A stretch of 64,000 nt of DNA, from positions 85,621 to 149,620 of the IMG/VR virus record IMGVR_UViG_3300046692_000144; one strand, written 5' to 3'. This document shows positions 1-64,000 of the stretch, in pieces. Numbering within the stretch: the first letter of the stretch is position 1; the number at the start of each line of letters is the position of its first letter. Source of the stretch: a virus. The notes beneath the pieces are model-generated. The model was given only the letters and a program-made list of their open reading frames with translations, did no database searches and was not told the DNA's origin. The translations under genes and the position numbers were made by a program.

Positions 1-2498
1 TCCAGGATACCGACGCCTTCCAGCATATTCACATCTTTACCGATAGAATCACTTAAGCCTTTGCGAATCCTATCTGCCTTAGTGGACTTCTCTACTGGAT
101 CTACCAGAGAAGTTTCCGAAGATAGAATCTGATCTACTAACCGGTTCTTACGACCCGAAGTCAATGGATCACCTAGCTTCTTATCTGCGTTCAATCTGTC
201 GATAGCTGCGGCACGATCTTCTCGTGGGCTATTTGGGTTAGTAGCAATTCGTGCGTCTTTATCTCCGTTACGGGCCAGCTCATTCAATGCATCTACGTGT
301 TTAACGTTACTAGTCATGAACTGAGATGCGCCAAGCTTACCGTTAGGGTCTGACGCAAACTCGTACATGCTGTTGACTACTTTGCCGAAGGGGTTAGCGT
401 TGAACATACCTTTAGCACGTTCACCTAGCGACGACCTCACTTCGTATCCACCACTACGAGATTCTGAACCTCCTACACCCTCGAAGTCATTGAATGAAGT
501 AGGTTCGGTGCCACCAGTGAGCGATCCGAAACGAGCGTTAGTCACACCGCTAGCGAGGTAGTCTTTTACCGAACCCGCTCCCTCGATTACGCTACCAACG
601 GAATCAGATCCACCTGCCTTAAAGCTCTTCCAGGCAGTTGCCACCGGATAAGTGATAGTGTTGAAACGGCCACCGTTAAGACCTTCTTGCTCAAGATACT
701 TCATTACGTCAGATTGCATTTGGCCATGAAGAGCTTTGGTATTCTGCTCTCCCGTACCGGAATAGCTCTGAACTTCCTTGAGCATAGCCTTGGCTTCCAT
801 ATCCGGAAGGCCCATGTACGTGGTCATAAGCATGTGAGCCTTTTCCACGTCAATGGAGCCATCAGGATTCTTCATTCCAGGCATTACGTCTGCGATTTGT
901 TTGATCTGATCAAGGAATGCACCAGAGCCTTTCTGCATCAATTGCTTACTGGTCATCTCGCCTTTGTAATAACCCATGGCACCGGCGATACCCATAGGAT
1001 CACCAGCAGCCATCTGACCGAAGCCGGACAGGTTGTTAACTACAGAGTTACCGTTCCCCTTACCAAAGTTCTCATTCATGAGCATCATTTGGTTGTACGG
1101 AGTCTGGGCAGCATTCACATGGCCGGTAACAGCAAGTTGAGTAGCACCTTCTCGACCCCCGAACTGAGCCATAGTGGAATCACTAATCAGACCCATTCGA
1201 TACGCAGAGGAGAACGCACCGTACGTAGATGCTGCTTGGGTTTGACCAAGGTATGGAGTCAGGCCGTTAGACTGGTAGATGTACTGACCCTGAGCACCAA
1301 CGGTGTTCATCATCTTCTGTACAGACACGCCCGCAATAGCAGACGATCCTGCGATATTCTGTAGAACCTTACCTACGCTTCCCGCACCGGCACCCGCAAC
1401 TTTCAGCTCAGACATCATCTCCATAGCTGCTCGAAAGTCTGGTTCGTTGGCCACCCGCATCATGACCTTGACCTGCTTGCCGAGTTGCTTCATGCGGCTT
1501 TCGATCTGCTCAAGCTTTACGTCATCGAGCTGTCCCGAACGAGCAGCAAGGTCCGTAAGATCACCCATGCCATAGGTGTCAAACGTCATGTCCTTGATAC
1601 TTGCGTGAGTCAGTTTCGAGGCTAGCTTGGCAGAGAACTTATCAGACATGCCGAAGCCGTTAACGGAGTTACCGTTAGAGCCATCACCACCCATGATATG
1701 TTGGAAGTTGCTATTAAGACCTCGTTGAGCATTACGAGTAGCAGAATACGGAGTAAACAGAGCCGCGTCAGCTACGCCAGTGATAGCTTCACCCACAACT
1801 AGACCGCTCGCTACCGCACCAATACCTGCACCAACTAGACCTGCTCCTCCAATGAACCCACGAGCACCAAAACCACCAGCCTCTACTCCCATGCCTCGTG
1901 CAAGACCACCCGCAAGGCCTTGACCCACTGAAGAACCGAATCTTGCACCAAGACCCATTTCGCCTGCGGATACGGCGTTCTTAGCCAGTTCACGTTGAAG
2001 CGTTGCGTGTGAAGCACCAGAAGCAGCACCGCTAGCCATACGACCTGCATGGCGAACATGGCTCCAGGAGTTGTTCCACCCCTGCATAGTTGCTGAGTAG
2101 GCAGCACTGTTAGACGTTACTTTTACCGAAGAGGCCTTCATACCCGCTGCAAAAGCAAGCGCAGGCACGATAACTCTCTGGGTTGCCCAGGTAGCATTGT
2201 CTAATGGCCGATAGGCCATAGCGGAATAGTAAGGATCGTCTTGAGATACAGGATCACCATACATATGGCTATTGCCAAATGGAGTCATGGTGTTGTAGAC
2301 AGAGGTCCCAAAACCTACGTTTTGACTTGGAGGAGGAGCCCCCTGTGGACCTTGATACTGCGGACGATATGGTGCTGCGTAACTCGGGGTGAGGTACGTA
2401 GGATCTATGCCCCAAGAACCCTGAGTCGTGTTGAAAGGGTTCAGCGGATCTTGAAAGGAGTTATTGGCAACGTTCGCAGTAGTTTGAAACAAGCTCAC
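1..2498 (-). CDS. Tail tape measure protein (partial, runs off left edge)
   Basis: An uninterrupted minus-strand frame of more than 830 codons enters from the left edge. After a Pro/Gln/Tyr-rich N-terminus (about 70 residues) the protein becomes Ala/Gly/Met-rich with long helical and hydrophobic stretches (for example GFIGGAGLVGAGIGAVASG), as in tape measure proteins that span the tail tube lumen. It lies directly downstream of a frameshifting tail-assembly chaperone pair, the classical position for a tape measure gene. The start is uncertain: GTG at 2498 is the first start codon after an upstream in-frame stop but has no clear ribosome-binding site; the first ATG is at 2288. The C-terminus lies outside the window. 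Function is inferred from position and composition rather than from a catalytic motif. Confidence 0.75.
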   Translation of the reverse strand, partial: MSLFQTTANVANNSFQDPLNPFNTTQGSWGIDPTYLTPSYAAPYRPQYQGPQGAPPPSQNVGFGTSVYNTMTPFGNSHMYGDPVSQDDPYYSAMAYRPLDNATWATQRVIVPALAFAAGMKASSVKVTSNSAAYSATMQGWNNSWSHVRHAGRMASGAASGASHATLQRELAKNAVSAGEMGLGARFGSSVGQGLAGGLARGMGVEAGGFGARGFIGGAGLVGAGIGAVASGLVVGEAITGVADAALFTPYSATRNAQRGLNSNFQHIMGGDGSNGNSVNGFGMSDKFSAKLASKLTHASIKDMTFDTYGMGDLTDLAARSGQLDDVKLEQIESRMKQLGKQVKVMMRVANEPDFRAAMEMMSELKVAGAGAGSVGKVLQNIAGSSAIAGVSVQKMMNTVGAQGQYIYQSNGLTPYLGQTQAASTYGAFSSAYRMGLISDSTMAQFGGREGATQLAVTGHVNAAQTPYNQMMLMNENFGKGNGNSVVNNLSGFGQMAAGDPMGIAGAMGYYKGEMTSKQLMQKGSGAFLDQIKQIADVMPGMKNPDGSIDVEKAHMLMTTYMGLPDMEAKAMLKEVQSYSGTGEQNTKALHGQMQSDVMKYLEQEGLNGGRFNTITYPVATAWKSFKAGGSDSVGSVIEGAGSVKDYLASGVTNARFGSLTGGTEPTSFNDFEGVGGSESRSGGYEVRSSLGERAKGMFNANPFGKVVNSMYEFASDPNGKLGASQFMTSNVKHVDALNELARNGDKDARIATNPNSPREDRAAAIDRLNADKKLGDPLTSGRKNRLVDQILSSETSLVDPVEKSTKADRIRKGLSDSIGKDVNMLEGVGIL

Positions 2499-2520
2499 AG
2501 GAGGTACTCGTATCTATGTT

Positions 2521-2868
2521 TTATAGCCCTTCCACACTTAGAATGCCGTTAGTACTGACAAGCTTCACGTTTCTGGACTTCATGGCTTCGTATTCTTTGA
2601 GCCAACGCATTTCGTCTTCTTCTCTGGACGGGCCAGCCTTCTTCTGAACTTCTCCACCAATCTCAAGGGCTACCAACTCTTCCCACAATTCCTTAAGAAC
2701 TCGTTTGTTCTCAGGTCCTGCTGCAATAGCGGCTATCGTCCAATTGATCTGTTCTGACTTGAGTCTCCGAAGAGTCTCATGCTCCATGAACCCTCGTAGG
2801 ATTTTGTCCTTGATCGACCCTAGGCCAGGCAGCTTGACTCCGGACGTGAACATCCGAAGTCTTTGCAT
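2521..2868 (-). CDS. Tail-assembly chaperone, frameshift (T-like) part
   Basis: A 115-residue charged helical frame between the G-like chaperone gene and the tape measure. It is in the -1 frame relative to the upstream gene and the open frame extends back through the stop codon of that gene, so its most likely product is a fusion made by -1 ribosomal frameshifting at the A-AAT-TTT heptamer just before that stop. The listed ATG at 2868 may be only internal. In lambda-like and many myophage systems the G and GT proteins coat the tape measure during tail assembly; the same role is inferred here from layout alone. Confidence 0.7.
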   Translation of the reverse strand: MQRLRMFTSGVKLPGLGSIKDKILRGFMEHETLRRLKSEQINWTIAAIAAGPENKRVLKELWEELVALEIGGEVQKKAGPSREEDEMRWLKEYEAMKSRNVKLVSTNGILSVEGL

Positions 2869-2882
2869 TGCCCAGGGTCGTT

Positions 2883-3425
2883 TTAAAAATTTTCTTCGCC
2901 GTGGGCTACGGCTGCCTCCACCTTCAAATCGAACTTGACCAAAGCCTTGATCATTGCCCCGATTACAGCAGAAGGCATATCTTCGATGAGTTCCAGTTTC
3001 TTCTCGAAGGTTTCGCCAGAAATGTCCTTACCATTGACGATAACGGTAGACTGGACGAGGTTGCAAAGAGCACGCATGCTCTCCATGGTCAAGCCCATCT
3101 GATAACGAGATTTGTCCAGTAGCTCAACAATGCTGCGGATCTCTTTACCGGTACGTGTTTTCAGAGTCAAGGTCAGACGACCACCGATCTTTACTTCTTC
3201 CATGTACGCGTTATCGAACATCAATGCATCGAAGATTGAATCCAGCTCGGCTTCATCATACTCCGGGCTACCACCCTCTACTACGTGGACTTGCTCACCA
3301 ACCGCTTCTTCTCTAGCCGGAGTCACTGCCTCTTCCTTCAAAGTAGGAGTCTCTTTTGGGGTCTTGGCACTACGACCGCCTTTGATCACTGGCTCTTCTT
3401 TTGGGAACTCAAAATCGTTGTTCAT
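2883..3425 (-). CDS. Tail-assembly chaperone, G-like protein
   Basis: 180 residues with a disordered, Lys/Glu/Pro-rich N-terminal third followed by a compact alpha/beta region (KIGGRLTLTLKTRTGKEI and on). It ends GEENF-stop, and the last sense codons GAA AAT TTT create a canonical -1 slippery heptamer immediately before the TAA. Downstream, in the -1 frame, lies the T-like part and then the tape measure. A GAGAG sequence lies upstream of the ATG and a late-promoter-like CTAAAATAT lies about 15 bases upstream of the start. The role as tail chaperone rests on the frameshift and gene order; sequence similarity alone did not identify it. Confidence 0.72.
   Translation of the reverse strand: MNNDFEFPKEEPVIKGGRSAKTPKETPTLKEEAVTPAREEAVGEQVHVVEGGSPEYDEAELDSIFDALMFDNAYMEEVKIGGRLTLTLKTRTGKEIRSIVELLDKSRYQMGLTMESMRALCNLVQSTVIVNGKDISGETFEKKLELIEDMPSAVIGAMIKALVKFDLKVEAAVAHGEENF
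2886..2892 (-). promoter_or_regulatory. Programmed -1 frameshift site A-AAT-TTT
   Basis: Read on the minus strand, the zero-frame codons are GAA AAT TTT TAA. Slippage by one base re-pairs both tRNAs on AAA and TTT and continues as TTA AAA CGA CCC into the T-like frame without a stop. This is the X-XXY-YYZ pattern used by tail-assembly chaperones. Confidence 0.75.
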
Positions 3426-3436
3426 TTTTACTCTCT

Positions 3437-3447
3437 GATATTTTAGG
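3437..3447 (-). promoter_or_regulatory. Candidate late promoter (CCTAAAATATC)
   Basis: Minus-strand copy of the late motif family, 12-22 bases upstream of the chaperone start and overlapping the region after the terminase gene stop. It deviates at the first base pair of the GTTAAAATAGA consensus. Confidence 0.45.
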
Positions 3448-3448
3448 T

Positions 3449-5146
3449 CTAGTAGTCTTCACGGCCCAAGCCGCCAAACATATTATCGTCGTCATCACCT
3501 GCACCCCAAGCATCTTTGTCGTCAAAACCGCCAGCGACAACACCGTGTGGAATGTGGGACCCAACTTCGAGCCCTTCGACGTATTTGAATTCTTGACGAA
3601 GAATCATTAATCCGATATTAGCAAAGACAACACTGTGAAGCCAGTCGTCTGGAATATCAGGATTCTTACAGTAGATCCTTCGCCCTGCCCGGGTCTCCTC
3701 TTCATGTACGCTCAGTGCATCTCTCCAGAACCCTGCCGTCTTCTCCCAGCTTGGGGTTTCGAAGCTATTGCGGCCAAGCTTCATCTTCATGATAACGGAG
3801 TCTATACACATTGTACGATCCGCTGCGAAGTACTGACCTTCTTTGTCCCAACGAAGAGCGGACTTAGATGCCACGTAGTTGATTGGTGCTACAAAGTCAC
3901 GACCCATCTCATTCTGCAACAACTGACACTGTAGAACACCAACCCCACGGTCGGAGGCAATGATCTGAGCCTTATACTTACGAGCTATGTACATTACGTG
4001 ACGGACTTGGTCCAAGATGTCTACACCGTTCAGACGCTCAGAATACAGTAGAAAGGTCTTGCCAAGCATGTTGGTCCCGATCACCGTAATGATCGTGTAG
4101 GACTTCGATGCAGAGGTTACAGACCAGTCCACCCCCAAAGACACTTGTAGGATACCCCGATCATCCGTAGGCCAGCCTTCTTCAAACTCAGTCCTCTCAG
4201 TGTTGCAGCAAAGCATGGCCTCTCGCTGAGTAAGGATCTTACCACCCATACCCGCTGCTAAGCCGAATACTTCGTTGGCTAGTTTCTGAGGGTTATACAT
4301 GGTGAGCTTGTCTTGCAGCTCCCTCCATTTCTTCGGCTTGGTACGAGCACCAATGATGAACTGAGGAATGTGTAGACCAATGCTGCGGGTAATCTCAGGG
4401 TTGAACGAAACCCAAGCACCTTTCGTAACGTCGATTACGTGATGGCAATACGGGCAGCCAGGACCGCCTTTATGCTCAAGGATCTTCATGCAGGTGTCGT
4501 AGTCATAAGCTGCGATATGACGACTGCACCCCTGACACTTCATAACCCATTCACACTGATTGCTCGCACGCCACTTTATCTCAAGGGTGTTGTTCTCAGT
4601 CTTGGCGGTGCCGGTAAGACGCTTGTAAGCGTAATCAGATGCGGAGAGGGTTTCGTACAGTACAGGCAGAGCGTCCAAACTCACGTCTTGGATTTCATCC
4701 ACGCAAAGCAAGTCGGCGTTGACTCCTCGAATACGGTCGGCGTCGGCTTCCGTCTCGGCGTATCCCAGATAGATCGTGGATTTGTTCTTGAAGGACTTCT
4801 GGAAAACGTTCTTCCGGGAAGAGGTGTCTCGATAGTACTTCTGGAGCAACGGTGACTCCATGAAGGTATCTAGGTAGCCAGTTGAGAAACGACTTGTCTG
4901 CTGGCTTAGAGGAGCGATGTACAAGGAGTTGAAATAGCTAGTCGAGGCACTGTTGGATACGAGCGCTCCTGAAAGGGACACCGACTTCCCTATCTGACGC
5001 CCGCACTTAAGCACCATCTCATCTGGGTACAGATCGTACACGTCAATGAAAGGTAAGTACTCATCGAAGGACAAAGGCTTACCTTTGATCTCTAGGAGAG
5101 CGGTTGCAAGTTGTGCCCGCGTAAGGGCCGTAGGTTTGTTGGTCAT
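3449..5146 (-). CDS. terL: Terminase large subunit
   Basis: 565 residues. The ATPase half has Walker A CGRQIGKS (residues 48-55) and Walker B LLCVDEIQD (about 145-153) with the catalytic Glu. A Cys cluster (CQGC ... CPYC) sits between the two halves, as in GpA-type terminases. The RNase H-like nuclease has GVDWS, ASDRGVG and a C-terminal D-W-L-H-S segment carrying acidic residues. The enzyme translocates DNA into the prohead and cuts it. The gene is first after the palindromic locus on the minus strand, with a late-promoter-like sequence ending a few bases before its ATG, so the leader must be very short. It is followed by the tail chaperone genes. Confidence 0.93.
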   Translation of the reverse strand: MTNKPTALTRAQLATALLEIKGKPLSFDEYLPFIDVYDLYPDEMVLKCGRQIGKSVSLSGALVSNSASTSYFNSLYIAPLSQQTSRFSTGYLDTFMESPLLQKYYRDTSSRKNVFQKSFKNKSTIYLGYAETEADADRIRGVNADLLCVDEIQDVSLDALPVLYETLSASDYAYKRLTGTAKTENNTLEIKWRASNQCEWVMKCQGCSRHIAAYDYDTCMKILEHKGGPGCPYCHHVIDVTKGAWVSFNPEITRSIGLHIPQFIIGARTKPKKWRELQDKLTMYNPQKLANEVFGLAAGMGGKILTQREAMLCCNTERTEFEEGWPTDDRGILQVSLGVDWSVTSASKSYTIITVIGTNMLGKTFLLYSERLNGVDILDQVRHVMYIARKYKAQIIASDRGVGVLQCQLLQNEMGRDFVAPINYVASKSALRWDKEGQYFAADRTMCIDSVIMKMKLGRNSFETPSWEKTAGFWRDALSVHEEETRAGRRIYCKNPDIPDDWLHSVVFANIGLMILRQEFKYVEGLEVGSHIPHGVVAGGFDDKDAWGAGDDDDNMFGGLGREDY

Positions 5147-5150
5147 GCTA

Positions 5151-5162
5151 TCAGTTTACTAC
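5151..5162 (-). promoter_or_regulatory. Candidate late promoter (GTAGTAAACTGA)
   Basis: Minus-strand GTAAACTGA variant of the late motif, four bases before the terminase ATG. No Shine-Dalgarno sequence fits in between, suggesting a very short or absent leader. Confidence 0.45.
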
Positions 5163-5350
5163 TCCGCTAGCCCTATCTCATTGGTAGCCCCTAGGAGCGC
5201 TCCTGGCGATAGTAATACGTGAAGGACTACCGTTGGGTACACCGTAGCTCTATCAGTCCTCCAGCAGCCTCTCAGGAGCTCGTATACGAATCAGGAGCAT
5301 GCTCTACGGATCATATACGGACCAACCTCCAAAACGCCTCCCGGAGACCA

Positions 5351-5985
5351 TTGATCTAGAGCCTGCGCGGAACGAGGCCTTGATCTACGTGGCTTGCAGA
5401 GGAGCGTCTAAGCCGTAGACAAAACATGTCTACGCTAAGAGGCCCGTGCTAGAGCCTTTAGACAGAATCTTAGACATCTAGACAAAGTTTTGTCTAAGTC
5501 ATGTCTACGGCTGTAAGCCACGGCCCGTATGGCTTTGAGTGGTGCGCTAGACATTTAGACATGAATTTTCTCCACACAAGCACTAGGGCTCAGAAACCAG
5601 GAAATAAAAAACAAGAAATGGAGACAGTCATATACATACATATATATATTTATATATTTATAACTATATTAATGTACCCATGACATGGCTATGGCTCGTA
5701 GGTAGGGATCACAGAGTTGTTTTTTTATTTGTGTGTTTCCAAGCTCTGGGTGCTCGTGCGGAGAAAATTCATGTCTAAATGTCTAGCGCACCCCTCAAAG
5801 CCATACGGGCCGTGGCTTACAGCCGTAGACATGACTTAGACAAAACTTTGTCTAGATGTCTAAGATTTTGTCTAAAGGCTCTAGCACGGGCTTCTTAGCG
5901 TAGACATGGTTTGTCTACGGTTTAGACATGCCTCTGGAGGCCCCGTATATCAAGCCTTGTAGCCGCGCAGGCTCTATATCGCGTG
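5351..5985. repeat. Large interrupted palindrome with TAGACA/TGTCTA iterons (copy 1)
   Basis: Fills most of the 970-base gap between terminase and the PRTRC-like operon; no credible gene is present. The left arm (about 5351-5619) is repeated as its reverse complement in the right arm (about 5715-5985): for example CTACGGCTGTAAGCCACGG at 5505 and its complement near 5810. About 19 copies of TAGACA or its complement TGTCTA are spread over both arms. The centre (about 5620-5715) is very AT-rich with TATATA runs, flanked by A-rich and T-rich tracts. An almost identical element, inverted, lies at 57184-57765. Between terminase and the left arm (5163-5350) are only small palindromes such as AGGAGCGCTCCT. 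Candidate replication origin, partition site or recombination site; function not shown by sequence. Confidence 0.9.
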
Positions 5986-6020
5986 TTTCCGCGTGTATAC
6001 GCAATATTATCGAAATAAAA

Positions 6021-6050
6021 TTCAATAATTCCCATAAGTCTGGTATAACT
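6021..6050 (+). promoter_or_regulatory. Early-class promoter, TTCAAT-N17-TATAAC
   Basis: TTCAAT at 6021-6026, 17-base spacer ending TGG, TATAAC at 6044-6049, then ATTGTGTAGC. One of the best copies of the plus-strand consensus in the window. The leader to the small PRTRC C-like gene is about 60 bases, with an AGGAG ribosome-binding site. Confidence 0.8.
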
Positions 6051-6116
6051 ATTGTGTAGCGGGGAACATATCGTTCTTATTGTTACACAACCTTTTAGAC
6101 TATTAGGAGTTTCACC

Positions 6117-6314
6117 ATGGCTATCACTTCGACCAAGATCGTTATCAGCACCACTGGCCAGACCTTCATCGTTCCTGGCGCCAGCACTGCTGAACAGGTC
6201 AAAAACCTGTACGGTTCTTCGGTTCCTGCCATCAACTCGATGGACGCCGACGTAAGCGATGACGGCGAAGTCCGTACCATCACCTTCCGTGCTCGTACCG
6301 GCACCAAAGGCTAA
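6117..6314 (+). CDS. PRTRC system protein C-like, small ubiquitin-like candidate
   Basis: 65 residues, beta-rich, ending TFRARTGTKG. The terminal glycine and GTKG ending match what I remember of PRTRC protein C, which also ends in a Phe-Arg-Arg-Ala-x-Gly-Thr-Lys-Gly-type tail. In the cassette it sits first, ahead of B-like, JAMM (A-like) and ThiF genes. A short beta-strand-rich protein with an exposed C-terminal glycine beside an E1-like enzyme and a JAMM peptidase is a natural ubiquitin-like modifier candidate; that role is inference. Start ATG has AGGAG seven bases upstream. It has its own strong promoter and a terminator right after it, so it is probably made in excess over the rest of the operon. 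Confidence 0.7.
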   Translation: MAITSTKIVISTTGQTFIVPGASTAEQVKNLYGSSVPAINSMDADVSDDGEVRTITFRARTGTKG

Positions 6315-6344
6315 TTCCGAACCCTCGGTCTTAGCTTGATTGAG

Positions 6345-6375
6345 AAAGCCTCCCTAGTGGAGGCTTTTTCTTTTA
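6345..6375 (+). terminator. Intrinsic terminator after the C-like gene
   Basis: Stem AAAGCCTCC / GGAGGCTTT with loop CTAGT, followed by TTCTTTTA. It lies between the C-like gene and the next cassette gene, so downstream expression needs partial read-through. Confidence 0.85.
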
Positions 6376-6393
6376 GTCATCTGGAGGATTTTC

Positions 6394-7329
6394 ATGTTTT
6401 CATTTGATGAGAACGGGAACGTTCTAATTGACACTGAGCAGTCTGATGCGATTACTCGTGCGACTAGCAACCGCACAATCTCTGCTCGTGCAACTGCACT
6501 TACCCGTGGGCAGTACGTTCCGATCAACCCAATCACCGCTAGTACTCTGCAACCGTTTCTGACGAGCTTGGGTGAACGTTACAAAGCTGTTTGCAACAAT
6601 CTTCGTGGTGGCGCTTCCAGGATTGCCTACCCACGGAGTCCGTCTGATCTTGACGTAATCAGTAACCGTGCAGTTGCTGACTGGGTGTCCGTAGAACTAC
6701 AAGGGTTTGAAGGGCCTCTGCCTATCCTGGAAGTGGAAGGGGTTCGCACTATTGATTTCTTGCTTCCTGCGGACGGCGCGGTGATTCGTTACCTGGGCCG
6801 ACTGCTACACAACTCGAAAGGGTTGGTCCATGCGGAGATCGTTGTTAACGGGGATCGTCGTCCAAGTGCAGTCCGTACTCTGGACGCCTCGGAAGCGGTT
6901 AACCCTAACGGAGACCACACCATGCGTCTTCGTATTTTCATGCGGTATTCCCATGGAACTTCCGGGCGTTTTGAAAACGCTGTTCCTGATACGTTGGTGG
7001 CTCTTCTGAAGATGATGGATATCGAGGAGGAGTTTCCGGCTCTGCCACGAGTACTGAGAACTCTGTCTCGCAAGCTTCGTAGCACTACTGGCAACTGGGG
7101 TGAAGAACCTCGATTCCCGGTAGTTAACTTTCGAGGCAAGATGGATGGCTACATGAGCAACGGGCGAGTTGAACTCTCTCTCATCCATCACTTGTTTCAT
7201 GGTAACCGTTCTCAGATGTACTCCGACAAGAGTGTCTACGCGGTGATGGACGAAAACATGAAGCAACCACTCCTAGCCACTAAACCAATAACTTCAACTG
7301 GAGCTGCCCAATGGATAACGCCAGCGTAG
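6394..7329 (+). CDS. PRTRC cassette protein of unknown family (position of protein F)
   Basis: 311 residues, no signal peptide or membrane segment. ATG preceded by TGGAGG with seven-base spacing. I recognise no catalytic motif. In known PRTRC cassettes the gene after C is protein F, of similar size (roughly 300-400 residues); placement here agrees, but I cannot confirm family membership by eye. The body is mixed alpha/beta with several Arg-rich stretches (RRPSAVRTL, RVLRTLSRKLRS). Its 3' end overlaps the next start codon by 19 bases, indicating translational coupling. Confidence 0.55.
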   Translation: MFSFDENGNVLIDTEQSDAITRATSNRTISARATALTRGQYVPINPITASTLQPFLTSLGERYKAVCNNLRGGASRIAYPRSPSDLDVISNRAVADWVSVELQGFEGPLPILEVEGVRTIDFLLPADGAVIRYLGRLLHNSKGLVHAEIVVNGDRRPSAVRTLDASEAVNPNGDHTMRLRIFMRYSHGTSGRFENAVPDTLVALLKMMDIEEEFPALPRVLRTLSRKLRSTTGNWGEEPRFPVVNFRGKMDGYMSNGRVELSLIHHLFHGNRSQMYSDKSVYAVMDENMKQPLLATKPITSTGAAQWITPA

Positions 7330-7799
7330 CTGTAGAAGTAACTCGTTTCGACGGTCTTAACTTTGGTCAGGCATGCGCTCTTCTGTTTGCAGAGTGTAAG
7401 TCGAGCGCCCCAGAGGTAGACGGGTTTCAGAACCTCATCACGTATGTGAAGAGCATGCATGAGACTCTGGGTCTTGAGTTCAAGGTAGAGGAGTACTGGA
7501 ATCCGGAAACGGTTTCGGGTACGTACCCGGTGTGGCCTGACGCTATTGCTCGGTGGCAGCCTTCTGAGGCTATCGCAGGCCCAGTTACTCGGGAGAGCAC
7601 TCAAGCCCTTCTGAAAATACTGAGAGATACAACTCGGCTGGCAGATACTTACCGTCGAGGTATCGACGCTGTCAGTCAAAACTCTCAACGACGTGGTCGT
7701 GAAGGTCTCATCGATCCGAACATGCTCGTCCGTGCGGTTAACACCGCCCCTCTGTTCGTACCGGAAGCGTCTGAAGACGATGAAGATGACTTCCTCTAA
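7311..7799 (+). CDS. PRTRC cassette-associated protein, unknown
   Basis: 162 residues with a strongly acidic C-terminus (ASEDDEDDFL). GGAG lies seven bases before the ATG, inside the end of the preceding gene. No recognised domain; an aromatic-rich middle (EEYWNPETV, YPVWPDAIARW) is followed by helices. It does not match any PRTRC protein I can recall, so it may be a phage-specific addition or a diverged cassette member. Confidence 0.6.
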   Translation: MDNASVAVEVTRFDGLNFGQACALLFAECKSSAPEVDGFQNLITYVKSMHETLGLEFKVEEYWNPETVSGTYPVWPDAIARWQPSEAIAGPVTRESTQALLKILRDTTRLADTYRRGIDAVSQNSQRRGREGLIDPNMLVRAVNTAPLFVPEASEDDEDDFL

Positions 7800-7812
7800 C
7801 TGGGGGAGTTCC

Positions 7813-7822
7813 TGGTATAAGC
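7813..7822 (+). promoter_or_regulatory. Early-class promoter core (TGGTATAAG) before the B-like gene
   Basis: TGGTATAAG with TATAAG at 7816-7821 and ATTATGCAAGAG downstream. No good TTCAAT box at the expected distance. Leader about 38 bases with AGGAGG before the ATG. Confidence 0.6.
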
Positions 7823-7858
7823 ATTATGCAAGAGAAATCTTTAGCAATAGGAGGCTAA

Positions 7859-8545
7859 ATGTCTAATCAACTTTTGGATATCAAACTTTTTGATACCCAT
7901 GCTTTGATCACTCGACCCGGATCGAAGCTTGCAAAACCAGTTGGGGTTAAGGATCTGGTGAGTGTTCTGAGTGAGTCTGCTCAGAACGTTCTCAACTACT
8001 CCCGATCAGAAACTCTGCGTCTGCCGAGCAATGTCTACATGACGAGCTACGCAGGCAACATGCTGAACCTCTGCATGTATTTCGAACAACGTCCGCTCAA
8101 GGTTCGTCACATCGACGATAGCAAGGGCAAGGACTACGAGATCATGATGCCTAACGTGGTTATCCACTTGGCGCTCAAGGTCAGCAACAACGGCGGCAAA
8201 CACGAAGTAACCGGTGCATGGTACTACTGCACTCCGGAGACTCGTGACAACCTGCCGACAGTAATCCCGGGGAAACTGAAGGGCATCTTCGGCTGGTTGC
8301 CTTTCCCGAACTGCTACGAGAACTTCACTCTCTGCTATGGCCGAAACAGTGTGTTCCACGCAGTAGAAGGCGGTGACCTTCGTATCTTCAACGTCTACTA
8401 CGACGTGCTCGTCAACAGTGCGTTTAACAACGACCTGCGTCTGATGGGTGTGAACTTCGATGGTCGTAACCGTGACTGGTTCGCCAAGATGGCTGAGGTT
8501 TACAAAACCGAACAACGTTTCCCCTACGAACTGATTAAATTCTAA
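7859..8545 (+). CDS. PRTRC system protein B-like
   Basis: 228 residues; ATG preceded by ATAGGAGGC. The segment with AWYYCTPETR followed by an aromatic-rich stretch (PFPNCYENFTLCYG) resembles PRTRC protein B, which carries a conserved Trp/Pro/Arg segment in this region, and the position between the C/F-like genes and the JAMM gene is the standard B position. Published comparative analyses have related some proteins of such operons to E2-like folds; whether any of the Cys residues here acts as a carrier is unknown. Transcribed from its own early promoter and separated by 13 bases from the JAMM gene. Confidence 0.6.
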   Translation: MSNQLLDIKLFDTHALITRPGSKLAKPVGVKDLVSVLSESAQNVLNYSRSETLRLPSNVYMTSYAGNMLNLCMYFEQRPLKVRHIDDSKGKDYEIMMPNVVIHLALKVSNNGGKHEVTGAWYYCTPETRDNLPTVIPGKLKGIFGWLPFPNCYENFTLCYGRNSVFHAVEGGDLRIFNVYYDVLVNSAFNNDLRLMGVNFDGRNRDWFAKMAEVYKTEQRFPYELIKF

Positions 8546-8558
8546 GAGGTCCTGAACA

Positions 8559-9581
8559 ATGACTCTACAAGTAGTATTGCCGCATTTCTCGTGCATCGTC
8601 TCCAGCGACGAGGCTCTCAAGCAAGCTGAAGAAGAAGGCTACTGCGAGATCTTCATCATCTCCCAGACTGGTCTGTTCAAACGTACTGGCTTGACCCACG
8701 GTCGTAGCGTTACTGTTCCTTGTGCAGCGCTTCCAGGTAACGTTTCCCTGCCGAAAAGCGGTCAAGACGTTTCCAAGTTTTTCCCTGCTGGCAAGATCCC
8801 TAAGCACTTCCTGGCAAAGATCATCAGCTTCTTCAAAGCAGTAATGGTCGAAAACAAAGGCACCAACCTGGAAGCACAAGCGTTCGTAATCTGGAACCCG
8901 GAACTGGGCTACCACATTCGAATCCCTGAGCAGACTGTTGCCGGTGCTTCGGTAAGCTACTCCTGGGAAAACTTCCTGGGTCCAAACGATGTGGTTGTTC
9001 TGGACATGCACTCCCACAACAACATGAACGCGTTCTTCAGCGGCACCGACGACCGCGACGACAATGGCAACTGCACCATCTCAGGTGTAGTAGGCAAGCT
9101 GAGCACCACCTGTGAATTGGTGTTCCGCTTCAACCTGCCTGGCAACCTGAAGATCAACCCTCTGGGCATGGACTTCATCTTCGCAGAAGAGGAGGACAAC
9201 TTCGAAGTCCCAAAGGACTGGCTGAACAACGTTAAGCGTCAGGTGTACGTTCCGCCTGTTGTTCCGGTTGGTGGCTACAACTACGGCGGCAACGGCTACA
9301 ACAAACGTAACTACGGCAAGAACGCGACCGCTGGGGGTGTCGTCCACAACGAAAGCTTTCGCGGACAGAATGGCCAAATGGCCATGGATGATGCTGGACT
9401 AAGCCAGGACGACGCGGAGGTGCTGGCCAGTTTCGGTCACCCTTTTCCGTTTAGCGGTGAAGGAGGTAACCAACCCCCTTTCACCGAGCGCCCGCTGACA
9501 AAGGGGCGCAAAACTCAGAAGCAAGCGAGCAAGGTAACTCGGCTGAAAACGAAGGCTCGCAGCCCCCGGATTATTATCTGA
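8559..9581 (+). CDS. JAMM/MPN+ metalloprotease, PRTRC system protein A-like
   Basis: 340 residues in the zero frame. A complete JAMM zinc site is visible: H151-S-H153, then S161 and D164, that is H-x-H-x7-S-x2-D within DMHSHNNMNAFFSGTDD. This segment closely resembles PRTRC protein A (Mov34/MPN/PAD-1 family), which keeps the same spacing. JAMM enzymes hydrolyse isopeptide or peptide bonds after ubiquitin-like modifiers, so removal or maturation of the C-like protein is a natural inference. After the JAMM domain comes a Gly/Asn/Tyr-rich linker (from about 230) and an acidic stretch. The zero frame then turns abruptly basic (GRKTQKQASK...) and stops, whereas the -1 frame continues with natural-looking sequence; see the frameshift site and the extension feature. 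RBS AAGAGGT precedes the ATG. Confidence 0.85.
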   Translation: MTLQVVLPHFSCIVSSDEALKQAEEEGYCEIFIISQTGLFKRTGLTHGRSVTVPCAALPGNVSLPKSGQDVSKFFPAGKIPKHFLAKIISFFKAVMVENKGTNLEAQAFVIWNPELGYHIRIPEQTVAGASVSYSWENFLGPNDVVVLDMHSHNNMNAFFSGTDDRDDNGNCTISGVVGKLSTTCELVFRFNLPGNLKINPLGMDFIFAEEEDNFEVPKDWLNNVKRQVYVPPVVPVGGYNYGGNGYNKRNYGKNATAGGVVHNESFRGQNGQMAMDDAGLSQDDAEVLASFGHPFPFSGEGGNQPPFTERPLTKGRKTQKQASKVTRLKTKARSPRIII

Positions 9582-9856
9582 CGGGCGAAGATGGCTTTGC
9601 GAAGCTTGACTGGAAAAACCCAGCCGTAGCAGACGCAGCGCTGCCTCTGTTGGACGTGGACGAGGATGATGACTTCTGGGTTCTCCAGGAGACAGAAGGC
9701 CTGAACACGGCGATGGCGTACACCGTGGGTAAAAACTGTATCGACGCGATGCTTGCAGAAGGTCAGCTTGATTGGCTTTCCGAGCTTCTAGACTACGCAG
9801 AAGATACTCTCGGCTTGGACGCTCTCGCAGCAGAAGCGGGTGCCGAAAAGAGTTAA
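9470..9856 (+). CDS. Acidic C-terminal extension of the JAMM protein in the -1 frame
   Basis: Open -1 frame from 9470 (after a stop at 9467-9469) to the stop at 9854-9856. Translation from the slippery site gives about 116 residues rich in Asp/Glu/Ala with PPDYYLTGEDGFAKLDW and DVDEDDDFWVLQETEG, a composition like other proteins of this phage. No ATG or good ribosome-binding site exists at its beginning; only TTG (9650) or GTG (9656) without Shine-Dalgarno are available. The simplest reading is a fusion to the JAMM protein by -1 frameshifting, about 432 residues in total. A single-base sequencing error would give the same picture. Confidence 0.6.
   Translation, partial: PTPFHRAPADKGAQNSEASEQGNSAENEGSQPPDYYLTGEDGFAKLDWKNPAVADAALPLLDVDEDDDFWVLQETEGLNTAMAYTVGKNCIDAMLAEGQLDWLSELLDYAEDTLGLDALAAEAGAEKS
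9500..9506 (+). promoter_or_regulatory. Candidate -1 frameshift site A-AAG-GGG
   Basis: Zero-frame codons are ACA AAG GGG CGC. One-base slippage re-pairs Lys on AAA and Gly on GGG, then continues GCG CAA AAC in the -1 frame. The heptamer obeys X-XXY-YYZ and sits just after the -1 frame opens. An AGGAGG at 9461-9466 is about 34 bases upstream, too far for the usual stimulatory distance. Confidence 0.5.
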
Positions 9857-9860
9857 AGCT

Positions 9861-9870
9861 TGGTATAACT
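9861..9870 (+). promoter_or_regulatory. Early-class promoter core (TGGTATAAC) before ThiF-like gene
   Basis: TGGTATAACTAAGGTAGTGG with TATAAC at 9864-9869. No convincing TTCAAT box upstream. It starts a transcript that begins almost directly with a strong hairpin. Confidence 0.65.
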
Positions 9871-9872
9871 AA

Positions 9873-9907
9873 GGTAGTGGAGGATACCCTCCCTACCTTT
9901 TGTCTTT
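9873..9907 (+). promoter_or_regulatory. Leader hairpin with T-rich tail, attenuator-like
   Basis: GGTAG-T-GGAGG (9873-9883), loop ATAC, CCTCC-CTACC (9888-9897), then TTTTGTCTTTT. The shape is that of an intrinsic terminator placed between the promoter and the ThiF-like start at 9923. It could reduce transcription, protect the 5' end, or both. Confidence 0.6.
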
Positions 9908-9922
9908 TGGAGAGGCTCAGTA

Positions 9923-11188
9923 ATGTCTACGAATTTTACGTTTCAACTACCATACATTCCACAGACCGTAGTCGTATTCGGTTGCGGTGGTACGGGCAGT
10001 CGATTGGTTCCACCGATTGCTCAACTGATGTCCACCCTCCAAACTCTGGTTGCTCCTGAGCTGGTTCTGGTGGACTTCGACGAAGTAGAGGAGAAGAACC
10101 TCGCTCGTCAAAACTTCGCCAAGTCCGACATCGGCAAGAACAAGGCTACTGCCCTGGCATCTCGTTACTCTAAAGCGTATCCGACTCTGAAGATCACTCC
10201 GATCACAGTAGCTGCGGGTACTCCGGAGTATGGCGAAGCGCTGGGTATGTTCAACCTGCAAGACCGTCTGACGGGTCCAGCAGCGTATATCCTGGCGGTG
10301 GACTCGGCCAAAGCTCGTCGTGAGATCCTTGCAAGGGCTCTGTCTCCACAATCGGGTTCGGGTAACTCCAGTATCGTAATCGACGCTGGTAACGAAGACA
10401 TCTTCGGCCAGGTGAGCTTCTTCACCACGGGCAAGATCGGAAAGAATTCGGCCAAGGACCTGGAATTCATCTACAACTGGTATCAGGGCATTATCCCAGG
10501 TGACATGATCCTGAGCGAATTCCCAATCGACGTAATGGCTTATCTGAACATGCAGGAAGGCCAGTCCACTAAGTCGTGTGCTGATCTCGATCAGACCCTG
10601 GCGATCAACAACCTGATGGCCGCTCAGGTAGTGGCGTACGTTCAGAACTTCTTGATGGGTAAGCCTGTTCGTTCGTGGCGTACCAACTTCGATCTGTTCA
10701 ACGGCGTAAGCTACGACACGATTTCCGTTCCGGAGGTTCTTCGCCGAGCGGTAGAAGCGAAAACCAAAGGTCGTGAGGGTGAGACCTTCTTGAGTAACAT
10801 CCATCAGCGTATGCGTGCAAGCTCGGCTCCGATGGACGTGGTGTTCACTGACCTGAGCTCGTCTCTGGAAGATGAAATGCTTTCGGAAACTCCAACTCGC
10901 TACGAGACTGCGAAGATGATTCGTACCTCGTTGAACATGGGTCAGTTTGAACCGAGCTTGTTGTTCGAGGCGGACTTCCCTGACTACTACACCGACGCTT
11001 TCAAAGCTCTGTGGCGTAAAGGGTTCGAGCTTCCAGAAACTTCGGAAGACGAACGCAATACCTACCAGGTTGCTCTGAAGATCATGGAGGAGATGCAAGC
11101 AGAGGTAGCCGCAGCGGCTGCCGCAACTCAAGTCCCTACCATGGCAACTACCGAAGCTGAAGAAGAGGAAGAAGCCGACGAAGATTGA
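9923..11188 (+). CDS. ThiF/E1-like adenylating enzyme, PRTRC system ThiF family
   Basis: 421 residues. Rossmann nucleotide loop VVVFGCGGTGSRL at residues 16-28 (G-x-G-x-x-G), then LVLVDFDEVEEKNLARQNF, in which the acidic residues and the Arg match the ATP-binding signature of ThiF/MoeB/E1 enzymes, and DIGKNKA with the conserved Lys. Such enzymes adenylate the C-terminal glycine of a ubiquitin-like protein. Together with the small GTKG-ending protein and the JAMM peptidase this completes the core of a PRTRC cassette. A separate catalytic Cys is not certain; C194 in the SCADLDQ region is one candidate. The C-terminal 40 residues are Ala- then Glu-rich, probably disordered. RBS GGAGAGG precedes the ATG. 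Confidence 0.85.
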   Translation: MSTNFTFQLPYIPQTVVVFGCGGTGSRLVPPIAQLMSTLQTLVAPELVLVDFDEVEEKNLARQNFAKSDIGKNKATALASRYSKAYPTLKITPITVAAGTPEYGEALGMFNLQDRLTGPAAYILAVDSAKARREILARALSPQSGSGNSSIVIDAGNEDIFGQVSFFTTGKIGKNSAKDLEFIYNWYQGIIPGDMILSEFPIDVMAYLNMQEGQSTKSCADLDQTLAINNLMAAQVVAYVQNFLMGKPVRSWRTNFDLFNGVSYDTISVPEVLRRAVEAKTKGREGETFLSNIHQRMRASSAPMDVVFTDLSSSLEDEMLSETPTRYETAKMIRTSLNMGQFEPSLLFEADFPDYYTDAFKALWRKGFELPETSEDERNTYQVALKIMEEMQAEVAAAAAATQVPTMATTEAEEEEEADED

Positions 11189-11204
11189 TTTCGTCGAGTC
11201 AAGG

Positions 11205-11234
11205 AAAAGCCAGGATCACTCCTGGCTTTTTTTA
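11205..11234 (+). terminator. Intrinsic terminator of the PRTRC-like operon
   Basis: Ten-base stem AAAAGCCAGG / CCTGGCTTTT with loop ATCACT, then TTTAG. Because of the A-run on the left it may also end minus-strand transcripts of the facing late operon. Confidence 0.9.
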
Positions 11235-11246
11235 GTCTCTCTACGG

Positions 11247-11639
11247 TTAGATAGAGATACGGGAGTACGCAAGTTCAAGAGTGTCGTCAGCCGTATAGAT
11301 CCCAAGGACAGAACCATCTTGACGATACATGGTCATGACCTTTGTAGACTTGTCCCACTCCCATGCACCAAGGGCTTGGTCCTCTAGATTACGGAGGATA
11401 GATAACTGACTACGACCTACGACTTCAAACGATTCAATCTTCTGACCATCAACGATAAGGTCGAAGACTCCGGTCTCAACTGGAGTGAAAGAAGCAGAGT
11501 ACCAATCAGTACCCACGATAGAAGTGCAGGTCACCGCAGTTGCATCCAAGGCCCCGTCTTTAAAAACAAACGACGTTACTGGGGCAGAACTTGAGTAAAG
11601 AGAGGCCCTAGCAGCAGAGCCTAGCTGTAGTTGCATCAT
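11247..11639 (-). CDS. Late protein, unknown (small virion protein candidate)
   Basis: 130 residues from the ATG at 11639, which overlaps the TGA of the upstream gene (ATGA); an in-frame TTG further upstream is a less likely start. The N-terminal half is beta-rich; the C-terminal half (GAWEWDKSTKVMTMYRQDG, LGIYTADDTLELAYSR) is a pattern I associate with small structural proteins of tailed phages, but I cannot name the family. Last gene of the eight-gene minus-strand operon that begins at 16622. Confidence 0.6.
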   Translation of the reverse strand: MMQLQLGSAARASLYSSSAPVTSFVFKDGALDATAVTCTSIVGTDWYSASFTPVETGVFDLIVDGQKIESFEVVGRSQLSILRNLEDQALGAWEWDKSTKVMTMYRQDGSVLGIYTADDTLELAYSRISI

Positions 11640-12163
11640 GTCCAAGACTCCATATGTTCGATGTACTTAGCCACTGCTTCGGCCTTGGCGGTACGGTCTT
11701 CGATTTCTTGTCCTTGTACAAGGCGATCCGGGAAGCAGACTTCTTGCAGGGCAATAGGTGCCTCCGAGTAACCTTCTTCATTCAGAAGCTTAGTTACCCC
11801 GATGCGGACTTCATCGTCGAATTCACCGTCTACAACGTTGTGAATCTCTACCGCAGCCCAAGCGATTTGTAGACTGTTTGGAAGAGGGAAGGTCTCAAAG
11901 TCAGCAGGGATGTTGTTAAAGACATCTGTAGCATGCAGGAAGAACAGAAGGTCCTGATAGAACATTTCAGGCTCCAGGACAAGAATACGAAGAACGTTGA
12001 TCTTGTCTAGGAGCAAAGGGCTCAAGGCCAATTCCATGTCGAGACTGATCGTCTCTGGTTCCAGGTCTACCCATTCCTCACCGTACTTAGAAGTGAGGAT
12101 TTTCAGTAGTGTCGGGAGGCGCACATTATCTGTGCCCTCCGAAGGTGATTTCAAATCGATCAA
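11636..12163 (-). CDS. Late operon protein, unknown
   Basis: 175 residues, acidic and helical, no signal peptide or membrane segment. Start ATG at 12163 overlaps the end of the upstream gene by four bases. No recognised motif. Operon position, with coupled starts on both sides, suggests a virion or assembly role. Confidence 0.65.
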   Translation of the reverse strand: MIDLKSPSEGTDNVRLPTLLKILTSKYGEEWVDLEPETISLDMELALSPLLLDKINVLRILVLEPEMFYQDLLFFLHATDVFNNIPADFETFPLPNSLQIAWAAVEIHNVVDGEFDDEVRIGVTKLLNEEGYSEAPIALQEVCFPDRLVQGQEIEDRTAKAEAVAKYIEHMESWT

Positions 12164-13020
12164 ACGAATCTCCCCAAGGCATTCTTCTCGTCAAGAGGCA
12201 GGGATTCCAGAACAGCCTTGTCATTACCGTAATCACCGGTCAGAGCGTCGGCTACGTCTTTACCCAGGATATCTCCAATATGGGCCGAACCCAGACGGGC
12301 GATCTTTTCAAATGGGACAGTCTTGCTGCCAAGGTTGATGTTGTATGAGGCTTCCTTTACGAATGCTTCTTTGTAGAAGTCCCCGTTATAGAAGTGTTCC
12401 TGATCTAGACTTACTACGGCCTTAGCTACGCTTGCACGTTTCTCTTGACCGCCCAGGTTAAGGCTTTCAACACCGAACTCGGTAACCACGGTAAGGATGT
12501 CGTTGTAGCGAGTATCACCTGTCTCGTAGGCACGCTTCTGCAATGCATTAGACACTTCGGATTCACCGAAAGGAAGACCGGCAGAGTACAGGCTGGTTTC
12601 GTAACCGAATGCTTGGCCATTGAATCGTGCAGTGATGTCTTCGGCGTAGCTAGCAACCTTGATCAGATCCTGGTGGAAGCCCAGGCTGCCACGAAGCACT
12701 TCTTCTTGTAGCTGCAAGCTCTCCTGAGCGTTGTAGAGCGACGCTTGCTTCTCGGCCATACCGAAGGCCTCGATACGAGATGCAAGCTTCTCAAGCTCAT
12801 CAGAGAGGCCGTAGGCCAAGACAGCACGGGAGACACGTTCTTGAGTTGCGTAGTCAACGGACTCACCAGCAACTTTGGTCAGGTAGGAGATTTGCAGACC
12901 GGACGCCAGAGCGGAGTCACGACTGTCTACTGGGAACTCTTCTGACAGGGAGGCTTCTTTTACCATCCCGACAGCTTCAGGGACGATTTGCAGAATGTTG
13001 TTTAGATCGTAGGCAAGCAT
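12160..13020 (-). CDS. Late protein with many K-x-A(S/A) motifs, inner-virion candidate
   Basis: 286 residues, Ala/Ser/Glu-rich and mainly helical. It contains at least seven short motifs of the form hydrophobic/charged-K-x-A-S (VKEAS, LEKLAS, AEKQAS, IKVAS, QEKRAS, VKEAS, FEKIAR), spaced through the chain. The same motif follows the N-terminal YLEK tag in other late proteins and occurs near the N-terminus of the major capsid protein, so these may be sites for the prohead protease. If so the protein would be cut into several peptides in the maturing head. No enzyme motif seen. Confidence 0.65.
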   Translation of the reverse strand: MLAYDLNNILQIVPEAVGMVKEASLSEEFPVDSRDSALASGLQISYLTKVAGESVDYATQERVSRAVLAYGLSDELEKLASRIEAFGMAEKQASLYNAQESLQLQEEVLRGSLGFHQDLIKVASYAEDITARFNGQAFGYETSLYSAGLPFGESEVSNALQKRAYETGDTRYNDILTVVTEFGVESLNLGGQEKRASVAKAVVSLDQEHFYNGDFYKEAFVKEASYNINLGSKTVPFEKIARLGSAHIGDILGKDVADALTGDYGNDKAVLESLPLDEKNALGRFV

Positions 13021-13022
13021 TG

Positions 13023-13538
13023 TTAGCTCCGGGTAATTACGTTGAGTGCATCTTCTTGGGTATTAGAACCCGGTTGGTCTTTTAGCATGCTCTTGACCAT
13101 ATTCATATTCTTACGGGCGTTCATAGCAGTATAGAACTTTGGAACTGCAATACCTGCACCGGCTGCTCGTACGGCAAGATCTGTTATACCTTTGCTTTTG
13201 AATACGGGTGCAGGCTCATTGAATGGTTCTCCTGCCCCGAGAGCTTCATACTTGGAGACTGAATGGTGGTACGCATTCATTGTTCCTTTTACGGTATCCA
13301 AGATAGGGTCTGCCAATATTAACGCAGTACCTGCAACTCCTAACCCAATATCCTTCCAGAACCGACTATCGGTTTTAGCACCTGCACGGATAGTATGCCC
13401 GTGATCCGTTAGGAGTTCGACCTTCTCGGAAAGTGGCAACGCCTTAAATCTAGGATCGGTAATAACACGATCCAAGCTTAGACCAGAAGCTTGATAATTA
13501 CTAATAAGCTTAAGGAACATGTCTTCATGTAGGGTCAT
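13023..13538 (-). CDS. Late operon protein with hydrophobic Gly/Ala segment
   Basis: 171 residues. A central hydrophobic stretch (DIGLGVAGTALILADPILD) resembles those of the YLEK-tagged proteins nearby, but this protein lacks the tag. Start overlaps the stop of the ligase gene by four bases. Function unknown; membrane contact during DNA entry is only a guess. Confidence 0.6.
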   Translation of the reverse strand: MTLHEDMFLKLISNYQASGLSLDRVITDPRFKALPLSEKVELLTDHGHTIRAGAKTDSRFWKDIGLGVAGTALILADPILDTVKGTMNAYHHSVSKYEALGAGEPFNEPAPVFKSKGITDLAVRAAGAGIAVPKFYTAMNARKNMNMVKSMLKDQPGSNTQEDALNVITRS

Positions 13539-14482
13539 ACAGTATCCAGTTCACCGTCAGCATCTCCGTTGTAGACAGGCTGACGTAGTTTTGTACCAGT
13601 AGGCGTCATCGCCTCAACCTGGATCAGCTTGTTTAACCAAGCGTTAGGGTGTTTGAAAATGTCTTCTCTGGTTCTACGGTCAAACCCCGTACCTACTTTG
13701 CCAACCTCACGTCCGGTAGCATCTTCCAACAGGAGAGCACCCGCACTAGGCTTAGGCTTACCGGAGATATCCTTCTCTTGAAGAATGGCTTTGACCTTTA
13801 GATTATAGTGGTTCTTATGCTTAAGTTTAACCCTCGGGTTCTTTGCCTCTGGAGCAGTAGGATCAAGGGTTATGACGCCTTCACGGCCTTCTTTTTTAGA
13901 TTTCTCAATGAGAGCGTTCATCCCCTCCACACCATGAGCATACTCAGGATGGAACATGAGATTGGTATCTCCGAAATCAGAGATCAATCCTTGTATGTGA
14001 GGAAGCTTATCGTTGAAGGTACTTACTCTAGGTTCGATCATGTCGAACACTACTGCTCGGATAGGACCGTCTTGAGACTGTTCCCTAATAGAACGCTCAG
14101 GAAGAGAGTTAAGTAGGCCAGATACTCGGGCATGTGACTCAAGGGCATAAGGATCGTGACCTGTATGAATAAGCTCTACGTTGTAAACCTTTCCTGCCTG
14201 AGACGGCAAAGTCTTGGCCAAGTGAGGAACTCGGTCAGCCTTCTCTATAACTGCACCTGTCACGGAAGGCCTACGGGAAACAAACGTAGGAATTCCGTAA
14301 TGGTCATAGCATAGAAAATACGAAGCGCCATCATATTTCAATGACGATAGCTTTGGTTTGTCATCACTACCTTTCTTGAAAGTGTCGTTGTATTTAGCAC
14401 GGGAATGCATAGAAGCAGATTTCTCCAGGTACGGGTTTGGATGTGGTGAGTTCATTGTAGTACCTGGAGAAGTATTGGTCAT
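13535..14482 (-). CDS. ATP-dependent DNA ligase with N-terminal NPYLEK tag
   Basis: 315 residues. Motif I is KYDGAS (about residues 49-54, adenylated Lys), motif III AVVFDMIEP, motif IV EGVITLDP, motif V KLKHKNHYNLKV. The C-terminal 70 residues (AGALLLEDATGREVGKVGTG ... R-Q-P-V-Y) look like the OB fold of small ATP-dependent ligases. Before the nucleotidyltransferase core lies an added segment containing NPYLEKSAS (about residues 16-24), the tag shared by many late proteins here. The gene sits in a late operon headed by a LigD-type 3'-phosphoesterase, not among early replication genes. It therefore appears to be made late and may be packed into the head to seal nicks or breaks in the genome. 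Packaging is inference. Confidence 0.85.
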   Translation of the reverse strand: MTNTSPGTTMNSPHPNPYLEKSASMHSRAKYNDTFKKGSDDKPKLSSLKYDGASYFLCYDHYGIPTFVSRRPSVTGAVIEKADRVPHLAKTLPSQAGKVYNVELIHTGHDPYALESHARVSGLLNSLPERSIREQSQDGPIRAVVFDMIEPRVSTFNDKLPHIQGLISDFGDTNLMFHPEYAHGVEGMNALIEKSKKEGREGVITLDPTAPEAKNPRVKLKHKNHYNLKVKAILQEKDISGKPKPSAGALLLEDATGREVGKVGTGFDRRTREDIFKHPNAWLNKLIQVEAMTPTGTKLRQPVYNGDADGELDTV

Positions 14483-15024
14483 TTAGAAAGAGAAGCTGCT
14501 TTCTGCAAATATTGGTTATGAACGCCTTCTAGGTATTCATCCGCCTTCTCTTCGCCACGGCCAAGAGCATGCTTAGTAGCAGAGTAAGCACCAAGACCCA
14601 TACCTGTGATACCTGCACCCATGATTACCAACGGATGCTTGGTCAGCAGCCTTGCCGAAGCCACCCCACCTACTCCACCCAAAAGCATTGCCCCTGCACC
14701 TTTCCAGGAAGCACCGTTATGAGCAAGACCGTCTGCCTTTCTGACCACGTCACTGCCGTAGTCTCGTTCAATGGTAGCGTTGATGTGACGGGTCTTCATT
14801 CGATCACGGACTAGACCATTCAGATCGGGTGTTACAACGTCACCGTTCTCATCTACGTAAGTCTCATCACGGAAGTCAGCGATAGCCTTCTGAGTTATAC
14901 GGCCTGGAATATGTCCTGCCCAATCACGGTGGTAGATCTCGTCAGCTTCTCGGTTGAGATTCTTACGGTAGTCTTTGAGATCTTGGTAGTGGCCTGCGAG
15001 TTTCTCTAGGTAGACGTTGGTCAT
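14479..15024 (-). CDS. YLEK-tagged late protein with Gly-rich hydrophobic segments
   Basis: 181 residues beginning MTNVYLEKLAG. A charged helical region (15-90) precedes a Gly/Ala hydrophobic hairpin-like part (GAGAMLLGGVGGVASARLL and PLVIMGAGITGMGLGAYSA), long enough for one or two membrane segments. Ends with QKAASLSK, a second K-x-A-S motif. Coupled to its neighbours. Probably an inner-head protein carried with the DNA; no enzymatic motif. Confidence 0.65.
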   Translation of the reverse strand: MTNVYLEKLAGHYQDLKDYRKNLNREADEIYHRDWAGHIPGRITQKAIADFRDETYVDENGDVVTPDLNGLVRDRMKTRHINATIERDYGSDVVRKADGLAHNGASWKGAGAMLLGGVGGVASARLLTKHPLVIMGAGITGMGLGAYSATKHALGRGEEKADEYLEGVHNQYLQKAASLSK

Positions 15025-15774
15025 TTACTTGTTCGCCTTTTCAATAGCTTTATTCTTTACATGCTTCGCCCAAGAAGCTGCGCCTACACCAGTTGCAGTA
15101 GCAGCTAAGTACGTACCGTATGCAGGGGCCATTTTCTTTAGGAACTTCTTAGCCACGCTGGCACCACGAGTCTTCAGGAGGTGTTTTGCAGGACTGAGAG
15201 ATGCTTGAGCCTCTTCCACTAGCATTGGTAGTGCAGAAGCAGCGACTGCGTACGGGGCTGCCTTTCGAACTTTCTCGTTATCGGAAGTAGCAGCATAACC
15301 GCCAGCCAATGCTCCTAGACCAAGAGCCGATCTTTGAGAAAGGGAGTGCATTATGAATTTACCCCTGACGCCTTTTCCACCGATGGCCTTCCGATACTTG
15401 TTGAAGCTGTGAGCGTGGCCATACTCATGCATTGCAAGGTCAGCACCTTTAGCATTTACGGTTGGACGCTTTACCCCCCTGAATCCAGGAGGGAGGTAGT
15501 GAGCAGCAAGCTCATGGTCGAACATCCCATTACCGCCCCTAATGACATGTCGTAGGTTTTTACTTTTCCGATAGGAGTTTACGTCTGACTCCGTAACTGC
15601 GGAGTTCCCTGCCAGGCCTTTGTGTGCGGCTCGTACCAGTCCATGGTTTATCGGGGTGGATAGGGCTATGGCCCCCGCAGTCGTCCCAACGACCGTACCG
15701 GTACGGGTCCACCCGTGTATGTGGTCCCTCTTTTTTTCAGTTGAAGCGATTTTCTCCAAGTAGATATTCATCAC
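15025..15774 (-). CDS. YLEK-tagged late protein with HEYGH zinc-peptidase motif
   Basis: 249 residues starting MMNIYLEKIAS. Around residue 115 the sequence DLAMHEYGHAHS contains HExxH, the zinc-binding and catalytic motif of metallopeptidases, followed by SLSQRSALGLGALAGGYAA and further hydrophobic Gly/Ala helices. A Gly/Thr-rich hydrophobic stretch (TVVGTTAGAIALSTP) lies near the N-terminus. A third zinc ligand cannot be identified with confidence, so peptidase activity is tentative. The next stop and start abut, so the gene is in the same transcript as ligase and 3'-phosphoesterase. Confidence 0.65.
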   Translation of the reverse strand: MMNIYLEKIASTEKKRDHIHGWTRTGTVVGTTAGAIALSTPINHGLVRAAHKGLAGNSAVTESDVNSYRKSKNLRHVIRGGNGMFDHELAAHYLPPGFRGVKRPTVNAKGADLAMHEYGHAHSFNKYRKAIGGKGVRGKFIMHSLSQRSALGLGALAGGYAATSDNEKVRKAAPYAVAASALPMLVEEAQASLSPAKHLLKTRGASVAKKFLKKMAPAYGTYLAATATGVGAASWAKHVKNKAIEKANK

Positions 15775-16622
15775 TTCTTATCCGAAAGTACGCCTACGAT
15801 AAATTCTCGTGCTCCGTCACCAGGTTCACGTTTCTTAGCGACCTTCTCCAAGAAGACGTTAGACTCGCTCGCCTTTTTATCATGCCCCTTATACGCTCGG
15901 TAGGCCGCATGTCCTATCATGGCCACACCTGTACCGATAGCTACCTTGCGAGTTACCTTGGCCGCAATATTTGCACGATCTACCATCTTCGAGTTCGTAG
16001 TGGCCCCGGTCACAAGCTCAGACATGTATCCTTTTGAAAATGGCTTTCCAGCAGCTTTTGCCTTAGCCATATAGTTTTCACGATGCAGTTCAATAGCAGG
16101 CTTCATCTTCTCCGCTACCTTCTTACCAAGGTACTTCGAGCTTGCAGCAAGGCCGAGGCCAGCATAGCCTTCCATCGCTACGGACGCATCGTTGTTCTTA
16201 GCAGCAGCGGCCTTTTCAAGGTAGGGGTTCTTGTCGTCCAACGCTTTCTTCCTGAGAAATAGCCAAGCCTTCTCACCGTAATGTTCAGGGGCTTTTTTGA
16301 TTAAGAAACGATCACCGTTGTTTAGCTCAAGATGATAGTCATTGTTGATTGTCTGGGAACTACCTTTCTGAGCGTAGTCTATTACTTGGGTACCTGCCCC
16401 GTACTGACCGTCAGGGATAACGATGCTTGGAGTAGTGGCGTAATGGGCCGTATGGACTGGCTGCTCCCATAGGATCGTAGGTTTACCTACTTCCGGGAAC
16501 TCCTTTTTAGACGCCCACGAAAAAGCTTTGTCATCAATTACGATTCTATAGTCGTAATGTAATCCCGCTCGTTTAGCGTCGTGCTTCTGTCTAACGAAAA
16601 GTACTGGGGTCGGATTCTTCAT
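15771..16622 (-). CDS. LigD-type 3'-phosphoesterase domain fused to YLEK-tagged segments
   Basis: 283 residues. Residues 1-125 match the 3'-phosphoesterase domain of LigD: FVRQKHDAKRAGLHYDYRI (9-27, with the metal-binding His14, His22 and Asp24), SWASKKEF, then IPDGQYGAGTQVIDY (69-83). LigD domains of this kind remove 3'-phosphates or 3'-ribonucleotides from DNA ends. After it come NPYLEKAAA (132-140), a hydrophobic helical part similar to other YLEK proteins, and NVFLEKVAK (255-263). The tag is thus internal and repeated, which would let a maturation protease cut the enzyme from its trailing parts. First gene of the late operon, with a late-promoter motif five bases before the ATG and no Shine-Dalgarno. 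Confidence 0.85.
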   Translation of the reverse strand: MKNPTPVLFVRQKHDAKRAGLHYDYRIVIDDKAFSWASKKEFPEVGKPTILWEQPVHTAHYATTPSIVIPDGQYGAGTQVIDYAQKGSSQTINNDYHLELNNGDRFLIKKAPEHYGEKAWLFLRKKALDDKNPYLEKAAAAKNNDASVAMEGYAGLGLAASSKYLGKKVAEKMKPAIELHRENYMAKAKAAGKPFSKGYMSELVTGATTNSKMVDRANIAAKVTRKVAIGTGVAMIGHAAYRAYKGHDKKASESNVFLEKVAKKREPGDGAREFIVGVLSDKK

Positions 16623-16626
16623 TTTT

Positions 16627-16637
16627 CTATTTTAACG
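16627..16637 (-). promoter_or_regulatory. Late-class promoter, CGTTAAAATAG
   Basis: Best-fit minus-strand motif, immediately before the 3'-phosphoesterase gene: CGTTAAAATAGAAAA then ATG. The distance leaves room for almost no leader. Confidence 0.6.
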
Positions 16638-16653
16638 GCGACCCTACCTTGAT

Positions 16654-16662
16654 TGGTATAAG
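16654..16662 (+). promoter_or_regulatory. Early-class promoter core (TGGTATAAG)
   Basis: TTGGTATAAGAGATATGG with TATAAG at 16657-16662, placed back to back with the late promoter of the facing operon; 35 bases before the next plus-strand gene. Confidence 0.65.
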
Positions 16663-16695
16663 AGATATGGATAACAACACATGGGGAGATTTCGC

Positions 16696-17067
16696 ATGCA
16701 ATCCAAAAGATACATATCTGATCTTGCAAGACTTACGTACATAGGTAAGGAAAAACTCTTAAGTCTATTTCGAGTGAAGCCTACAAAACCTGTGGATATC
16801 ATAAAGGCGGAACTGGAAGCAATGGTTACCCGTCTTGCTCAGGATCATAAGACCTCAGAAGAGGCTATCAAAAATCTCATGACGGAGGCCTCGGAGTTAC
16901 TAGAGGAGCTCAGAGTTCGTGAGGAAGAAGAGATGAAACAGTGGAGGGCCAATGCAAGTGAGTGGCTGCTTAAGGCAGGAGTCGATTCAAAATGTGTTGA
17001 GGAGTTCCTCAAAAATCCTACATTGGCAAACCTCGAAGAGTTACGTAAAAAATACCCTTGCTCTTAA
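16696..17067 (+). CDS. Small early protein, coiled-coil, unknown
   Basis: 123 residues from the ATG at 16696, chosen because GGGGAG lies seven bases upstream; an ATG at 16681 would place its own leader over the promoter start. Long charged heptad-like helix in the middle (LAQDHKTSEEAIKNLMTEAS and ELLEELRVREEEEMKQWR). No signal peptide. No recognised family. Confidence 0.65.
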   Translation: MQSKRYISDLARLTYIGKEKLLSLFRVKPTKPVDIIKAELEAMVTRLAQDHKTSEEAIKNLMTEASELLEELRVREEEEMKQWRANASEWLLKAGVDSKCVEEFLKNPTLANLEELRKKYPCS

Positions 17068-17080
17068 AAGTAAGGGACTG

Positions 17081-17105
17081 GAGGCCCGTAACTGGGCTTC
17101 TTTTA
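17081..17105 (+). terminator. Intrinsic terminator
   Basis: GAGGCCC / GGGCTTC stem (one G-T pair), loop GTAACT, followed by TTTTAG. Confidence 0.7.
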
Positions 17106-17109
17106 GCCT

Positions 17110-17138
17110 GTCAATAAAACAAACCGTTTTGGTATAAC
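17110..17138 (+). promoter_or_regulatory. Early-class promoter, GTCAAT-N17-TATAAC
   Basis: GTCAAT at 17110, 17-base spacer ending TTGG, TATAAC at 17133-17138, then TAAAGTGTAGC. It drives the three-gene unit that includes the reverse transcriptase. Confidence 0.75.
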
Positions 17139-17230
17139 TAAAGTGTAGCACCTTGTTTTACGATGAGAAGCCCACTCAAGGAAATTGTAAACCAAACCCA
17201 ACCCTCAAAGAAAAACTAAATACGGTAAAC

Positions 17231-17389
17231 ATGACTATGAACGCAGGCACTTTTGATTTTTCCGCAATGTCCTCTGAACAACTGCTCGCCCTTGTCAAAC
17301 ATCTGGCCTTGGAAGTATGGGCTAGATCTAGCGGGGTGAGAAAGGTAGTTGTACATGTTGTGAAACGAATCAAAGGCTGGTTTATCTAA
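17231..17389 (+). CDS. Small early protein ahead of the RT unit, unknown
   Basis: 52 residues, MTMNAGTFDFSAMSSEQLL and a basic C-terminus (VVVHVVKRIKGWFI). A longer TTG-started version from 17153 is possible but would begin a few bases from the predicted transcript start. No clear Shine-Dalgarno before the ATG. The about 85-base leader (17145-17230) is purine-rich with no strong hairpin that I can see. Confidence 0.5.
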   Translation: MTMNAGTFDFSAMSSEQLLALVKHLALEVWARSSGVRKVVVHVVKRIKGWFI

Positions 17390-17410
17390 CCGAGCTTAGG
17401 AGGCTCTCTA

Positions 17411-17908
17411 ATGGCGATTCGCCCTAGCACCACCGCTTCACCTCGGGATACGTTGAAATGTCTTCGACCTCACAAGGGTCTTATGTGTTTTAACTCCGAG
17501 GCAGGCCACTACGAGAAATACGCAGTGGTCACGGGAACCCCTAACAACGCGGGGTTCGTTCCTCTTGAAAAGCATGTAGGAGTAGTGCGCCTTGGCGTTA
17601 TCTACTTGAAGAATATCGGATCTGTTCGGAGTGGTTTCTATGCTGTCTTCCCTCGTGACATCTACCGTCGAAGAATCGACGCAAGACCCGTTCGACGACT
17701 CTCAATTGAGGAAGCAACTCTCCTCCTTGGAGGGAACCTTGATCACCTTGGATTGCCAGAAGCAACCCTTGGAGAACTCGATGCCTCAATCGAACCGCGA
17801 ACTATCGAAACTTCTCAGAGTGCAGAGCTCAGCGACGCTGACGTATGCTTCGAAGAACAAATCCGATCACTACAAGCTTCTGAAGATTCCGAAGAAGGGT
17901 GGTTATAG
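17411..17908 (+). CDS. Unknown protein overlapping the reverse transcriptase gene
   Basis: 165 residues; AGGAGG precedes the ATG. N-terminal half mixed beta (KYAVVTGTPNNAGFVPLEKH), C-terminal third acidic (SEDSEEGWL). Its last 128 bases overlap the start of the RT gene in another frame, and 278 bases if the RT uses the earlier GTG. Retrons often encode an accessory effector next to the RT; whether this is one cannot be told. Such a long out-of-frame overlap implies coupled or competing translation. Confidence 0.6.
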   Translation: MAIRPSTTASPRDTLKCLRPHKGLMCFNSEAGHYEKYAVVTGTPNNAGFVPLEKHVGVVRLGVIYLKNIGSVRSGFYAVFPRDIYRRRIDARPVRRLSIEEATLLLGGNLDHLGLPEATLGELDASIEPRTIETSQSAELSDADVCFEEQIRSLQASEDSEEGWL

Positions 17909-18743
17909 GGTCGTTTACAACCCAAGCAATCTCATGCGTTTGTTGCAGTTCCGAATCTTGAAGGAGGTCCTAGAGAAGTACTTCGAGATCCCGGATTACA
18001 TTTACGCTTTCGAACGGGATAAATCTATCCCGGTCATGGCGAAGATGCATGAGGGTAGCTTGCAAGTTGTAAGCCTTGACATCAAGGACTACTTTCCGAG
18101 CATTAAGCAAAACGTTCTGAAAGACTTGATGCAAAGCGTCGGCTTCGGAGAGTCTCCGGCCCGCACCTTGTCGGAGCTTATGACCTTAGGGCCAAATGTT
18201 CCGCAGGGTGGATTGACCAGTCCAAAGATTAGCAACGTGGTTGCCTCTAGGACTTTCGGGCCTGTGGTAAAGAAGTTCTGCGAAGACAGGGGCCTGGCCC
18301 TTACCATCTACGCAGATGACATCACGATTTCTTCGAAGGCAGACTTCAACGCCCAAGAAGCTATCGAGTTCGTGTCTGGGGTTCTCGTCGGCTTTGGCTT
18401 CCGGGTCAATAAGGCTAAGACGAAAGTAATGAAGAAAGGTACTCGACGCAGTCGTTTGTATGTGTGCGGTACCGTTGTGAACGAGAAGGTGAATCTCCTC
18501 CGGAACGAGCGTCTTCGGTTAAGAGCCGTCGTTCACAACAGTGTTAAAAATGGTCTGGAAGCAGAAGCGTCTAAGACCGGTCTCACCGCAAACGAATTCT
18601 TAATGAGAGTTCGTGGCAAGCTCAACTGGTTTGGACAGCTAAACCCTGAAGGGTCTTCGAAACTCATCGAACGATTCCAAGGGGCATGCACGGATTGGGA
18701 AGTGATCAACCGATCAACTCCTTACCAACACCAGCCTGGGTAA
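17781..18743 (+). CDS. Retron-type reverse transcriptase
   Basis: 320 residues from ATG 17781, chosen because GGAG lies six bases upstream and the length is typical of retron RTs; a GTG at 17631 would add 50 residues without better support. Motifs: KIPKKGGYRVVYNP (35-48), VSLDIKDYFPSI (97-108, first catalytic Asp), VPQGGLTSPKISN (140-152), IYADDITIS (176-184, catalytic YADD), and LYVCGTVVNEK (226-236) where retrons have their VTG motif. The C-terminal thumb (RGKLNWFGQLNPE) also has the retron pattern. All catalytic residues are intact. I could not find a convincing msr-msd RNA; upstream DNA is occupied by the overlapping gene. Role could be defence against rival phages or counter-defence. Confidence 0.88.
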   Translation: MPQSNRELSKLLRVQSSATLTYASKNKSDHYKLLKIPKKGGYRVVYNPSNLMRLLQFRILKEVLEKYFEIPDYIYAFERDKSIPVMAKMHEGSLQVVSLDIKDYFPSIKQNVLKDLMQSVGFGESPARTLSELMTLGPNVPQGGLTSPKISNVVASRTFGPVVKKFCEDRGLALTIYADDITISSKADFNAQEAIEFVSGVLVGFGFRVNKAKTKVMKKGTRRSRLYVCGTVVNEKVNLLRNERLRLRAVVHNSVKNGLEAEASKTGLTANEFLMRVRGKLNWFGQLNPEGSSKLIERFQGACTDWEVINRSTPYQHQPG

Positions 18744-18860
18744 AACGCTGTACAACGCAAACTGTTTGGAATCTGAACATGAACAGTAAGCTATGGGCTT
18801 CTCAAGATTCGATCAAAGAAAACACTGTGCTTCAACACCAATAAAGACTACACCCGTTTT

Positions 18861-18896
18861 GAGGATTCCTCGGCGAAAGCCGGGGGCCTCGTTTTA
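18861..18896 (+). terminator. Terminator after the RT gene
   Basis: CCTCGGC-GAAA-GCCGGGG inside an outer GAGG/CCTC pairing, then GTTTTAG. The 117 bases between RT stop and this hairpin contain no supported gene. Confidence 0.75.
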
Positions 18897-18917
18897 GCCC
18901 AGATGAGGTCTCTAAAT

Positions 18918-18926
18918 TGGTATAAG
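18918..18926 (+). promoter_or_regulatory. Early-class promoter core (TGGTATAAG)
   Basis: TTGGTATAAGTATTATGTAATG, TATAAG at 18921-18926; leader about 30 bases containing TAGAGG. Confidence 0.65.
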
Positions 18927-18958
18927 TATTATGTAATGAAACTAGAGGTTGTACGCTA

Positions 18959-19345
18959 ATGAAAACCGTAATCTGGAATCGTCGCCTGATTGATGGATCA
19001 ATTCAGGAAGTCAGTTTTACAGCACTGTTTTCGGAAGATCACCAGTCTGTAGATACCTACTTAGAAGAAATGGCCAGGAGGGCAGGGGTTATCCGAAGCA
19101 AGGCAACATTCACGGAGGAGATGAGCCGAATTGAGCTTGCGTATGAAATCGATCTAATCTTTGCTAAAGACAGAGACGATATCATTAAGGCCAGTGAATA
19201 CTATACTGCCAAGGCGATGATCTTGGTGGTGCGATACGCCCTCTCGGACGAAAGGGATTCGCAGGAAGTAGCGCAGGAAACATTCAAACACTTCCTTGCC
19301 AAGGTTAAATTCAACCCGTCATCTGATGTTGAGATGGCTGCATGA
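18959..19345 (+). CDS. Small early protein, unknown
   Basis: 128 residues, acidic and helical, cytosolic. No recognised motif. Single-gene unit between its own promoter and a terminator, facing the baseplate spike gene. Confidence 0.65.
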   Translation: MKTVIWNRRLIDGSIQEVSFTALFSEDHQSVDTYLEEMARRAGVIRSKATFTEEMSRIELAYEIDLIFAKDRDDIIKASEYYTAKAMILVVRYALSDERDSQEVAQETFKHFLAKVKFNPSSDVEMAA

Positions 19346-19348
19346 ACT

Positions 19349-19368
19349 GAGGGCTTCCGCCCTCTTTT
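19349..19368 (+). terminator. Intrinsic terminator
   Basis: GAGGGC-TTCC-GCCCTC followed by TTTT; its right edge touches the stop of the convergent spike gene. Confidence 0.85.
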
Positions 19369-20509
19369 AACCTAGCTGAACCCCCGCAGGAGTGATGTGT
19401 ACGAAGTGGCCACCAGAGGCGTCCATGAGGATAGAGTCAACCAGGACCTGTGTAACGGTACTTCCTTTTTTAGTAACTACGCCAGTAGCATTGATCGTCA
19501 CAGAAGAGTCGTTGTTGTAATTCAGAACAATGGTGTCCTTTACTACGCTAACGGTGCAGAAGGTGCCGTTGGTTGTGGTTACGGCCCAAGCAGCGTTGGT
19601 ATTGTTGACTGCACTTGTGCTAGTACCGTCAGTAGTAGTCATTGTCCACGCACCGTTGGTATTGACCATGGTGCTGTAGTGGGAACCGTCTGGAGTTTTA
19701 GTAGTGGTGGTTACGTTCCCGAGGAGGTCAGTCTCTTCGATACGAAGAGTGGCACCGGTACCATCTACAACCATGACTCGTTTTAGAGGCCCGCCTGGGG
19801 TTGCAGAGCCACCGGCTGAACCTAGTTCATAGGTGTCCTTCAGAGCCGCAGCAGTATCCACGTCTCCGTACATTTCTTGGTAACGGAAAATACCTGACCG
19901 AGCTTCTGCTACGGTTCGAGCGTAAGCAGAGTACTTGTATACTGTTCCTTTTACCGAAGCGTATACATCGACGCCCACCTCAGACATAAACTCTAGGTTC
20001 CGACCTACGAGTCGAACACAGTCATCGAACTTACTAATGATGATCTGAGCGAGGACGCTGGCCTTAAGCAGAACCGTGCCTGCACGAAGAACACCCATCA
20101 TGCCACCGCCCTCAGAAGAGAGGATGGTATCTCCTGCCATCATATCTCCGGCCTTACCGGAGTTGTACGAGTCACCAGAGAGTGGGGTGAGCTTGCCGGT
20201 ATCTCCGAAAGAGGAGCCCGTGTCAATTGCCAGAGGCGTAGATGGATCTCGGTCGATTCTAGGAAGGAATCCGTCAATGACGGGATAACCAAGACCGGTA
20301 GATAGCTTTACCCGATCACCCATCTTTGGAGTGAACGAAGATGAAGCCCGGCCACCACCACCAGACGGAGATACCCAGATAACGTTGTCGTAACGTTGAC
20401 CTTGAATGGTTTTAACGGTGCAGCAATACCGCTGAGCATCTACGCTCAGAACTGTGCCTTCGAGGACGTCCCGGGAAACCGGAGTGGTTTGATTGAATAT
20501 GCTACTCAT
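19367..20509 (-). CDS. Baseplate hub/spike protein (gpV-like)
   Basis: 380 residues. N-terminal 100 residues have an OB-fold-like start (LEGTVLSVDAQRYCCTVKTI, then MGDRVKLSTGLGYPVIDGFL), typical of gpV/gp5 baseplate spikes. The C-terminal 150 residues consist of short repetitive strands rich in Thr/Asn/Asp/Gly (DGTSTSAVNNTNAAW and similar), as expected for a beta-helical spike. It would sit at the tail tip and pierce the outer membrane. A late motif (GTTAAACTGAG) lies just before the ATG. Confidence 0.75.
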   Translation of the reverse strand: MSSIFNQTTPVSRDVLEGTVLSVDAQRYCCTVKTIQGQRYDNVIWVSPSGGGGRASSSFTPKMGDRVKLSTGLGYPVIDGFLPRIDRDPSTPLAIDTGSSFGDTGKLTPLSGDSYNSGKAGDMMAGDTILSSEGGGMMGVLRAGTVLLKASVLAQIIISKFDDCVRLVGRNLEFMSEVGVDVYASVKGTVYKYSAYARTVAEARSGIFRYQEMYGDVDTAAALKDTYELGSAGGSATPGGPLKRVMVVDGTGATLRIEETDLLGNVTTTTKTPDGSHYSTMVNTNGAWTMTTTDGTSTSAVNNTNAAWAVTTTNGTFCTVSVVKDTIVLNYNNDSSVTINATGVVTKKGSTVTQVLVDSILMDASGGHFVHITPAGVQLG

Positions 20510-20512
20510 AAT

Positions 20513-20524
20513 CTCAGTTTAACG
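20513..20524 (-). promoter_or_regulatory. Late-class promoter, CGTTAAACTGAG
   Basis: Minus-strand motif four bases before the spike gene ATG. Confidence 0.55.
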
Positions 20525-20535
20525 TTGTCCATTCG

Positions 20536-20543
20536 GGTATAAG
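20536..20543 (+). promoter_or_regulatory. Early-class promoter core (GGGTATAAG)
   Basis: CGGGTATAAGTAAGGTAGATAAAAC, TATAAG at 20538-20543, upstream of two tiny membrane-peptide genes. Confidence 0.6.
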
Positions 20544-20580
20544 TAAGGTAGATAAAACTATTACTAACCTAGGAGGAGTC

Positions 20581-20679
20581 ATGAAAGTGTTCTTGATGCT
20601 GGTGAGAGATCTTACCATCGCAGCACTACTGCTCTATGCTCTGTCCCTCACTATCCTATACTTGGTGTTAAAAGTATGA
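20581..20679 (+). CDS. Tiny single-span membrane peptide
   Basis: 32 residues: MKVFLMLVRDLTIAAL followed by further Leu/Tyr-rich hydrophobic residues to LKV. AGGAGGAGTC gives a strong ribosome-binding site. One hydrophobic helix with a positive N-terminal side. Its stop overlaps the next ATG (ATGA), so the two peptides are coupled. Possible superinfection, lysis-timing or envelope peptide; no family recognised. Confidence 0.65.
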   Translation: MKVFLMLVRDLTIAALLLYALSLTILYLVLKV

Positions 20680-20783
20680 CCCACCTGATTTTCAACTTCG
20701 TTACAGAACATCCCATCAGCATGATCGCTATCGTAGCTGCCTTGATACTTTGGGGGGCGGATATGGTGATAGGCTCTAAGTAG
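20676..20783 (+). CDS. Second tiny membrane peptide
   Basis: 35 residues, MTHLIFNFVTEHPISM then a hydrophobic helix (IAIVAALILWGADMVIG) ending SK. Coupled to the previous peptide. Its last eight bases overlap the end of the convergent YLEK-tagged gene. Confidence 0.6.
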   Translation: MTHLIFNFVTEHPISMIAIVAALILWGADMVIGSK

Positions 20784-21630
20784 AAGAACCCGTCGCGTGC
20801 GATATTGCAGCGGCGGTTCTTTTTAGGTGTGCAGAAGTAGGATTACCTAGATACTTATACGCTTCATGCTTAAAGCCGCCTACCGGAACCTTAGACTCTG
20901 CACCATGTTTGAGAGGGTTTGTGATGAAAGTCTTCTTGAGGAAATCTACGGCTTTCTTACCGTACTTGTTTCCTTGAACAGCCTTGCTCCCTGCAAGAGC
21001 TTTTGCACCGTCGAGAATAGCTGCACCAGGTTCAATAGGAGCTACGGACATTGCGCTTAGCAACGGCAGTGCCTGAGTGTGCTTGCCGGGAACAAAGTTA
21101 GATCCTACTGGGACCTTACCATGACCAATGTTCTTAGCAATGTTACTGAGCAACGGATGACTTTTGTCCTTCCACAGTTTTGACAATTCACCTAAGTGCT
21201 TATCGCTAAGGTTTTTGATCGTCGGCAGGTGCTTCTGAAGAACTCCGTGAACCGCCTTAACTACGGGGTCCTCGTGCATATTCAGTTTCTTAAGCGTATC
21301 GAACTTACCTTCTACAGCCATTCGTGCAGCAGCTCGTTGACGTTTGGTAGCACCATGAAGGACTTCACTGAGATGACCGCCAGCCTCATGAGCAGCGGTG
21401 TGAGCCGCAGCCACGTCTGGGGTAATTACCGACGTTGCACTCCTCGCAGCCTTTGCTTTGAAAGATTTGTTTACTACACCGTGGTATCCCTCAGTAAAAG
21501 AGTTGGCGAGGTACTTCGCAACCTTCTTACTCTTGAGAGCTTGGTTGGTAGCGATGTTCTGTGCAAGGTGAGAAATGGCAGTACCAGCCAAGAGGCTAGA
21601 CTGTTTCTCCAGGTAGGGGTTCTTAGTCAT
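20776..21630 (-). CDS. YLEK-tagged late protein
   Basis: 284 residues beginning MTKNPYLEKQSSLLAG. Basic, Ala/His/Lys-rich and helical. It contains AAHEAGGHLSEVL, which resembles but does not match the HExxH zinc motif. Late motif and very short leader upstream (CTAAAATTCATCC then ATG). Probably an inner-head or DNA-associated virion protein given its tag and basic character. Confidence 0.65.
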   Translation of the reverse strand: MTKNPYLEKQSSLLAGTAISHLAQNIATNQALKSKKVAKYLANSFTEGYHGVVNKSFKAKAARSATSVITPDVAAAHTAAHEAGGHLSEVLHGATKRQRAAARMAVEGKFDTLKKLNMHEDPVVKAVHGVLQKHLPTIKNLSDKHLGELSKLWKDKSHPLLSNIAKNIGHGKVPVGSNFVPGKHTQALPLLSAMSVAPIEPGAAILDGAKALAGSKAVQGNKYGKKAVDFLKKTFITNPLKHGAESKVPVGGFKHEAYKYLGNPTSAHLKRTAAAISHATGSST

Positions 21631-21634
21631 GGAT

Positions 21635-21645
21635 GAATTTTAGCG
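21635..21645 (-). promoter_or_regulatory. Late-class promoter, CGCTAAAATTC
   Basis: Minus-strand motif ending about five bases before the ATG of the YLEK-tagged gene. Confidence 0.5.
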
Positions 21646-21654
21646 CAAAAGAAA

Positions 21655-21800
21655 ACCCGTACTAGACGGGTTGAAGTGGTTAAGACCTGTTTGTTTCGTG
21701 GCGGAATTCCCTCTGGAAAACCCTAAGACCCCAATTAGGGTCAGACCCCGCCTCTACCTCTCGCGGTAAAGTACGGCAGGAATGTTTCTATTAGACGGTA
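21655..21800 (-). ncRNA. Candidate structured late non-coding RNA
   Basis: This part of the 312-base gap has no credible gene. Read on the minus strand it starts just after a late-promoter motif (21801-21810) and ends in an intrinsic terminator (AACCCG/CGGGTT stem at about 21657-21673 followed by T-rich sequence). Between them lie a TACC/GGTA hairpin (21755-21768) and a GGCGG/CCGCC stem (21700-21704 with 21748-21752) enclosing two hairpins: GACCC/GGGTC (21727-21742) and TTCC/GGAA (21707-21718). It lacks the arms of a tRNA. About 140 bases long; function unknown. Confidence 0.5.
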
Positions 21801-21810
21801 ATATTTTAAC
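21801..21810 (-). promoter_or_regulatory. Late-class promoter, GTTAAAATAT
   Basis: Minus-strand motif with no gene directly downstream; it would drive the candidate non-coding RNA and then the YLEK-tagged gene. Confidence 0.5.
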
Positions 21811-21834
21811 AAAAAGAAACCCGCATTGCACGGG
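21811..21834 (-). terminator. Minus-strand intrinsic terminator
   Basis: Stem CCCG/CGGG with loop CATTGCA; read on the minus strand it is followed by TTTCTTTTT. It would stop read-through from the tail operon ahead of the candidate RNA. Confidence 0.55.
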
Positions 21835-21909
21835 CCTTAGGGCACTCACTAGGCTGAAGCTAGGAGGAAGGTGGGTGAAAGCTAGGCTATCACGTTGAGG
21901 GTATATTAA

Positions 21910-21938
21910 CTCAATATCTGAAAACGGTTTGGTATAAC
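21910..21938 (+). promoter_or_regulatory. Early-class promoter, CTCAAT-N17-TATAAC, with leader hairpin
   Basis: CTCAAT at 21910, TATAAC at 21933-21938. The predicted 5' end begins with hairpin TGAGG-AAGAA-CCTCA (21944-21958). Confidence 0.75.
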
Positions 21939-21984
21939 TAGATTGAGGAAGAACCTCACTACTATTCTCTACGAGACCTTACCA

Positions 21985-22746
21985 ATGAACCAACTTGCTT
22001 TAGCTGTTCAGGCTCCAAACCCGCTCGACATCTTCAACTTCGAAGGTAACGAAGTCCGGACCTCCTTGATAAACGGAGAGCCTTGGTTCGTATGCGCTGA
22101 TGTATGTGCGGCGTTGGATATCGGTAATAATCGAATGGCGATATCTCGACTAGACGAGGAAGACCGGGGCGTAACTACTACTGACACCCCCTCCGGACGG
22201 CAGGAGATGGGGGTAATTAATGAATCAGGTCTTTACTCCCTGATCTTCAAAAGCAGAAAACCAGAAGCTATACGGTTCAAGCGCTGGGTGACTTCTGTTC
22301 TTATCCCTGGAATTCGCAAGAAGGAATTCGTACACGTTTCCGAAGCTCAAGTCCCAGTCAGTGTTCTTACTCAGGTCCTGGCAGCGTTCGAAACCTTGCG
22401 AAGCGACATGGCTGATATCCGTAAGGAGCTTCATGACTCCAGGCCACAAGTACCTGCGATTGCTGCTCCGGTTCTCAGTAAACCTGCTCGTGAACCTGTG
22501 AAAAGCCATCTCTTCTCAACTGCAAAGTTGGCGAACAAGCTAGGGGTTACGGCATCCCGTTTGAACGCAATCTTTGAAGTTCTCGGCTATCACACTCGGG
22601 TAGCCAACCGCTATGCTCCAACCCAGAAAGCTATGAGAATGGCTGAGGTAGTTGGTAAGACCATAGATCGTGGCCAAGGTGCCAGAGACAAGTACCTCTG
22701 GAAAGAAGAGATCATCTCCAAGATTCCAAAGAAATACTACATGTAA
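21985..22746 (+). CDS. BRO-N domain antirepressor-like protein
   Basis: 253 residues from ATG 21985, preferred over an upstream ATG (21943 region) that falls within the leader hairpin; the GAGACCTT before the start is shared by other early genes. N-terminal 110 residues carry the BRO-N pattern: NGEPWFVCADVCAALDIG, LDEEDRGV, MGVINESGLYSLIFKSRKP, AIRFKRWVTSVLIPGIRK. These domains bind DNA. The C-terminal part resembles a KilA-C/antirepressor-like module (STAKLANKLGVTASRLN, APTQKAMRMAEVVGK). Likely a transcriptional regulator acting on host or prophage genes. Confidence 0.85.
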   Translation: MNQLALAVQAPNPLDIFNFEGNEVRTSLINGEPWFVCADVCAALDIGNNRMAISRLDEEDRGVTTTDTPSGRQEMGVINESGLYSLIFKSRKPEAIRFKRWVTSVLIPGIRKKEFVHVSEAQVPVSVLTQVLAAFETLRSDMADIRKELHDSRPQVPAIAAPVLSKPAREPVKSHLFSTAKLANKLGVTASRLNAIFEVLGYHTRVANRYAPTQKAMRMAEVVGKTIDRGQGARDKYLWKEEIISKIPKKYYM

Positions 22747-22776
22747 AGTACAACTAGCTCCATTGGAGCGGGTTAA

Positions 22777-22810
22777 CAAAAACCCCAGCCTAGGCCGGGG
22801 TTCTTTTTTA
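22777..22810. terminator. Bidirectional terminator between BRO-N gene and tail tube gene
   Basis: AACCCC / GGGGTT stem with a partly paired inner AGCCTAGGCC, A-run on the left and TTCTTTTTTA on the right; serves both converging genes. Confidence 0.85.
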
Positions 22811-22838
22811 GCTTATGGTACTCAAATCTGAGTACCTT

Positions 22839-23513
22839 TTAAGTAATGCTAACCGGGACAGGTCGGTCATACTGAATCGAAACACCTTCGACGATAACTG
22901 GGGACTGAGCGTTGACCGAGAAGTTGTAGCCTTCGATCATGCAGTATTCCAGGTATACGGCGGTCAGGGTTTTGCCGTAGCCATCAGAGTCACCACCACG
23001 GGTCTTGAACACCAGAAGCAGACCGAAAGGAACTGCGAAGTACTCAGAGTCCAAGTTCATCATGATGCTTGGAGTAGGTGACTCGGCACCGGAAGCTTTC
23101 ATGCCGTCTGTGTTCATCAATGGACGGTAAGCGTTACGGCTCAGAGCGTACAAGATGTTACCGTTGTCAGCCAGCATTCGACCGAACGATATGGAGCTTG
23201 CAGTCTTACCGCGAGTGAAGAACGCACGGTTAGAACCAATCTCGTACAGACGAGCCAGGTTTGCGCTAGCGCCGTATTGGATGCCGTCGGTAAGACCGAT
23301 TGGAACCAAGTCGGAAGTAGAGTTAGACAGGCCGGTATAACGGGCAGGACCTGCGAACATCAAGGTGGTATCTGGGGATGCAGAAAACTGACTGAAACGT
23401 TCGTAACCGTCATCAGCTAGCTTGCTTACATAGTCCCCTTTCCAGTCCCAGCCAGTGCTGAAACCGTAGTCGGCTGTTGAGCCGAGCTGATCGTTTTGCT
23501 TAGTTACAGACAT
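22839..23513 (-). CDS. Tail tube protein
   Basis: 224 residues. Position directly after the sheath gene, size and beta-rich composition fit the inner tail tube of a contractile tail. Begins MSVTKQNDQLGSTADYGFST and ends with short strands (VIVEGVSIQYDRPVPVSIT) as in tube proteins, which usually close with an exposed strand pair. Residue-level family motifs are weak, so identification depends partly on synteny. An AAGGAT ribosome-binding site precedes the ATG. Confidence 0.72.
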   Translation of the reverse strand: MSVTKQNDQLGSTADYGFSTGWDWKGDYVSKLADDGYERFSQFSASPDTTLMFAGPARYTGLSNSTSDLVPIGLTDGIQYGASANLARLYEIGSNRAFFTRGKTASSISFGRMLADNGNILYALSRNAYRPLMNTDGMKASGAESPTPSIMMNLDSEYFAVPFGLLLVFKTRGGDSDGYGKTLTAVYLEYCMIEGYNFSVNAQSPVIVEGVSIQYDRPVPVSIT

Positions 23514-23525
23514 GATCTGAAATCC

Positions 23526-23696
23526 TTAGTGAAGAGAAGCTTTGATTCGTTGGATCAACGGCGTTTTGGCCATTGAGTGAAACCCGAAATTGCGTTTCAT
23601 CGAGCCCGCAGACCGAATGAGACCGGCAGCTCCACCAACCTTAGTAACCGGCAGCTTCAGGATCGAAGCCGCCTTCTCTAGATACCGATTATCCAT
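23526..23696 (-). CDS. Small YLEK-tagged protein between sheath and tube
   Basis: 56 residues starting MDNRYLEKAASILKLP. The rest is basic with Gly/Ala (VGGAAGLIRSAGSMKR) and ends IQRIKASLH. Its ATG overlaps the sheath stop by one base (TAATG). The perfect YLEKAAS tag shows the frame is real despite its small size. Likely a packaged or cleaved peptide; function unknown. Confidence 0.75.
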   Translation of the reverse strand: MDNRYLEKAASILKLPVTKVGGAAGLIRSAGSMKRNFGFHSMAKTPLIQRIKASLH

Positions 23697-26305
23697 TAGA
23701 TGATCAGGTAAAGGTTGGTGTAGTTGTTCGGGTACACGACCGAGATGTTCAGGCGGACATCAATGTTATCTTTGTTGACGGTGCTCTGAGCAATACTGGT
23801 CAGCTTGTAGTCAACCAACGGAGGCCCGATCTTCGGCAGTTTCTTAGACTTCAGCAGTTCAGCAGAAGCGGTAATGGTCTGACGAATGTTGTTCAGGGTA
23901 TCGGTGGTGATGTTCCAGCTACCAATGAACGGCTTCAACTTATCGTAGAAGTAGTAGCTCAGGAAGTCCCAGTTCTTCACTACGAGGAATTCACGATATT
24001 CCAGTACGGAGATATCAGTGGTCATCGCGTGGCGAACATACGGGGTTCCGCCTTGTACGTCTTGAACGATCAAGAAGGTACCAGTCTCAGCCATACGGTC
24101 CATCTGAGAGCGGGTGAAGTAGAAGTTACTACGCTTCAGATCGGTGATACCGGCTAGGCCGATGTTGGTGAAGCCTTGCTGAACTGCGAAACCAGCGGTC
24201 ATACCGGCAACGGCACAAGCCAGGTAGTAGCCAGGCAGGTACTGAGTAACACCGCCGATGCTAACACCACAAGTATCCGGCTGGATGTTGATAACACGCT
24301 TGTCGTTGAACTGAGCGGAAGTCTCTGCTACCCATTCTGCCTTCTGAGTTTTGGTCAGAGTGCGGGAAGCCCAGTAAGTGATACCGGTAGCTGCCTGAGT
24401 TGCATCTACTACTACTTGCTGGTTGCTGACTACCTGCTGAACAACGTAGGTATTGATAGCGCCAGAAGGAGTCGCAGCAGTAACGTTGATGATGTCACCT
24501 GGAACCATGCCGTCGCTCAGGAAAGCTGCGTTGGCTGCGTGCAGAACAAACTTACCAGCGATGTTATCGATGGTGATGCCTGCTGCGGAGTTCTGGAAAT
24601 CAACAGAGTACTGACCGATGGACTGTGCATCTGGAGTCTTAACGTTTATCAGGGCCACACGCCACGAAGCTTTCTCAGGAACCGACAGTTGGTCGCAGTG
24701 AGTTTTTAGAGCGTTGATGATTGCGATGTCTTGGGTCAGTGGAACCAGTGCGTATAGACGCATGTTCTCTGCCAGCTCAAGAGCAACTTGGTAACCGATC
24801 AGGTCGTTCGACGGAACGGAGATGCAGCGAACCGAGGTAGCAGTGTTGGCTAGAGCCAGTTGCACGCCAAGGGACAGCGGGTTAGTGACGGTAGGGGCAC
24901 CAAGTACGCCTTCCAGGTCATTAACGTCTGCGATTTCCATTACAGTGCCAGCCAGGTCAGTACGCAGAGCACGGTAGCCAACGTGTACTTCAGCCGAGAT
25001 GATTGGGCCGTATACCAGTTCAGGAGCAGCATTGATAGTGAACTGAGAGAAAGTGCCGATATCATCAGTAGCGTAGTTGGTGCCGGTGGTCAGGGGCTTG
25101 TTCAGAGGAAGCAGTTGATCGCTGTAACCCTTCTGGACAAACACAGTAGCGGTATTCAAGGAGTAAACCTGAACGCCTGCTTGGGTTGCCGGAATGGAAT
25201 CTGCCAGAGTGAACACCGAGCCTGCGATACCAACGATGGAGCTGTAGATATCGAAGCCAGTACCTACGACACGGACCTTTCCATTAACGCTGAAGCCGGT
25301 TGGGCTTGCAACAGTAATGGCAGCAGTGCTAACTACGGTAGAAGCAGTAGTCTTTGCACTCAGATCGGTAGGCAGAGCGTCAGTCAGCGACAGGTTAGTG
25401 ATACCACCAGCCGAAGTAGTTACGCTTTGTACCAGAGTAGTGAAGATCGAGGAGACAGCCGAAGTGTTGGTGTAAGCAACTTTCAGGGTATCGCCAGGCT
25501 CAGCAACGTAGGTATTGGTCAGTGGGTTGACCGACAGCGGGTTGTTCTTGGTTACGGCAGCGCTCGCAACGGTGGTAACGATTGGGGTGGCGATGGTGAT
25601 CACCGAACCGACAATGTTAACGATCTTCGAAACGAGGTTCACGCCAGAAGCGCCTGCGCCTGCAACGGTAATACGATCACCGATTACAAAGCCGGTAGCA
25701 CTTGCAACAGTAACAGTCGAAGCGGCAGCAGTGGCAGCGCCAGTGGTAGCAGCAGCGGTTACGGTCAGTACGTTACCTTGGTTGTGACCCGACGCCTGAG
25801 TAGTCATGGTATTAACCAGGACGTTGTTCAGGTAGACCTTGGTTTCTGGAGCAACAACTACCATGCCTGGTTTAACGCCTGGCAGAGAGTAAGTGTTAGG
25901 GACAGAAGCGTTCACCAAGAGGCCTTTCTTGGACAGTGGCGAACTGGTAACTGCGGTAACAACTGCGGTGTCGATAGTAACTACGTTACCTACGACAGAA
26001 ACTACGGTAGCGGCCAGCGGTCCAGCGGATGCAGCAGCACCTTCCAGAATCACGCTGTCACCAGCGAAGAAACCAGAGATGGAAGCAACGGTAATATCTT
26101 TACTACCTACGATTGCGGTACCCGTAGTAGTGGTTGACGATTTGGCCGAGGTGAGAACCAAGGCGTCAGTCGATCCAGCTACGTAAGTGACTTCGGTGTA
26201 GCAAGGGCCAATGATGCACGCGTGCAGATCCGGGGTCGAATTGAGTACGCCACCGCTGTTCTCCAGTTGTTGGTATACTAAAACGGAGGGGGTTACGTAA
26301 GCCAT
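23696..26305 (-). CDS. Tail sheath protein with three inserted beta-repeat domains
   Basis: 869 residues, longer than most myophage sheaths. N-terminus (YVTPSVLVYQQLENSGG, then TPDLHACIIGPCY) and C-terminal half (SQMDRMAETGTFLIVQDVQG, DFLSYYFYDKLKPFIG) follow the contractile sheath pattern. Between about residues 50 and 400 lie three repeats of roughly 65 residues, each containing ITVAS-x-x-GF-x-x-G(D), an Ala/Gly-rich turn and a GSV-type strand, probably surface-exposed decoration domains. Forms the outer contractile layer around the tube. Leader about 70 bases after a late motif at 26372, with an AAGGAG ribosome-binding site. Confidence 0.9.
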   Translation of the reverse strand: MAYVTPSVLVYQQLENSGGVLNSTPDLHACIIGPCYTEVTYVAGSTDALVLTSAKSSTTTTGTAIVGSKDITVASISGFFAGDSVILEGAAASAGPLAATVVSVVGNVVTIDTAVVTAVTSSPLSKKGLLVNASVPNTYSLPGVKPGMVVVAPETKVYLNNVLVNTMTTQASGHNQGNVLTVTAAATTGAATAAASTVTVASATGFVIGDRITVAGAGASGVNLVSKIVNIVGSVITIATPIVTTVASAAVTKNNPLSVNPLTNTYVAEPGDTLKVAYTNTSAVSSIFTTLVQSVTTSAGGITNLSLTDALPTDLSAKTTASTVVSTAAITVASPTGFSVNGKVRVVGTGFDIYSSIVGIAGSVFTLADSIPATQAGVQVYSLNTATVFVQKGYSDQLLPLNKPLTTGTNYATDDIGTFSQFTINAAPELVYGPIISAEVHVGYRALRTDLAGTVMEIADVNDLEGVLGAPTVTNPLSLGVQLALANTATSVRCISVPSNDLIGYQVALELAENMRLYALVPLTQDIAIINALKTHCDQLSVPEKASWRVALINVKTPDAQSIGQYSVDFQNSAAGITIDNIAGKFVLHAANAAFLSDGMVPGDIINVTAATPSGAINTYVVQQVVSNQQVVVDATQAATGITYWASRTLTKTQKAEWVAETSAQFNDKRVINIQPDTCGVSIGGVTQYLPGYYLACAVAGMTAGFAVQQGFTNIGLAGITDLKRSNFYFTRSQMDRMAETGTFLIVQDVQGGTPYVRHAMTTDISVLEYREFLVVKNWDFLSYYFYDKLKPFIGSWNITTDTLNNIRQTITASAELLKSKKLPKIGPPLVDYKLTSIAQSTVNKDNIDVRLNISVVYPNNYTNLYLII

Positions 26306-26371
26306 CAGGCTAAGACTCCTTGGGGGTTAACTATAGACCTGCGTTTGGCAAGCCCTTGATGAATTTCTGAA

Positions 26372-26382
26372 TCTATTTTAGC
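26372..26382 (-). promoter_or_regulatory. Late-class promoter, GCTAAAATAGA
   Basis: Minus-strand motif upstream of the sheath-YLEK-tube unit. Confidence 0.6.
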
Positions 26383-26387
26383 TAGGA

Positions 26388-26972
26388 CTATGCCTTACTA
26401 AACGTTATGAATAGATCTCTGAGTTTCAAAGCATCATTCTCTGCGTTCCACGCTTCTTCAATCGTGTAGGGAACAGAGATTTCAACCATGAAGAATTCAG
26501 TGTCTATCTTGCTTTGATGGGTGGGGCTTATCTGCATTGGCAATGCAAAGTCCTTGAATCCCAGCACGTCACAAATGTGAGGGCGGGACCATTGAAGGAT
26601 GTGCATTACCATGTCAGTGAGAACTTCGGCACTGCCTTCGTTACGTGACTTCACGATAACGGTTGCTTGGCCGTTGTATATGAGAAGGTTTCTACGTTTG
26701 TATAGACCTTGTGTCTCAGACATTGGTTGGGCATCAAGCATGTTATCGCTTAACCCTGTCTTCTGAACTGTGACGCTTCCACGGTTTACGAGGATCTGCA
26801 TGTCGTTATCGACATCTTCTTTGTTGATGTCATTGACCATGGAGATATCTATTTTAGACTTCTTCGCATCCGGGTCCCAGTAAAACTGAGCGGCTGGACT
26901 GTAATTGTGGAAGAAGTGTCGAATAGGCTCAAGGATTAGTCGGCCAACGCCTATAGGGGACATCCGTCTCAT
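26388..26972 (-). CDS. Tail completion/terminator or neck protein
   Basis: 194 residues. Located between connector-like genes and the sheath, the position of tail terminator proteins in myophages. The sequence has an N-terminal basic helix, beta strands (NLLIYNGQATVIVKSRNEGS) and a C-terminal domain (TEFFMVEISVPYTIEEAWN). Family not recognised; assignment by position and size. Confidence 0.5.
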   Translation of the reverse strand: MRRMSPIGVGRLILEPIRHFFHNYSPAAQFYWDPDAKKSKIDISMVNDINKEDVDNDMQILVNRGSVTVQKTGLSDNMLDAQPMSETQGLYKRRNLLIYNGQATVIVKSRNEGSAEVLTDMVMHILQWSRPHICDVLGFKDFALPMQISPTHQSKIDTEFFMVEISVPYTIEEAWNAENDALKLRDLFITFSKA

Positions 26973-27814
26973 AGGTTGTAGTTCTCAGATAATTGGTACT
27001 CTACGTAGTTCTTCGGAAGTTCAACCAATTGAAATCTCTGGCTGACACCCTTGGTCATAAGCTCAGTACTGGCTACTGCATCGATCCGATACATCCTGCG
27101 GTCTTTCTGACGGAACACGATGTCCCACTCATCAAGGTTTGGGAATGAGATCGTCACACCTTGAATGGTGTTGGGCTCACTACGACCAAGCTCAGTAAGG
27201 TTCGTTGCGTTAGGAGTGGCATCGAACTGGATGAGAGTCTTGTACGGTTCCATGTAGCCACCGCTCCATCCTGTGCCAAAGCACTCTGGACACCTATCGT
27301 TGGTTACTTTTAGGTTGCGGTCGTCCCAGCAGGTAGCACATCTCATACCGAAGTTCTTACGTTTGAAAACGTACGACTCTACGCCCATGAACTTACGGAG
27401 CATCAACCAGAAACGTCTCTGGATCTCAATGCTTCGTAGCTCCACCCAACGACTTTGATGACGCTGCCAGGTAGTAGGGACTGAACGCAGAAGAGCATCG
27501 TTCTTATCGTGGAGTATGACTTCGACGATGAAATAGGACTCGTGATACTTCGAGAACTTACGGTGAGAGGTATCTACGAAGAACAGACCCGTGATGGGTG
27601 TGGCGTTCATCTTCTCGAATGAGCCTGTCTCGGAATCACTCTTGTAAACGTTGAATGAGCAATTACCCCAGTCAGAGGGGATCTTCCAAGTTAGATCTGC
27701 TGACTCAAACCAATGAGGAAGAACGTCAACATCTATCTTTGGATTCTCAATGGTTGCAAGAGCCCCGCCCTTATAGAAGAACGAGGAGTACAGTACTCCG
27801 GGACGCAGTCTCAT
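26969..27814 (-). CDS. Neck/connector protein with CxxC zinc cluster
   Basis: 281 residues. The N-terminal half looks like an Ig/fibronectin-type beta sandwich (ADLTWKIPSDWGNCSFNVYK). Residues about 160-195 carry CATC ... CPECFGTGW, a likely zinc knuckle. The C-terminal part (TIQGVTISFPNLDEWDIV) resembles head-tail connector proteins. Starts are coupled (ATGA) with the downstream gene. Likely part of the neck joining head and tail. Confidence 0.55.
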   Translation of the reverse strand: MRLRPGVLYSSFFYKGGALATIENPKIDVDVLPHWFESADLTWKIPSDWGNCSFNVYKSDSETGSFEKMNATPITGLFFVDTSHRKFSKYHESYFIVEVILHDKNDALLRSVPTTWQRHQSRWVELRSIEIQRRFWLMLRKFMGVESYVFKRKNFGMRCATCWDDRNLKVTNDRCPECFGTGWSGGYMEPYKTLIQFDATPNATNLTELGRSEPNTIQGVTISFPNLDEWDIVFRQKDRRMYRIDAVASTELMTKGVSQRFQLVELPKNYVEYQLSENYNL

Positions 27815-27818
27815 TTAC

Positions 27819-28265
27819 TCACCAAAGAGGGAAGCTAGCTTGGTCACTACTTACGCTACCCCAGCCATCTTCGATGTTGAGGTGTTGCTTCAACCGTCCT
27901 ACCGAAGATAGGAAGGTAGACTGAAATTGGGCTGCCATACCTTGGTATAGCTGCATACGTTCTTCGATTGGCAGAGTGATACCGCCATCGCTGTAGCTCA
28001 TAGTGTTACGAGCCAAAAGGGCAGCCTGGCCTTCGAACAGTTTCCAGAGAACCCCAGACATGAGGATCGCCTTGCCTGCCCGAAGGAAGCTGTTTATCGA
28101 GACCGCACCGATAGGCGGGGTCATATTGTATTCCGAGATTGCCAACTCAGCGGCCAGTGAAATGCGGGTGTCGCTGAACTCAACGCCATCAAGTAAATGG
28201 TTATTTTCGACGTAATCAGCGATAAACTCTCGGACTTCATCTGGGGTTATTACTGGAGTTGACAT
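27819..28265 (-). CDS. Head-tail connector (adaptor-like) protein
   Basis: 148 residues, mostly helical, beginning STPVITPDEVREFIADYVEN and with LAAELAISEYNMTPP, a pattern I have seen in adaptor proteins that bind below the portal. Between capsid and sheath genes. Identification by pattern and synteny. Confidence 0.55.
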   Translation of the reverse strand: MSTPVITPDEVREFIADYVENNHLLDGVEFSDTRISLAAELAISEYNMTPPIGAVSINSFLRAGKAILMSGVLWKLFEGQAALLARNTMSYSDGGITLPIEERMQLYQGMAAQFQSTFLSSVGRLKQHLNIEDGWGSVSSDQASFPLW

Positions 28266-28278
28266 CTCGGAATCTCAA

Positions 28279-28662
28279 TTATTCAGCAGTAGGTGCAGCT
28301 TTGGCTTTATTAGCTTTCTTAGTGGCCGGAGCCTCTTCGACTTCTTTAGCTTCCACTACTGCTTCCGGCTCAGCTTCTGGAGCAGGTGCAGGCTCAGATA
28401 CTGCTGGGACGATTGGCTTTGCTTCACCAGGATATTCCGAAGTGCCTGCAGAAGGGGATACTTCGAAAGTCTGGCCACCGTCACCGAAGGAGATCTCCGC
28501 AGGGACTTCGTCATGCAGACTTGCCCAGCGAGCACGCAGAGCGTATGCAGTCTCTTCCGATTCCAGAATGTAGGCATCGGCGTGAAGGTATTTGCCTGGT
28601 TTGATTTCGGCGTATTTACCGACGCTCAGGATGGTGTTGGTAAGGTTGAGAATGTAGGCCAT
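28279..28662 (-). CDS. Late structural protein with Pro/Ala/Glu-rich tail
   Basis: 127 residues. The N-terminal 70 residues are folded (ILNLTNTILSVGKYAEIKPG); the rest is a low-complexity Pro/Ala/Glu tail ending in Lys/Ala. Sits between connector and capsid genes. Function unknown. Confidence 0.55.
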   Translation of the reverse strand: MAYILNLTNTILSVGKYAEIKPGKYLHADAYILESEETAYALRARWASLHDEVPAEISFGDGGQTFEVSPSAGTSEYPGEAKPIVPAVSEPAPAPEAEPEAVVEAKEVEEAPATKKANKAKAAPTAE

Positions 28663-28677
28663 GTTGTCCTCTTACAA

Positions 28678-29370
28678 TTAGTAGTAATACGATTGAGGAA
28701 GAGCTTCGCTCTTCTTTTTGCCATTGGCGTAAGCGAGACTGATACCTGCAATTCCACCGTAGGCACCTACTCTTGCTTTGCTCTGTTGGCCATGTAGCTT
28801 CTTTAGTTTATCAAGGTTTGCACCAGTCACCATGTCTTTTTGAGACTTTCTTTTGGCGCTGACGAATTTATGATAAGCAGGAGTATTATCCCCGAAAGTA
28901 TCCAAGCCCATTTGTTTGATCTTACCGCCATTGGCAGTGTTCAAAACATCCAGACCAGTGTTAACAACTTTTGCAGTACCCTTGGCAGCCAAGCTACCTG
29001 CTTTTTTAGCGTAGGTCACAGTCTTCTTTGCGAGGCTGACTGAGTTAGAAGCAACTCCCGCCTGCTTGTTCAAGAAGAGTTCTTGCATGTTCTTTGAGGC
29101 TATTCGGTTCTGGTGTTCTCGGTACGCACTCGCCCCGTAGATACCGGCAGCAGCAATCGCAGCCAGCCCTCCACTGGTCTTCATTCTGGCCTTGAAGGTC
29201 CTTTGTCCAGAATTGTGGATGCGCTTAGTCAGACCCTCGACCGTATCATTGTTGGCAATCGCTCGCTCAAAGTGATACTTCCGGGCCGTAAGGTCCTTGT
29301 GTTCTTTACCAGTTAAGTCCTTCCAAAAGTCATACATGGAAGCGGCTTTTTCGAGATATGGATTTGACAT
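28678..29370 (-). CDS. YLEK-tagged late protein
   Basis: 230 residues beginning MSNPYLEKAASMYDFW. Lys/Ala-rich and helical with short hydrophobic patches (SGGLAAIAAAGIYGASAY). Contains another K-x-A site (LNKQAGVASNS, about residue 105). It directly follows the major capsid gene on the transcript after a terminator and has its own late motif 3 bases upstream of the ATG. Inner-head protein candidate. Confidence 0.68.
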   Translation of the reverse strand: MSNPYLEKAASMYDFWKDLTGKEHKDLTARKYHFERAIANNDTVEGLTKRIHNSGQRTFKARMKTSGGLAAIAAAGIYGASAYREHQNRIASKNMQELFLNKQAGVASNSVSLAKKTVTYAKKAGSLAAKGTAKVVNTGLDVLNTANGGKIKQMGLDTFGDNTPAYHKFVSAKRKSQKDMVTGANLDKLKKLHGQQSKARVGAYGGIAGISLAYANGKKKSEALPQSYYY

Positions 29371-29373
29371 GTT

Positions 29374-29384
29374 TCTATTTTACC
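29374..29384 (-). promoter_or_regulatory. Late-class promoter, GGTAAAATAGA
   Basis: Minus-strand motif just before the ATG of the YLEK-tagged gene; leaves a very short leader. Confidence 0.55.
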
Positions 29385-29403
29385 TCGCTAATCTACAGAT
29401 ACG

Positions 29404-29426
29404 AAAAAGGCCCCAAACGAGGGGCC
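29404..29426 (-). terminator. Terminator after the major capsid gene
   Basis: GGCCCC-AAACGA-GGGGCC; on the minus strand it is followed by TTTTT. It isolates the capsid transcript, as expected for the most abundant late product. Confidence 0.85.
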
Positions 29427-29457
29427 TTTCTCTGATTTGCCTTTCGGCCAACTTTGA

Positions 29458-30345
29458 TTAGAAGTTGATAACAGCAGCGCCGTTGACGTTGCCGAAACCG
29501 ATGCCGACAGACTCGTAAGTCTTGAAGGATAGCAGGTCAGCTTCAGTCTTCAGATATACCATCGCGTCTTGCATGATGTACATCTGACCCAGGTACTGGG
29601 TAGGAGCGAAAACGATCATCTGGTTGTTCGGCAGGATATCGTTCTTGTTGGTAACGATGATCTGGTTGCCGTACGGGGTAGCTACACCAGTTTGGCCCAT
29701 GAACAGAGCCGAAGCTGCGTCCGAACCGATCTGGGTGGCTGGCTGAGCCATGAAGTCAGCATACATTTCCTGAGTCATCAGGATCTTGCCGACAGGCAGT
29801 TGCTTAGCCAATAGTTTCTTCACGCCAGCTTGGAAGTTGACCATGTTGAAACCACCAGAGATGGTGTAAACGTTGCTAGCAGCGGTAGCCATTGCCAGGA
29901 CGTTAGCGTAGAAGCTGGTATCTTCTACCTTTTGGATATCTTTAACACTGTTCTCTTGCAGAACGGTGCGGATATCGGTGCGGTAGGTAGCCAGTTCGAA
30001 CTTCGACTTCTTGAACTCTTTACTCTCGATCTTCGAGAAGTTCACGGCGTAACGATCGCCTTTGAAGTAGCGCAGTTCTGCACGACCACGGAAGCCCATC
30101 GAGGCTGCTACCGAATCAGGTTCTTTCTCGATGATGATCTGAGGTTCGTCGGTCAGACCACGATCCAGATCAGCAGCGGTAACCATTTGCGGTTCCATGA
30201 TTTTGCGGGTAAAGCCGTCTTCACGAAGCTTCTGACGCACGAATGCGCTAGCAGCTACCGAAGCTTCCTTCTCCATGCCGTTATCGACCTTATCGATGAA
30301 CGATTGGTTGAGGAATTGAACGTTAGTAGTTTCAGTACCGTACAT
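29458..30345 (-). CDS. Major capsid protein
   Basis: 295 residues, HK97-type inferred. It has a P-domain/E-loop-like region (MGFRGRAELRYFKGDRYAV), a helical middle (DFMAQPATQIGSDAASALF) and a C-terminal beta part ending VGIGFGNVNGAAVINF. Residues 25-29 are EKEAS, the same K-x-A-S motif that follows the YLEK tags, so the first 29 or so residues are probably removed by the prohead protease. Flanked by a decoration-like protein upstream and a strong terminator downstream; codon choice is strongly biased, as in highly expressed genes. Confidence 0.85.
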   Translation of the reverse strand: MYGTETTNVQFLNQSFIDKVDNGMEKEASVAASAFVRQKLREDGFTRKIMEPQMVTAADLDRGLTDEPQIIIEKEPDSVAASMGFRGRAELRYFKGDRYAVNFSKIESKEFKKSKFELATYRTDIRTVLQENSVKDIQKVEDTSFYANVLAMATAASNVYTISGGFNMVNFQAGVKKLLAKQLPVGKILMTQEMYADFMAQPATQIGSDAASALFMGQTGVATPYGNQIIVTNKNDILPNNQMIVFAPTQYLGQMYIMQDAMVYLKTEADLLSFKTYESVGIGFGNVNGAAVINF

Positions 30346-30355
30346 GAGTCGCTCC

Positions 30356-30772
30356 TTATTTAACCAAGATAATCAGTGAGTTATCTTCGGCAACGATTTC
30401 CAGAACGGAGCCAACAACCGGGTCAGTACCAGCTACGCCAAGGGCGAACTTGCCGGACTTAGCAGTGACTTCAGAACCAGGAACGTAGGCACCGGCTGCA
30501 TAGCCAGTCGAAGCGACACGAGCAATGTAGTTGCTCCACAGAACTACGCACTTGCCAACTTGGGCAGACGAAGAACTGTCACCATTACCTTGAACAACAA
30601 CGCCAACTTTGTTAGAGGCGGATGCGCCCGACAGGTCAACGGTACCGTCAGTTTGTTTAGCAACAACATCACCGTTCTTAAGGGTAACGCCTGCTTTGAT
30701 GGGCTCGACGCGATCCAGGGCACCGTCTTGTGGGTAACCGCGAACTACTTCGAAGGCATATTCCATCTTCAT
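30356..30772 (-). CDS. Head decoration protein-like
   Basis: 138 residues, Gly/Val-rich beta protein (IKAGVTLKNGDVVAKQTDG, NKVGVVVQGNGDSSS) with the look of small capsid decoration proteins encoded next to the major capsid gene. Strong AGGAGAG ribosome-binding site. Lambda gpD-like or DUF2190-like assignment is from pattern and synteny. Confidence 0.65.
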   Translation of the reverse strand: MKMEYAFEVVRGYPQDGALDRVEPIKAGVTLKNGDVVAKQTDGTVDLSGASASNKVGVVVQGNGDSSSSAQVGKCVVLWSNYIARVASTGYAAGAYVPGSEVTAKSGKFALGVAGTDPVVGSVLEIVAEDNSLIILVK

Positions 30773-30791
30773 ACTAGTTTTCTCTCCTAAA

Positions 30792-30803
30792 GAGTTTTAC
30801 TAA
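30792..30803 (-). promoter_or_regulatory. Late-class promoter, TTAGTAAAACTC
   Basis: Variant minus-strand motif directly upstream of the decoration-capsid unit. Confidence 0.5.
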
Positions 30804-30812
30804 TCTAGGATT

Positions 30813-30831
30813 AATTCCTAGACTAAGACTG
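30813..30831 (-). terminator. Hairpin between scaffold-like gene and decoration gene
   Basis: Perfect TCTAGGA-TTAAT-TCCTAGA palindrome without a T-run. May end or process the upstream transcript before the capsid promoter. Confidence 0.5.
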
Positions 30832-30836
30832 TCCTG

Positions 30837-31361
30837 TCACCGACCTAAACAGAAACGTTCAATCGGGTCCAGTGAATCAGCAGTTGGGCTGCCTGAGCTG
30901 TGACCCATTTCCCACGGGGAACCCGTGATGTGCGCCATTTTTTCCAAAATTCCAGTGTCAGCCATGATCTTAACTTGGTCATTGCTGAAACCGTACGATT
31001 GGAGGTTTTCTGCATCAGGACCAGAAATGGCGGCTGCCTTACTGAACCCTTCGCTATTTTTAATTTTAACTTGCAGATCTGCAATAGTTCCTTCAAGCTC
31101 CTCAATATATGAAGCTGACTTCTCTAATACAGTTACTACAAACTGAGGCTCAATAGTCACCGGTAGGGGAGCCAGGTCTTTAAGCTCTTCAGCTTGTTTG
31201 ACCATGGACAACGAATCTTCCGGGCTAACCCCAGCTTCCACCAAAGCTTCGGCAGCGGCCAGAGTAGTCTGCTCAAAGAGCGCAACTTGCTCAGCCTGCT
31301 TTTCGAGTTGTTCGGTGATTTGCTCCGCTTGTTCACGAAGCAGTTGTGAAATCTCAGACAT
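30837..31361 (-). CDS. Scaffold-like head protein with K-x-A motifs
   Basis: 174 residues from the ATG at 31361, preferred over an ATG at 31385 because GAGGA lies before it and the late motif overlaps the earlier start. Glu/Gln/Ala-rich long helices (LLREQAEQITEQLEKQAEQV), as in scaffolding proteins. Several K-x-A sites: LEKQAE, VKQAE, LEKSAS, LEKMAH. Adjacent to decoration and capsid genes. Probably a core or scaffold protein cut during maturation. Confidence 0.65.
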   Translation of the reverse strand: MSEISQLLREQAEQITEQLEKQAEQVALFEQTTLAAAEALVEAGVSPEDSLSMVKQAEELKDLAPLPVTIEPQFVVTVLEKSASYIEELEGTIADLQVKIKNSEGFSKAAAISGPDAENLQSYGFSNDQVKIMADTGILEKMAHITGSPWEMGHSSGSPTADSLDPIERFCLGR

Positions 31362-31384
31362 CTGGGTGTGTCCTCTGCTATGCA

Positions 31385-31396
31385 TGTATTTTAATG
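31385..31396 (-). promoter_or_regulatory. Late-class promoter, CATTAAAATACA
   Basis: Minus-strand motif overlapping the stop codon of the upstream YLEK-tagged gene, about 25 bases before the scaffold-like start. Confidence 0.55.
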
Positions 31397-31768
31397 CGTC
31401 GAAACAAGTTCGGCTGCTTTGTGAAGGTATTTGTTCTTTCGAGAGTCATCAAGAGCGGCAACGCCCTTCATCGCCCCGTAAGAACCGATAGCTCCTAAAA
31501 CGTGGGCACCGACTTCGCTACCTAGGTGAGTACCTGTGATAACTGCGTCCTTACCGAACAATTTTCGACCTATGGCTTGAGCCATTGGTTTAGCAGCGAT
31601 TAGTTTACCCAGAGGTTTTGAACCTAGACGCCCGCCTATAAGGCCACCGGCAAGACCTGCGGCCACGCCAAGACCTTCTGACAGAGCAAAGGTTTTCTCA
31701 GTACTTGTGCGTTTCGGATTAAGAGGGAGTACCGCTTCAGCGATCTTCTCTAGATATACGTTTGACAT
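31391..31768 (-). CDS. YLEK-tagged late protein with Gly-rich hydrophobic segment
   Basis: 125 residues beginning MSNVYLEKIAEAVLPL. Hydrophobic Gly-rich stretch (GLGVAAGLAGGLIGGRLG) similar to those in the other tagged proteins; ends LHKAAELVSTH. Preceded by a minus-strand terminator of the upstream gene. Function unknown; inner-head candidate. Confidence 0.65.
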   Translation of the reverse strand: MSNVYLEKIAEAVLPLNPKRTSTEKTFALSEGLGVAAGLAGGLIGGRLGSKPLGKLIAAKPMAQAIGRKLFGKDAVITGTHLGSEVGAHVLGAIGSYGAMKGVAALDDSRKNKYLHKAAELVSTH

Positions 31769-31775
31769 GGTTCAC

Positions 31776-31799
31776 CGAAAAAAGGCCCCGAAGGGCCTT
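31776..31799 (-). terminator. Minus-strand terminator
   Basis: AAGGCCC/GGGCCTT stem; followed on the minus strand by TTTTTT. Ends transcription of the short repeat protein gene at 31808. Confidence 0.75.
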
Positions 31800-31807
31800 C
31801 GTTTGTC

Positions 31808-32227
31808 TTACAGAGAAGCTTGGATCAGAGCAACAGCGTCGTCGAACGAATAACCTTCTTCGGTCAGTTCGTTGAAAGCAGCTTCTTTCTGAAGCTCAAG
31901 ATCGGCATCAGCAACTTGACCGAAAGCGGAGTAGAAATCCATACCACTTTCAACTAGCTCGTTCAGAGCAGCAGCCTTCTGAAGCTCAGCAACACGGTCG
32001 GTAGGAACCACTTCAGCAGATTGAGTTGCCAGGCCACGTTGCAGGGACTCAATAGTCTGGCCTTCAATGGTGTTACCCGATTGAAGAGCCGAGGCATTGA
32101 TAGCCTGTTGAGCAGCAGCGGTAGCTGCGTTCTGTGCGTGATGCAGTTGAGGTTGGGCAGGACCCTGAGTGCCTTCGGAGGCTTCTTTGATCAGGGCACG
32201 GATGTTTTGCATAAGGATATCGGACAT
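31808..32227 (-). CDS. Helical-repeat late protein (two repeats)
   Basis: 139 residues. The C-terminal half contains two helical repeats of the form K-x-AA-x-x-EL-x-x-x-G-x-x-F-x-x-A (LQKAAALNELVESGMDF and LQKEAAFNELTEEGYSFDDA). The same repeat occurs five times in the neighbouring 479-residue protein, so the genes are paralogous. Each repeat starts with the K-x-A motif suspected of being a protease site. Confidence 0.65.
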   Translation of the reverse strand: MSDILMQNIRALIKEASEGTQGPAQPQLHHAQNAATAAAQQAINASALQSGNTIEGQTIESLQRGLATQSAEVVPTDRVAELQKAAALNELVESGMDFYSAFGQVADADLELQKEAAFNELTEEGYSFDDAVALIQASL

Positions 32228-32243
32228 TTTGTTCTCTCGGAGA

Positions 32244-33683
32244 TTAGGCCTGGACAGCGGCCAGAGCTTGGTTAAAGGTGTAGCCGTCGTTCATCAGTTC
32301 ACTCATGGCGGCTTCTTTGGTCATAGCTTTTTTAGCTGCTACGCCAGCACCGGCTGCAACAGCAGTACCACCGGCTACGGCAAGTTTACCCTTGTTACGC
32401 TTAACAGCGTTAGAGGCCATATGCTTACCACGAATTTTAGCCATGGTTGGATTGGTTTTGCGCAAACTCTTATATTTAGCCACATCTTTGCCTAGTTGGC
32501 CAACTTCTTTTCGAAGAGGGTCTGCAACTTTGTTAGCAAGACTTTTAATGGTGGAGCCTACGCTAGCTTCTTTGACCAGTTCAACTGCATCATCAAACGA
32601 GTGACCTTCGGCCAAAAGTTCAGACAGTGCAGCTTGCTTGCTCATAGCTTTGTTTACACCTGCGGTAACTGCACCAGCAGCAAGAGATCCACCGGCTACG
32701 CTCAGAGGAATAACGTTGCGCTTCAAAGCACTTTTCAAACGAGCTTTACCGACGGTTGAGGCATCGCCTGGCGAGTGCTGCTTCATGTACTTGTACGCAG
32801 AGACGTCATCTTTAAGGTTGCGACCCTCGGCCTTAACTGCGCCAACAGCAGCGCCGCCTTTAGCCTTGATGGTGTTCAGGGCGCCTTTAGCGAGGTCACC
32901 TAGACCAGCTTCTTTGATCATCTCAGCAGCGTCTTCGAAGCGGTAGCCTTCATCTAGCAGACCCTGGAAAGCAGCTTGCTTGTCCATTTCTTCGTACTGG
33001 GATTCTTCAACTTCAGAAGCAGCTTTGATCAGGGCAACTGCGTCGTCAACCGAATAACCTTCTTCGGTCAAAGCGTGGAAGGCAGCTTCTTTCTGAAGCT
33101 CTTCGTCAGCCATAGATACCAGAGAAGCAGCATCATAGAAAGAGTGGCCTTGGGTGACCAGTTCGGTAACCGCAGCAGCTTTCTGCATGTTGTCTTCTAC
33201 ACGGTCAACGAGGTCTACGCTGGTAGCGGTAGCAGATGGAGTGGTCAAACCTTTCTGAATAGACTCAGTTGTCTGAGATTCAACAGTGCCACCGCTTTGT
33301 TCAGCGTTAGCATTTACTTGGGTCTGGGCAGCGGCGAGTTCAGCATTTTCTTGGTGAGCAAGATGCGGCTGTGCTTCGACGGTGCTGGCTTCTTTGACCA
33401 AAGTGGTTTGTACGGAAGCAGCAAGCTCAGAAAGCTTATCGCCCAGAATTACTTCGGGTTCAGCGACAACTTCAGATGCAGCTTTCTCCATCAGACGTTG
33501 GGCCAGTTGACGGCCTAGGTCACTAGCTTCACCGGCAAGGGCGGAAGCAGACTTAGTCATCAGGGCTGACCGCAGCTCTTCGGCAACGTTCGGAACGTTG
33601 ACTTCAGGAGCTTCGCTAGCCTGCTTCTCTTGACCTTCCGAACCGGACAGATCAGCGATAAGCTGGTTGATATCAAAATTCAT
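32244..33683 (-). CDS. Helical-repeat late protein (five repeats), core/scaffold candidate
   Basis: 479 residues. N-terminal half is acidic and Ala-rich with K-x-A sites (EKQASEAPEV, LMEKAASEVV). Then follow five repeats of about 27 residues with the core (E/D)GYSFDDAVALI, each introduced by QKAAA, QKEAA, DKQAA, SKQAA or TKEAA, separated by basic linkers (KAEGRNLKDDVSAYKYMK, KLAVAGGTAVAAGAGVAA). The repeats recall UBA-like helical hairpins, though family membership is not established. Probably an internal head protein processed into repeat peptides. Followed on the transcript by its shorter paralogue. Confidence 0.65.
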   Translation of the reverse strand: MNFDINQLIADLSGSEGQEKQASEAPEVNVPNVAEELRSALMTKSASALAGEASDLGRQLAQRLMEKAASEVVAEPEVILGDKLSELAASVQTTLVKEASTVEAQPHLAHQENAELAAAQTQVNANAEQSGGTVESQTTESIQKGLTTPSATATSVDLVDRVEDNMQKAAAVTELVTQGHSFYDAASLVSMADEELQKEAAFHALTEEGYSVDDAVALIKAASEVEESQYEEMDKQAAFQGLLDEGYRFEDAAEMIKEAGLGDLAKGALNTIKAKGGAAVGAVKAEGRNLKDDVSAYKYMKQHSPGDASTVGKARLKSALKRNVIPLSVAGGSLAAGAVTAGVNKAMSKQAALSELLAEGHSFDDAVELVKEASVGSTIKSLANKVADPLRKEVGQLGKDVAKYKSLRKTNPTMAKIRGKHMASNAVKRNKGKLAVAGGTAVAAGAGVAAKKAMTKEAAMSELMNDGYTFNQALAAVQA

Positions 33684-33751
33684 TCTAATTCCTCGTTTCT
33701 TAACCCGGAGTATGGGGCTTAGTTAAGCAAGCCAGGTGCCTGCTACTGATT

Positions 33752-33764
33752 TCTAGTTTAACTC
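33752..33764 (-). promoter_or_regulatory. Late-class promoter, GAGTTAAACTAGA
   Basis: Minus-strand motif overlapping the protease gene stop, 70 bases before the five-repeat gene. Confidence 0.55.
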
Positions 33765-35353
33765 GGATTACCTTTGACGATTTGACTATGAGCTGCGCTA
33801 AGCACCTTCAAAGCCACTGTCAATTTAGCATTTCCTTTACTTGGAGACTGTAACGCAGATACTGCCTTGGACAGAGCCTTGAGCGGTACGGTAGCCTTAC
33901 GATCTTCAAAAGACATTTCATGTGCAGCAGACATGCTTGCCATCTTAACAATGGTAGGCATACTACGTTCCTGGGACTGAGCGAGACGCTTCTCGATTAT
34001 AGAGTTAATGTACGCTTTTGCCCATAGAGCAGCACCGCCAATAGCAATAAGAGTCGAGATCGGATTCTCCGCAGCAGCCTGAAGTAAAGTGCGTTCAGGA
34101 TTCGCCAAGTGTCTCTGGCGATCCAGGTCTCTACGAATATCTTCTTCTCTGATAGGGATTTTAGGACCCATACCGGAATAACCAGTAGTAGTAACGTATG
34201 CACGCTTCTCTACGAACTCAGGGAATAGTGAACTAGTGTCCTGGTACTTACTAAGTACCTGACTAACCAGAGGACTCACTTTACGATCTACGTTCATCTC
34301 AGTATCTGGAATAGAAATACCAGAAAGCTTTGATTCGTGCAGGGCCTTGAGAACCTTCGAACCAATTCCAGGGCCGCCGTGGCCCATACGGAATGCAATG
34401 ATCTCCGCAAGGAACTTCAGGCTAGGGCTGATGCCTAGTTCACCGAAGGTCTGGAAGAGTTCATCCATAGGCACTGATTCGAGCTTACGAACATCCTCAA
34501 TGTCTGGGTCCTGAATCTGAGCAAGGATATTCTCCATGTTCTTATCAGTGCCCTGAACGTAGCCTTCGATCTCTTTGATTAGTTCGGAGACTTTGGCAAG
34601 GGATGCTTTCTTAACTCGATCTTCGCCATAGCTAAGACCTTCTTCTTCACCCAGCAACGCAGAGGATACTGCACCATCTTCGTTTGCAACTTTCTGCAAT
34701 ACCGAGCTGGTGATGTCCGCAGGTTTAACTACGATACTGATGTCGAAGAAACGCAGTGGAGCAGAGTTAATAGACATGACCCGACGGCCATCCGGCATTA
34801 CGCGACCCAAGTGTTGTTTCAGGTGGACGCAGTACTCTTGACGGGTGTGGGCTTTGTTATGGCAAATAGAGCAAACATCGTAGGGTGTCTTACACGCCAT
34901 GGATGTTGCTGGGAAATCACCGGCTGCAATACGACTCTCCACGTCAGAACCAAGACCGCGATCTACTTCTGCAACCAATTCAACTCGGTGCATGCGTTCG
35001 TTGTACAAGGCAAAGATAACCCGACCGATAGCACGGGCAGGATCTTTGTTGATGTGGTGACGGAAAACGTGGGCCGGGGAGGTCTCAAAAGTCTTGTAGT
35101 AGAGCTTCAGAGTTTCTTCAGGGAAGTAGTCGCCATTGCGGTTAGGGCCGTAGAACTCACCGGCCCCCATCGCATTGATATGCAGATACATTTTCCCAGG
35201 CTGAATCTTTAGGTTGTCCATGACGTACGATTTGACTCGATCGTCAGCGGCAGCCTTGGTCAGTTCTTCCTGAATGCCGGGACCGCTCAGGATAGTTACC
35301 TGGAGATCTTCAGCGTCGAAGAATGAACTGCTATCAATGAGTTTGTACATCAA
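33758..35353 (-). CDS. Prohead maturation protease-like protein
   Basis: 531 residues. N-terminal 230 residues resemble phage prohead proteases: NRNGDYFPEETL, FRHHINKDPARAIGRVI (candidate catalytic His), ELVAEVDRG and GDFPATSMAC (candidate nucleophile Ser), then a Cys/His cluster CSICHNKAHTRQEYC that is probably a zinc site. The C-terminal part is helical with scaffold-like sequence and several K-x-A sites (VKKASLAK, VKMASMSA). A fused protease-scaffold that processes itself and other K-x-A proteins is a reasonable model. Catalytic residues are inferred from pattern only. Confidence 0.65.
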   Translation of the reverse strand: MMYKLIDSSSFFDAEDLQVTILSGPGIQEELTKAAADDRVKSYVMDNLKIQPGKMYLHINAMGAGEFYGPNRNGDYFPEETLKLYYKTFETSPAHVFRHHINKDPARAIGRVIFALYNERMHRVELVAEVDRGLGSDVESRIAAGDFPATSMACKTPYDVCSICHNKAHTRQEYCVHLKQHLGRVMPDGRRVMSINSAPLRFFDISIVVKPADITSSVLQKVANEDGAVSSALLGEEEGLSYGEDRVKKASLAKVSELIKEIEGYVQGTDKNMENILAQIQDPDIEDVRKLESVPMDELFQTFGELGISPSLKFLAEIIAFRMGHGGPGIGSKVLKALHESKLSGISIPDTEMNVDRKVSPLVSQVLSKYQDTSSLFPEFVEKRAYVTTTGYSGMGPKIPIREEDIRRDLDRQRHLANPERTLLQAAAENPISTLIAIGGAALWAKAYINSIIEKRLAQSQERSMPTIVKMASMSAAHEMSFEDRKATVPLKALSKAVSALQSPSKGNAKLTVALKVLSAAHSQIVKGNPS

Positions 35354-35790
35354 TCTTCCTTCCTAATAATCGAAGGCCAGTAATCGCCAGCGACATGATT
35401 CCGATACAGATAACTCTTCACAGGACCCTCGGTAGCCGATTCACTGTCCAGAGTCTGAACATTTCCTGCGGAGGCCAGTCCAATGCCAGATACAGCACCC
35501 AAACCATAGCCTATGCCAGCACCTATAACGGAGTTAAGAACTCTGCCTTTCCAAGAACTCGCCATCAATGGTGATGTACCAATTAAACCACCTAGACCTG
35601 CTCCGATTACTCCGAAAACTTTAGCACCATCACTCTTCTGACTTTGGAAGTGGGGTTGCAACTGGGATATAGCAATGCGACGTCTAGCCGCATCCGTCAC
35701 ATGAAACTCCCACTCCCTATCCGGGTCGTTGTACACCCCGTCTTCCAGAGAGACCATTGCTGCAATTTTCTCAAGATAGACGTTAGTCAT
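35350..35790 (-). CDS. YLEK-tagged late protein with Gly-rich hydrophobic segments
   Basis: 146 residues beginning MTNVYLEKIAAMVSLEDG. Two hydrophobic Gly-rich stretches (VFGVIGAGLGGLIGTSPLM and SVIGAGIGYGLGAVSGIGL), long enough to cross a membrane. Its stop overlaps the protease start by four bases. Candidate ejected inner-head protein. Confidence 0.65.
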   Translation of the reverse strand: MTNVYLEKIAAMVSLEDGVYNDPDREWEFHVTDAARRRIAISQLQPHFQSQKSDGAKVFGVIGAGLGGLIGTSPLMASSWKGRVLNSVIGAGIGYGLGAVSGIGLASAGNVQTLDSESATEGPVKSYLYRNHVAGDYWPSIIRKED

Positions 35791-35800
35791 TAAAACGACC

Positions 35801-36352
35801 TTAAGTCAAATGCTTAGGCTGGAAGCTGTTGCGGCCTGGGCCATAACGTTCTTCAAGACGGGTGATGGTCTCGATAGTGTTAGGGTCAACGCCTTCACCG
35901 TGAATTGCGTTAGCCAGGAGTTGGCTAAGCAGGTTCACATCAGAAGCAACGTGTGGAGCAAATTTGAAAATGGTTTCGGCGTACGACATGACTTTGTTAC
36001 GGTCGGCGTTACGAACGATGCGATTGGACTCAACCACAGTCTTCAACGACTCGGTGAACTTGCGATACAGCAAGGAGTCTTTAGCAGAGCCTACTAGGGA
36101 AGCGATGCCGCTAACAACTGAGTTGACTGCCAGGTTACCGATACCACCGCCGATGCTCTTGCCGAAGCTGTCACCAATGCCTTTAACTACGTCTTGACCT
36201 AGAGTGCCGCCAGGAGATTTGTCACCGCCAGTGCGAGTTTCATAGTCAAACATAGAAGCTTCTTTAACGAAGCCCTCTACAAAGGCGTCAGCCTGTGCAT
36301 CAGTGAAGCCCATCTTTTCTTGAGCTTCTTTGCGGAGTTCTAGAACGTCCAT
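35801..36352 (-). CDS. Late virion protein, unknown
   Basis: 183 residues. Has FVKEAS near residue 30, a Gly-rich hydrophobic part (GKSIGGGIGNLAVNSVVSGI) and a helical C-terminus. K-x-A-S position near the N-terminus suggests maturation like the YLEK proteins, although the tag itself is absent. Confidence 0.6.
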   Translation of the reverse strand: MDVLELRKEAQEKMGFTDAQADAFVEGFVKEASMFDYETRTGGDKSPGGTLGQDVVKGIGDSFGKSIGGGIGNLAVNSVVSGIASLVGSAKDSLLYRKFTESLKTVVESNRIVRNADRNKVMSYAETIFKFAPHVASDVNLLSQLLANAIHGEGVDPNTIETITRLEERYGPGRNSFQPKHLT

Positions 36353-36365
36353 TGAATTTCCTCAG

Positions 36366-37382
36366 TTATTCGTAAATGTTGGACCAGACATCGTTTGAAC
36401 GTCCGGTACGTTGATTGACAGGTGGCGTGTAAGAGGCCGCTGAAATACCAACGGTAGCCACGGCCCCAAGACCGATTCTATTACGTAGTTTATACGTATG
36501 CTTGGCAGCGTTAGTAGGGTCAGGTATTTTCTTTGCGACTATGGCACGAGCGGCTTTGAAGGTCCCGCTAGCAGCAGCGGTTGGGACGTAGGTTGCGGCA
36601 GAGGCAAGTCCTTTGACGGGGTCTTTCACAAACGCTGATGCACCCCCGACTACGGATTTACCCATGCCTAGCAGCTTTCCCAGAGCAAACCCTGCCTTCT
36701 TTTCCAGGTCTTCCAATTCGGAACGTTTGGTTTGAAGTTCAGCGGCTTGTTTGATGAGGCTGACAACGGCAGTAGCAACTTCAAGTTCACGACCTACGAA
36801 GACCATGTCATTCAGGCTAGCAGCCTTCTCAAAACCACTCTTGCCAAAGGCAGTCATGATTCGGTCGAAGTCTTCCTTAGCTGCGAATTCAAGTCGTTCC
36901 TGCCAGTGAGCCTGCTTAACCAAAACTGGGATAGCTCGCTCAAGATCAGATACACAGTTGTAGTGTTCCTGAGCAACCTTCTCCAGGTCTGCTTTCAGAT
37001 GAGCAGCAACCTTGAACAGCGTCTGATGACGTTGATCTTCTGGAATTTCCGAGGTCACAGAGAAGGCGACTTTATCCAGAGTTGAACACTCCGGACCTGT
37101 CACGTCCACGTAGGCACGATCTTGGAAATTACCGAGGATTGCGTCCATGACTCCTGGGAAGCTTGCGACTTGGAATTCAAAGGTCTTATCCTCTGCACCA
37201 TCTCGTAGCTTTAGGAAAGCGATAACGTTGGTCGATTCGACTACCCGTTTCACTTGGTCTTCGTTCAACTTCAAGGACTTCGCTTTTTCCGCGATGGATA
37301 CATCGAGGGGAACTTTGTTCGAAACGAACTGTTGTACGGCGTAAACCGAAAGTTCCTTGATAGTGTCTTGATCAAATTGCAT
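36366..37382 (-). CDS. Late virion protein with many K-x-A motifs
   Basis: 338 residues, helical and acidic in the first 240, then Gly/Ala-rich and basic (GMGKSVVGGASAFVKDP). K-x-A sites include FKVAAH, LEKVAQ, LVKQAH, FEKAAS, IKQAAE and LEKKAG. Probably an internal head or core protein. Adjacent genes are close but not overlapping. Confidence 0.6.
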   Translation of the reverse strand: MQFDQDTIKELSVYAVQQFVSNKVPLDVSIAEKAKSLKLNEDQVKRVVESTNVIAFLKLRDGAEDKTFEFQVASFPGVMDAILGNFQDRAYVDVTGPECSTLDKVAFSVTSEIPEDQRHQTLFKVAAHLKADLEKVAQEHYNCVSDLERAIPVLVKQAHWQERLEFAAKEDFDRIMTAFGKSGFEKAASLNDMVFVGRELEVATAVVSLIKQAAELQTKRSELEDLEKKAGFALGKLLGMGKSVVGGASAFVKDPVKGLASAATYVPTAAASGTFKAARAIVAKKIPDPTNAAKHTYKLRNRIGLGAVATVGISAASYTPPVNQRTGRSNDVWSNIYE

Positions 37383-37384
37383 AG

Positions 37385-38098
37385 TTAGTCCGGGGTCTCT
37401 TCATCACTCTCGATAGGCACATCAACATCAGCCGCTTTACTTCTCACGTCTTCGAACAGGTCTTTGAAAGTGTCAACGGAAGGGAATGTTGCGATAACTT
37501 CCTTAACCCGTATCTCAAGTTCTTTCTGAGCTTCGTTACCATCAGTGGACCAGGCCTTCAAGAGACGGGCTACGTCCATGGATAACTTCACCCATTTAGT
37601 GCTTTCTTGAGCTGCTTTAGATTCACTGCTGTTAAAAAAAGCCTCTTTGGCTTTGAACAGGCAAGTATCGAATAGCTGCTTCAACCCATCCAGAGGAGGG
37701 GTCACATCAGTTCTCTTTCCAAGCCTCCATGCCAAAAACGTAAGGCCTTCTGTTAGGCCCCAAAGCTTGAGAGTACTTTCTTCTTTGTTCCTGACATTGG
37801 CCATCTGGAGTTTATCCAGCCGATCCATGTCATCTGTGATGTAGTATATTTTAGAGTAGAACTCAATCAACTCTGGACTGATGTCGAGAATCCTGCCGAT
37901 CTCCGTAAAGTTAGAAGAAGCAAGTAGGCAGGCCTCTATGTAGTGACGCTTTAGGTCACTTTCGTTCAACGGTTTGACTCTCTGAAATAGCAGGCCGTTT
38001 TCCCCAGTGGGGTTTGTGAGGATATCATCGACCATCTCATCCTCACCGACCTGCTCCTTACGTAGAAGAATCTCCCGGTAGTTATGACGCTTTGACAT
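37385..38098 (-). CDS. Late protein with HTH-like segment, unknown
   Basis: 237 residues, acidic and helical. Segment ASSNFTEIGRILDISPELIE looks like a helix-turn-helix. Small terminase subunits carry such a segment, but this gene is distant from the large subunit gene, so I do not assign that role. Overlaps the upstream gene by 17 bases. Confidence 0.55.
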   Translation of the reverse strand: MSKRHNYREILLRKEQVGEDEMVDDILTNPTGENGLLFQRVKPLNESDLKRHYIEACLLASSNFTEIGRILDISPELIEFYSKIYYITDDMDRLDKLQMANVRNKEESTLKLWGLTEGLTFLAWRLGKRTDVTPPLDGLKQLFDTCLFKAKEAFFNSSESKAAQESTKWVKLSMDVARLLKAWSTDGNEAQKELEIRVKEVIATFPSVDTFKDLFEDVRSKAADVDVPIESDEETPD

Positions 38099-39992
38099 TG
38101 GAGATTAGCTGCTCCAGTTTAACCAGGTTATCTCCAAGGTTGCGGTATACAGCCTTAACCGATGCAATTGTAGACATTGCCGAGTCACTACCGCTAGCCT
38201 GGATAAGTTGATCCATGCGTACACGACTCATGAACAGAATCCGGCCTAGGCGATCAACTGCTTCATTGATATCAGGGAGGTACTCTGCGATCACGCTGAA
38301 CAAGTCAGGTGACTGCAAGAGCTCAGAAATAACCATTGCGTCTGCAATCTGTTTATCCCCGGAGTCAAGTGCTTGTCCGATATTAGCAGAACTCATCTTG
38401 GTTTCGGCTTGTGGCTGAGGTTTTTCTCCAAACTCTGGGATTTCTCCAGGACTGAAATCAGCTTTCTTCGACATCAAAACATTGCATTTACGAGTCAGGG
38501 CGGCACGCTTAACCAATGACTCCGCACGGGAAGGCTCCACGCCTTCATTGACTATTAGCATCTCGATTGCTTTGTGGGCTGGGCCGACAGAAGAACCGTT
38601 GAAGCCGAAGTCCACACCGTCATGAGTAATGCTCAGACGATCCTGTAGAGTAACCATTGCCTGTGCAGACAACAGAGCCTTAGCAGTGTTGACGCTCATG
38701 TCGTCAATGCTACGGGCCTCTTCTTCATCCTCGTAGTTACGACCGAGTTGCAGAACTGGGTAGCCATCTGGAATGCAGATAACTCCAGAAGCATCAGTAA
38801 GTACCGACTTCAGTCCCTTGATGAAAGAAACCTTAACAGCACCGTCGGTAGTATCGACATCAACAGTTACTGCATCTTGGCGGATATTCACTTTACGAGT
38901 AGTGCCCGTAACGAGGATTCCCAAGCCTGGGGTCAGAACTGCAACTCGCTGATGCGACTGTAGGTCACGACAAGTAGTGATAGGGTTAGTAGCACTGAAC
39001 TTGCTCAGAATACGGGATACGACTTCCAGATTGCTTTCCTGACCTACAAGCTCATCACCGACCGCGATGAATCGAGTCAGAGGAAGGGCACGACCTGAAG
39101 AAGTAACCACGAAGCCACGACGAACTACTGGTGTGTTAGAACGCAGACTTGGTTCGTGTGGAGACTTCAATTTGGTAGGAACTCGGATCTCTTCCTTGGC
39201 CACATAGGCTTCAACGATGTTGCCATCGGAAGTCATGAGACGGAAACATTTACCTTGTTCAGTAGCAGTAGTCAGTTGGTGCAGTTGACCATGGTACTCA
39301 AACTCTTCCTGAGGAATAGCCACACGACTTGCGTGAGGATACGAGTGATTCAGGGAGTAACCTTTGTCCAGCACTTCTTTGACCTGAGCGTCATCCAAAG
39401 CATCACCGTAAGTGAGAACAGCCTTGGCATCAATTTCATGGCGTTGAGGAGCTTCGACTTCAACGTCTTTCAGGGCGTTGATGAAGTCTTCGATTCCGTA
39501 GATCTTGTGGATCTTGTTAGCCAATTCGGAGTCGTCACGAACGCGAGTACGAACAAAAGCTTTGATGTGATTAGGAGTAGATGCCAGAAACTCGGTAACT
39601 CGACTGTCACTTGCATATACAAATTTGCCGGTACGTGGTGGATTTACCAAGTCGTAAACGCTTGGGTTACGGGATACGCCCTTAGGAACTTTGGCTTTCT
39701 TACCCGGATCAATCTTGCTAGCGTTAAGGATACGGCTAACAGTACTCTTCGACAGAGGGCGGAATTTCCGCTCGTCACAGAAGAACACCGAATCGATAGG
39801 GTGGGTAGTGTGGTCTTTTTTAATTACAGGGATGTAATACGAAGAAGCCCCAGACTGAAGAATGAACGCACCCACGGTAACGTCAATCTCCGCAGATGCC
39901 TCCTCTGAAATGTCGCGGAAGGCGACGATTAGGTTAACCAGTTCAGGGGCAGTCTGGCTAAGCTTTTGCATTGCGATTTCGGGGAAATCCAT
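38082..39992 (-). CDS. Large late protein, unknown (virion candidate)
   Basis: 636 residues, soluble, no recognised enzyme motif. Mixed alpha/beta, with a beta-rich middle (RRGFVVTSSGRALPLTRFI, GLGILVTGTTRKVNIRQD) and a helical C-terminus. Contains VKRAALT and MSKKADFS. First gene of the minus-strand head block, about 35 bases after a well-matched late motif. Confidence 0.6.
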   Translation of the reverse strand: MDFPEIAMQKLSQTAPELVNLIVAFRDISEEASAEIDVTVGAFILQSGASSYYIPVIKKDHTTHPIDSVFFCDERKFRPLSKSTVSRILNASKIDPGKKAKVPKGVSRNPSVYDLVNPPRTGKFVYASDSRVTEFLASTPNHIKAFVRTRVRDDSELANKIHKIYGIEDFINALKDVEVEAPQRHEIDAKAVLTYGDALDDAQVKEVLDKGYSLNHSYPHASRVAIPQEEFEYHGQLHQLTTATEQGKCFRLMTSDGNIVEAYVAKEEIRVPTKLKSPHEPSLRSNTPVVRRGFVVTSSGRALPLTRFIAVGDELVGQESNLEVVSRILSKFSATNPITTCRDLQSHQRVAVLTPGLGILVTGTTRKVNIRQDAVTVDVDTTDGAVKVSFIKGLKSVLTDASGVICIPDGYPVLQLGRNYEDEEEARSIDDMSVNTAKALLSAQAMVTLQDRLSITHDGVDFGFNGSSVGPAHKAIEMLIVNEGVEPSRAESLVKRAALTRKCNVLMSKKADFSPGEIPEFGEKPQPQAETKMSSANIGQALDSGDKQIADAMVISELLQSPDLFSVIAEYLPDINEAVDRLGRILFMSRVRMDQLIQASGSDSAMSTIASVKAVYRNLGDNLVKLEQLISNVKAS

Positions 39993-40026
39993 AGTTGATC
40001 CACTTTCCGGCTAGGAAGCTAATGTG

Positions 40027-40038
40027 TCTATTTTAACG
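40027..40038 (-). promoter_or_regulatory. Late-class promoter, CGTTAAAATAGA
   Basis: Perfect consensus on the minus strand; back to back with an early promoter on the plus strand at 40056. Confidence 0.65.
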
Positions 40039-40052
40039 ATTGATGGGTAGTG

Positions 40053-40061
40053 TGGTATAAC
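40053..40061 (+). promoter_or_regulatory. Early-class promoter core (TGGTATAAC)
   Basis: GTGGTATAACCACTATGTAAC, TATAAC at 40056-40061; leader about 30 bases to the lipoprotein gene. Confidence 0.65.
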
Positions 40062-40096
40062 CACTATGTAACCCCAATAACTCAGGACTAATAGCG

Positions 40097-40711
40097 ATGT
40101 TTACAAAATCTGCTCTTGCTCTTTCGGTACTTACTGCAACTTTGACCCTCGCTGGTTGTGACGGAGAAGAGCCGTCTACTGATGACGTTCATGACTATGT
40201 CGAACAAGAGACAAAGTCTCAGACTATGGAGTCTATCTCTAAAGAGGAGGTAGAACTCAAAAAGTCTTTAGAAGAACTCCATAGAACTGATCCTTCCGTA
40301 AAAGATCTGTACTACTCCTCGGATGAGAACGGCGGGAGACAATTACACGTCGTTCGAGACGCTCCTACCAAGGAGTCTGCTTCTTCAGTGTCAGAAACGG
40401 TCTGGCCTATTTTAGGAGGAGTCGCCGCAGGTGCATTGGTGAGCCACATGATAAGCTCAGGCGGGGTTAGTAACTACACAAGAAGCAACCCCCCATTCAG
40501 CGATTCATATTACAGCCAGGAAGACCAGAGGAAGAAAAAGAACGAATATACCTCTGGTTACGTAAATTCAATGGTAGCTCAGAATAGAACACGACTATAC
40601 GCAAGCCCAGGCTTATCTAGCAACGTAAGGGCTGCGGTAAGCTCGCGTTCAAGTGGCGTATTTGCTTCCTCATCTTCTGCTCGCTCTGGCGGCTATGGTA
40701 TGGGTTCCTAA
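40097..40711 (+). CDS. YgiB-like (DUF1190) lipoprotein
   Basis: 204 residues. Signal peptide MFTKSALALSVLTATLTLAGC with lipobox LAGC, so the mature chain would start at Cys21 as a lipoprotein. The rest mirrors bacterial YgiB: charged helical region, a WPILGGVAAGALVSHMI segment resembling the WMPLMAGYMMG part of YgiB, and a Ser/Arg/Gly-rich tail (SSRSSGVFASSSSARSGG). It is followed two bases later by a YgiC-like gene, exactly the bacterial ygiB-ygiC arrangement. Likely acquired from a host. Precise role unknown in bacteria as well. Confidence 0.75.
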   Translation: MFTKSALALSVLTATLTLAGCDGEEPSTDDVHDYVEQETKSQTMESISKEEVELKKSLEELHRTDPSVKDLYYSSDENGGRQLHVVRDAPTKESASSVSETVWPILGGVAAGALVSHMISSGGVSNYTRSNPPFSDSYYSQEDQRKKKNEYTSGYVNSMVAQNRTRLYASPGLSSNVRAAVSSRSSGVFASSSSARSGGYGMGS

Positions 40712-40713
40712 TA

Positions 40714-42012
40714 ATGAATTTCGAAAGATACAAAATTAACTTCGACATCGAAAACGTCCTCCCTACACATCTTCCGTATCTGAGCGAGTTTTATAACTCT
40801 ACTCAAGAATTACGAAATGACGTGAAAGATCTGTTTTCGTTCCCACTGGCTAACAAGGAGGCAATGCCTTTCTACACAATCAGTGGCATAGCTTGTGATG
40901 ATATTGCGACCGTTGCTGAAGACGTCTACGGTGCGATGATCAACGCAGTCGATTACTTGTTTGAAAACCCAGTTCTGATTCCTCAGTTCTACGACTGTGA
41001 AATGCTCCGTTCAAACGAAGGTCTAGCCTTTATAGACTATGCTCAGCACACGTTCCGTCAAAAGAACATGCTGAGCCAAGCTTTGTACGGTAGATTCGAT
41101 ATGGCCATTGATCCGAAGACAGACCGAGTTACTGGAGTCTATGAGTTCAACGGCGATACTCCCGTGATGCTATTCGAGTCCACTGCTTTAGAGAGTGACT
41201 TCGTTCGTCAGATCGATATTACGGGTGAGTCTCAATTCAACGAGTACTACGAACGTATCTCCGAGTCTCTTCGTCAGCATCGACTAGGCCTCTGCGATAA
41301 GTTTGCAATTGTTTTTAACTCCGACTACATCGAGGATATGGCTACTTGCGAAATCCTTACCGAGCTCTTGGGTCAGCACGTAACTGCTTTCATGGTTGAT
41401 ATCAAAGAGCTAGATTACGATCATGCAGGCGGTAGTAAACCTTTCATATACAGTGATATCGTTCTCGATGGCATGTTCGTTCTTTCCCCGTGGGAAGAAA
41501 TGGTGACGGCGTTCCCTGCTGCATTCCTTAACTGGAAGCAATGGGCAGACTCAGTTGTAATCATGGAACCGTCTTGGAGATGGTTCATGTCGAACAAAGG
41601 TGTATGGGCGTTAATGACATGCATGATGTCTGAAGAATCACGTTGGGCTCATGCCTGGAAGGACCTCCCCTTACTCAAGACGTACATGAGCAAAGAACCC
41701 CTTCTCGGCAATCCACAAGTGTCCAAACCTTCTCTTGGTCGCCTATCCTCCAACATCGAATTTCTCGGTGCGGATGGTGAAGTAATCGTATCTAGTGAAG
41801 GGTACTACGGTGACACAGAACGGGTGTATCAAGAACTCTGCCCTGCTGGTAGTGTACGTCAAGGCAAGAACTTCATCGCAGGTGTTTGGATGGCCCCACA
41901 CTGTTCTCGAAACAACCTCTACGCTCGTGCAGGTACTCTGTGCTTCCGAGAGTTTGATAACGAAATCATTGAGACAATGAACGAACGGTTCATTCCTCAT
42001 TTGGTTGTGTAA
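40714..42012 (+). CDS. YgiC-like glutathionylspermidine synthetase-family ATP-grasp ligase
   Basis: 432 residues. Characteristic GSP_synth (PF03738) features: GRFDMAIDPKTDRVTGVYEFN followed by GDTPVMLFES, EPSWRWFMSNKGVWALM and LLPTY-like LLKTYMSKEPLLG(N), then YYGDTERVYQEL. The family forms an amide bond at ATP cost; GspS joins glutathione and spermidine, but YgiC/YjfC relatives lack the amidase half and their substrates are not established. Here too no amidase domain is present. Phage-borne and early-expressed, together with a YgiB-like lipoprotein, suggesting an envelope or small-molecule modification. Confidence 0.8.
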   Translation: MNFERYKINFDIENVLPTHLPYLSEFYNSTQELRNDVKDLFSFPLANKEAMPFYTISGIACDDIATVAEDVYGAMINAVDYLFENPVLIPQFYDCEMLRSNEGLAFIDYAQHTFRQKNMLSQALYGRFDMAIDPKTDRVTGVYEFNGDTPVMLFESTALESDFVRQIDITGESQFNEYYERISESLRQHRLGLCDKFAIVFNSDYIEDMATCEILTELLGQHVTAFMVDIKELDYDHAGGSKPFIYSDIVLDGMFVLSPWEEMVTAFPAAFLNWKQWADSVVIMEPSWRWFMSNKGVWALMTCMMSEESRWAHAWKDLPLLKTYMSKEPLLGNPQVSKPSLGRLSSNIEFLGADGEVIVSSEGYYGDTERVYQELCPAGSVRQGKNFIAGVWMAPHCSRNNLYARAGTLCFREFDNEIIETMNERFIPHLVV

Positions 42013-42013
42013 T

Positions 42014-42044
42014 AAAAACCGGGCTTAATCGCCCGGTTCTTTTT
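42014..42044 (+). terminator. Intrinsic terminator after YgiC-like gene
   Basis: ACCGGGC-TTAATC-GCCCGGT followed by TCTTTTTAG; the A-run on its left may also serve the converging minus-strand gene. Confidence 0.88.
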
Positions 42045-42831
42045 AGGATGGAGTCACTCCGCAGCCCGGTGAGGTACCTGGGCGGTACCCAGTACTTTGT
42101 GCAACCTTAACCGAGTTATTAGATACGCCCATGTACTTAGATGAACCCCCTGCATAAGAGTTTGCACTGTTCATTACTCGGGACAAGTAGTCGCCGGAGG
42201 AAATGCCTGTGACGGCGTCAACTGAGTTTGGGTCTCCGAGGTGTGATCGGATAGTAGCCTCAATTGCAGCAGTTTTGTTACCTGGATACTTCTTCAGGAA
42301 TATTTTGTAGTTGGTCTCTAGAATACAAAGACCTGCAAATAAACCCCTCCGAAGTCCATCCGCATCTTGAGTAAACCTAGCCGTAATGGACTCCCCAGGA
42401 TTTACCAGAAGATCCATGGCCTCAGCAACTGACTTGTAGTTGTTCTGTACGTGCCCGAACCCTTTAGGTCCTAGCTGTAATCCCCGGATAAGATAGGCGC
42501 CCATCGTTCCAAGCAAGGATTGAGCTAATCGACCCTGACTCAGATTTGACTGGTTGACCGCCAAGCTTTTACGTGCGTTCTGAGTTACTTGGTGTTGTTC
42601 AAACGATAAGCCGAAGCCTGACGTCGCAGGAACCATTCTGTGAGCAACGTCAACGTTGCCCCAGTTTAGTCCTGCACCCGATTCAGTAGCGATAACACCT
42701 ACGATGATCTTATCTACATCTTGGTATGAACCGAGAATAGAGAAGTTACCCCCAAGCTGAATATCCATTTCAGATTGGAGGGCTTGGCGGAACGCACTTG
42801 AAGAAGTAGGACCTGCTGCTGCACTAGCCAT
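42043..42831 (-). CDS. Lytic transglycosylase-like virion protein
   Basis: 262 residues. VIATESGAG holds a candidate catalytic Glu (about residue 54), followed by SGFGLSFEQHQ and a helical C-terminus (LETNYKIFLKKYPGN and GISSGDYLSRVMNS) reminiscent of SLT-type transglycosylases. Such proteins open the cell wall during infection. Last gene after the RNAP beta' C-terminal gene, whose stop overlaps its start. Family identity is moderate. Confidence 0.5.
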   Translation of the reverse strand: MASAAAGPTSSSAFRQALQSEMDIQLGGNFSILGSYQDVDKIIVGVIATESGAGLNWGNVDVAHRMVPATSGFGLSFEQHQVTQNARKSLAVNQSNLSQGRLAQSLLGTMGAYLIRGLQLGPKGFGHVQNNYKSVAEAMDLLVNPGESITARFTQDADGLRRGLFAGLCILETNYKIFLKKYPGNKTAAIEATIRSHLGDPNSVDAVTGISSGDYLSRVMNSANSYAGGSSKYMGVSNNSVKVAQSTGYRPGTSPGCGVTPS

Positions 42832-44651
42832 TAATACTCCCCAGGATTGCCTTGGCCAAAGTCTCGGCCCATTACATACGGAGTGATAGGATCAGTATCA
42901 TGGATTTTCGAAGAAGATCCAATAGCAGCCGATTCCTGGATGGTGGAGCGGATCTTGTTGAAGGCCAGTTTAGAGATCCAGTTAGGGTCAAGAAGCTTAG
43001 CCGACTGAAGACCTGGGACCAACGGAGTCACTTTCAAACCTGAAGTCGTTGCATGGATAGAGCTGATCCCACGCATTGCCAAGCTATCAACGTGGTTCTG
43101 AGTCAGGTAGGTACCAGGTACTTCTTCCAGAACGCCGTGTGACAGAGTACGTCCAACTGCGCTGTGGATTGGAACTGCTTCACTGTTCTTTGCCAGCTCA
43201 TCTTGGATCTGGTTAACGTCTATCTCTTGTCCCGGCAGGAACCCGGTTTCACCAGGATCGTTTACCTTGACGTATTTGATGAGGTTACGAGCAATCAAAT
43301 CAAAGTGACGAGTATCCAGACCTGAGCCGTAGATATCACGGAGTTTGTTAGCCATGTACAGACGACCCGCACCAACCCCTTTCAAGGATACGAGCTTACG
43401 AGGGTTGACTGTACCGGTAGACATCTGATCACCGGCCTTCATTTCCTGACCTTTCTTAACCGTCAAGTCCTGCTCTCGGCTTACGAAGTGAGGTACGCCA
43501 TTGACGTAGATCTCATGGTCTTTCAGTGCTGTCTGACGAATCTCAGATACAGTACCATTCAACTTGGAAATTGTAGCCTCATCCTGGAAGTTATCCGCAG
43601 GGTTGTTCAGAAGGTTACTTGCCTCTTCATACGCATTTCGCTTTTTACCCGCAACACCACCGGAGTGCTTAGTACCCAGCATCGCTTGGGTGAGACGTTC
43701 GGACACAGATTGAGATGCGATAACACCTACGTTAGTACCGATGGTAACGAGATGACCGTCTGAAGCTTGACCGTAGCATTTCTGGCATACGCCTTTCTTC
43801 GCTTCGCAAGTCATGGTGTTACGAACTTTCACCTGTTTATGGCTTTGCTCAAGTTCACGTTGATACGTTTCGTCAATGAACTTGTTAGTTCCTGCTTCGT
43901 ATCGACCGATCAAAGCCTTCCGATCAGTTGATGGAGTCATCACACCGTTCACGGTATGGCAGTCAGGGACCGTCACAACCTCGTGGTAGACGTTCGGAGT
44001 CAGCTTCTTAAACAGGGCACCGGGTAGAGACGTAGATAGCTGTGCGGCTACGGTAGAGGCTCGACCGGCGTAAGACATCGCCAAGTACTCGCCAGGAGTA
44101 AGTCCCTCAGCAAAGGAGTGCATCACCGCGATTGGTACCGGCATACCCCGTACGTCTGCCGCCATGAGTGGAGAGGATGTACCCCAAGCCAACTGAGACG
44201 GGTTACCACGAGCACCAGTAGCAGCCATCTTCGCTGCGGTAGAGCCTCGGCTGGCCAAGTAGTTGATGTTCTGCTTACTGATCTTGCCCGACATATCTGC
44301 GGCAAGAGTAGACAGGGCATTCGACTTCTCCTGAGTCGAAACCTTGCTTTTTAGAATCTCTGCAACCTTGTGCTCGAACTCCCCCAGCAAAGCAGCTCGC
44401 TCGCTGGAATCGTTGATGTAGTCAGAGAGAGGAGTCGAAGCCCCGATCTCAGTGGCCTTGCCAAAGAACAGTCGAGCGAGATCGTTGATGACTTCGAAGT
44501 CAGAATCTTCGTTCTTGATGAGTAGCTGAATAAGTCCTTGCACCCCACCCTTATCTAGGACGCGGTGTAGATCGTACTTCTCCCGAGCACCTACAGGAAG
44601 CATGTGCTTGATCATTACTGAGCCGGGAGTTGTGTATTTTTGGTCTGCCAT
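42831..44651 (-). CDS. RNA polymerase beta' subunit, C-terminal half
   Basis: 606 residues. Zinc ligand cluster TCEAKKGVCQKCYG (as in bacterial beta'), then NVGVIASQSVSERLTQAMLG and TKHSGG, the trigger-loop/bridge region corresponding to IAAQSIGEPGTQ. ADVRGMPVPIAVMHSFAEGL precedes it, as in the conserved bridge-helix approach. Pairs with the N-terminal half encoded at 49926-51077. The gap between the halves holds about 5.2 kb of plus-strand genes and a homing endonuclease. Part of a phage multisubunit RNAP without alpha or omega genes in this window. Late motif 35-45 bases upstream. Confidence 0.9.
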   Translation of the reverse strand: MADQKYTTPGSVMIKHMLPVGAREKYDLHRVLDKGGVQGLIQLLIKNEDSDFEVINDLARLFFGKATEIGASTPLSDYINDSSERAALLGEFEHKVAEILKSKVSTQEKSNALSTLAADMSGKISKQNINYLASRGSTAAKMAATGARGNPSQLAWGTSSPLMAADVRGMPVPIAVMHSFAEGLTPGEYLAMSYAGRASTVAAQLSTSLPGALFKKLTPNVYHEVVTVPDCHTVNGVMTPSTDRKALIGRYEAGTNKFIDETYQRELEQSHKQVKVRNTMTCEAKKGVCQKCYGQASDGHLVTIGTNVGVIASQSVSERLTQAMLGTKHSGGVAGKKRNAYEEASNLLNNPADNFQDEATISKLNGTVSEIRQTALKDHEIYVNGVPHFVSREQDLTVKKGQEMKAGDQMSTGTVNPRKLVSLKGVGAGRLYMANKLRDIYGSGLDTRHFDLIARNLIKYVKVNDPGETGFLPGQEIDVNQIQDELAKNSEAVPIHSAVGRTLSHGVLEEVPGTYLTQNHVDSLAMRGISSIHATTSGLKVTPLVPGLQSAKLLDPNWISKLAFNKIRSTIQESAAIGSSSKIHDTDPITPYVMGRDFGQGNPGEY

Positions 44652-44685
44652 GAATGTATTGGCCTGGTGAAGGTTAGGTATCTGG

Positions 44686-44695
44686 GATTTTAACT
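44686..44695 (-). promoter_or_regulatory. Late-class promoter, AGTTAAAATC
   Basis: Minus-strand motif before the beta' C-terminal gene; overlaps the early promoter region of the opposite strand. Confidence 0.55.
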
Positions 44696-44699
44696 GAGG

Positions 44700-44730
44700 T
44701 TCAATTACGAGGATGCCATTGAGGTATAAG
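44700..44730 (+). promoter_or_regulatory. Early-class promoter, TTCAAT-N19-TATAAG, with leader hairpin
   Basis: TTCAAT 44700-44705, TATAAG 44725-44730, then TACTGTGTAGA. Hairpin AGGAG-TAC-CTCCT at 44742-44754 begins the predicted transcript. Confidence 0.75.
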
Positions 44731-44791
44731 TACTGTGTAGAAGGAGTACCTCCTATTCACGAATGCTTCCCCACATCACTGGAGAATCAGA

Positions 44792-45256
44792 ATGCGCTAC
44801 GGTCACGAAACTAATTCAGAAGCAGCAGGCAACTACGGTGCAGCAGTGTTCATGACAGGCATGGCACTCGTATTTGCAGCCACGGGTATCGGATACCTCA
44901 AGGCAGCACTCTTCCCACGGAAGAAACAACAAGACATCGGCGACTTCTTTGCTGAAGAACTCAGCAACGTTGCGAAGGAGCTCTTGGCCAAGAAGGCAGT
45001 CACCATGCCTAACGGCGAAAGTATCGTACAGGAGAACCTGGAAAACCCAATAACCTTCTATGTAAAGAAGGCGTATAAACCGGAAGTCAAGTTGGGTGAC
45101 TTGATTCCGGAAACCCACCTCGTCGTGAAGACGGATTCCATTACTGAAAAGGACTGGTCTGAAATGGAAAACGTTAAGTTCATTTGCCGACGAAAAGTAG
45201 TAATCAACGGCAAATCTTCACTGTTTGAAGTTGGTGAGTTCGTCGGAATTCAATAA
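44792..45256 (+). CDS. Small membrane protein, unknown
   Basis: 154 residues. One hydrophobic helix (residues 15-36: GAAVFMTGMALVFAATGIGY) followed by a basic stop-transfer (FPRKKQQD), then a soluble cytosolic domain of about 110 residues. First of four early genes with a similar N-terminal helix and G-x-G-x-G-type core. Confidence 0.65.
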   Translation: MRYGHETNSEAAGNYGAAVFMTGMALVFAATGIGYLKAALFPRKKQQDIGDFFAEELSNVAKELLAKKAVTMPNGESIVQENLENPITFYVKKAYKPEVKLGDLIPETHLVVKTDSITEKDWSEMENVKFICRRKVVINGKSSLFEVGEFVGIQ

Positions 45257-45279
45257 CAAGGTAGCGGTTCAGGTATAAG
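45249..45279 (+). promoter_or_regulatory. Early-class promoter, TTCAAT-N19-TATAAG, with leader hairpin
   Basis: TTCAAT 45249-45254 overlaps the stop of the preceding gene; TATAAG 45274-45279; GAAG...CTTC pairing just downstream. Confidence 0.75.
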
Positions 45280-45329
45280 GATAGTGTAGAAGGAATATAT
45301 CTCTTCAACAATAAATAGCAGGTGAGACG

Positions 45330-45503
45330 ATGGCCGAGATAATGGGTTTGGATTCATACCCTCAGGAAACACGTTCTGAGGCGGTAGTGAACTACGCAGC
45401 AGCAGCATTCCTCGTTGGGTTGGCAGTTCTTGCCATTGGTTCCGGCGTCGGCATCCTCGTTGGTAAATTCAAAACACCGAAAACCGAACCGAACGCTTCG
45501 TAA
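45330..45503 (+). CDS. Small single-span membrane protein
   Basis: 57 residues, MAEIMGLDSYPQETRSE then hydrophobic helix (YAAAAFLVGLAVLAIGSGVG) and basic tail (KFKTPKTEPNAS). GCAGGTGAG lies before the ATG. Same topology as its neighbours: acidic outside, Gly-rich helix, basic inside. Confidence 0.65.
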   Translation: MAEIMGLDSYPQETRSEAVVNYAAAAFLVGLAVLAIGSGVGILVGKFKTPKTEPNAS

Positions 45504-45508
45504 TAACC

Positions 45509-45530
45509 AGGGCCTTGATACTGAGGCCCT
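45509..45530 (+). terminator. Hairpin (terminator-like) without T-run
   Basis: AGGGCCT / AGGCCCT stem, loop TGATACTG. Confidence 0.5.
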
Positions 45531-45557
45531 ACAACTTAACAACTCATGGGAGGATGC

Positions 45558-45782
45558 ATGAGAGCCCCACTTGAACACTTGGAGTCCAGCACTCCCATGG
45601 GTGCCGGAGAAGGTGCGGTATACGTCTTGATGGCAGGGGCACTAGTCGGACTAGGTGCTCTGGCAGGATACGCAAAGGCCTCATTCAGCAACTCTCGTAA
45701 AGAGAAAGAGCGGAAAGAGGAAGAACTTGCCAGGCTCAAACGGAGCAGTCGAGCTCACAATCAACGCGGTACCCGCAACTAA
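45558..45782 (+). CDS. Small single-span membrane protein
   Basis: 74 residues from ATG 45558, chosen because GGGAGG lies just upstream; ATG 45546 lies before that site. Helix VYVLMAGALVGLGALAGY then a long basic/acidic coil (RKEKERKEEELARLKR). Third member of the array. Confidence 0.6.
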   Translation: MRAPLEHLESSTPMGAGEGAVYVLMAGALVGLGALAGYAKASFSNSRKEKERKEEELARLKRSSRAHNQRGTRN

Positions 45783-45827
45783 TTCAACCAACAACCACTA
45801 AAACTAAATTTCAACAAGGGTAACATC

Positions 45828-46088
45828 ATGAACGAAGCAATGGGCACTGACGTAATGAACACTGAAACTCCTGTCGAGGAGTCCGGTGTAGGTAAATACA
45901 TCGCTATCGGCATCGCTACCGCATTCGTTGCGATTGGCACTGGCATCGGCTTCGTAGTCGGCACCAAGCGCGGCGCAAAGAAAGGCGAAGAAGCGGCAAA
46001 GGCAAAGCTGGACGCAGCCGTCACAAAGATTACTGAAACCGTTCAGGCAGCAACCGGTGCAGCTCCGGAAACTCCTGCGGCTAAGTAA
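45828..46088 (+). CDS. Small single-span membrane protein
   Basis: 86 residues. Acidic N-terminus, helix YIAIGIATAFVAIGTGIGFV, basic KRGAKKG, then an Ala/Lys/Glu amphipathic coil. Fourth member; YqjD- or GlsB-like tail-anchored appearance but no clear family. Confidence 0.65.
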   Translation: MNEAMGTDVMNTETPVEESGVGKYIAIGIATAFVAIGTGIGFVVGTKRGAKKGEEAAKAKLDAAVTKITETVQAATGAAPETPAAK

Positions 46089-46093
46089 TAACT

Positions 46094-46123
46094 AAGAGAG
46101 GAGGGCCAACCCCTCTCTTTTTA
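46094..46123 (+). terminator. Intrinsic terminator
   Basis: AGAGAGG / CCTCTCT stem with loop AGGGCCAACC, followed by TTTTAG. Confidence 0.85.
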
Positions 46124-46135
46124 GCTGAGCGTGAT

Positions 46136-46144
46136 TGGTATAAG
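46136..46144 (+). promoter_or_regulatory. Early-class promoter core (TGGTATAAG)
   Basis: TTGGTATAAGATGTATGG, TATAAG 46139-46144. Confidence 0.65.
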
Positions 46145-46175
46145 ATGTATGGAATCATATAAGGGAGTACACGCC

Positions 46176-46580
46176 ATGCTGAAAGTTGCAATGCCTGCTG
46201 GGAAATACGGAGAAGCACTTCAACGCTGTATGGAGGATGTCGTAGAGAACATGCGAGGAGATCTGTCTGCTCATGCAGAGGGCGTTCGTATGTACCCAGA
46301 AGACATCTCGGAGTGTACCGTCTGGGTAGAGCAACTTTGGGATCAAATCCACGATCTCCGAAATGCGGCGTCATTCTCCCTGAGTAACCTTGTTGATCTC
46401 GGAGAGTCCTACGACCTCTCCCCTGAAGACCCTCTGATGGTGGTGACGAAGAACGCACTACTGCTTGAGTTCGTGGATATCGAAATCGGACTGAATAAAA
46501 GAAACCCTATCAGCATTGTCCTAGGGTATATCCTGTTCAATCCGAATTTCCCAGATGGTGGACCCAGAGTCTACCACTGA
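46176..46580 (+). CDS. Small early protein, unknown
   Basis: 134 residues from ATG 46176 (GGGAG nine bases upstream; the earlier in-frame starts lie over the promoter). Acidic helical protein, no motif recognised. Its last 60 bases overlap the end of the convergent endonuclease gene, which suggests that one of the two arrived later. Confidence 0.6.
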   Translation: MLKVAMPAGKYGEALQRCMEDVVENMRGDLSAHAEGVRMYPEDISECTVWVEQLWDQIHDLRNAASFSLSNLVDLGESYDLSPEDPLMVVTKNALLLEFVDIEIGLNKRNPISIVLGYILFNPNFPDGGPRVYH

Positions 46581-47822
46581 GAGATATTCAAGGCCCTGAC
46601 ACTGTCGGGGCTTTTCTTTTAGTCTGCGTAGGGTTTTGCGATCAAAGTAGTGACGACCAGGGTTCACATTCATGTGCTTCAAGAACCCCGCAGCAGAGAA
46701 ATCACCTACGGTGAACTCCGGCCAGTCTAGACTCGTCTTCATCAGCATGACCCCCGACGTAACCATCAATCTGTGAATAGGCTTTATCCCGTATTCACTC
46801 CAACAGTCTATGGCTACCCCTTCTTTAACCCGGAACCCTGCTATAGGCTTACCACGAAGAATCAAATGGTAATCACCGGAGTATTCCTCCAGAGGGTACG
46901 ATGGACTTAGGTCAGGACAGGTGGCTGGGGAAAGTATCTTTCGAATCTTGGCCATCGTGTATTCTTTGTTCAGGTCCCAGTCAGACTCATAGACATGGAA
47001 CAAACGATACCCGGCCTGTCGTGCCTTCATGGTTTTGTTCTGGTGATACTCCGCAGCCTTTCCCACCTGCTCAGAGTGCCAAAAGATACCATTGAACTCG
47101 AAGGCAACCCGCTCAGCAGGAAGGGCTACATCTAGCTCTAAAGGCGGTATGATCTTACGAGAGTTTCTGACAATATCGAATCCCAATCCGTGAATGAAGT
47201 CTGCTAACTCGTTCTCCGGGGACGATCCGTTTGGTCTGCATTTTGGGCAACCACGTCCATGCACATGATCAGATGCCACGACAGTAAATGCTCCGTGAGT
47301 AGGGCACACTACGTCAATGTCATCTGACATGAATCGAAGAGATACCTCCGCATATCCGTAGGAGGAACCGTGACGTTCTACGGCGGAATCAAAGAAGTCT
47401 TGGTACATAACGCTTTGGGCATACCTGTTCTTCACTCTACCGCAAGAAGGGCAGCCACGTTTCTCCTGTATGTGTTTTACGGCTAAGGTACTGAACTCAC
47501 CGTGTATAGGGCAGAGGATGTCTATCTTACTCCTAGAAGAAACGTACACCGTTTTAGAGTAATCGTAAAAATCTTCATGAGCTTCGGTTGCTCTTCGAAT
47601 GAACTCCTCCTGAGTTATTCCAGAAACTCTGCCCTGGTTACTACGCCCACAGGAAGGACACCCTCTCCCACGCATATGGTGGTCGGGTGCCTGTAGGAAA
47701 TCTCCGTGCTGAGGACAACCAATCACTACCTTAGATTTGCTGGTAGTAACTTCCGACTTTGAATAGTCGTATCGGTGGCCATGTCTCAGAATTGACTTTG
47801 TTTCAAATTCAGAATGATCCAT
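46521..47822 (-). CDS. Homing endonuclease, EDxHD/Vsr-like, with zinc-ribbon repeats
   Basis: 433 residues. N-terminal 200 residues hold three repeats of about 60-70 residues, each with C-P-x-H-G ... C-P-x-C (CPQHGDF/CPSCG, CPIHGEF/CPSCG, CPTHGAF/CPKC), DNA-contacting zinc units seen in phage homing enzymes. Then ENELADFIHGLGFDI, PPLELDVALP and AFEFNGIFWHSE make up the E-D-x-H-D type nuclease core described for I-Bth0305I-like enzymes. The C-terminal 130 residues may be a further DNA-binding part. It lies in the gap between the two halves of RNAP beta', on the same strand as those genes. No late motif upstream. Confidence 0.85.
   Translation of the reverse strand: MDHSEFETKSILRHGHRYDYSKSEVTTSKSKVVIGCPQHGDFLQAPDHHMRGRGCPSCGRSNQGRVSGITQEEFIRRATEAHEDFYDYSKTVYVSSRSKIDILCPIHGEFSTLAVKHIQEKRGCPSCGRVKNRYAQSVMYQDFFDSAVERHGSSYGYAEVSLRFMSDDIDVVCPTHGAFTVVASDHVHGRGCPKCRPNGSSPENELADFIHGLGFDIVRNSRKIIPPLELDVALPAERVAFEFNGIFWHSEQVGKAAEYHQNKTMKARQAGYRLFHVYESDWDLNKEYTMAKIRKILSPATCPDLSPSYPLEEYSGDYHLILRGKPIAGFRVKEGVAIDCWSEYGIKPIHRLMVTSGVMLMKTSLDWPEFTVGDFSAAGFLKHMNVNPGRHYFDRKTLRRLKEKPRQCQGLEYLSVVDSGSTIWEIRIEQDIP
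46591..46621 (+). terminator. Intrinsic terminator
   Basis: GCCCTGACA-CTG-TGTCGGGGC-like stem then TTTTCTTTTAG, beyond the end of the convergent endonuclease and inside its coding region. Confidence 0.7.
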
Positions 47823-47868
47823 GAGTCAGAGGTTAACCCTACCCTATGGAAAGTCAAGGACGTAGTTT

Positions 47869-47877
47869 TGGTATAAG
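47869..47877 (+). promoter_or_regulatory. Early-class promoter core (TGGTATAAG), upstream of a tandem pair
   Basis: TTTTGGTATAAGTACTGTAAGC, TATAAG 47872-47877. A second promoter follows 70 bases later; the region between them codes for nothing visible. Confidence 0.6.
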
Positions 47878-47919
47878 TACTGTAAGCAGCTAGTCATGGA
47901 GTCCGACCGACACCGTAGA

Positions 47920-47949
47920 TTACATACGGGAAGCTCGTTTAGGTATAAG
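47920..47949 (+). promoter_or_regulatory. Early-class promoter, TTACAT-N18-TATAAG
   Basis: TTACAT 47920-47925, TATAAG 47944-47949, GTGTAAGAGG downstream; AGAGGAATATCATCTTCT can pair as a leader hairpin. Confidence 0.72.
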
Positions 47950-47996
47950 AATAGTGTAAGAGGAATATCATCTTCTACTAACACGAGACCTTTGAA

Positions 47997-48554
47997 ATGA
48001 CTCCATCTATCCTTGTCCAAGAGCAATCCAAGAAAGTACTTCAAGTACTTGCTGGAGAACAACCACTGCTCAAACGACTCCATGAAATCACCATGCAAGA
48101 ACTGGCAAAGACAACGCCAAATCTGACGGAGGTAACTGAAGGTATTCTCCGAAGTGGTGATCGTACTGTTCGTTTGTCATCGGAACTCATCAACCTGCTT
48201 CTCGAAAGCATGTCTGTTGAGGAACTACAGCCACAACTGGACTACATCTTTACGGTATGTCTGGAAAACAAATCAGAGGAACACATCTCTGCTCTCGAAC
48301 CCGAGCTCGCAGAGTTGGTCCGTTCCCACCTTGCGTTCACGGATGGCCTCAATAACGAGATCACCCGAACGTACGGTCCAAAGGCCATGGAAAAGGCGCT
48401 TGCGAAAACCCACTCGCTTGAAGACTTTATCGATAGCGTCAAGGACATTCCAGGCTTCGAGGAAATGGCGCGGAAGATCTCCGACGATGGCGATGCACTC
48501 GCAACTGAAATGGCACCGGTAGTAGAAGGCTTGGCGAAAGGCGACATCATCTGA
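47997..48554 (+). CDS. Early protein, first of three related genes
   Basis: 185 residues, acidic and helical, soluble. GAGACCTT stands ten bases before the ATG, as in its two neighbours. Similar plan to the next two proteins: N-terminal QEQSKKVLQVL-type helix, an ELAKTTPNLTE segment comparable to ELAKETPDMKE in the next gene, and a C-terminal MEKALAKTHSLEDFIDSV part comparable to MEKLEEQGLIGEFTDAI. No function recognised. Confidence 0.65.
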   Translation: MTPSILVQEQSKKVLQVLAGEQPLLKRLHEITMQELAKTTPNLTEVTEGILRSGDRTVRLSSELINLLLESMSVEELQPQLDYIFTVCLENKSEEHISALEPELAELVRSHLAFTDGLNNEITRTYGPKAMEKALAKTHSLEDFIDSVKDIPGFEEMARKISDDGDALATEMAPVVEGLAKGDII

Positions 48555-48560
48555 TGTAAA

Positions 48561-48582
48561 CGGGGATCTGATCTCAGGTCCC
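48561..48582 (+). terminator. Intrinsic terminator-like hairpin
   Basis: GGGGA-CTGA / TCAG-TCCCC stem (with small bulges); weak T content after it. Confidence 0.6.
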
Positions 48583-48586
48583 CAGT

Positions 48587-48617
48587 TTCAATTCCAAGAT
48601 ACAAATGCTGATATAAG
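48587..48617 (+). promoter_or_regulatory. Early-class promoter, TTCAAT-N19-TATAAG, with leader hairpin
   Basis: TTCAAT 48587-48592, TATAAG 48612-48617, GTAGAGGAAG; GGAAGAATATACTTTCT pairs as the 5' hairpin. Confidence 0.75.
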
Positions 48618-48671
48618 TAAAGTAGAGGAAGAATATACTTTCTCACAATCCCAATAGAAGAGACCTTAATC

Positions 48672-49265
48672 ATGTTCAATACCAATCTGCAAAACGTACT
48701 GAAACAAGCAATGGCCAAAAACTTGGAGTTCCGTCCAGAAATGGTCGCAGCTCAGCGTCTCACCGAAGTTGAGTTGGCCAAAGAAACACCGGATATGAAA
48801 GAGTTAATCCGCTGCTCTGCGGAATTGACTGCCCGCATCATGAAACACAGCATTGATATGGAAAGTGCTCTGGCTAACTCCGGGTCTTTACCAGAAGAAC
48901 TATTAATGGTACCCAACGTAGTTAACGGGTCTGTTAACCGCAGTGAATACGTGGATCACGAACTGGTTGCTATCTTCGAAGAAAATGAACAGTTTGGTTC
49001 GGAACTTTCCCAACCAATGGTGGAGATGTACGGCGATCGTGCCCGCACTATCCTCATGGAAAAACTTGAAGAGCAGGGGTTGATCGGTGAGTTCACCGAT
49101 GCAATCACTAAAGCTGTCGAGTCCGCTGCACCGTCTGAAAGTGACAAGGAAAGTCTTGCACGAGTATGGACAAAAGAAAACGTAGCAAAAGCCTGCCCAA
49201 AGCTTGCCGACGATTTCAATAAGGGCTGGGACCTGGCAGCGTCGCAAGATGCCACTAAGCACTAA
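48672..49265 (+). CDS. Early protein, second of three related genes
   Basis: 197 residues, acidic helical. Shares ELAKETPDMKELI with the first gene and overall plan with both neighbours. GAGACCTT precedes the start. The gene ends in a tandem CACTAAG repeat that contains its stop codon. Function unknown. Confidence 0.65.
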   Translation: MFNTNLQNVLKQAMAKNLEFRPEMVAAQRLTEVELAKETPDMKELIRCSAELTARIMKHSIDMESALANSGSLPEELLMVPNVVNGSVNRSEYVDHELVAIFEENEQFGSELSQPMVEMYGDRARTILMEKLEEQGLIGEFTDAITKAVESAAPSESDKESLARVWTKENVAKACPKLADDFNKGWDLAASQDATKH

Positions 49266-49280
49266 GCACTAAGCACTAAG
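49253..49280 (+). repeat. Four tandem CACTAAG heptamers over the stop codon
   Basis: Exact 7-base unit repeated four times at the end of the gene; the stop codon TAA falls in the second unit. Probably slipped-strand growth; likely neutral. Confidence 0.95.
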
Positions 49281-49290
49281 TAACAAAGAA

Positions 49291-49318
49291 AAGCCCCGAC
49301 TTCTGTCAGGGCTTTTTA
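49291..49318 (+). terminator. Intrinsic terminator (copy 1 of identical pair)
   Basis: AAGCCCCGAC-TTCT-GTCAGGGCTTTTTAG. The same sequence, with flanking AACAAAGAA, follows the next gene. Confidence 0.9.
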
Positions 49319-49341
49319 GCCTATCAACACGCTCAGTAAGT

Positions 49342-49372
49342 TTCAATTTCAATACATCAGAATCGGTATAAG
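49342..49372 (+). promoter_or_regulatory. Early-class promoter, TTCAAT-N19-TATAAG, with leader hairpin
   Basis: TTCAAT 49342-49347, TATAAG 49367-49372; GAAAG-AATATA-CTTTC forms the leader hairpin. Confidence 0.78.
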
Positions 49373-49428
49373 TAAAGTACAGAAAGAATATACTTTCTCA
49401 ATCATAACTAATAGAAGAGACCTTTGAC

Positions 49429-49884
49429 ATGAACAAATATAGCCAAGAAGTACAAAACATCCTGCGTACATTCTTCATGGAACTGAACGCAAACCGTTCT
49501 GCAATGGCGAACATGGGCCAATCCCTGAGTGCCGAACTGGACGCTGAAGTTAAAACCCCTGAGGTGTTCCTCAAGGAAATCTTGAGTACCGTAAAAACGT
49601 TAACTTCGGTTACTTCCAAAGTTGCTCACGGGCTGCAAGAGCTTAATATGGACTTGCAGGATGCAGGCGAGCTGTGTGACGTCATGGAGTGGGATGAAGA
49701 TCTCTGTGCAAAACTCGACGACGATCTGGTAGCCACTCGTAATGAGTACCTGTTGTTCAAGGAAGACCTGGAATCCGGGTACAAAGAAAATTACGGAAAA
49801 GATGCTGATCCCCTCATGGTGTACTTGACCGAAACCGGGAAACTTGAATACTTCTTCGAGCTACTCAGTAACCCGGAAGCGTAA
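49429..49884 (+). CDS. Early protein, third of three related genes
   Basis: 151 residues, acidic helical. N-terminal helix (YSQEVQNILRTFFMELN) and C-terminal YGKDADPLMVYL ... LEYFFELLS parallel the two genes before it (YGPKAMEKAL, YGDRARTILME). Same GAGACCTT leader. Function unknown. Confidence 0.65.
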   Translation: MNKYSQEVQNILRTFFMELNANRSAMANMGQSLSAELDAEVKTPEVFLKEILSTVKTLTSVTSKVAHGLQELNMDLQDAGELCDVMEWDEDLCAKLDDDLVATRNEYLLFKEDLESGYKENYGKDADPLMVYLTETGKLEYFFELLSNPEA

Positions 49885-49891
49885 CAAAGAA

Positions 49892-49919
49892 AAGCCCCGA
49901 CTTCTGTCAGGGCTTTTTA
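49892..49919 (+). terminator. Intrinsic terminator (copy 2 of identical pair)
   Basis: Same stem and tail as 49291-49318; the converging RNAP beta' gene ends seven bases further on. Confidence 0.9.
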
Positions 49920-49925
49920 GCTTCC

Positions 49926-51077
49926 TCATTTTTTAAGTGAGATGGTGATCGGTGTATTCTCGTCCACCGTACCCGCCTTGAGTGCTGCAAGGACGTGCTC
50001 TTCACTTTCAAAGTGCTGGGGCTTTTTGTCCATATCCGCTTCAGTCAAGTGAACCGAACCAAGGATAGCTTCGTGGCCAGGTGCAATCAGAGATTCCCCG
50101 TAACCCATACGGGCGTCGTAGATCTGCTTCGAAGGCATGAGCTTATCTCGTGCTTCTTTAACCGCAGCAGGACCCATAGGCAAGAACAAGGACAATGCGT
50201 CACCGTCGTAGTCCCCTGCGAACATTGGTAGGTGCAGAGGGTTTACACCAATGGAGTTACCTTCAACCGGAACTGGGAAGAACGCCGAGATGTTGGACTT
50301 CATCAGAGTAGGGTTACGGTTGGCAATGATCGGAACTTCTTTGATGATCTTACCGAATGAAGAAGTAGCCGAATCGTTTCGCTCACTGTACGCCTTCTCA
50401 GCGTTCATGTACGAGTGACCTTGACGGGTCATATCTCGAATGACGTGAAATTTGTACATGGACCAAAGTGTATCTTTCGGAATCGCCATCTCGTTGAAGC
50501 CAAGACGTGGTTCAGCATAGATAGTGCCTCGACCCGAGAAGTCCTGTTTCTTACTCAAAATCTTGCTGTGGAAGAGACCCGCCTTTGGCGAACCTTTACC
50601 AGCAATCTGAACCAGCAACCCTTTTAGATCACGGCCACGAGAGTTAGGGGAGATAGGGTCACCCAAACCAACAACTGCTTTCAGACCGTTGTACATCTCC
50701 TTCCGAGCATTGACCAGCATAGTAGATTCGTCCGGCAAAACGCCTTTCAAACCTTTGAAGGTCTCGTTTGAAACGATGTGGTCACGGTAGAGCTGGTTGA
50801 CGTCAGAGTATTCAAGACGGCCTCCGCCCTGAACCATCATAGGACGAGTAACGGGAGGAACCACTGCTACGTTGCGAACAACGTAGGCTTGGTCCGGGGT
50901 AACGCCCATTTTCTTAAGGCCCGCAAGATACTTGATCTTCTTAATGGCCTTGTCTCTTTTAGCTACCGAAGTAGCATGCACTGCTTCATGTGAGTTGTCT
51001 TTCAAACTCTGGTCAATGTTGATTGCACCAAGGAGGGCCTCAAAGGCCGCTCCCCCCATCAGTACTGGTTCTGTCAC
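49926..51077 (-). CDS. RNA polymerase beta' subunit, N-terminal half (catalytic)
   Basis: 383 residues. The catalytic magnesium motif is FAGDYDGDALS (residues 287-297), equivalent to NADFDGDQM. Before it are KQDFSGRGTI (177-186, like VDYSGRSVI) and ANRNPTLMKSNISAF (252-266, like NRAPTLHRLGIQAF), and after it the region leading to the break. Its ATG overlaps the stop of the beta gene by four bases. The protein ends at residue 383, after the active-site half; the rest is encoded at 42831-44651. Confidence 0.93.
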   Translation of the reverse strand: MTEPVLMGGAAFEALLGAINIDQSLKDNSHEAVHATSVAKRDKAIKKIKYLAGLKKMGVTPDQAYVVRNVAVVPPVTRPMMVQGGGRLEYSDVNQLYRDHIVSNETFKGLKGVLPDESTMLVNARKEMYNGLKAVVGLGDPISPNSRGRDLKGLLVQIAGKGSPKAGLFHSKILSKKQDFSGRGTIYAEPRLGFNEMAIPKDTLWSMYKFHVIRDMTRQGHSYMNAEKAYSERNDSATSSFGKIIKEVPIIANRNPTLMKSNISAFFPVPVEGNSIGVNPLHLPMFAGDYDGDALSLFLPMGPAAVKEARDKLMPSKQIYDARMGYGESLIAPGHEAILGSVHLTEADMDKKPQHFESEEHVLAALKAGTVDENTPITISLKK

Positions 51078-54000
51078 ATCGTCACCTTCTTAATCACCTT
51101 ACTGTCGTCACCATGGGTAACAAGATGGAACTCTTTGTCCCCTACCTTTTTCAGACCGAGTTCACCAGAAGCGAGCTTGTCGAATTCAGTAGATGTTAGA
51201 CCTGTAAGGTGCTTAACCGCGTTCTCGAAGACTGGGTTTACGACAGGCTCTGCAAGCTTGTAGTGTCCCCACTTCTGACCACGAATACCACCAGTGATAC
51301 TCATGTCGAACAGACCGCCTTCTTCTGGCTCCATGTTCTTGGCAGCAACGAAGTCAGCGTTCTTGATCTCACCGTTGCTCATCTCAAGTATGTCTTTGTC
51401 CATGAGAGGAGAGGCAGTGATGTGTTCGCTATCCACGTTTACCTTGACGCCAGAACCATGCAGGTAGTCGATGAACTTCTTAGTAGCAAAGGTAGTGTCC
51501 GGCTTAGGCAGAGGCTGACCGCGCAGAAACTTTGTCCAGTACTCCGAGTTTTCTTGAGACTTGGAAGTACCGATTTCTTGCAGGTTGTGGTTTGCACCTG
51601 AGCCCAGCAGACCGAGGAACTCCATGTAACCAACAGACTTCGAACCTTCGTGACCACCCTTGGTAGGTTGGAGTACGTTGTCGTAGCCACCCACGTTACG
51701 AGCCGACAAGTTCTGGTCAGTAGTCTTATAGAGTTTCATCATGTACTGAGGACCGGCCAGGACTTTTGGATAAGTCTTGCCATTCTCAGGATCTACTACT
51801 TCATCCGTGTCGCTCAACCCATGCGCTTTCAGTTCGTCAGTCAACTCTTGAACGTTGGAGTTCTTCGAGAAGTTGTGAACTAGGTACGGAGAACCTTTCT
51901 TACGAGCAATCTTCGCCGCAGCTACTTCCATCAACTGACCAAGGTTTACCCGGCTGGTTACAGAGGCAGGGTTGAGCAAGAGATCGTATGGCTTACCGGT
52001 TTCTTTGTTGTATGGCATTTTCTCATCTGGCAGGATAAGAGACACGATACCTTTGTTACCATGCATACCAGTCAGCTTGTCACCGATTTCCAGTTGCTTA
52101 ACTGCACGAAGAATTACACGAATCTCTTTGGCATCGACGTGACGGTCAACTACCTCAGCAGGGTCATCGTAGCCCCACAGATCTGCGTTAACACGGTAAG
52201 GGTTAACCAGTGTCTTATGTAGACGTCCAAGCATACGGTCTTCAGCCGTCGGCTCTCTTTTTTCAAGTACCGCATACACCGGGTCTCCGTGTTTCAAGAT
52301 AGAGCCCACGGTTGCAACGCCTTGTTCATCCAAGTGGCTCAGTTGTTCTGCTGTGAACTTACCTGGGAAGTAACGTTTAAGCAATGATTTACGAGGAACG
52401 GAGTACTCCATGATGTTGTAATCGACTTTGTATGCGTGATGGCTAGACAAGCTATCAGAGGCAGTCTGGGAGATTACCAATCCGTCTTCGTGGTTGAAGC
52501 CCTTGTAAGGGATGTAGGCGACGTCCAGGTTCCTACCTAGGGCAAGGACACCATTCTTAGTGTAGTTGTTCTCAGCGACGATCTGGCCTGCCTTCACGGC
52601 CTCACCAACCGCAACGTGAGGAGCCTCGTCATCCAGGAAACCTTTCATGTTGAACGGAAGGTTCTTAACAAGGTTCACTTTGTGGACGGTTCCGGTGCTG
52701 CTCTCAATATGAACTTCAGTAGGGGTGATCTTGCGAATAGTGCCGTCTACTGGGGATTTCGTACTGAACACATTAGCGATAGACTTCACAAAGGAAGTGC
52801 CGCTACCGGTAGCAGTCTGAACCAAAGGCTCTTCACGATTAACCAAAGACAGCGCCTGAGGAATAGCCTTACCAGCCATGGTCAGACGACCCGGGTGGTT
52901 ACTGTTCAGGAACGGTACAAGGTTAGTAGTTACGGTGTACAGGCTGTTACCACTTGCAAACCAATACTGTACCTTGCTCCGATCAACTTCAGAAAGTACG
53001 CCATGGTCTTGGGCCTGAACTCTGGCCTTGCCCTCTTGGTTTGGGAAGCCAACGACCGAGGTCATCAAATCGTGAACAGAGAGAGTGTGCTTCCCACCCT
53101 TGTTATCTACGACCGTCGAGTAAAGAGTTCCGTAATCGTCGCGATGAGCAGAAATTGTAAAGCGTAGATCAACACCAGCGTGATCAGACTCAGGAGTACG
53201 ACTAGGGTCAAGAATCCCAGTATGAGACGCATCGATATTTCGAGCAGATTTAGGAACGGCTCGAATATTGGAAATACCACCTTCTTGAGCGCCAAGAACC
53301 GTAACCTTGCCCACGTTCTCAATCGATTCGATAGCATTGGTTTCCTCCGGGGTGGATACCAGGGTGGATTTCAGGATGTAGTCTTGGTAGATCTTGTTGA
53401 ACGGCTTGGCAGGAATCACCTTACGGATCTTCGGATCAGCGTGGTCTACACGTTCAAGGTTGAAACCAAGTTTGTTCTTAACCTTAGTAACACTTTCGTG
53501 CTCACGGCCAGTTTCAAAACGACGAGCCAGGAAGTCTGGAAGGTTCTGTACACGCTTGAACTGAAGGCTATCCCGGTTATCTTCCTCACGATCACCACGA
53601 CGTACTGCAACCATGTTGGCCATAGCACGCAACAGGGTCTCATGGGTGATGTTCGAAAAAGGTTTACCAAGAGTGATCTCAGTAGATTTCGCAGAAAGAG
53701 TGGAGCCCGCAAACGCTTCCTGCAAGGCAACGATCATGTCTTCGTACGACAGGGTTTTATCCTGTTTGAACTTGGAAGTCAGTTGACCATACAAAGTCTT
53801 GATTGCTTTCTGTTCTTGTCCTTTTGCAGCCGCAACGTTTCGCTCCCACAATTCTTCCGGGAGGTACTGAAGAATCTCCTTAGGCGAAATGTGAAAGATC
53901 TGCGTGAAGATCGGGGCTACCAGTACACGAGAGGTGGACTTATCCGCATTCAGATAAATCAACTCGTGCTCCGGGTCAAGAGTCAGCGAGAAGCTACGGC

Positions 54001-54430
54001 CTTTCTGGGTGTTGAAGTGAGCCTCCAGTTCTCCGTTTTCCTTGGTGCGAGTAAACACACCAGGACTCAGTTGGAGCTGGTTGGCAACAATGTAGTTGTT
54101 ACCCTTGTAGAGCATCGTGTGCTTCCCAGTAAGGAAGAACGAGTCCATCAAAGGGAAGTCCTTCTCCTTATCGACTACTGCACCAGTGGCCTTATGGATC
54201 ATGGTCAAAGTACCCTTGATAGGGTACGTCAACGATTTGGAACGGAGGATTGCATCCTTCTCATCCTTCTGGTCGAACTCCTTACGGTCCACATGCACAT
54301 CACTCAGGTGAAGCTGATAGTGCTTGTTCTCGATAGGGAAGTGAGACGTCAGCCCATTTACGAGAGCTGCGTCTGCCTTATCATTGATCGACCGTGGATC
54401 AGAGAAAATCGGGTATGGGGTATTCGGCAT
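51074..54430 (-). CDS. RNA polymerase beta subunit, unsplit
   Basis: 1118 residues in one chain. Conserved parts: HEDGLVISQTASDSL (near 655-670), KQLEIGDKLTGMHGNKGIVS (equivalent to GDKMAGRHGNKG), LLNPASVTSRVNLGQLMEVA (like LNPLGVPSRMNIGQ), and the C-terminal GGIRGQKWGHYKLAEPVVNP clamp region. In phiKZ-like phages beta is usually split into two genes, so a full-length beta is noteworthy. Located between portal and beta' genes on the late strand, which suggests a virion-packaged enzyme, though its promoter class cannot be read from sequence. Confidence 0.93.
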   Translation of the reverse strand: MPNTPYPIFSDPRSINDKADAALVNGLTSHFPIENKHYQLHLSDVHVDRKEFDQKDEKDAILRSKSLTYPIKGTLTMIHKATGAVVDKEKDFPLMDSFFLTGKHTMLYKGNNYIVANQLQLSPGVFTRTKENGELEAHFNTQKGRSFSLTLDPEHELIYLNADKSTSRVLVAPIFTQIFHISPKEILQYLPEELWERNVAAAKGQEQKAIKTLYGQLTSKFKQDKTLSYEDMIVALQEAFAGSTLSAKSTEITLGKPFSNITHETLLRAMANMVAVRRGDREEDNRDSLQFKRVQNLPDFLARRFETGREHESVTKVKNKLGFNLERVDHADPKIRKVIPAKPFNKIYQDYILKSTLVSTPEETNAIESIENVGKVTVLGAQEGGISNIRAVPKSARNIDASHTGILDPSRTPESDHAGVDLRFTISAHRDDYGTLYSTVVDNKGGKHTLSVHDLMTSVVGFPNQEGKARVQAQDHGVLSEVDRSKVQYWFASGNSLYTVTTNLVPFLNSNHPGRLTMAGKAIPQALSLVNREEPLVQTATGSGTSFVKSIANVFSTKSPVDGTIRKITPTEVHIESSTGTVHKVNLVKNLPFNMKGFLDDEAPHVAVGEAVKAGQIVAENNYTKNGVLALGRNLDVAYIPYKGFNHEDGLVISQTASDSLSSHHAYKVDYNIMEYSVPRKSLLKRYFPGKFTAEQLSHLDEQGVATVGSILKHGDPVYAVLEKREPTAEDRMLGRLHKTLVNPYRVNADLWGYDDPAEVVDRHVDAKEIRVILRAVKQLEIGDKLTGMHGNKGIVSLILPDEKMPYNKETGKPYDLLLNPASVTSRVNLGQLMEVAAAKIARKKGSPYLVHNFSKNSNVQELTDELKAHGLSDTDEVVDPENGKTYPKVLAGPQYMMKLYKTTDQNLSARNVGGYDNVLQPTKGGHEGSKSVGYMEFLGLLGSGANHNLQEIGTSKSQENSEYWTKFLRGQPLPKPDTTFATKKFIDYLHGSGVKVNVDSEHITASPLMDKDILEMSNGEIKNADFVAAKNMEPEEGGLFDMSITGGIRGQKWGHYKLAEPVVNPVFENAVKHLTGLTSTEFDKLASGELGLKKVGDKEFHLVTHGDDSKVIKKVTM

Positions 54431-54432
54431 GG

Positions 54433-54708
54433 TTAGATTCGTTTCTGATAGTAGCGAAGAACTACGAAGAAGCGTCCTTCGAAAGAATAGGTCTGACGGT
54501 CAGTAAGCACAATATCATCACCACGAAGCCCTACGGTTTCGATACGTTGCAGTTCCAAGGTTTCACTAGGTTCATCTAGGTCCGCCCGGAAGTACTTAAC
54601 TGTGTAACTAGCCGCGATCTCATCTTCGAACTGACGATCTGGGAGCATGGACGGCATAGAAGCCGTCCCGTGCGCCTGTTGCTGTTTGTTCATATCTTTG
54701 TTGTTCAT
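54433..54708 (-). CDS. Small late protein between portal and RNAP beta, unknown
   Basis: 91 residues: Gln/Asn/Met-rich start (NNKDMNKQQQAHGTASMPS), then beta-rich RIETVGLRGDDIVLTD and RFFVVLRYYQKRI. Overlaps the portal stop by four bases. No family recognised. Confidence 0.6.
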   Translation of the reverse strand: MNNKDMNKQQQAHGTASMPSMLPDRQFEDEIAASYTVKYFRADLDEPSETLELQRIETVGLRGDDIVLTDRQTYSFEGRFFVVLRYYQKRI

Positions 54709-56471
54709 TGGTCTTCACCCTGTGGCTTTTCGGATTTTCCAGAGGCCTGCTGACCTGGGCTTCCGCCCTCTTGTCCAGGAGCCTGACCTTGCTGTGCAGC
54801 AATAGCGTTTGCACCTGCGACCTGAATACCCTCAAGCAAAGCACGGATCTTGATGGACATTGCAGGATCTTCTACATCCATCATGCTCAACTGAAGCTCA
54901 ACTTCTTGAGGGTCCATGGCCATGAATTCCATCGCCTGAGTAATACAGGTACGCATGAACTCAGCTTGCTCCGAAGAAGTCTCGGCATTACGAGTAGAGA
55001 TTTTACGAGCAGCAGTCGTAGTAGCCTCACCAGTTTCGATCTGAATTTCGACAGCCATAACTGCACGGTCGATAGCTTCTTTCTTCTGGTTAGCCATCTC
55101 CTCGTCATAGTCCTCACCGATACTATCGAAGAACTTACGCATCGACATCTTGCCCTGAGTAGCCAGGTTGGCAAACATCTGCTGCATAGTAGTGTCATCG
55201 ATCAGCTTGAATTCTTTCAAGGTAACCTTCGCAGGCTCTAGACTCAGATACTGAGACATCTTACCGAACATCCACTCTAGGAGAGAGTTCAGTTGAGCCA
55301 CGTAGGCATCCATGCTGTTTTCCATCAGTCGAAGACCGACAGTAGACGAAGTCCAGTTAGTAGTACCGCTAAGCAACTCACGAGAAACGCCAAGACTCAG
55401 AAGCATCGTTTCTTCAGCCTGCTGGATCTCCTGGTTTACAAGAAGAGCACGGCCTTCGCCAGTAATAGTCCCGTAACCGATAGGGCCAGGAGCAACCACG
55501 ATGTGAGCACCGTCACGCTTGTGCTTCTTAAGTGCCGCCTCCATATTCCCACGGAAGTTACGCATACTCATGCTAACGGATGGATCTGCGGAACCGTTTG
55601 GAAGAGGGTACACGACACGCAATGGGTGCAGGAACTCGGTAGCAATCGATTCGTTAGCCTTGCGCAGAGTCTGTTGATAGAACACAAGACCGAACAAGGA
55701 GATCAGCGGAGGTACTGCAATACCGTTAAGACTGTGGGTAGTCAGTGACGGGGCCTTCAGGTGATAGATACCATCATCATCGAATTTGTAATCTTGGTTC
55801 GACTTAACTGCCTCGATGAACGACCACGGCGTAGACGAAAGGAAAAGCATATCGCCATCAGCAATCTTCCGACGAATCTCATTCGGGATAGAGTAGTAGT
55901 ACTCAGAGCGACCGGTGATCGGATTGTTGTTCACGATGATGTTCAGAGCATCCCACTGGATGATGTTCATATCGCGGATGTCCATAGACTTACGATCGAT
56001 ACGCTGGAAGACACCATTGTGGTTGCAATGAGGGCAAACACCTAGGAACTCGTATTTCTTGAACTTAACAAACCCAGCCTTACGCATCGGGTAGTCAGTC
56101 TCGCACGCAGTACACCGAAGTACGCGAGTGATGGGGTAGTAGATCGAGATGAAGACGTTACCCAGCGTGTGGTAGCCAAACCCAATTTCTTGGAGGTTCT
56201 GGCGGAGACGCAGGCACTTGAATACTTCTTTGTATTTCTCAGTAGTAGTCTTTTCTTTCGAATCAACGACAAAGTCAGTGATCGGATAGGACGACAGCTT
56301 CCTGATTACCTCAGTGGTAGTCGGGGACTGAGTGGTGATGTACTTCGACCAACGAATGACGTCGTGTAGGTTCCTTGGCAGGAACTGGTTGGCAACAGTG
56401 AACCACGGGCTAGGAGTCTGCCCGGCATTCATAGTATTGCCGAAGGAGGGATTTAGGTAATCAGTGCTCAT
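54705..56471 (-). CDS. Portal protein with internal zinc-knuckle
   Basis: 588 residues. Portal features: the N-terminal wing, DMLFLSSTPWSFIEA and a central GLRLMENSMDAYVAQLNSL / LEWMFGKMSQYLSLEP helix pair, and a Gln/Gly-rich disordered C-terminus. Unusually, residues about 118-155 hold CTACETDYP ... CPHCNH, a four-Cys zinc-knuckle not normal in portals. First gene of the late operon that continues with RNAP beta and beta'. Confidence 0.85.
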   Translation of the reverse strand: MSTDYLNPSFGNTMNAGQTPSPWFTVANQFLPRNLHDVIRWSKYITTQSPTTTEVIRKLSSYPITDFVVDSKEKTTTEKYKEVFKCLRLRQNLQEIGFGYHTLGNVFISIYYPITRVLRCTACETDYPMRKAGFVKFKKYEFLGVCPHCNHNGVFQRIDRKSMDIRDMNIIQWDALNIIVNNNPITGRSEYYYSIPNEIRRKIADGDMLFLSSTPWSFIEAVKSNQDYKFDDDGIYHLKAPSLTTHSLNGIAVPPLISLFGLVFYQQTLRKANESIATEFLHPLRVVYPLPNGSADPSVSMSMRNFRGNMEAALKKHKRDGAHIVVAPGPIGYGTITGEGRALLVNQEIQQAEETMLLSLGVSRELLSGTTNWTSSTVGLRLMENSMDAYVAQLNSLLEWMFGKMSQYLSLEPAKVTLKEFKLIDDTTMQQMFANLATQGKMSMRKFFDSIGEDYDEEMANQKKEAIDRAVMAVEIQIETGEATTTAARKISTRNAETSSEQAEFMRTCITQAMEFMAMDPQEVELQLSMMDVEDPAMSIKIRALLEGIQVAGANAIAAQQGQAPGQEGGSPGQQASGKSEKPQGEDQ

Positions 56472-56498
56472 TTAGAAGAAGTGTCCTTGATTGATCTC

Positions 56499-56509
56499 GA
56501 TTTTAACGG
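56499..56509 (-). promoter_or_regulatory. Late-class promoter, CCGTTAAAATC
   Basis: Minus-strand motif 28 bases before the portal ATG. Confidence 0.58.
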
Positions 56510-56523
56510 AAAGAAGCCAAGTA

Positions 56524-56554
56524 CTCAATAGCACATATACGTCCCTGGTATAAG
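56524..56554 (+). promoter_or_regulatory. Early-class promoter, CTCAAT-N19-TATAAG
   Basis: CTCAAT 56524-56529, TATAAG 56549-56554, then AGTAGTGCAAGAG. Divergent from the portal promoter. Confidence 0.72.
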
Positions 56555-56603
56555 AGTAGTGCAAGAGAATACTTAACCGCCGACCTTTGGAGCTATAACA
56601 ATT

Positions 56604-57149
56604 ATGGGAGCAGCGGCAAAATCTGGTGATGGGGGGAATAAGGAGTTGGAAGACCTTATCCATCAGCTATCCGACAGGGTCGTGGGGAAGATGATTGTTG
56701 TAAACGGCAAGACGGGTGAACGTTCCCAGATGGTGTCCTTTGATTTTGATGCTCGGGATTCCATCGAAGTAATGTTCGAAGGCGTTCCTCCAGTGGAGGG
56801 GGAGGAAGAAATCTTCACTTATAGCTTTCCGAAAGAATCTGACAATGCTGAGGCTGATCTAGAAATGGCTAGAGATGGATATCGTAAGGGCGGAAACTCC
56901 TCAGCAGAGACTCTGGAGGCTGCCTTAGGCGAGGCGCTTCGGGAAAGCGATCTCGAAAACAGGGAACCTACGTACGAGGATTTCCTTATCAACATTGACA
57001 TTCATTTTGAGGACCTGAGCCAACCAGAGAAAAATAAAGCCATGATCCATGACCTTGATGACTTGCTGGACCTGTACGAAAGCCTCGGTTACTCCGAGGA
57101 GGAAAAGAAGAAGACTAAGAAAGGCTTCTTCTCAAAGATGTTCTCTTAG
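56604..57149 (+). CDS. Early acidic protein, unknown
   Basis: 181 residues, strongly acidic, with a Lys-rich C-terminus (EEKKKTKKGFFSKMFS) that could be an amphipathic membrane-contact tail. ACCTTTGGAGC before the ATG. Single-gene unit ending in a UUCG hairpin next to the second palindromic locus. No family recognised. Confidence 0.65.
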   Translation: MGAAAKSGDGGNKELEDLIHQLSDRVVGKMIVVNGKTGERSQMVSFDFDARDSIEVMFEGVPPVEGEEEIFTYSFPKESDNAEADLEMARDGYRKGGNSSAETLEAALGEALRESDLENREPTYEDFLINIDIHFEDLSQPEKNKAMIHDLDDLLDLYESLGYSEEEKKKTKKGFFSKMFS

Positions 57150-57162
57150 GCAAATAGACATG

Positions 57163-57182
57163 CCGGACCCTTCGGGGTCCGG
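57163..57182 (+). terminator. Stable UUCG hairpin
   Basis: CCGGACCC-TTCG-GGGTCCGG, perfect 8-base stem with a TTCG tetraloop, no T-run. Separates the early gene from the palindromic locus. Confidence 0.75.
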
Positions 57183-57183
57183 T

Positions 57184-57765
57184 TCTAGACAAAACTAGAC
57201 AAAGTCATGTCTACGCTGAGAGGCCCGTCCTAGAGCCTTCTAGACAAAATTTAGACATTTCCAAAAGTTCACGTCTAAGGCATGTCTACGGCTGCAGCCC
57301 AGGTGGGCCGTGGCTTCCAGCCTTTTTTAGACAAAAAGACATGAATTTTCCCCGCACGAGCACCCAGAGCTTGGAAACACGGAAATAAAAAAACAACTCT
57401 GTGATCCGTACCTACGAGCCATAGCCATGTCATGGGTACATTAATATAGTTATAAATATATAAATATATATATGTATGTATATGACTGTCTCCATTTCTG
57501 TTTTTATTTAGTGGAGAATCTGAGCCCCAGTGCTTGTGCCAGGAAAATTCATGTCTAAATGTCTAGCGCACCACTCAAAGCCATACGGGACGTGGCTTAC
57601 AGCCGTAGACATGACTTAGACAAAACTTTTCAGAAATGTCTTAGATTCTGTCTAACCGCTCTAGTCCGGGCCTCTTAGCCTAGACATGGTTTGTCTACGG
57701 CTTAGACATTCCTCTGAAGGCCGCGTAGATCAAGGCCTCGTTCCGCGCGGTGTCTAGATCAATGG
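57184..57765. repeat. Large interrupted palindrome with TAGACA/TGTCTA iterons (copy 2, inverted)
   Basis: Occupies the 670-base gap between 57149 and 57819; no gene inside. It is the reverse complement of the 5.4-kb locus: the AT-rich centre (about 57393-57490) matches the complement of 5620-5715 almost base for base, including CTACGAGCCATAGCCATGTC, while the arms are less well conserved. About 17 copies of TAGACA/TGTCTA. The outer right end (GATCAAGGCCTCGTTCCGCG) matches the complement of 5367-5386. Confidence 0.9.
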
Positions 57766-57818
57766 TTTCAGAGTGGGCATGAGAAGGTGTAAACTAGACC
57801 TCACTAGGAGATCACTAC

Positions 57819-58157
57819 ATGAACTACGACTTTTCCATTGAGAACCCACAGATCAAAGGTTGGCTTAACCGAGAGAACGACCTCGTACCTGTCAGGGAAT
57901 TCGTCTACCTGCATGACCACCCACTGATTCGACCGAACTTCCTTTCCGACATTGAGGTGCTTATTTTTGTCACCGGGCAGCATATGCTTGCTCGCGGTAT
58001 CTCTGGTGCAGCAGGCAAGCGCCTCCTCGCCTTCTCTGAGACGTTTGCCAATCGACTTGAGGTCTTCGTTAGGGAGAAGTCGGAAAACGTCGCTAAGGAG
58101 GTCTTAGAGAGTCTGAGAGAGATCTATCTCCTCTGCGAGAAGATTCGGAAGATGTAA
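57819..58157 (+). CDS. Small protein beside palindromic locus, unknown
   Basis: 112 residues, helical C-terminal half (ETFANRLEVFVREKSENVA). CTAGGAG lies about ten bases before the ATG. Upstream is GTGTAAACTAG, which resembles the late motif rather than the early one, so this plus-strand gene could be an exception. Ends at a strong terminator. Confidence 0.6.
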   Translation: MNYDFSIENPQIKGWLNRENDLVPVREFVYLHDHPLIRPNFLSDIEVLIFVTGQHMLARGISGAAGKRLLAFSETFANRLEVFVREKSENVAKEVLESLREIYLLCEKIRKM

Positions 58158-58160
58158 CAA

Positions 58161-58190
58161 AAACCCCGCCTTATGAGCGGGGTTTTTTTA
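58161..58190 (+). terminator. Bidirectional intrinsic terminator
   Basis: CCCCGC / GCGGGG stem, A-run before and TTTTTTTAG after. Confidence 0.9.
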
Positions 58191-58202
58191 GCCTTCTAAG
58201 AC

Positions 58203-59177
58203 TCAGTCGGTGTAGAACTCGATGATTCCCAGGTAGGCAGGGGAGCTTGCACTGATAATTACGTTACCCGATGCAAACACCGTTACCGTTACGCTTCCGC
58301 TACCCCCGTTAGAGGCCCCGAAGGCGTTATTGGTTAGAGGTCGGAATCCCGCTGGTAGGGTAAAAGCTACGGAACCTGCGGAACCGCTCTGCAACGCACC
58401 TCGGATGATAACTTTGCTGCCCACCCGCTTGTACTGAACTGCTTGGTAGCTGGAGACGTTCACCCAGGAGTTGACCAGAGTAGGGGTGACCCATTGTTCT
58501 TCAGCTACAGTCTGGATCAGACGGGTAGGAGACGAAGCGTTAATGGTAATAACCGGTGAAGACCCAGATACGCTAACTACGGTATAGAGTGGGTAGAAAC
58601 CTGGAGTTACCGAAGGCGCTATCGAAGTGCCGGTGTTCGCCTGAGCGCCTGCTACAACGTTTACAGTCAGGTAGCCGTTCAGCAAGTTTGACTGCAACAG
58701 TGGGTTGGCGGAATCGAAGTTAGGATACGAGGTAGTGCCAGTGAACTCAGTGAATCCAGCCTGGACGATGTAGGTCATCTCTTGGCCCAAAGTTACGGGG
58801 GCAGGAGTGTTCAAGGTTACAGTGGTGTGGCTACCCGCTACCCGAAGGATAGGAGTGGCATCCGCAACCGAGATTGCTCCTGGCAGCATCATTGCACCTG
58901 GAGCTACTGATACCGTGGAAGCAGAAGCAACGGATGCACGAAGTCCTACCAGAGACTGCCCGGAACCGTACATACCGGATTGCAACGCAGAGGCTCTCAG
59001 GGCTTCGATTAGGACACCGCGACGACCGGCATCTGCTGCGTTTGCTAGGCTACTGGAGTTGGTGCTTAGGTCCTGAAGCGGGCGGTTATCAATGGTGTAG
59101 TAGTACGGGTCCAGCTCAGTATAGAGGCGAACCGAAGTAAAGTTCGATGAGGAAGACGTGAAAGATGGGGTAGACAC
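58203..59177 (-). CDS. Tail fibre or receptor-binding-like protein
   Basis: 324 residues, GTG start with CAGGAG upstream. N-terminal part RLYTELDPYYYTIDNRPLQD is a pattern common in phage fibre/virion attachment segments, followed by Ala/Ser/Val-rich beta structure. C-terminal 90 residues (VQYKRVGSKVIIRGALQSG, then FTLPAGFRPL) match the tip domain style of fibres of many Pseudomonas phages. Single-gene late unit isolated from other structural genes. Confidence 0.72.
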   Translation of the reverse strand: MSTPSFTSSSSNFTSVRLYTELDPYYYTIDNRPLQDLSTNSSSLANAADAGRRGVLIEALRASALQSGMYGSGQSLVGLRASVASASTVSVAPGAMMLPGAISVADATPILRVAGSHTTVTLNTPAPVTLGQEMTYIVQAGFTEFTGTTSYPNFDSANPLLQSNLLNGYLTVNVVAGAQANTGTSIAPSVTPGFYPLYTVVSVSGSSPVITINASSPTRLIQTVAEEQWVTPTLVNSWVNVSSYQAVQYKRVGSKVIIRGALQSGSAGSVAFTLPAGFRPLTNNAFGASNGGSGSVTVTVFASGNVIISASSPAYLGIIEFYTD

Positions 59178-59215
59178 TAAGTAGCTCCTGAGTGTTTGAG
59201 ATGACGATATTCGTG

Positions 59216-59226
59216 CATTTTAAGAG
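59216..59226 (-). promoter_or_regulatory. Late-class promoter, CTCTTAAAATG
   Basis: Minus-strand motif about 40 bases before the fibre start. Confidence 0.5.
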
Positions 59227-59312
59227 GCAGAGGTCTTTGTTGGTACAAGAGAGGTGGACCACCGCAGATTATCTGCGTAAACTCATGCTTCTAGAAAATT
59301 GGTAACTATGCT

Positions 59313-59867
59313 ATGTGGAATTTTAACAAGGTGGGTAGGGTAATAAATACTCGAACCATCCAGCGTGGCTTGAAAGTAGAACTCCAATGGGTATGGCCTT
59401 GGAAACGTTCTACGTTGAATCTCTGCAAACCATACTTGGTCACGGTTACAAATCCTCAGGGTATCCGAGTTCATCATCAAGAGGCTGATGACAAGCTTTG
59501 CTTTAAACAAGTAGTTCTGGACTACTACCGAAAAAGCATACCTCTTGAAATGCACGATGAGGACGTTCAGGTTTGGGCCTTCAACCTTGAAACATCCCTT
59601 GAGCAGTATCTTGAGCGGTTTCTTCCTGACGGTGACTTTTTAGTACACGTACCTGTTTCAGAGAAGGCTAGTAGGAACTTCTGGAAGAAGAGGGTTGGGG
59701 TTGAGGAATCTAATGCTAGTCATCTTGATTGCGCTGTTACTAATATTACTGGCTATGACAAGCCTGCTATCTATCTCGCCTCACGGGCGAACCCACAGCA
59801 ACCAGGTAGATATCTCCTTATCACGGTTAGTGACGGCCACGTTAAGACCACGGTAAACCTCCTATGA
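59313..59867 (+). CDS. Unknown protein heading the SNF2 helicase operon
   Basis: 184 residues, mixed alpha/beta, basic start (RTIQRGLKVELQWVWPWKR). No recognised motif. Its stop overlaps the helicase ATG (ATGA), so the proteins may be made in fixed ratio. An imperfect early promoter (TTGGTA-ACTA, lacking two bases of TATA) lies at about 59300; no clear Shine-Dalgarno. Confidence 0.6.
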   Translation: MWNFNKVGRVINTRTIQRGLKVELQWVWPWKRSTLNLCKPYLVTVTNPQGIRVHHQEADDKLCFKQVVLDYYRKSIPLEMHDEDVQVWAFNLETSLEQYLERFLPDGDFLVHVPVSEKASRNFWKKRVGVEESNASHLDCAVTNITGYDKPAIYLASRANPQQPGRYLLITVSDGHVKTTVNLL

Positions 59868-61630
59868 GACTGATCTCCAGCGGTAAGTACATCGAGGCTA
59901 TACCTCAGACTTCCAAGGAGATTTCTCAGATGGAGAAGTTTCCGGGCTTCTTCCGTAGTGGCCCTCGATACTTCGCAGTTAAGAAGACTCTGGTAGTTCA
60001 GAACTTGGCAAAGCGTTTAAAGGCTCACTTCGGGGCTCTGGACGTAGACCGAGAGGTGTTCAGCATTGCCAAAGGATCATTGAAGCTCAAGGACATCCCT
60101 GAGGACTTTGTATTCCACACTACTCCGCTAACTCCTCAGATGATTGCCCTGAGGTTCTTGTACACCCTTGAAAGTGCGGGGTTGCTTTTAGAACCGGGTA
60201 TGGGTAAGACCAAGATCTACCTGGACTACATCTTCCTGATGAAGTTCCGTCGTAGTTTGGTGGTATGTCCTATGGCTTTGCTGGGTACCTGGGAGGATGA
60301 GGTTGCAGTCCACCGACCTGAGCTGAATGTCTACCTTGTCAGGACTACGAACTGGGCCGAAGAGCTTCCGAAGATGAAAGAGGCTGATCTAGTGGTTATC
60401 AACTACGATAAAGCCGTTCGTCTGTACGAAGGTCTTAGCACGGAAATCCAGTTCGACTCGATGAACATCGACGAGGGCCTCATCAAGTCTCCGACTACGG
60501 CTCGAACCAAGTGTCTGACTGCTATTGGTCAGGAGGTGAAACATAAGGTAATCAACTCCGGCACCTTGATCAACAACTCCCCTCTCGATCTGTTTGCTCC
60601 TGTGCGTTACTTGGAGCCATCTTTGGTTGGCCGGGACTACAAGGTATTCAAAGAGCTCTACGCAATCGAGAGCAAGAAAGGTAAAGACGCTAGTGGTAAG
60701 CCGTTACGTCAGTTCGTAGTTGGCTATAAAAACGTCGAGGAGATGCGAGATACTCTTGAGTCTTGCTGCATCGTTATGAAGAAGTCGGAATGGTTGAAAG
60801 ACCTGCCTGAGAAGACTTTCCATATCGTAGATGTGAAGGCTTCCGAGGAACAGAAACGTGTCTTCGGGGAGTTGCAGTCCAACTTCATGGCTCTGTTCCA
60901 AGATCGATACGTGGAAGTTCCCAGCCCTCTTGTACTGGCAGCTAAGCAGTGCCAGGTTGCTAACGGATTCATCTATTACACCGAAAGTAAGGACATTCTT
61001 GCAGATGATCTCGATTATTTCAGTGAAGCTCAATTCAGTCGGATAAAGAAGAAGGAGAAGCTTGCAGTAAAACGAGAGACCTTATTCTTCCCGGAACAAC
61101 CGAAGCTTACCGAGTTGATGAGATTACTTCAGGTTCAGATGCCTGAAAGACGGGTCATGGTCTGGTACAACTCTCAAGCTGAGCGTGTTCTTATTGAGAG
61201 TGAATTCAACAACGTAGGCCTAGAGTTCCTCACCATTGCAGGTGGGGAAAAAGATACCTCGGGTAAGGTCCGTCTCTTTAACCGTGACAAGAAATACAAG
61301 GTTCTGCTATGCCAGGCCAAAGCTGTTAACTATGGCGTAACTGTCCTCGGCCACAAAGAGGATCATGAAGTAGATGTTGATACGGTATTCCGTGAGGTTG
61401 ACAGCACGGTCTACACGCAGATCTTCTACAGCCTGAACTTTAGCCTTGAGGTGTTCCTACAGCAACAGGATCGGGTTCACCGCATTGGTCAGAAGAAGGC
61501 ATGTGATTACTTCATTCTATTGACAGACTTCGACATAGAGAGGTATGTTTACAAGGTTCTCGGCGATAAAGAAGACGTGAAGGACACCATGATGGTGGAC
61601 TTCGTCAAAAGCCGAAAGGTAGACCTATGA
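59864..61630 (+). CDS. SNF2/Swi2-family DNA-dependent ATPase
   Basis: 588 residues. Walker A is LLEPGMGKTKI (about 106-116), motif Ia VVCPMALLGTWEDEV, motif II NIDEGLIKSP (DEGL replacing DEAH), motif III SGTLINNSP, motif IV RRVMVWYNSQ, and motif VI QQQDRVHRIGQKK (near 535), the SNF2 hallmark. Members translocate on dsDNA and remodel protein-DNA complexes; in phages they are found with replication or recombination genes. Shorter than most, without obvious extra domains. Coupled by four-base overlaps with the genes on both sides. Confidence 0.9.
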   Translation: MRLISSGKYIEAIPQTSKEISQMEKFPGFFRSGPRYFAVKKTLVVQNLAKRLKAHFGALDVDREVFSIAKGSLKLKDIPEDFVFHTTPLTPQMIALRFLYTLESAGLLLEPGMGKTKIYLDYIFLMKFRRSLVVCPMALLGTWEDEVAVHRPELNVYLVRTTNWAEELPKMKEADLVVINYDKAVRLYEGLSTEIQFDSMNIDEGLIKSPTTARTKCLTAIGQEVKHKVINSGTLINNSPLDLFAPVRYLEPSLVGRDYKVFKELYAIESKKGKDASGKPLRQFVVGYKNVEEMRDTLESCCIVMKKSEWLKDLPEKTFHIVDVKASEEQKRVFGELQSNFMALFQDRYVEVPSPLVLAAKQCQVANGFIYYTESKDILADDLDYFSEAQFSRIKKKEKLAVKRETLFFPEQPKLTELMRLLQVQMPERRVMVWYNSQAERVLIESEFNNVGLEFLTIAGGEKDTSGKVRLFNRDKKYKVLLCQAKAVNYGVTVLGHKEDHEVDVDTVFREVDSTVYTQIFYSLNFSLEVFLQQQDRVHRIGQKKACDYFILLTDFDIERYVYKVLGDKEDVKDTMMVDFVKSRKVDL

Positions 61631-61923
61631 AACTTACTGAATACGAATTGGATCTGTTATCACATTCCTTAGAAGCTGACGGTAATCGTGATCGTTACTA
61701 CGAAGCTTCTAAAGACACTTTGAAACTCGCCACGTCTCTGAACAAGTATGCAATCGGTCTTACCACTGAACGTAACCTTGCCAGAGACATCGGGGGTCTG
61801 TTCGTTGAGCTGAATCGATTGGTGCTTACTATGGAGGAGCCTTGGCTTGTCCAGATAAACATCAATCGTCGTATTTCCCAAGTTCGGGAAACCTACCTTG
61901 AAGCTCAAGGAGAGGCACAATGA
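61627..61923 (+). CDS. Small helical protein in the SNF2 operon, unknown
   Basis: 98 residues, helical (LEADGNRDRYYEASKDTLKL). ATGA overlaps with both neighbours. No family recognised. Confidence 0.62.
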   Translation: MKLTEYELDLLSHSLEADGNRDRYYEASKDTLKLATSLNKYAIGLTTERNLARDIGGLFVELNRLVLTMEEPWLVQININRRISQVRETYLEAQGEAQ

Positions 61924-62231
61924 GTCTTGTTCTTGATGATACCTTGGTTCTTCAAAACGCATTGGATACTTGGGGTTACGATGCTCAGCTAGGTATGGCT
62001 AACGAAGAGTTAGCAGAGCTGATCACCGCCATTAACCAGTGGAAACGTGGACGAATTACCAAAGAGCAATTGGCGAGCGAGGTTGCAGACTCGTTCATTA
62101 TGGTTACTCAGATGGCAATCATGGTGGGTGAAGAGTTGGTTCAGGACCACGTCCTCTTCAAGGTGAACCGGTTGAAACAACGTCTTGAAGATTACAATGC
62201 TCCAAAGGGTCTTGGTATAAGAGAAGTGTAG
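61920..62231 (+). CDS. MazG-like all-alpha NTP pyrophosphohydrolase
   Basis: 103 residues. MANEELAELITAINQW supplies the E-x-x-E magnesium site and EVADSFIMVTQMAIMVGEE the second acidic segment (E-x-x-D), the pattern of MazG/all-alpha NTP-PPases; RLKQRLE closes the fold. May adjust nucleotide or alarmone pools. Its 3' end contains the promoter of the next gene. Confidence 0.8.
   Translation: MSLVLDDTLVLQNALDTWGYDAQLGMANEELAELITAINQWKRGRITKEQLASEVADSFIMVTQMAIMVGEELVQDHVLFKVNRLKQRLEDYNAPKGLGIREV
62192..62221 (+). promoter_or_regulatory. Early-class promoter, TTACAA-N18-TATAAG, with leader hairpin
   Basis: TTACAA 62192-62197, TATAAG 62216-62221, GAAGTGTAGA; AAGA-ACTTAC-TCTT leader pairing. Lies inside the MazG-like coding sequence. 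Confidence 0.75.
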
Positions 62232-62265
62232 AAGAACTTACTCTTATTAGAAAAGGACCTTACCG

Positions 62266-62586
62266 ATGAACCTGCAAAACTCTGATCGCACCTCCCTTTC
62301 CGCCGTACGCGTTTTGGATACGCCTGTCGAAGTAAACACTGGTAAGTCGGTAATGTTCGATCCGCTTTGTGCGGACCACCGAAATGCTTTCCGGATCATG
62401 ATCCTTGCCGGTAAGCAGACCGATATTCGGTTTGACCTGGAGGGGTTTACATCTGTACCTGCAATGATGCTATACAAGATGGCCGTATTCGGAGCAGGTG
62501 CTCTTGATACTGTTTCCCGAGACACGCGTGCCAACCTTGAGAAGCGTGTACATTTACACGTAGTTCCTTCCTACCGTCGAACCTAA
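62266..62586 (+). CDS. Small early protein, unknown
   Basis: 106 residues, mixed alpha/beta (FRIMILAGKQTDIRFDLEG). AAAAGGACCTT before the ATG. No family recognised. Confidence 0.63.
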   Translation: MNLQNSDRTSLSAVRVLDTPVEVNTGKSVMFDPLCADHRNAFRIMILAGKQTDIRFDLEGFTSVPAMMLYKMAVFGAGALDTVSRDTRANLEKRVHLHVVPSYRRT

Positions 62587-62601
62587 CAAAACAAACCTTA
62601 A

Positions 62602-62625
62602 GAGGCCTAGGATAGTCTAGGCCTC
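62602..62625 (+). terminator. Hairpin after early gene
   Basis: Perfect GAGGCCTAG-GATAGT-CTAGGCCTC stem, no T-run. Confidence 0.65.
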
Positions 62626-62640
62626 GGCAAGAGTGTGTCT

Positions 62641-62880
62641 ATGAGATTACTTCATTTAGTCTTCGCAGCAATTGCGGTAGTTACACCAACCCTTCCATCT
62701 CGTGCGGAAGACCCTATCAAGGTTCAAGCACCTGCTCCTGAGAAGAAGAGTGCAAGGCCTGTGGTTAGAAATTTCATGGTTACTGAATGTACGAAGAAAA
62801 CAGGATGCTTAATGAAGATGCGTCCTCACGAAAAGATCCTTGCTAAAGATGGTTCAATTACGTGGCGGAAAATTCAATAA
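62641..62880 (+). CDS. Small exported protein, unknown
   Basis: 79 residues from ATG 62641 (a GTG two codons earlier is possible). Signal peptide MRLLHLVFAAIAVVTPTLPS with likely cleavage after PSRA. Mature part is about 58 residues, Pro/Lys-rich then with two Cys (TECTKKTGCLMKM) that could form a disulphide. Periplasmic; role unknown. Confidence 0.65.
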   Translation: MRLLHLVFAAIAVVTPTLPSRAEDPIKVQAPAPEKKSARPVVRNFMVTECTKKTGCLMKMRPHEKILAKDGSITWRKIQ

Positions 62881-62901
62881 TTTGCAATACACTGGTATAA
62901 C
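62873..62901 (+). promoter_or_regulatory. Early-class promoter, TTCAAT-N17-TATAAC
   Basis: TTCAAT 62873-62878 overlaps the preceding stop; TATAAC 62896-62901, then AATAGTGCGAG. Very similar to the promoter at 6021. Leader about 70 bases with AGGAG. Confidence 0.8.
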
Positions 62902-62973
62902 AATAGTGCGAGAGAGTACTTACTTATTAGACTCTCCGCACTAAACCTTTCGAAAGTTTTTAGGAGTCTCAAA

Positions 62974-63369
62974 ATGAGTGCACTGAACCTGTCCGGCGTA
63001 TTTGGCGTTGCTTTCCAAGCTAACAAAGAACTGGCCAAAACCGCCGCGTACTTCGAAGCAGGCCGCATCATCAACAACAAGCTGGTTGGCCTGATCGTTC
63101 CGAAGCTGCCAATGATGATCCGTGGTTACGCGCAAACCGCTTTCGGCAAGCTGGCTCTGGCCAACCTGTTCCTGGTCGGCGTCCAGAAGTTCAAGCCTGA
63201 AAACGATCTGCTGGCCAAACTGGGCTACGCCGCCGTTACCAACGCTTACACCGAAGCGTTCCAAGACCTGAACATCGAAGGCCTGATCGACTCCTTCCTG
63301 GGCGACAGCAACATCGCCAAAGCAATCGGCCTGGTCGATGCTGCGGTAGCTGAAACCGCTGCTCAGTAA
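62974..63369 (+). CDS. Highly expressed early protein, unknown
   Basis: 131 residues, Ala/Leu-rich, mainly helical with hydrophobic stretches (NNKLVGLIVPKLPMMI, KLALANLFLVGV). Codon use is strongly biased (CTG, GGC, AAC, ATC) compared with neighbours, as for the capsid and PRTRC C-like genes, suggesting very high expression. Strong promoter, AGGAG and terminator form a single-gene unit. No family recognised. Confidence 0.68.
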   Translation: MSALNLSGVFGVAFQANKELAKTAAYFEAGRIINNKLVGLIVPKLPMMIRGYAQTAFGKLALANLFLVGVQKFKPENDLLAKLGYAAVTNAYTEAFQDLNIEGLIDSFLGDSNIAKAIGLVDAAVAETAAQ

Positions 63370-63390
63370 TTTCTGAGCGGCTTGACTTGA

Positions 63391-63415
63391 GGAGCCCCTA
63401 ACGGGGCTCTTCTCG
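63391..63415 (+). terminator. Intrinsic terminator
   Basis: GAGCCCC-TAAC-GGGGCTC then TTCTCGTTT. Confidence 0.8.
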
Positions 63416-63463
63416 TTTCTATCTTTCTGTTTTCTTTAGCCTCTTAGAGCTTTGGAGAAGAAT

Positions 63464-64000
63464 ATGAGTAGCGTACTTGCGTTTGTAATTGTTGACGCCT
63501 ACGAAGGCGTAATGAACTACGACGATCTTCGTGGTTTGGGTTTCGTGGGTCCTACCCTGGAGAAAGAGTACCTCTCTGGTGCTCACGGTATCAACGGTCT
63601 GATCAACATCATGGGCAATGCCCCGATCAAGCAGTTCCTCATCGAAAATGAAATGAAGGTCGGTGCGGTAACCACTCCTTGGTACAAGGATGGTTCTCTG
63701 ATGACTGAGCCAGAGATCCATGTAGAAATCGTAGGTAGCGACGAAGATGAATTTCTTCTGACCTTCGAGGTCGCAAATAACCTCACTAAGCTGTGCCTGC
63801 CGGATGGTGACGACGACGGTGATAATCATGCCGTATGGGCGAAGGCCAGCGTAATGATGGCTACCTCGACTTACCCGGTTCTGCCCTTCGACCTTCTCGG
63901 TGCGCTCGATCAGGAGTTCGTTAAGAAGGCTAAGCCGAAGAAAAAGGCTCCGGAGTTCATCACTCCTGCACCAGCGCCGAGCATGGATATCCCTATGCCG
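63464..64000 (+). CDS. Early protein, unknown (partial, runs off right edge)
   Basis: 179 codons open to the window end. TTGGAGAAG before the ATG. Starts MSSVLAFVIVDAYEGVMNYD, acidic, with a Lys/Pro-rich linker at the right edge (KKAKPKKKAPEF, then TPAPAPS), suggesting a second domain outside the window. No family recognised. Confidence 0.7.
   Translation, partial: MSSVLAFVIVDAYEGVMNYDDLRGLGFVGPTLEKEYLSGAHGINGLINIMGNAPIKQFLIENEMKVGAVTTPWYKDGSLMTEPEIHVEIVGSDEDEFLLTFEVANNLTKLCLPDGDDDGDNHAVWAKASVMMATSTYPVLPFDLLGALDQEFVKKAKPKKKAPEFITPAPAPSMDIPMP

Follow-up and report, generated by a model that had tools for sequence, protein, structure and literature searches.

A gene cassette in the window analyzed here (64,000 nucleotides, bases 85,621-149,620 of a 165,460-base IMG/VR virus record) probably encodes a complete, phage-run ubiquitin-like conjugation cascade, with its own ubiquitin-like modifier (Ubl), an E1-like activating enzyme, a predicted E2-like conjugating enzyme and a JAMM metalloprotease. 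The cassette occupies the plus strand at 6117-11188 and is flanked by the divergent gene of the terminase large subunit (TerL) and by a block of minus-strand genes that begins at 11247 (Table 1). All open reading frames (ORFs) that a first-pass annotation of this DNA had listed are present at the places, in the order and on the plus strand that it had given; the small ORF between the JAMM and E1 genes is additional to its list. NCBIfam matches to PRTRC_C, PRTRC_A and PRTRC_ThiF, arranged in PRTRC order, place the cassette far beyond chance. In a comparison with one syntenic relative, the Ubl, E2, JAMM and E1 genes had dN/dS values of 0.19-0.40, and the Ubl is under purifying selection. Judged by the genes it contains, the cassette is a phage variant of the type 6d Ubl-conjugation operon, which would work like the PRTRC cassettes of plasmids but is not one of them.

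Table 1. Features of the cassette and of the neighboring terminase gene (window coordinates).
Feature	Position	Strand	Remarks
Terminase large subunit (TerL)	3449..5146	-	phrog_675, E=5e-55; synteny anchor, outside the pathway
Ubl modifier (PRTRC_C/Prok_Ub-like)	6117..6314	+	65 aa; C-terminal ARTGTKG followed by stop; last Gly codon 6309-6311
~300-aa cassette protein, PRTRC_F position	6394..7329	+	311 aa; conserved in position, no family match
Small cassette protein	7311..7799	+	162 aa here, ~85 aa usual elsewhere
Predicted E2-like conjugating enzyme (Prok-E2_D/PRTRC_B relative)	7859..8545	+	228 aa; predicted catalytic Cys159, codon 8333-8335
JAMM/JAB metalloprotease, predicted deconjugase and Ubl-precursor processing enzyme	8559..9581	+	340 aa; E105, H151, H153, S161, D164; HSH-x7-S-x2-D
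Small lineage-specific ORF between JAMM and E1	9650..9856	+	43% identical counterpart on contig L002
E1-like/ThiF activating enzyme	9923..11188	+	421 aa; GCGGTG nucleotide loop, NLARQ, K74, D127; predicted catalytic Cys219, codon 10577-10579

In the proposed cascade, the JAMM protease of relatives with Ubl repeats or extended tails would cut after each GTKG and thereby free Ubl monomers. The E1, judging by its invariant residues, would adenylate the terminal Gly of the Ubl and take the Ubl on Cys219, while the E2 would receive it on Cys159 and pass it to amines of target proteins. The bond between Ubl and target could in turn be reversed by the JAMM protease.

To find related loci, alignments were needed as queries; scans with single proteins returned one relative or none. 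Profile sweeps of the fetched loci revealed a shared order, in which TerL on the minus strand is followed on the plus strand by Ubl, the ~300-aa protein, the small ORF, E2, JAMM and E1. This divergent arrangement is common across a clade of large phages that includes Salmonella phage Arash; in the branch formed by Vibrio phages D69, D181 and D148, some kilobases separate the cassette from TerL. In a scan anchored on the terminase alone, 37 contigs, several of them near-copies, had a TerL with 42% or more identity and a flank of at least 8.9 kb; a complete cassette was found in 37 out of 37, adjoining TerL in 35 and located elsewhere on the same contig in L017 and L018. Cassette genes were found in none of the 18 contigs with sufficient flank whose TerL was at most 35% identical, and whole-record searches of seven distant-TerL contigs for PRTRC_A gave no match (0/7). 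The E1 proteins of the clade form one group with a support of 99. Distances between cassette proteins were strongly correlated with TerL distances (Mantel r of 0.94 for E1, 0.87 for E2, 0.90 for JAMM and 0.91 for Ubl; 0 of 2000 permutations). Since all four proteins track TerL, the E1s are monophyletic, and the cassette is divided 37/37 versus 0/18 between close and distant terminases, we conclude that it is a vertically inherited core module of these phages and not passing cargo.

The first-pass annotation had proposed a system of E1, JAMM protease and modifier with GTKG as the predicted activated tail, and this is supported by matches to PRTRC-family profiles and by conservation of the tail. 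The JAMM protein scored above the cut-off of the Pfam Prok-JAB model (PF14464) and below that of PRTRC_A (TIGR03735; 72.8 bits, E=2.5e-20, curated cut-off 101.8). It has an N-terminal extension, in which R49 is invariant. The E1 exceeded the cut-off of Pfam ThiF (PF00899, E=3.6e-17), lacks a rhodanese domain, and remained below the cut-off of PRTRC_ThiF (TIGR03736; 77.7 bits, E=8e-22, curated cut-off 144.75). Its core is matched by the E1-E2 models of PADLOC, and the protein is also matched by bacterial ThiF/MoeB models. A sequence search of solved structures found E1 enzymes with the E1 as query, and gave no match for E2, JAMM or Ubl. JAMM residues E105, H151, H153, S161 and D164 are invariant in 27 of 27 sequences, and GxGGT, D51, D53, NLxRQ, K74, D127 and C219 of the E1 in 25 of 25 clade members, a conservation that is partly circular since some of these loci were fetched by those same motifs. 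The check was therefore repeated on contigs fetched by terminase alone, where the active-site motifs hold, except in intron-split JAMM genes and in one divergent E1 (L263).

The protein previously described as "B-like" is, as far as its family relationships indicate, a putative E2-like conjugating enzyme, and with it the predicted conjugation cascade is complete. By itself, the 228-aa window protein has no significant family match. Prok-E2_D (PF14460) is matched by 25 out of the 30 members of the E2 alignment, and its gathering score is exceeded by five phage members (L009, L012, L019, L090 and L107). Of the 30 members of this alignment, which takes in non-clade viral loci as well as the control plasmid, 20 match PRTRC_B (TIGR03737); the window protein is not among them. 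P148, N151 and C159 are invariant in all 30 sequences, plasmid PRTRC_B included, and the motif P-F-P-N-x-Y-x-D-G-x-M-C (P-x-x-N-x7-C) is near-invariant; the E2 of L265 has extra residues between Asn and Cys but retains the Cys. The Asn-to-Cys spacing (N-x7-C) is equal to the spacing in the HPN...Cys motif of eukaryotic E2s. The classical HPN His is absent from the phage E2-like protein in the 30-sequence alignment, and the phage E2s have no conserved His after C159, with invariant N190 and D192 (FNxDL) found there instead. A confident AlphaFold model was obtained (pLDDT 89). A Foldseek search of the PDB with this model returned nothing below E=0.1 and no E2 structure, and the assignment to the UBC fold thus rests on family membership and not on structure. 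Among viral models, Foldseek matched it to ME3 gp136 (E=2e-4), the product of the gene directly before the JAMM gene of ME3.

The Ubl scored 18.8 bits with NCBIfam PRTRC_C (TIGR03738, E=1.3e-3, curated cut-off 45.95) and E=0.067 with Pfam Prok_Ub (PF14454), in both cases below the cut-off. Structure prediction, suggested earlier as a check on the 65-residue protein, yielded a beta-grasp-like model (pLDDT 86) in which the elements run beta-beta-alpha-beta-beta and the C-terminal tail is loose; its best Foldseek matches in the PDB, of modest significance (E=5e-3), were beta-grasp protein L/G domains. G62, K64 and G65 are invariant in 25 relatives, the tails of which read GTKG, GNKG or GAKG. In Arash, a wrong-frame annotation masks the Ubl, which in its true frame, at positions 107-307 of locus L003, is a 66-aa protein ending in GTKG. 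Several relatives have residues beyond the terminal Gly (Cys in L002, Ala in L018, INYSK in D69, longer tails in L021, L229 and L252), and trimming would therefore be needed before activation.

At least eight phages have polyUbl ORFs, in which Ubl units follow one another head to tail and each junction bears GTKG. The ORF of Vibrio phage D69 comprises three units and that of L018 five; two-unit genes were found in L012, L014, L025, L026, L099 and L265. In L012, L014, L016 and L026, two units are 100% identical as protein (60 residues compared), while their DNA is 83-88% identical. The differences between units are thus synonymous, every Ubl unit being constrained to encode one and the same protein. 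By analogy with polyubiquitin, the pattern is that of a putative precursor cut into equal working copies, and the resemblance bears on the origin of such genes.

The relation to PRTRC that the first-pass annotation had proposed was borne out in part: C, A and ThiF were recovered by profile match, each scoring under its curated cut-off, and B through relatives. The PRTRC order of C, F, B, A and ThiF, as in a Polaromonas plasmid, is mirrored by Ubl, the 311- and 162-aa proteins, E2, JAMM and E1 in the phage. PRTRC operons (NCBIfam TIGR03734-TIGR03742), which are found in plasmids and integrative elements, differ in containing E, F, D and ParB. E and F are absent from the window record, the contig of L002, Arash and D69, and ParB and the actin-like D from all phage records searched; all four are matched in the control plasmid. 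The lack of ParB and actin-like members, noted earlier for the window, thus extends to the whole 165-kb record. Despite their position, the 311- and 162-aa proteins have no detectable homology to PRTRC F.

A closer counterpart is the type 6d operon of Iyer, Burroughs and Aravind (2006), composed of genes for a Ub-like protein, an alpha-helical protein, an E2-like protein, a JAB protein and an E1-like protein (PMC1779556, Table 1); PRTRC is the plasmid form of this Ub/E2/JAB/E1 operon. The phage set shares with type 6d its components and their order, the N-terminal extension of the JAB protein, a stand-alone small Ubl with a C-terminal Gly, an E2-like protein with a conserved Cys and no HPN His, and an E1 without rhodanese. 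Type-6d E2s have an absolutely conserved His downstream of this Cys (PMC1779556), whereas the phage E2 lacks it and has the invariant FNxDL instead. The helical partner of type 6d is unrecognizable in the phages, where two genes occupy its place, and the phage set further differs in being a core block beside TerL and in having tandem Ubl genes. Our assignment of the cassette to a phage variant of type 6d, and not to PRTRC, follows from the type-6d gene set and order, together with the scores below PRTRC thresholds and the absence of E, F, D and ParB. Two other systems are more remote. CBASS shares the logic of E1, E2 and JAMM; the phage cassette is virus-encoded, has its own Ubl, has E1 and E2 as separate polypeptides, and lacks a CD-NTase. 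The lambda/T1 tail-assembly proteins I and K combine a phage Ub-like domain with JAB/NlpC near virion genes (PMC1779556), but they come without E1 and E2, and their Ubl family is a different one.

In each of the 29 clade loci examined, the gene for the ~300-aa protein lies between the Ubl and E2 genes, and most clade loci have a small gene after it. No link to other phage groups was obtained by hhalign with the window ~300-aa protein, and no homology between groups was detected for the small protein. The additional small ORF between JAMM and E1 has an 85-aa counterpart in the corresponding position of L002 and is absent from many clade members. The ~300-aa and small proteins are obligate partners in the proposed cascade and perhaps act as substrate adaptors.

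Mass spectrometry of Arash particles has been reported with a protein table (PMC10585845). When the reported coverages were fitted to GenBank protein lengths, the numbering of the table was found to slip by one near its end: as far as Gp238, the 40 rows tested all agree with the printed numbers, while the four testable rows after it, Gp244, Gp247, Gp248 and Gp251, fit only when shifted by one. After correction, coverages in purified Arash particles were 77.17% for E1, 61.41% for JAMM, 76.25% for the 320-aa partner, and 100% for E2, a value that fits any length, so that only the shift identifies the E2 row. The Arash counterpart of the ~300-aa protein, gp250, is thereby among the proteins detected in particle preparations. 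The Arash Ubl could not be found in the table because it is unannotated. A doubt over the proteomics, raised by the annotation of gp251 in a wrong frame, was dropped, the coverage fit indicating a numbering slip instead. The particle list contains 116 proteins, including metabolic enzymes and RNA polymerase subunits, and its authors allow for carry-over (PMC10585845). With so many metabolic enzymes listed and few unique peptides for the cassette rows, carry-over of the cassette proteins is possible.

Use of the system early in infection, as had been supposed, is unsupported, since the cassette adjoins the terminase gene and its Arash proteins were detected in particle preparations. The phage-run cascade most likely acts late. 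Its purpose may be the tagging of virion or late proteins of the phage during assembly, a tentative choice favored by the constancy of the cassette, its position beside the terminase gene and its presence in particle preparations; tagging of host or defense proteins is nearly as probable. A counter-defense role, in which we place limited credence, would employ the same biochemistry on host defense proteins or on the host transcription or degradation machinery, with the particle detection reflecting carry-over or virion delivery. Hosts do use related bacterial E1-E2-JAMM systems, CBASS Cap2/Cap3 and their kin, against phages (PMC10097602), and the RNA polymerase subunits and other enzymes in Arash particles could be injected. 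Yet genes for counter-defense tend to be gained and lost between closely related phages, whereas this cassette is invariant across the clade and co-diverges with TerL. Returning to virion and late proteins as substrates, a stronger reading, less likely than not, is that throughout this large-myovirus lineage Ubl tagging of the phage's particle or late proteins has become a standing step of the life cycle, served by polyubiquitin-like genes, a conjugating cascade and a dedicated deconjugase, some components of which would travel in the virion.

Two further readings are improbable. The E1 might form a Ubl thiocarboxylate for sulfur transfer, as in ThiF-ThiS and MoeB-MoaD, without any protein conjugation; its matches to ThiF/MoeB models agree with this, and among prokaryotic proteins ThiS and MoaD are the classic ubiquitin relatives (PMC1779556). 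Against it, no rhodanese or other sulfur-metabolism gene was found in the cassette, the E2-like protein and JAMM are always present, the Ubl tail is GTKG and not GG, and Ubl precursors have multiple units. It is more improbable still that the cassette serves plasmid-like persistence or partition of the phage. Homology and gene order are common to it and to plasmid PRTRC operons, but ParB, D, E and F, all found in the control plasmid, are missing from Arash, D69 and the record that contains the window, and the authors who described Arash, an isolated relative, report that it lacks lysogeny genes (PMC10585845).

A search of the open-access literature turned up no account of a PRTRC/type-6d set in a phage, and no function of the PRTRC/type-6d operon is known in the literature searched. 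The clade-core cassette, the head-to-tail Ubl repeats and the detection of cassette proteins in Arash particles are new here. Bacterial ubiquitin-like systems tested to date are mostly antiviral defenses; in these phages, ubiquitin-like protein tagging appears to be an inbuilt feature. As the predicted cascade is core in phages, one of which, the isolated Arash, grows on a laboratory host, gene removal can be used to test the function of the type-6d class. Because the residue preceding the final Gly of the Ubl is an invariant Lys, trypsin would leave one Gly (+57.02 Da) on a target; this mass is also that of carbamidomethylation, and conjugates would therefore escape routine proteomics.

The gap between the terminase gene and the divergently transcribed gene of the ubiquitin-like protein (Ubl) is occupied by a palindrome with 242-nt arms that are 89% complementary and a TA-rich centre. 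The palindrome is common to the window and to its syntenic relative, L002 (76%), and was not found in other members of the clade, i.e., large phages with the cassette and a terminase at least 42% identical. The element in the window may serve as an origin or act in packaging or regulation, or it may be a hairpin element that was inserted there.

In three phages, the JAMM gene was found to be split by group I introns, with the insertion at the codons of the HSH active-site motif. The introns of two IMG/VR phages (L243 and L237) matched with 29 and 33 bits, which is under the gathering score, yet with E-values of about 1e-5.

Coordinates of the features in the window and in fetched loci.
Feature	Locus	Position	Strand	Remark
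Very long imperfect palindrome	window	5342-5991		separates terminase and Ubl genes
Palindrome counterpart	L002	4396-4995
Group I intron in JAMM gene	L007 (Acinetobacter phage ME3)	5856-6192		81 bits
Group I intron in JAMM gene	L243	6081-6356	-
Group I intron in JAMM gene	L237	6646-6920	-
LigD-type 3'-phosphoesterase domain	window	15771-16622	-	close to cassette
Retron-type reverse transcriptase	window	17631-18743	+	RT_III-A, 204 bits (top PADLOC model); RVT_1
Phage-encoded glutathionylspermidine-synthase-like ATP-grasp protein	window	40714-42012	+	E=7e-39
Multisubunit-type RNA polymerase beta-like protein	window	51074-54430	-

Tandem Ubls are not confined to phages, since a bacterial (Anaerolineae) locus (L201, 6288-7109) encodes two Ubl units with GEKG ends, followed by an extra C-terminal stretch. 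In Salmonella phage Arash (OQ632216), the annotation of gp251 follows an incorrect reading frame; the correct one encodes the Ubl (L003, the Arash locus, 107-307), and the proteome table of this phage is shifted by one close to its end.

An Rfam scan of the window, which would cover a retron RNA, gave no match at all; a reverse transcriptase open reading frame is present at the matching place in L002 (16347-17459). The L002 counterpart of the LigD-type protein has a long additional C-terminal part. A C-terminal stretch of the RNA polymerase beta-like protein bears a weak resemblance to the beginning of beta' (Rpb2 domain 6, Rpb1 domain 1).

Follow-up and report, generated by a model that had tools for sequence, protein, structure and literature searches.

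We found that an operon in the window, the 64,000-nucleotide stretch of viral DNA analyzed here, encodes a LigD-type 3'-phosphoesterase (PE) together with a minimal ATP-dependent DNA ligase, and that both proteins carry a short peptide, NxYLxKxA, resembling a site common to the head proteins of the same phage. The best reading of this pair, to which we give about even chances, is a DNA-end-repair cassette carried as virion cargo, with both enzymes packaged into the head.

The phosphoesterase and ligase genes

The operon consists of eight minus-strand genes, from 16622 to 11247, spaced by -10 to +2 bases, and all features given below are on the minus strand. As the first-pass annotation had proposed, it is headed by the PE gene (15771..16622, 283 amino acids), and the ligase gene (13535..14482, 315 amino acids) is the third gene after it, at exactly the coordinates reported. 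The two intervening genes encode a 249-residue tagged protein (MMNIYLEKIAS..., 15025..15774), which contains the HExxH-like sequence HEYGH and matched no Pfam family above the cut-off, and a 181-residue tagged protein (MTNVYLEKLAG..., 14479..15024) whose C-terminus bears a further tag-like site, NQYLQKAAS. In many relatives, a SNF2-type helicase gene lies between the PE and ligase genes. The operon also contains a gene for a 171-residue protein (13023..13538), conserved in the related genome G002, and genes for homologues of the Salmonella phage Arash proteins gp242 (12160..13020, 1e-43, eight sites of the looser tag form φxKxA) and gp243 (11636..12163, 6.1e-21), both of which are in the Arash virion list with 21 and 12 unique peptides, respectively (PMC10585845). 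The cassette is located in a head/baseplate operon, apart from the replication genes, and no Rfam families were found near the operon.

The PE domain, claimed earlier to be intact, comprises about residues 5-127 and was recognized by Pfam LigD_N, by PDB LigD-PE profile matches, and by a structure model with fold search. The Pfam match (E 2.8e-8, 34.3 bits) passed the curated cut-off of 31.1, while the score against the stricter NCBIfam LigD_PE model, 35.6 against 144, was below threshold; on these profiles the protein is a LigD_N family member but not a LigD equivalog. When we compared the model of residues 1-127 (pLDDT about 50-85) with known folds, the LigD-PE entries gave Z values of 6.9-8.4 against 4.1 for the next entry. 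In the structural second look the best six PDB entries belonged to the LigD-PE family alone, and the top five Foldseek entries were LigD-PE as well. The model points to the PE beta-barrel fold. In a review (PMC8656161), roles are given for the LigD-PE Mn/phosphate ligands H42, H48, D50, R52, H84, and Y88 together with Q40, S61, and E82. The corresponding residues of the phage PE are H14, H22, D24, R26, H57, Y61, Q12, S35, and E53, respectively, and they are kept in 19/19 sequences, so that the loss of catalytic residues which had been named as evidence against the earlier proposal was seen in no example. With this complete active-site set, the protein is predicted to be a 3'-phosphoesterase. 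By sequence, by fold, and by its full set of active-site residues it belongs with the LigD 3'-phosphoesterase family (PF13298), which includes the archaeal stand-alone PEs (3p43, 3p4h, 5dmp) and the Pseudomonas LigD PE (3n9b), but it lies outside any LigD, has a two-residue insert before LHxDxR, and is joined via the tag to virion-protein families. The part after the internal tag is helical, rich in Ala, Lys, and Gly, and modelled with low confidence. A query with the PE protein against a collection of 50,697 phage records gave no match.

The ligase probably has the minimal arrangement of nucleotidyltransferase and OB domains. It matches PHROG 114 (ATP-dependent DNA ligase, phrog_114) at 2e-20 and aligns with KVP40 gp30, with Pfam ligase domains matching below cut-off only. 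Residues K49, D51, G52, R70, E103, E201, and K219 are conserved in 19/19 sequences, and we take them to be the motifs KxDG, SR, E (III), EG (IV), and K (V), while the second motif-V lysine is Val in two of the 19 ligases. Its structure model was poor (mean pLDDT 39.5) and was not used for fold search. Some relatives have longer ligases of 453-458 amino acids with an extra N-terminal domain; an assignment of this domain as helix-hairpin-helix/glycosylase was rejected (Pfam 13.5 bits, PDB sequence search unsupportive). When we compared G003 with G004, the pN and pS values were 0.016 and 0.54 for PE and 0.032 and 0.689 for the ligase, and the pN of the gp100 part fused to PE was 0.321, about twenty times the PE value. 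The PE and ligase pair is under strong purifying selection.

Ku (PF02735) was found in 0/6 records and the LigD polymerase (POL, PF21686) in 0/8, records which may be fragments. This agrees with the earlier remark that no Ku gene is visible in the window; the search proposed for a Ku or polymerase partner elsewhere in the genome returned neither, and the cassette does not represent classical bacterial end joining. The bacterial Ku-LigD pathway likewise combines PE and ligase activities, and phages also use end joining: the Ku of mycobacteriophages Omega and Corndog borrows the host LigD (PMC7719229). In contrast to these systems, the cassette has no Ku or polymerase domain among the records searched, its PE and ligase are encoded by separate genes instead of one PE, POL, and LIG polypeptide, its ligase is of the T4/minimal type and not the LigD type, and both enzymes are phage-encoded and tagged.

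The tag and the head-maturation motif

NxYLxKxA tags are present in the PE protein, the ligase, and seven other open reading frames of the window. The ligase carries NPYLEKSAS near its N-terminus (residues 16-24, YLEK at 18; 14411..14437). The PE protein contains NPYLEKAAA (residues 132-140, YLEK at 134; 16203..16229) directly C-terminal of the PE domain and NVFLEKVA (residues 255-262, FLEK at 257; 15837..15860) near its C-terminus. The YLEK tag reported for both proteins is therefore real, but that of the PE protein is internal, following the domain, and not N-terminal; in 19/19 sequences PE is N-terminal with a YL-type site after it. The ligase tag reads NAYLIKVAS in G002 and is absent in G003 and G004. 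Besides the two genes between PE and ligase, the tagged proteins are a member of the Arash gp100 family (MTKNPYLEKQSS..., 20776..21630) and proteins of 56 (23526..23696), 230 (28678..29370), 125 (31391..31768, Gly-rich, with C-terminal NKYLHKAAE), and 146 amino acids (35350..35790). We considered the 20776 gene as a zinc protease on account of AAHEAGGH and rejected this, the motif not being conserved in its relatives.

When tags within the first 40 amino acids were counted over the whole 165-kb record, ten were seen, one of them probably spurious, against 1.2 expected from shuffles. The corresponding values were 6 against 0.6 in G002 and 6 against 1.1 in G003, and in Arash YL-type N-terminal tags were not above chance. 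The looser form φxKxA was seen 70 times against 23.5 expected in the late minus-strand genes, and 60 times against 50.6 in the remaining genes. It recurs in the scaffold-like protein (32244..33683, 12 sites) and in the probable head maturation protease (33758..35353, phrog_18299, 4.4e-8), which has its own sites. The major capsid protein (29458..30345, phrog_2522, 1.6e-15) has GMEKEAS at residues 23-29, with the KEA[SG] site in 39/39 relatives, and φxKxA is also present in the Arash protease, scaffold-like proteins, and capsid protein, the last of which has LVKEAG at residues 25-30. Because capsid protein, scaffold-like protein, and head protease all have the motif, we suggest that the tag is a head-maturation cleavage or targeting site like that of T4 internal proteins, at which the head protease may cut. 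Cutting after the E of YLEK, as in T4 and SPN3US, was rejected because the E varies (YLIK, YLTK, YLVK, YLQK) while the K and mostly the A stay.

By analogy, the tagged proteins would belong to a known kind, the capsid-targeted T4-like internal proteins, with the cassette as a variant containing DNA-repair enzymes. The likeness lies in a short N-terminal peptide common to many small head-associated proteins, in its proximity to a site common to the capsid protein and scaffold, and in ART-like cargo; the differences are the motif itself, its sometimes internal position, and a cargo that includes DNA-repair enzymes, SNF2, and ferritin-like domains. The ejection proteins of SPN3US/phiKZ, with the prohead protease gp245, are comparable in their many head proteins, cut propeptides, and virion RNA polymerase, but their cut motif is AXE, and their capsid lineage may be unrelated to that of our phage (PMC10052503).

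Relatives, fusion partners, and the Arash virion

Through capsid-protein alignment we reached 37 related IMG/VR records. PE is present in 19/37 and the ligase in 18/37: 18 records have both genes, one (G001) has only PE, at the contig end, none has only the ligase, and 18 have neither (Fisher p 1.1e-9, with records that are non-independent). On the capsid-protein tree, PE occurs in 19/26 members of one clade against 0/13 in the sister clade. The seven members without it are fragments of 22-85 kb, and once fragments are excluded a single PE change is required. The PE-ligase pair marks one clade on this tree. The ligase alone as a query in viral_contigs gave no match, a two-row alignment gave only G002, and a scan of genome contigs for the host gave two short contigs only and no usable host.

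The fusion partners of the 19 PEs are the gp100 family (7), SNF2 of the gp217 family (5), ferritin-like domains (3), and a gp96/ART-like domain (1), with none recognized in three. In Arash virion mass spectrometry, gp217 gave 38 unique peptides, gp96 15, and gp100 9 with 471 spectra (PMC10585845). PE is therefore fused to families whose Arash members occur in purified virions, while 116/252 Arash coding sequences are in the virion list and three of three partner families would be listed by luck with a probability of about 0.1. The authors noted that this 116-protein list may include lysate-abundant enzymes, e.g. ribonucleotide reductases (PMC10585845). Arash shares the capsid, portal, protease, RNA polymerase, and SNF2 gene set with our phage, but neither PE nor the cassette ligase was found in it, and it lacks the above-chance YL-type N-terminal tags.

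Explanations for the cassette

In the cargo reading, the presumably late operon would produce the LigD-type PE and the small ligase, often with a SNF2-type helicase gene between them, and the NxYLxKxA peptide would act as a capsid-targeting and head-maturation site, like the T4 capsid-targeting sequence. PE and ligase would be ejected with the genome. PE would convert 3'-phosphate or 3'-ribonucleotide ends to ligatable 3'-OH, and the ligase would seal the cleaned ends, mending genome nicks that arose within the particle or were made by host nucleases. The end-repair kit proposed in the first-pass annotation survives in part: the pair is real, conserved, co-travelling, and fused to Arash virion families, but ligases lacking the N-terminal tag, the position of PE, and the departure from classical end joining count against it. 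Because PE precedes the likely cut site, it would be parted from its partner by maturation and might be discarded; in SPN3US, peptides upstream of the cut are usually lost from heads (PMC10052503). Since no 5'-kinase or gap-filling polymerase was seen in the cassette, only some ends would be mendable. Our search of the open-licence literature turned up no paper in which phage heads are described as carrying a LigD-type PE.

RNA polymerases, ADP-ribosyltransferases, and anti-nuclease proteins are among the proteins that phages are known to pack, and encapsulins, shells with the HK97 fold, take up ferritin-like cargo by means of a peptide. A broader version of the cargo reading, which we put forward tentatively and consider rather unlikely, would echo encapsulins in combining a phage shell with ferritin-like cargo. 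Here, in one clade of large phages, the tag would load heads with PE, SNF2, ligase, and in some members a small EncFtn-like ferroxidase, for which a 72-residue ferritin-like protein is the candidate. Such a genome-maintenance compartment would limit iron-driven oxidation of the packaged genome and mend breaks with blocked 3' ends while the genome enters or shortly afterwards, with PE as a movable N-terminal module freed by maturation.

Both enzymes might instead be ordinary intracellular repair or replication enzymes that act late in infection, sealing nicks in the replicating or concatemeric genome ahead of packaging, the tag marking membership of a late head-associated group and not delivery. 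In 10/19 genomes the ligase lacks an N-terminal tag, and it may be the only ligase of the phage, since Pfam detected no other ATP-dependent ligase in four PE-carrying records, with a profile that also misses the cassette ligase itself. We nevertheless regard this as unlikely: the gene is in the head/baseplate operon and not among the replication genes, a different ligase is encoded, in another region, by Arash and by D69 of the sister clade, and the fusions link PE with families of virion proteins.

The invariable position of PE before the site would also fit an assembly-stage prohead module or propeptide that is lost at maturation and that either acts before this, e.g. by clearing 3' ends at which the packaging motor stalls, or merely rides along; in SPN3US, propeptides 111-254 residues long are cut from the N-terminus and removed (PMC10052503). 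A full active site and a pN twenty times below that of the partner are unlike a disposable leader, and the linkage to the ligase implies joint repair, making this explanation quite improbable. Finally, it is highly improbable that PE and ligase are a counter-defence kit healing RNA or DNA ends left by host nuclease defence just after entry: there is gp96/ART-like neighbouring cargo comparable to T4 Alt, and T4 IPI is described as an injected anti-nuclease protein, but the ligase groups with DNA ligases (phrog_114, KVP40 gp30) and not RNA ligases, and no defence target is known.

For the poorly known lineage of Arash relatives, the tag gives a rule to predict head cargo from sequence. It may represent a new address label by which proteins are loaded into capsids. 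If the cargo reading is true, some phages bring genome repair along by means of a conserved, linked, and tagged pair of enzymes, and the survival of long-lived virions despite DNA damage would become directly testable.

The phosphoesterase-ligase operon

In the 165,460-base virus record, of which the window is bases 85,621-149,620, an eight-gene run on the minus strand extends from window position 16,622 down to 11,247 with intergenic gaps of -10 to +2 bases. The first-pass annotation had reported a LigD-type 3'-phosphoesterase (PE) and, three genes on, a DNA ligase, and both were confirmed. The first gene (15771-16622, minus strand) encodes a 283-aa PE protein (Pfam LigD_N, 2.8e-8) and the fourth (13535-14482, minus strand) a 315-aa ATP-dependent DNA ligase (phrog_114, 2e-20), each with the YLEK form of an NxYLxKxA tag. 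The PE domain also proved intact as claimed, in that nine site residues (H14, H22, D24, R26, H57, Y61, Q12, S35 and E53 in the window protein) are invariant in 19/19 PE sequences. For their counterparts, in the same order, a LigD review, as excerpted, names His42, His48 and Asp50 as Mn ligands, Arg52, His84 and Tyr88 as phosphate ligands, and Gln40, Ser61 and Glu82 as helpers (PMC8656161). The PE protein model is fair for residues 1-127 and poor for the remainder (mean pLDDT 51.1), and its comparison with PDB placed the six LigD-PE entries on top (Z 6.9-8.4; next row 4.1), suggesting a LigD-PE fold. The ligase model was too low in quality for use; among 19 ligases, the Lys, Asp and Gly of KxDG, the SR Arg, the Glu of motifs III and IV and the first motif V Lys are invariant, and the second motif V Lys is Val in two (relatives G002 and G029). 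When we compared two related records, G003 and G004, pN and pS were 0.016 and 0.54 for PE and 0.032 and 0.689 for the ligase, and pN was 0.321 for the gp100-like part fused to PE (gp numbers are those of Salmonella phage Arash), indicating that PE is strongly conserved while its partner drifts. Individually, PE and ligase are new members of known families.

Within the run, a tagged protein (15025-15774, minus strand) carries a HEYGH motif and is possibly a metallopeptidase; no family was found for it. A retron-like reverse transcriptase gene (17631-18743, plus strand; best PADLOC models RT type III-A, 7.5e-61, and Ec107-like) adjoins the operon divergently, as it does in G002, and a homologue lies elsewhere in G003. 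No Rfam RNA was found near it.

Distribution, fusion partners and ligase variants

A four-row capsid-protein alignment retrieved 49 related loci from IMG/VR, and 37 of these records were searched for PE and ligase, the others being small or not chosen. PE was found in 19 and ligase in 18; both genes occur in 18 records, on the same strand within about 5 kb, ligase alone in none and neither in 18 (Fisher's p 1.1e-9, for records related to each other). In G001, PE lies at the contig end and ligase is absent. In a tree of 39 capsid proteins, which omits G001 because it duplicates the window's phage, 19 of the 26 members of one clade carry PE and the other seven are fragments of 22-85 kb. In the sister clade, where Arash and Vibrio phage D69 stand together with seven records of at least 172 kb, PE occurs in 0/13. 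With the fragments omitted, PE presence requires one change. No phage encoding the PE protein was found in a 50,697-record phage collection.

In all 19 PE proteins (window, G002-G006, G010-G018, G020, G029, G030 and G032), PE is N-terminal and is followed by a YL-type site. Seven are fused to a gp100-family protein, five to an SNF2 helicase belonging to the gp217 family, three to a small domain resembling ferritin (EncFtn-like, cut-off passed in one) and one, in G002, to a gp96/ART-like domain (BLASTP 9e-16 to Arash gp96); no partner was recognised in the window's own protein, G006 or G015. Six partner states, as we assigned them, amount to nine changes on the tree. Eight more records have a separate SNF2 gene between PE and ligase, tagged in 7/8. 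A tagged 275-aa protein in G004 (L137:3935-4762) occupies the site of a tagged 147-aa protein in G003, which points to rapid replacement of cargo genes among closely related phages.

The ferritin-like domain occurs in three PE fusions (G012, G020 and G029) and also as a stand-alone tagged protein of 72 aa in each of G016, G017 and G032; the six are encoded at L142:5579-6349, L149:2107-2808, L150:2192-3235, L146:4871-5089, L147:4221-4439 and L152:4119-4337. In PDB, a five-sequence profile matched bacterioferritin at 5.1e-8 and encapsulated ferritins at about 2e-3. E27, E57 and H60 are invariant in 5/5, and we take their spacing to fit EncFtn ferroxidase ligands.

The ligase carries an N-terminal tag in nine genomes and lacks it in 10/19. 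In seven of the nine, the tag lies on an extra domain of ~150 aa (L143:4298-5662, L144:3994-5358, L145:4089-5465, L146:5089-6450, L147:2860-4221, L151:2746-4107 and L152:2758-4119), for which Pfam and PDB sequence searches found no relatives; these ligases have a second internal tag-like site, IQKQAS (YLQKAA in L145).

The tag as a putative cleavage site

YLEK is also present in seven further window ORFs (at 15025, 14479, 20776, 23526, 28678, 31391 and 35350). Across the record, ten N-terminal [YF][LIM]xKx[AS] tags were seen, whereas shuffled sequences predict 1.2. The one at 24,725 is probably spurious, and another, outside the window, belongs to a helicase of SNF2 type (MNPYLIKIA..., record 44,816-46,288). 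The looser core φxKxA occurs 70 times in late minus-strand genes (23.5 expected) and 60 times elsewhere (50.6 expected), with the greatest excess in the scaffold-like protein, the head protease and a gp242-like protein; Arash likewise shows an excess, in gp220-gp223, gp225, gp226 and gp242. The capsid protein has KEA[SG] at one fixed position in 39/39 relatives.

The window's gp100-family member (20776-21630) is encoded separately and bears an N-terminal tag itself; in G003, PE joins the gp100-family part at the position of that tag. Since the tag is kept inside proteins too, with PE preceding it, the sequences speak for a putative cut site rather than a signal confined to the N-terminus. Internal proteins of phage T4 carry a capsid-targeting peptide of ~10 residues that is cut by the head protease, according to the portion of the source consulted (PMC9958956), and the simplest reading is that NxYLxKxA would be this lineage's counterpart.

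Possible head cargo and the proposed repair account

Arash and the window phage have capsid, portal, protease, RNA polymerase, tail and SNF2 genes in common. In the purified-particle proteome of Arash (PMC10585845), unique peptides and spectra were 38 and 1148 for gp217, 15 and 816 for gp96, 9 and 471 for gp100, 21 and 550 for gp242, and 12 and 359 for gp243. All three tagged families for which an Arash homologue was found are on this list, which holds 116/252 coding sequences, some perhaps just abundant in the lysate according to its authors.

Other window genes also resemble Arash genes. Adjoining JAB-domain and ThiF (E1-like) genes lie at 8559-9581 and 9923-11188 (plus strand), and by eye the start of Arash gp246, itself among the virion proteins listed, is similarly ThiF-like. 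Two multisubunit RNA polymerase genes (51074-54430 and 49926-51077, minus strand) each match part of gp206, and a third (42831-44651, minus strand) matches gp216. Separately, the early plus-strand region of the record has many adjoining ORFs of ~100 aa with similar starts, clustered at about 5.2-6.7, 14.4-16.1, 30-32.5 and 42.5-44.2 kb, perhaps an expanded gene family.

The first-pass annotation had proposed that the phage packs PE and ligase in the virion to mend its genome on entry. No Ku gene had been seen in the window, and our wider search found Ku in 0/6 records and LigD polymerase in 0/8, records that may be incomplete. It thus seems that the cassette uses neither Ku-LigD end joining nor the scheme of mycobacteriophages, in which, as far as the cited excerpt goes, phage Ku works with host LigD (PMC7719229). 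The proposal stands in part: the sequences show a late-type operon, apparently intact enzymes, linkage, tags and partner families, but ten ligases lack an N-terminal tag. In the proposed account, tagged proteins would be taken into the prohead core and cleaved at their tags by the head protease, which would free PE, and PE and ligase would remain in the head, be ejected along with the DNA, and respectively produce 3'-OH ends and seal them. We give this whole account about an even chance. SPN3US heads lose cut N-terminal pieces, according to an excerpted source (PMC10052503), and PE could be lost if heads of this lineage behaved similarly. Acting without a kinase or gap-filling polymerase, PE and ligase can repair a break only where the 5' end bears a phosphate and the 3' end is blocked or is a ribonucleotide.

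In encapsulins, a shell of HK97 fold encloses ferritin-like cargo. A bolder version, in which ferritin-like cargo would additionally protect the packaged genome, is rather unlikely. Virion-packaged internal proteins are already known; what is new is a cassette of linked, tagged genes that swaps partners among families of head proteins.
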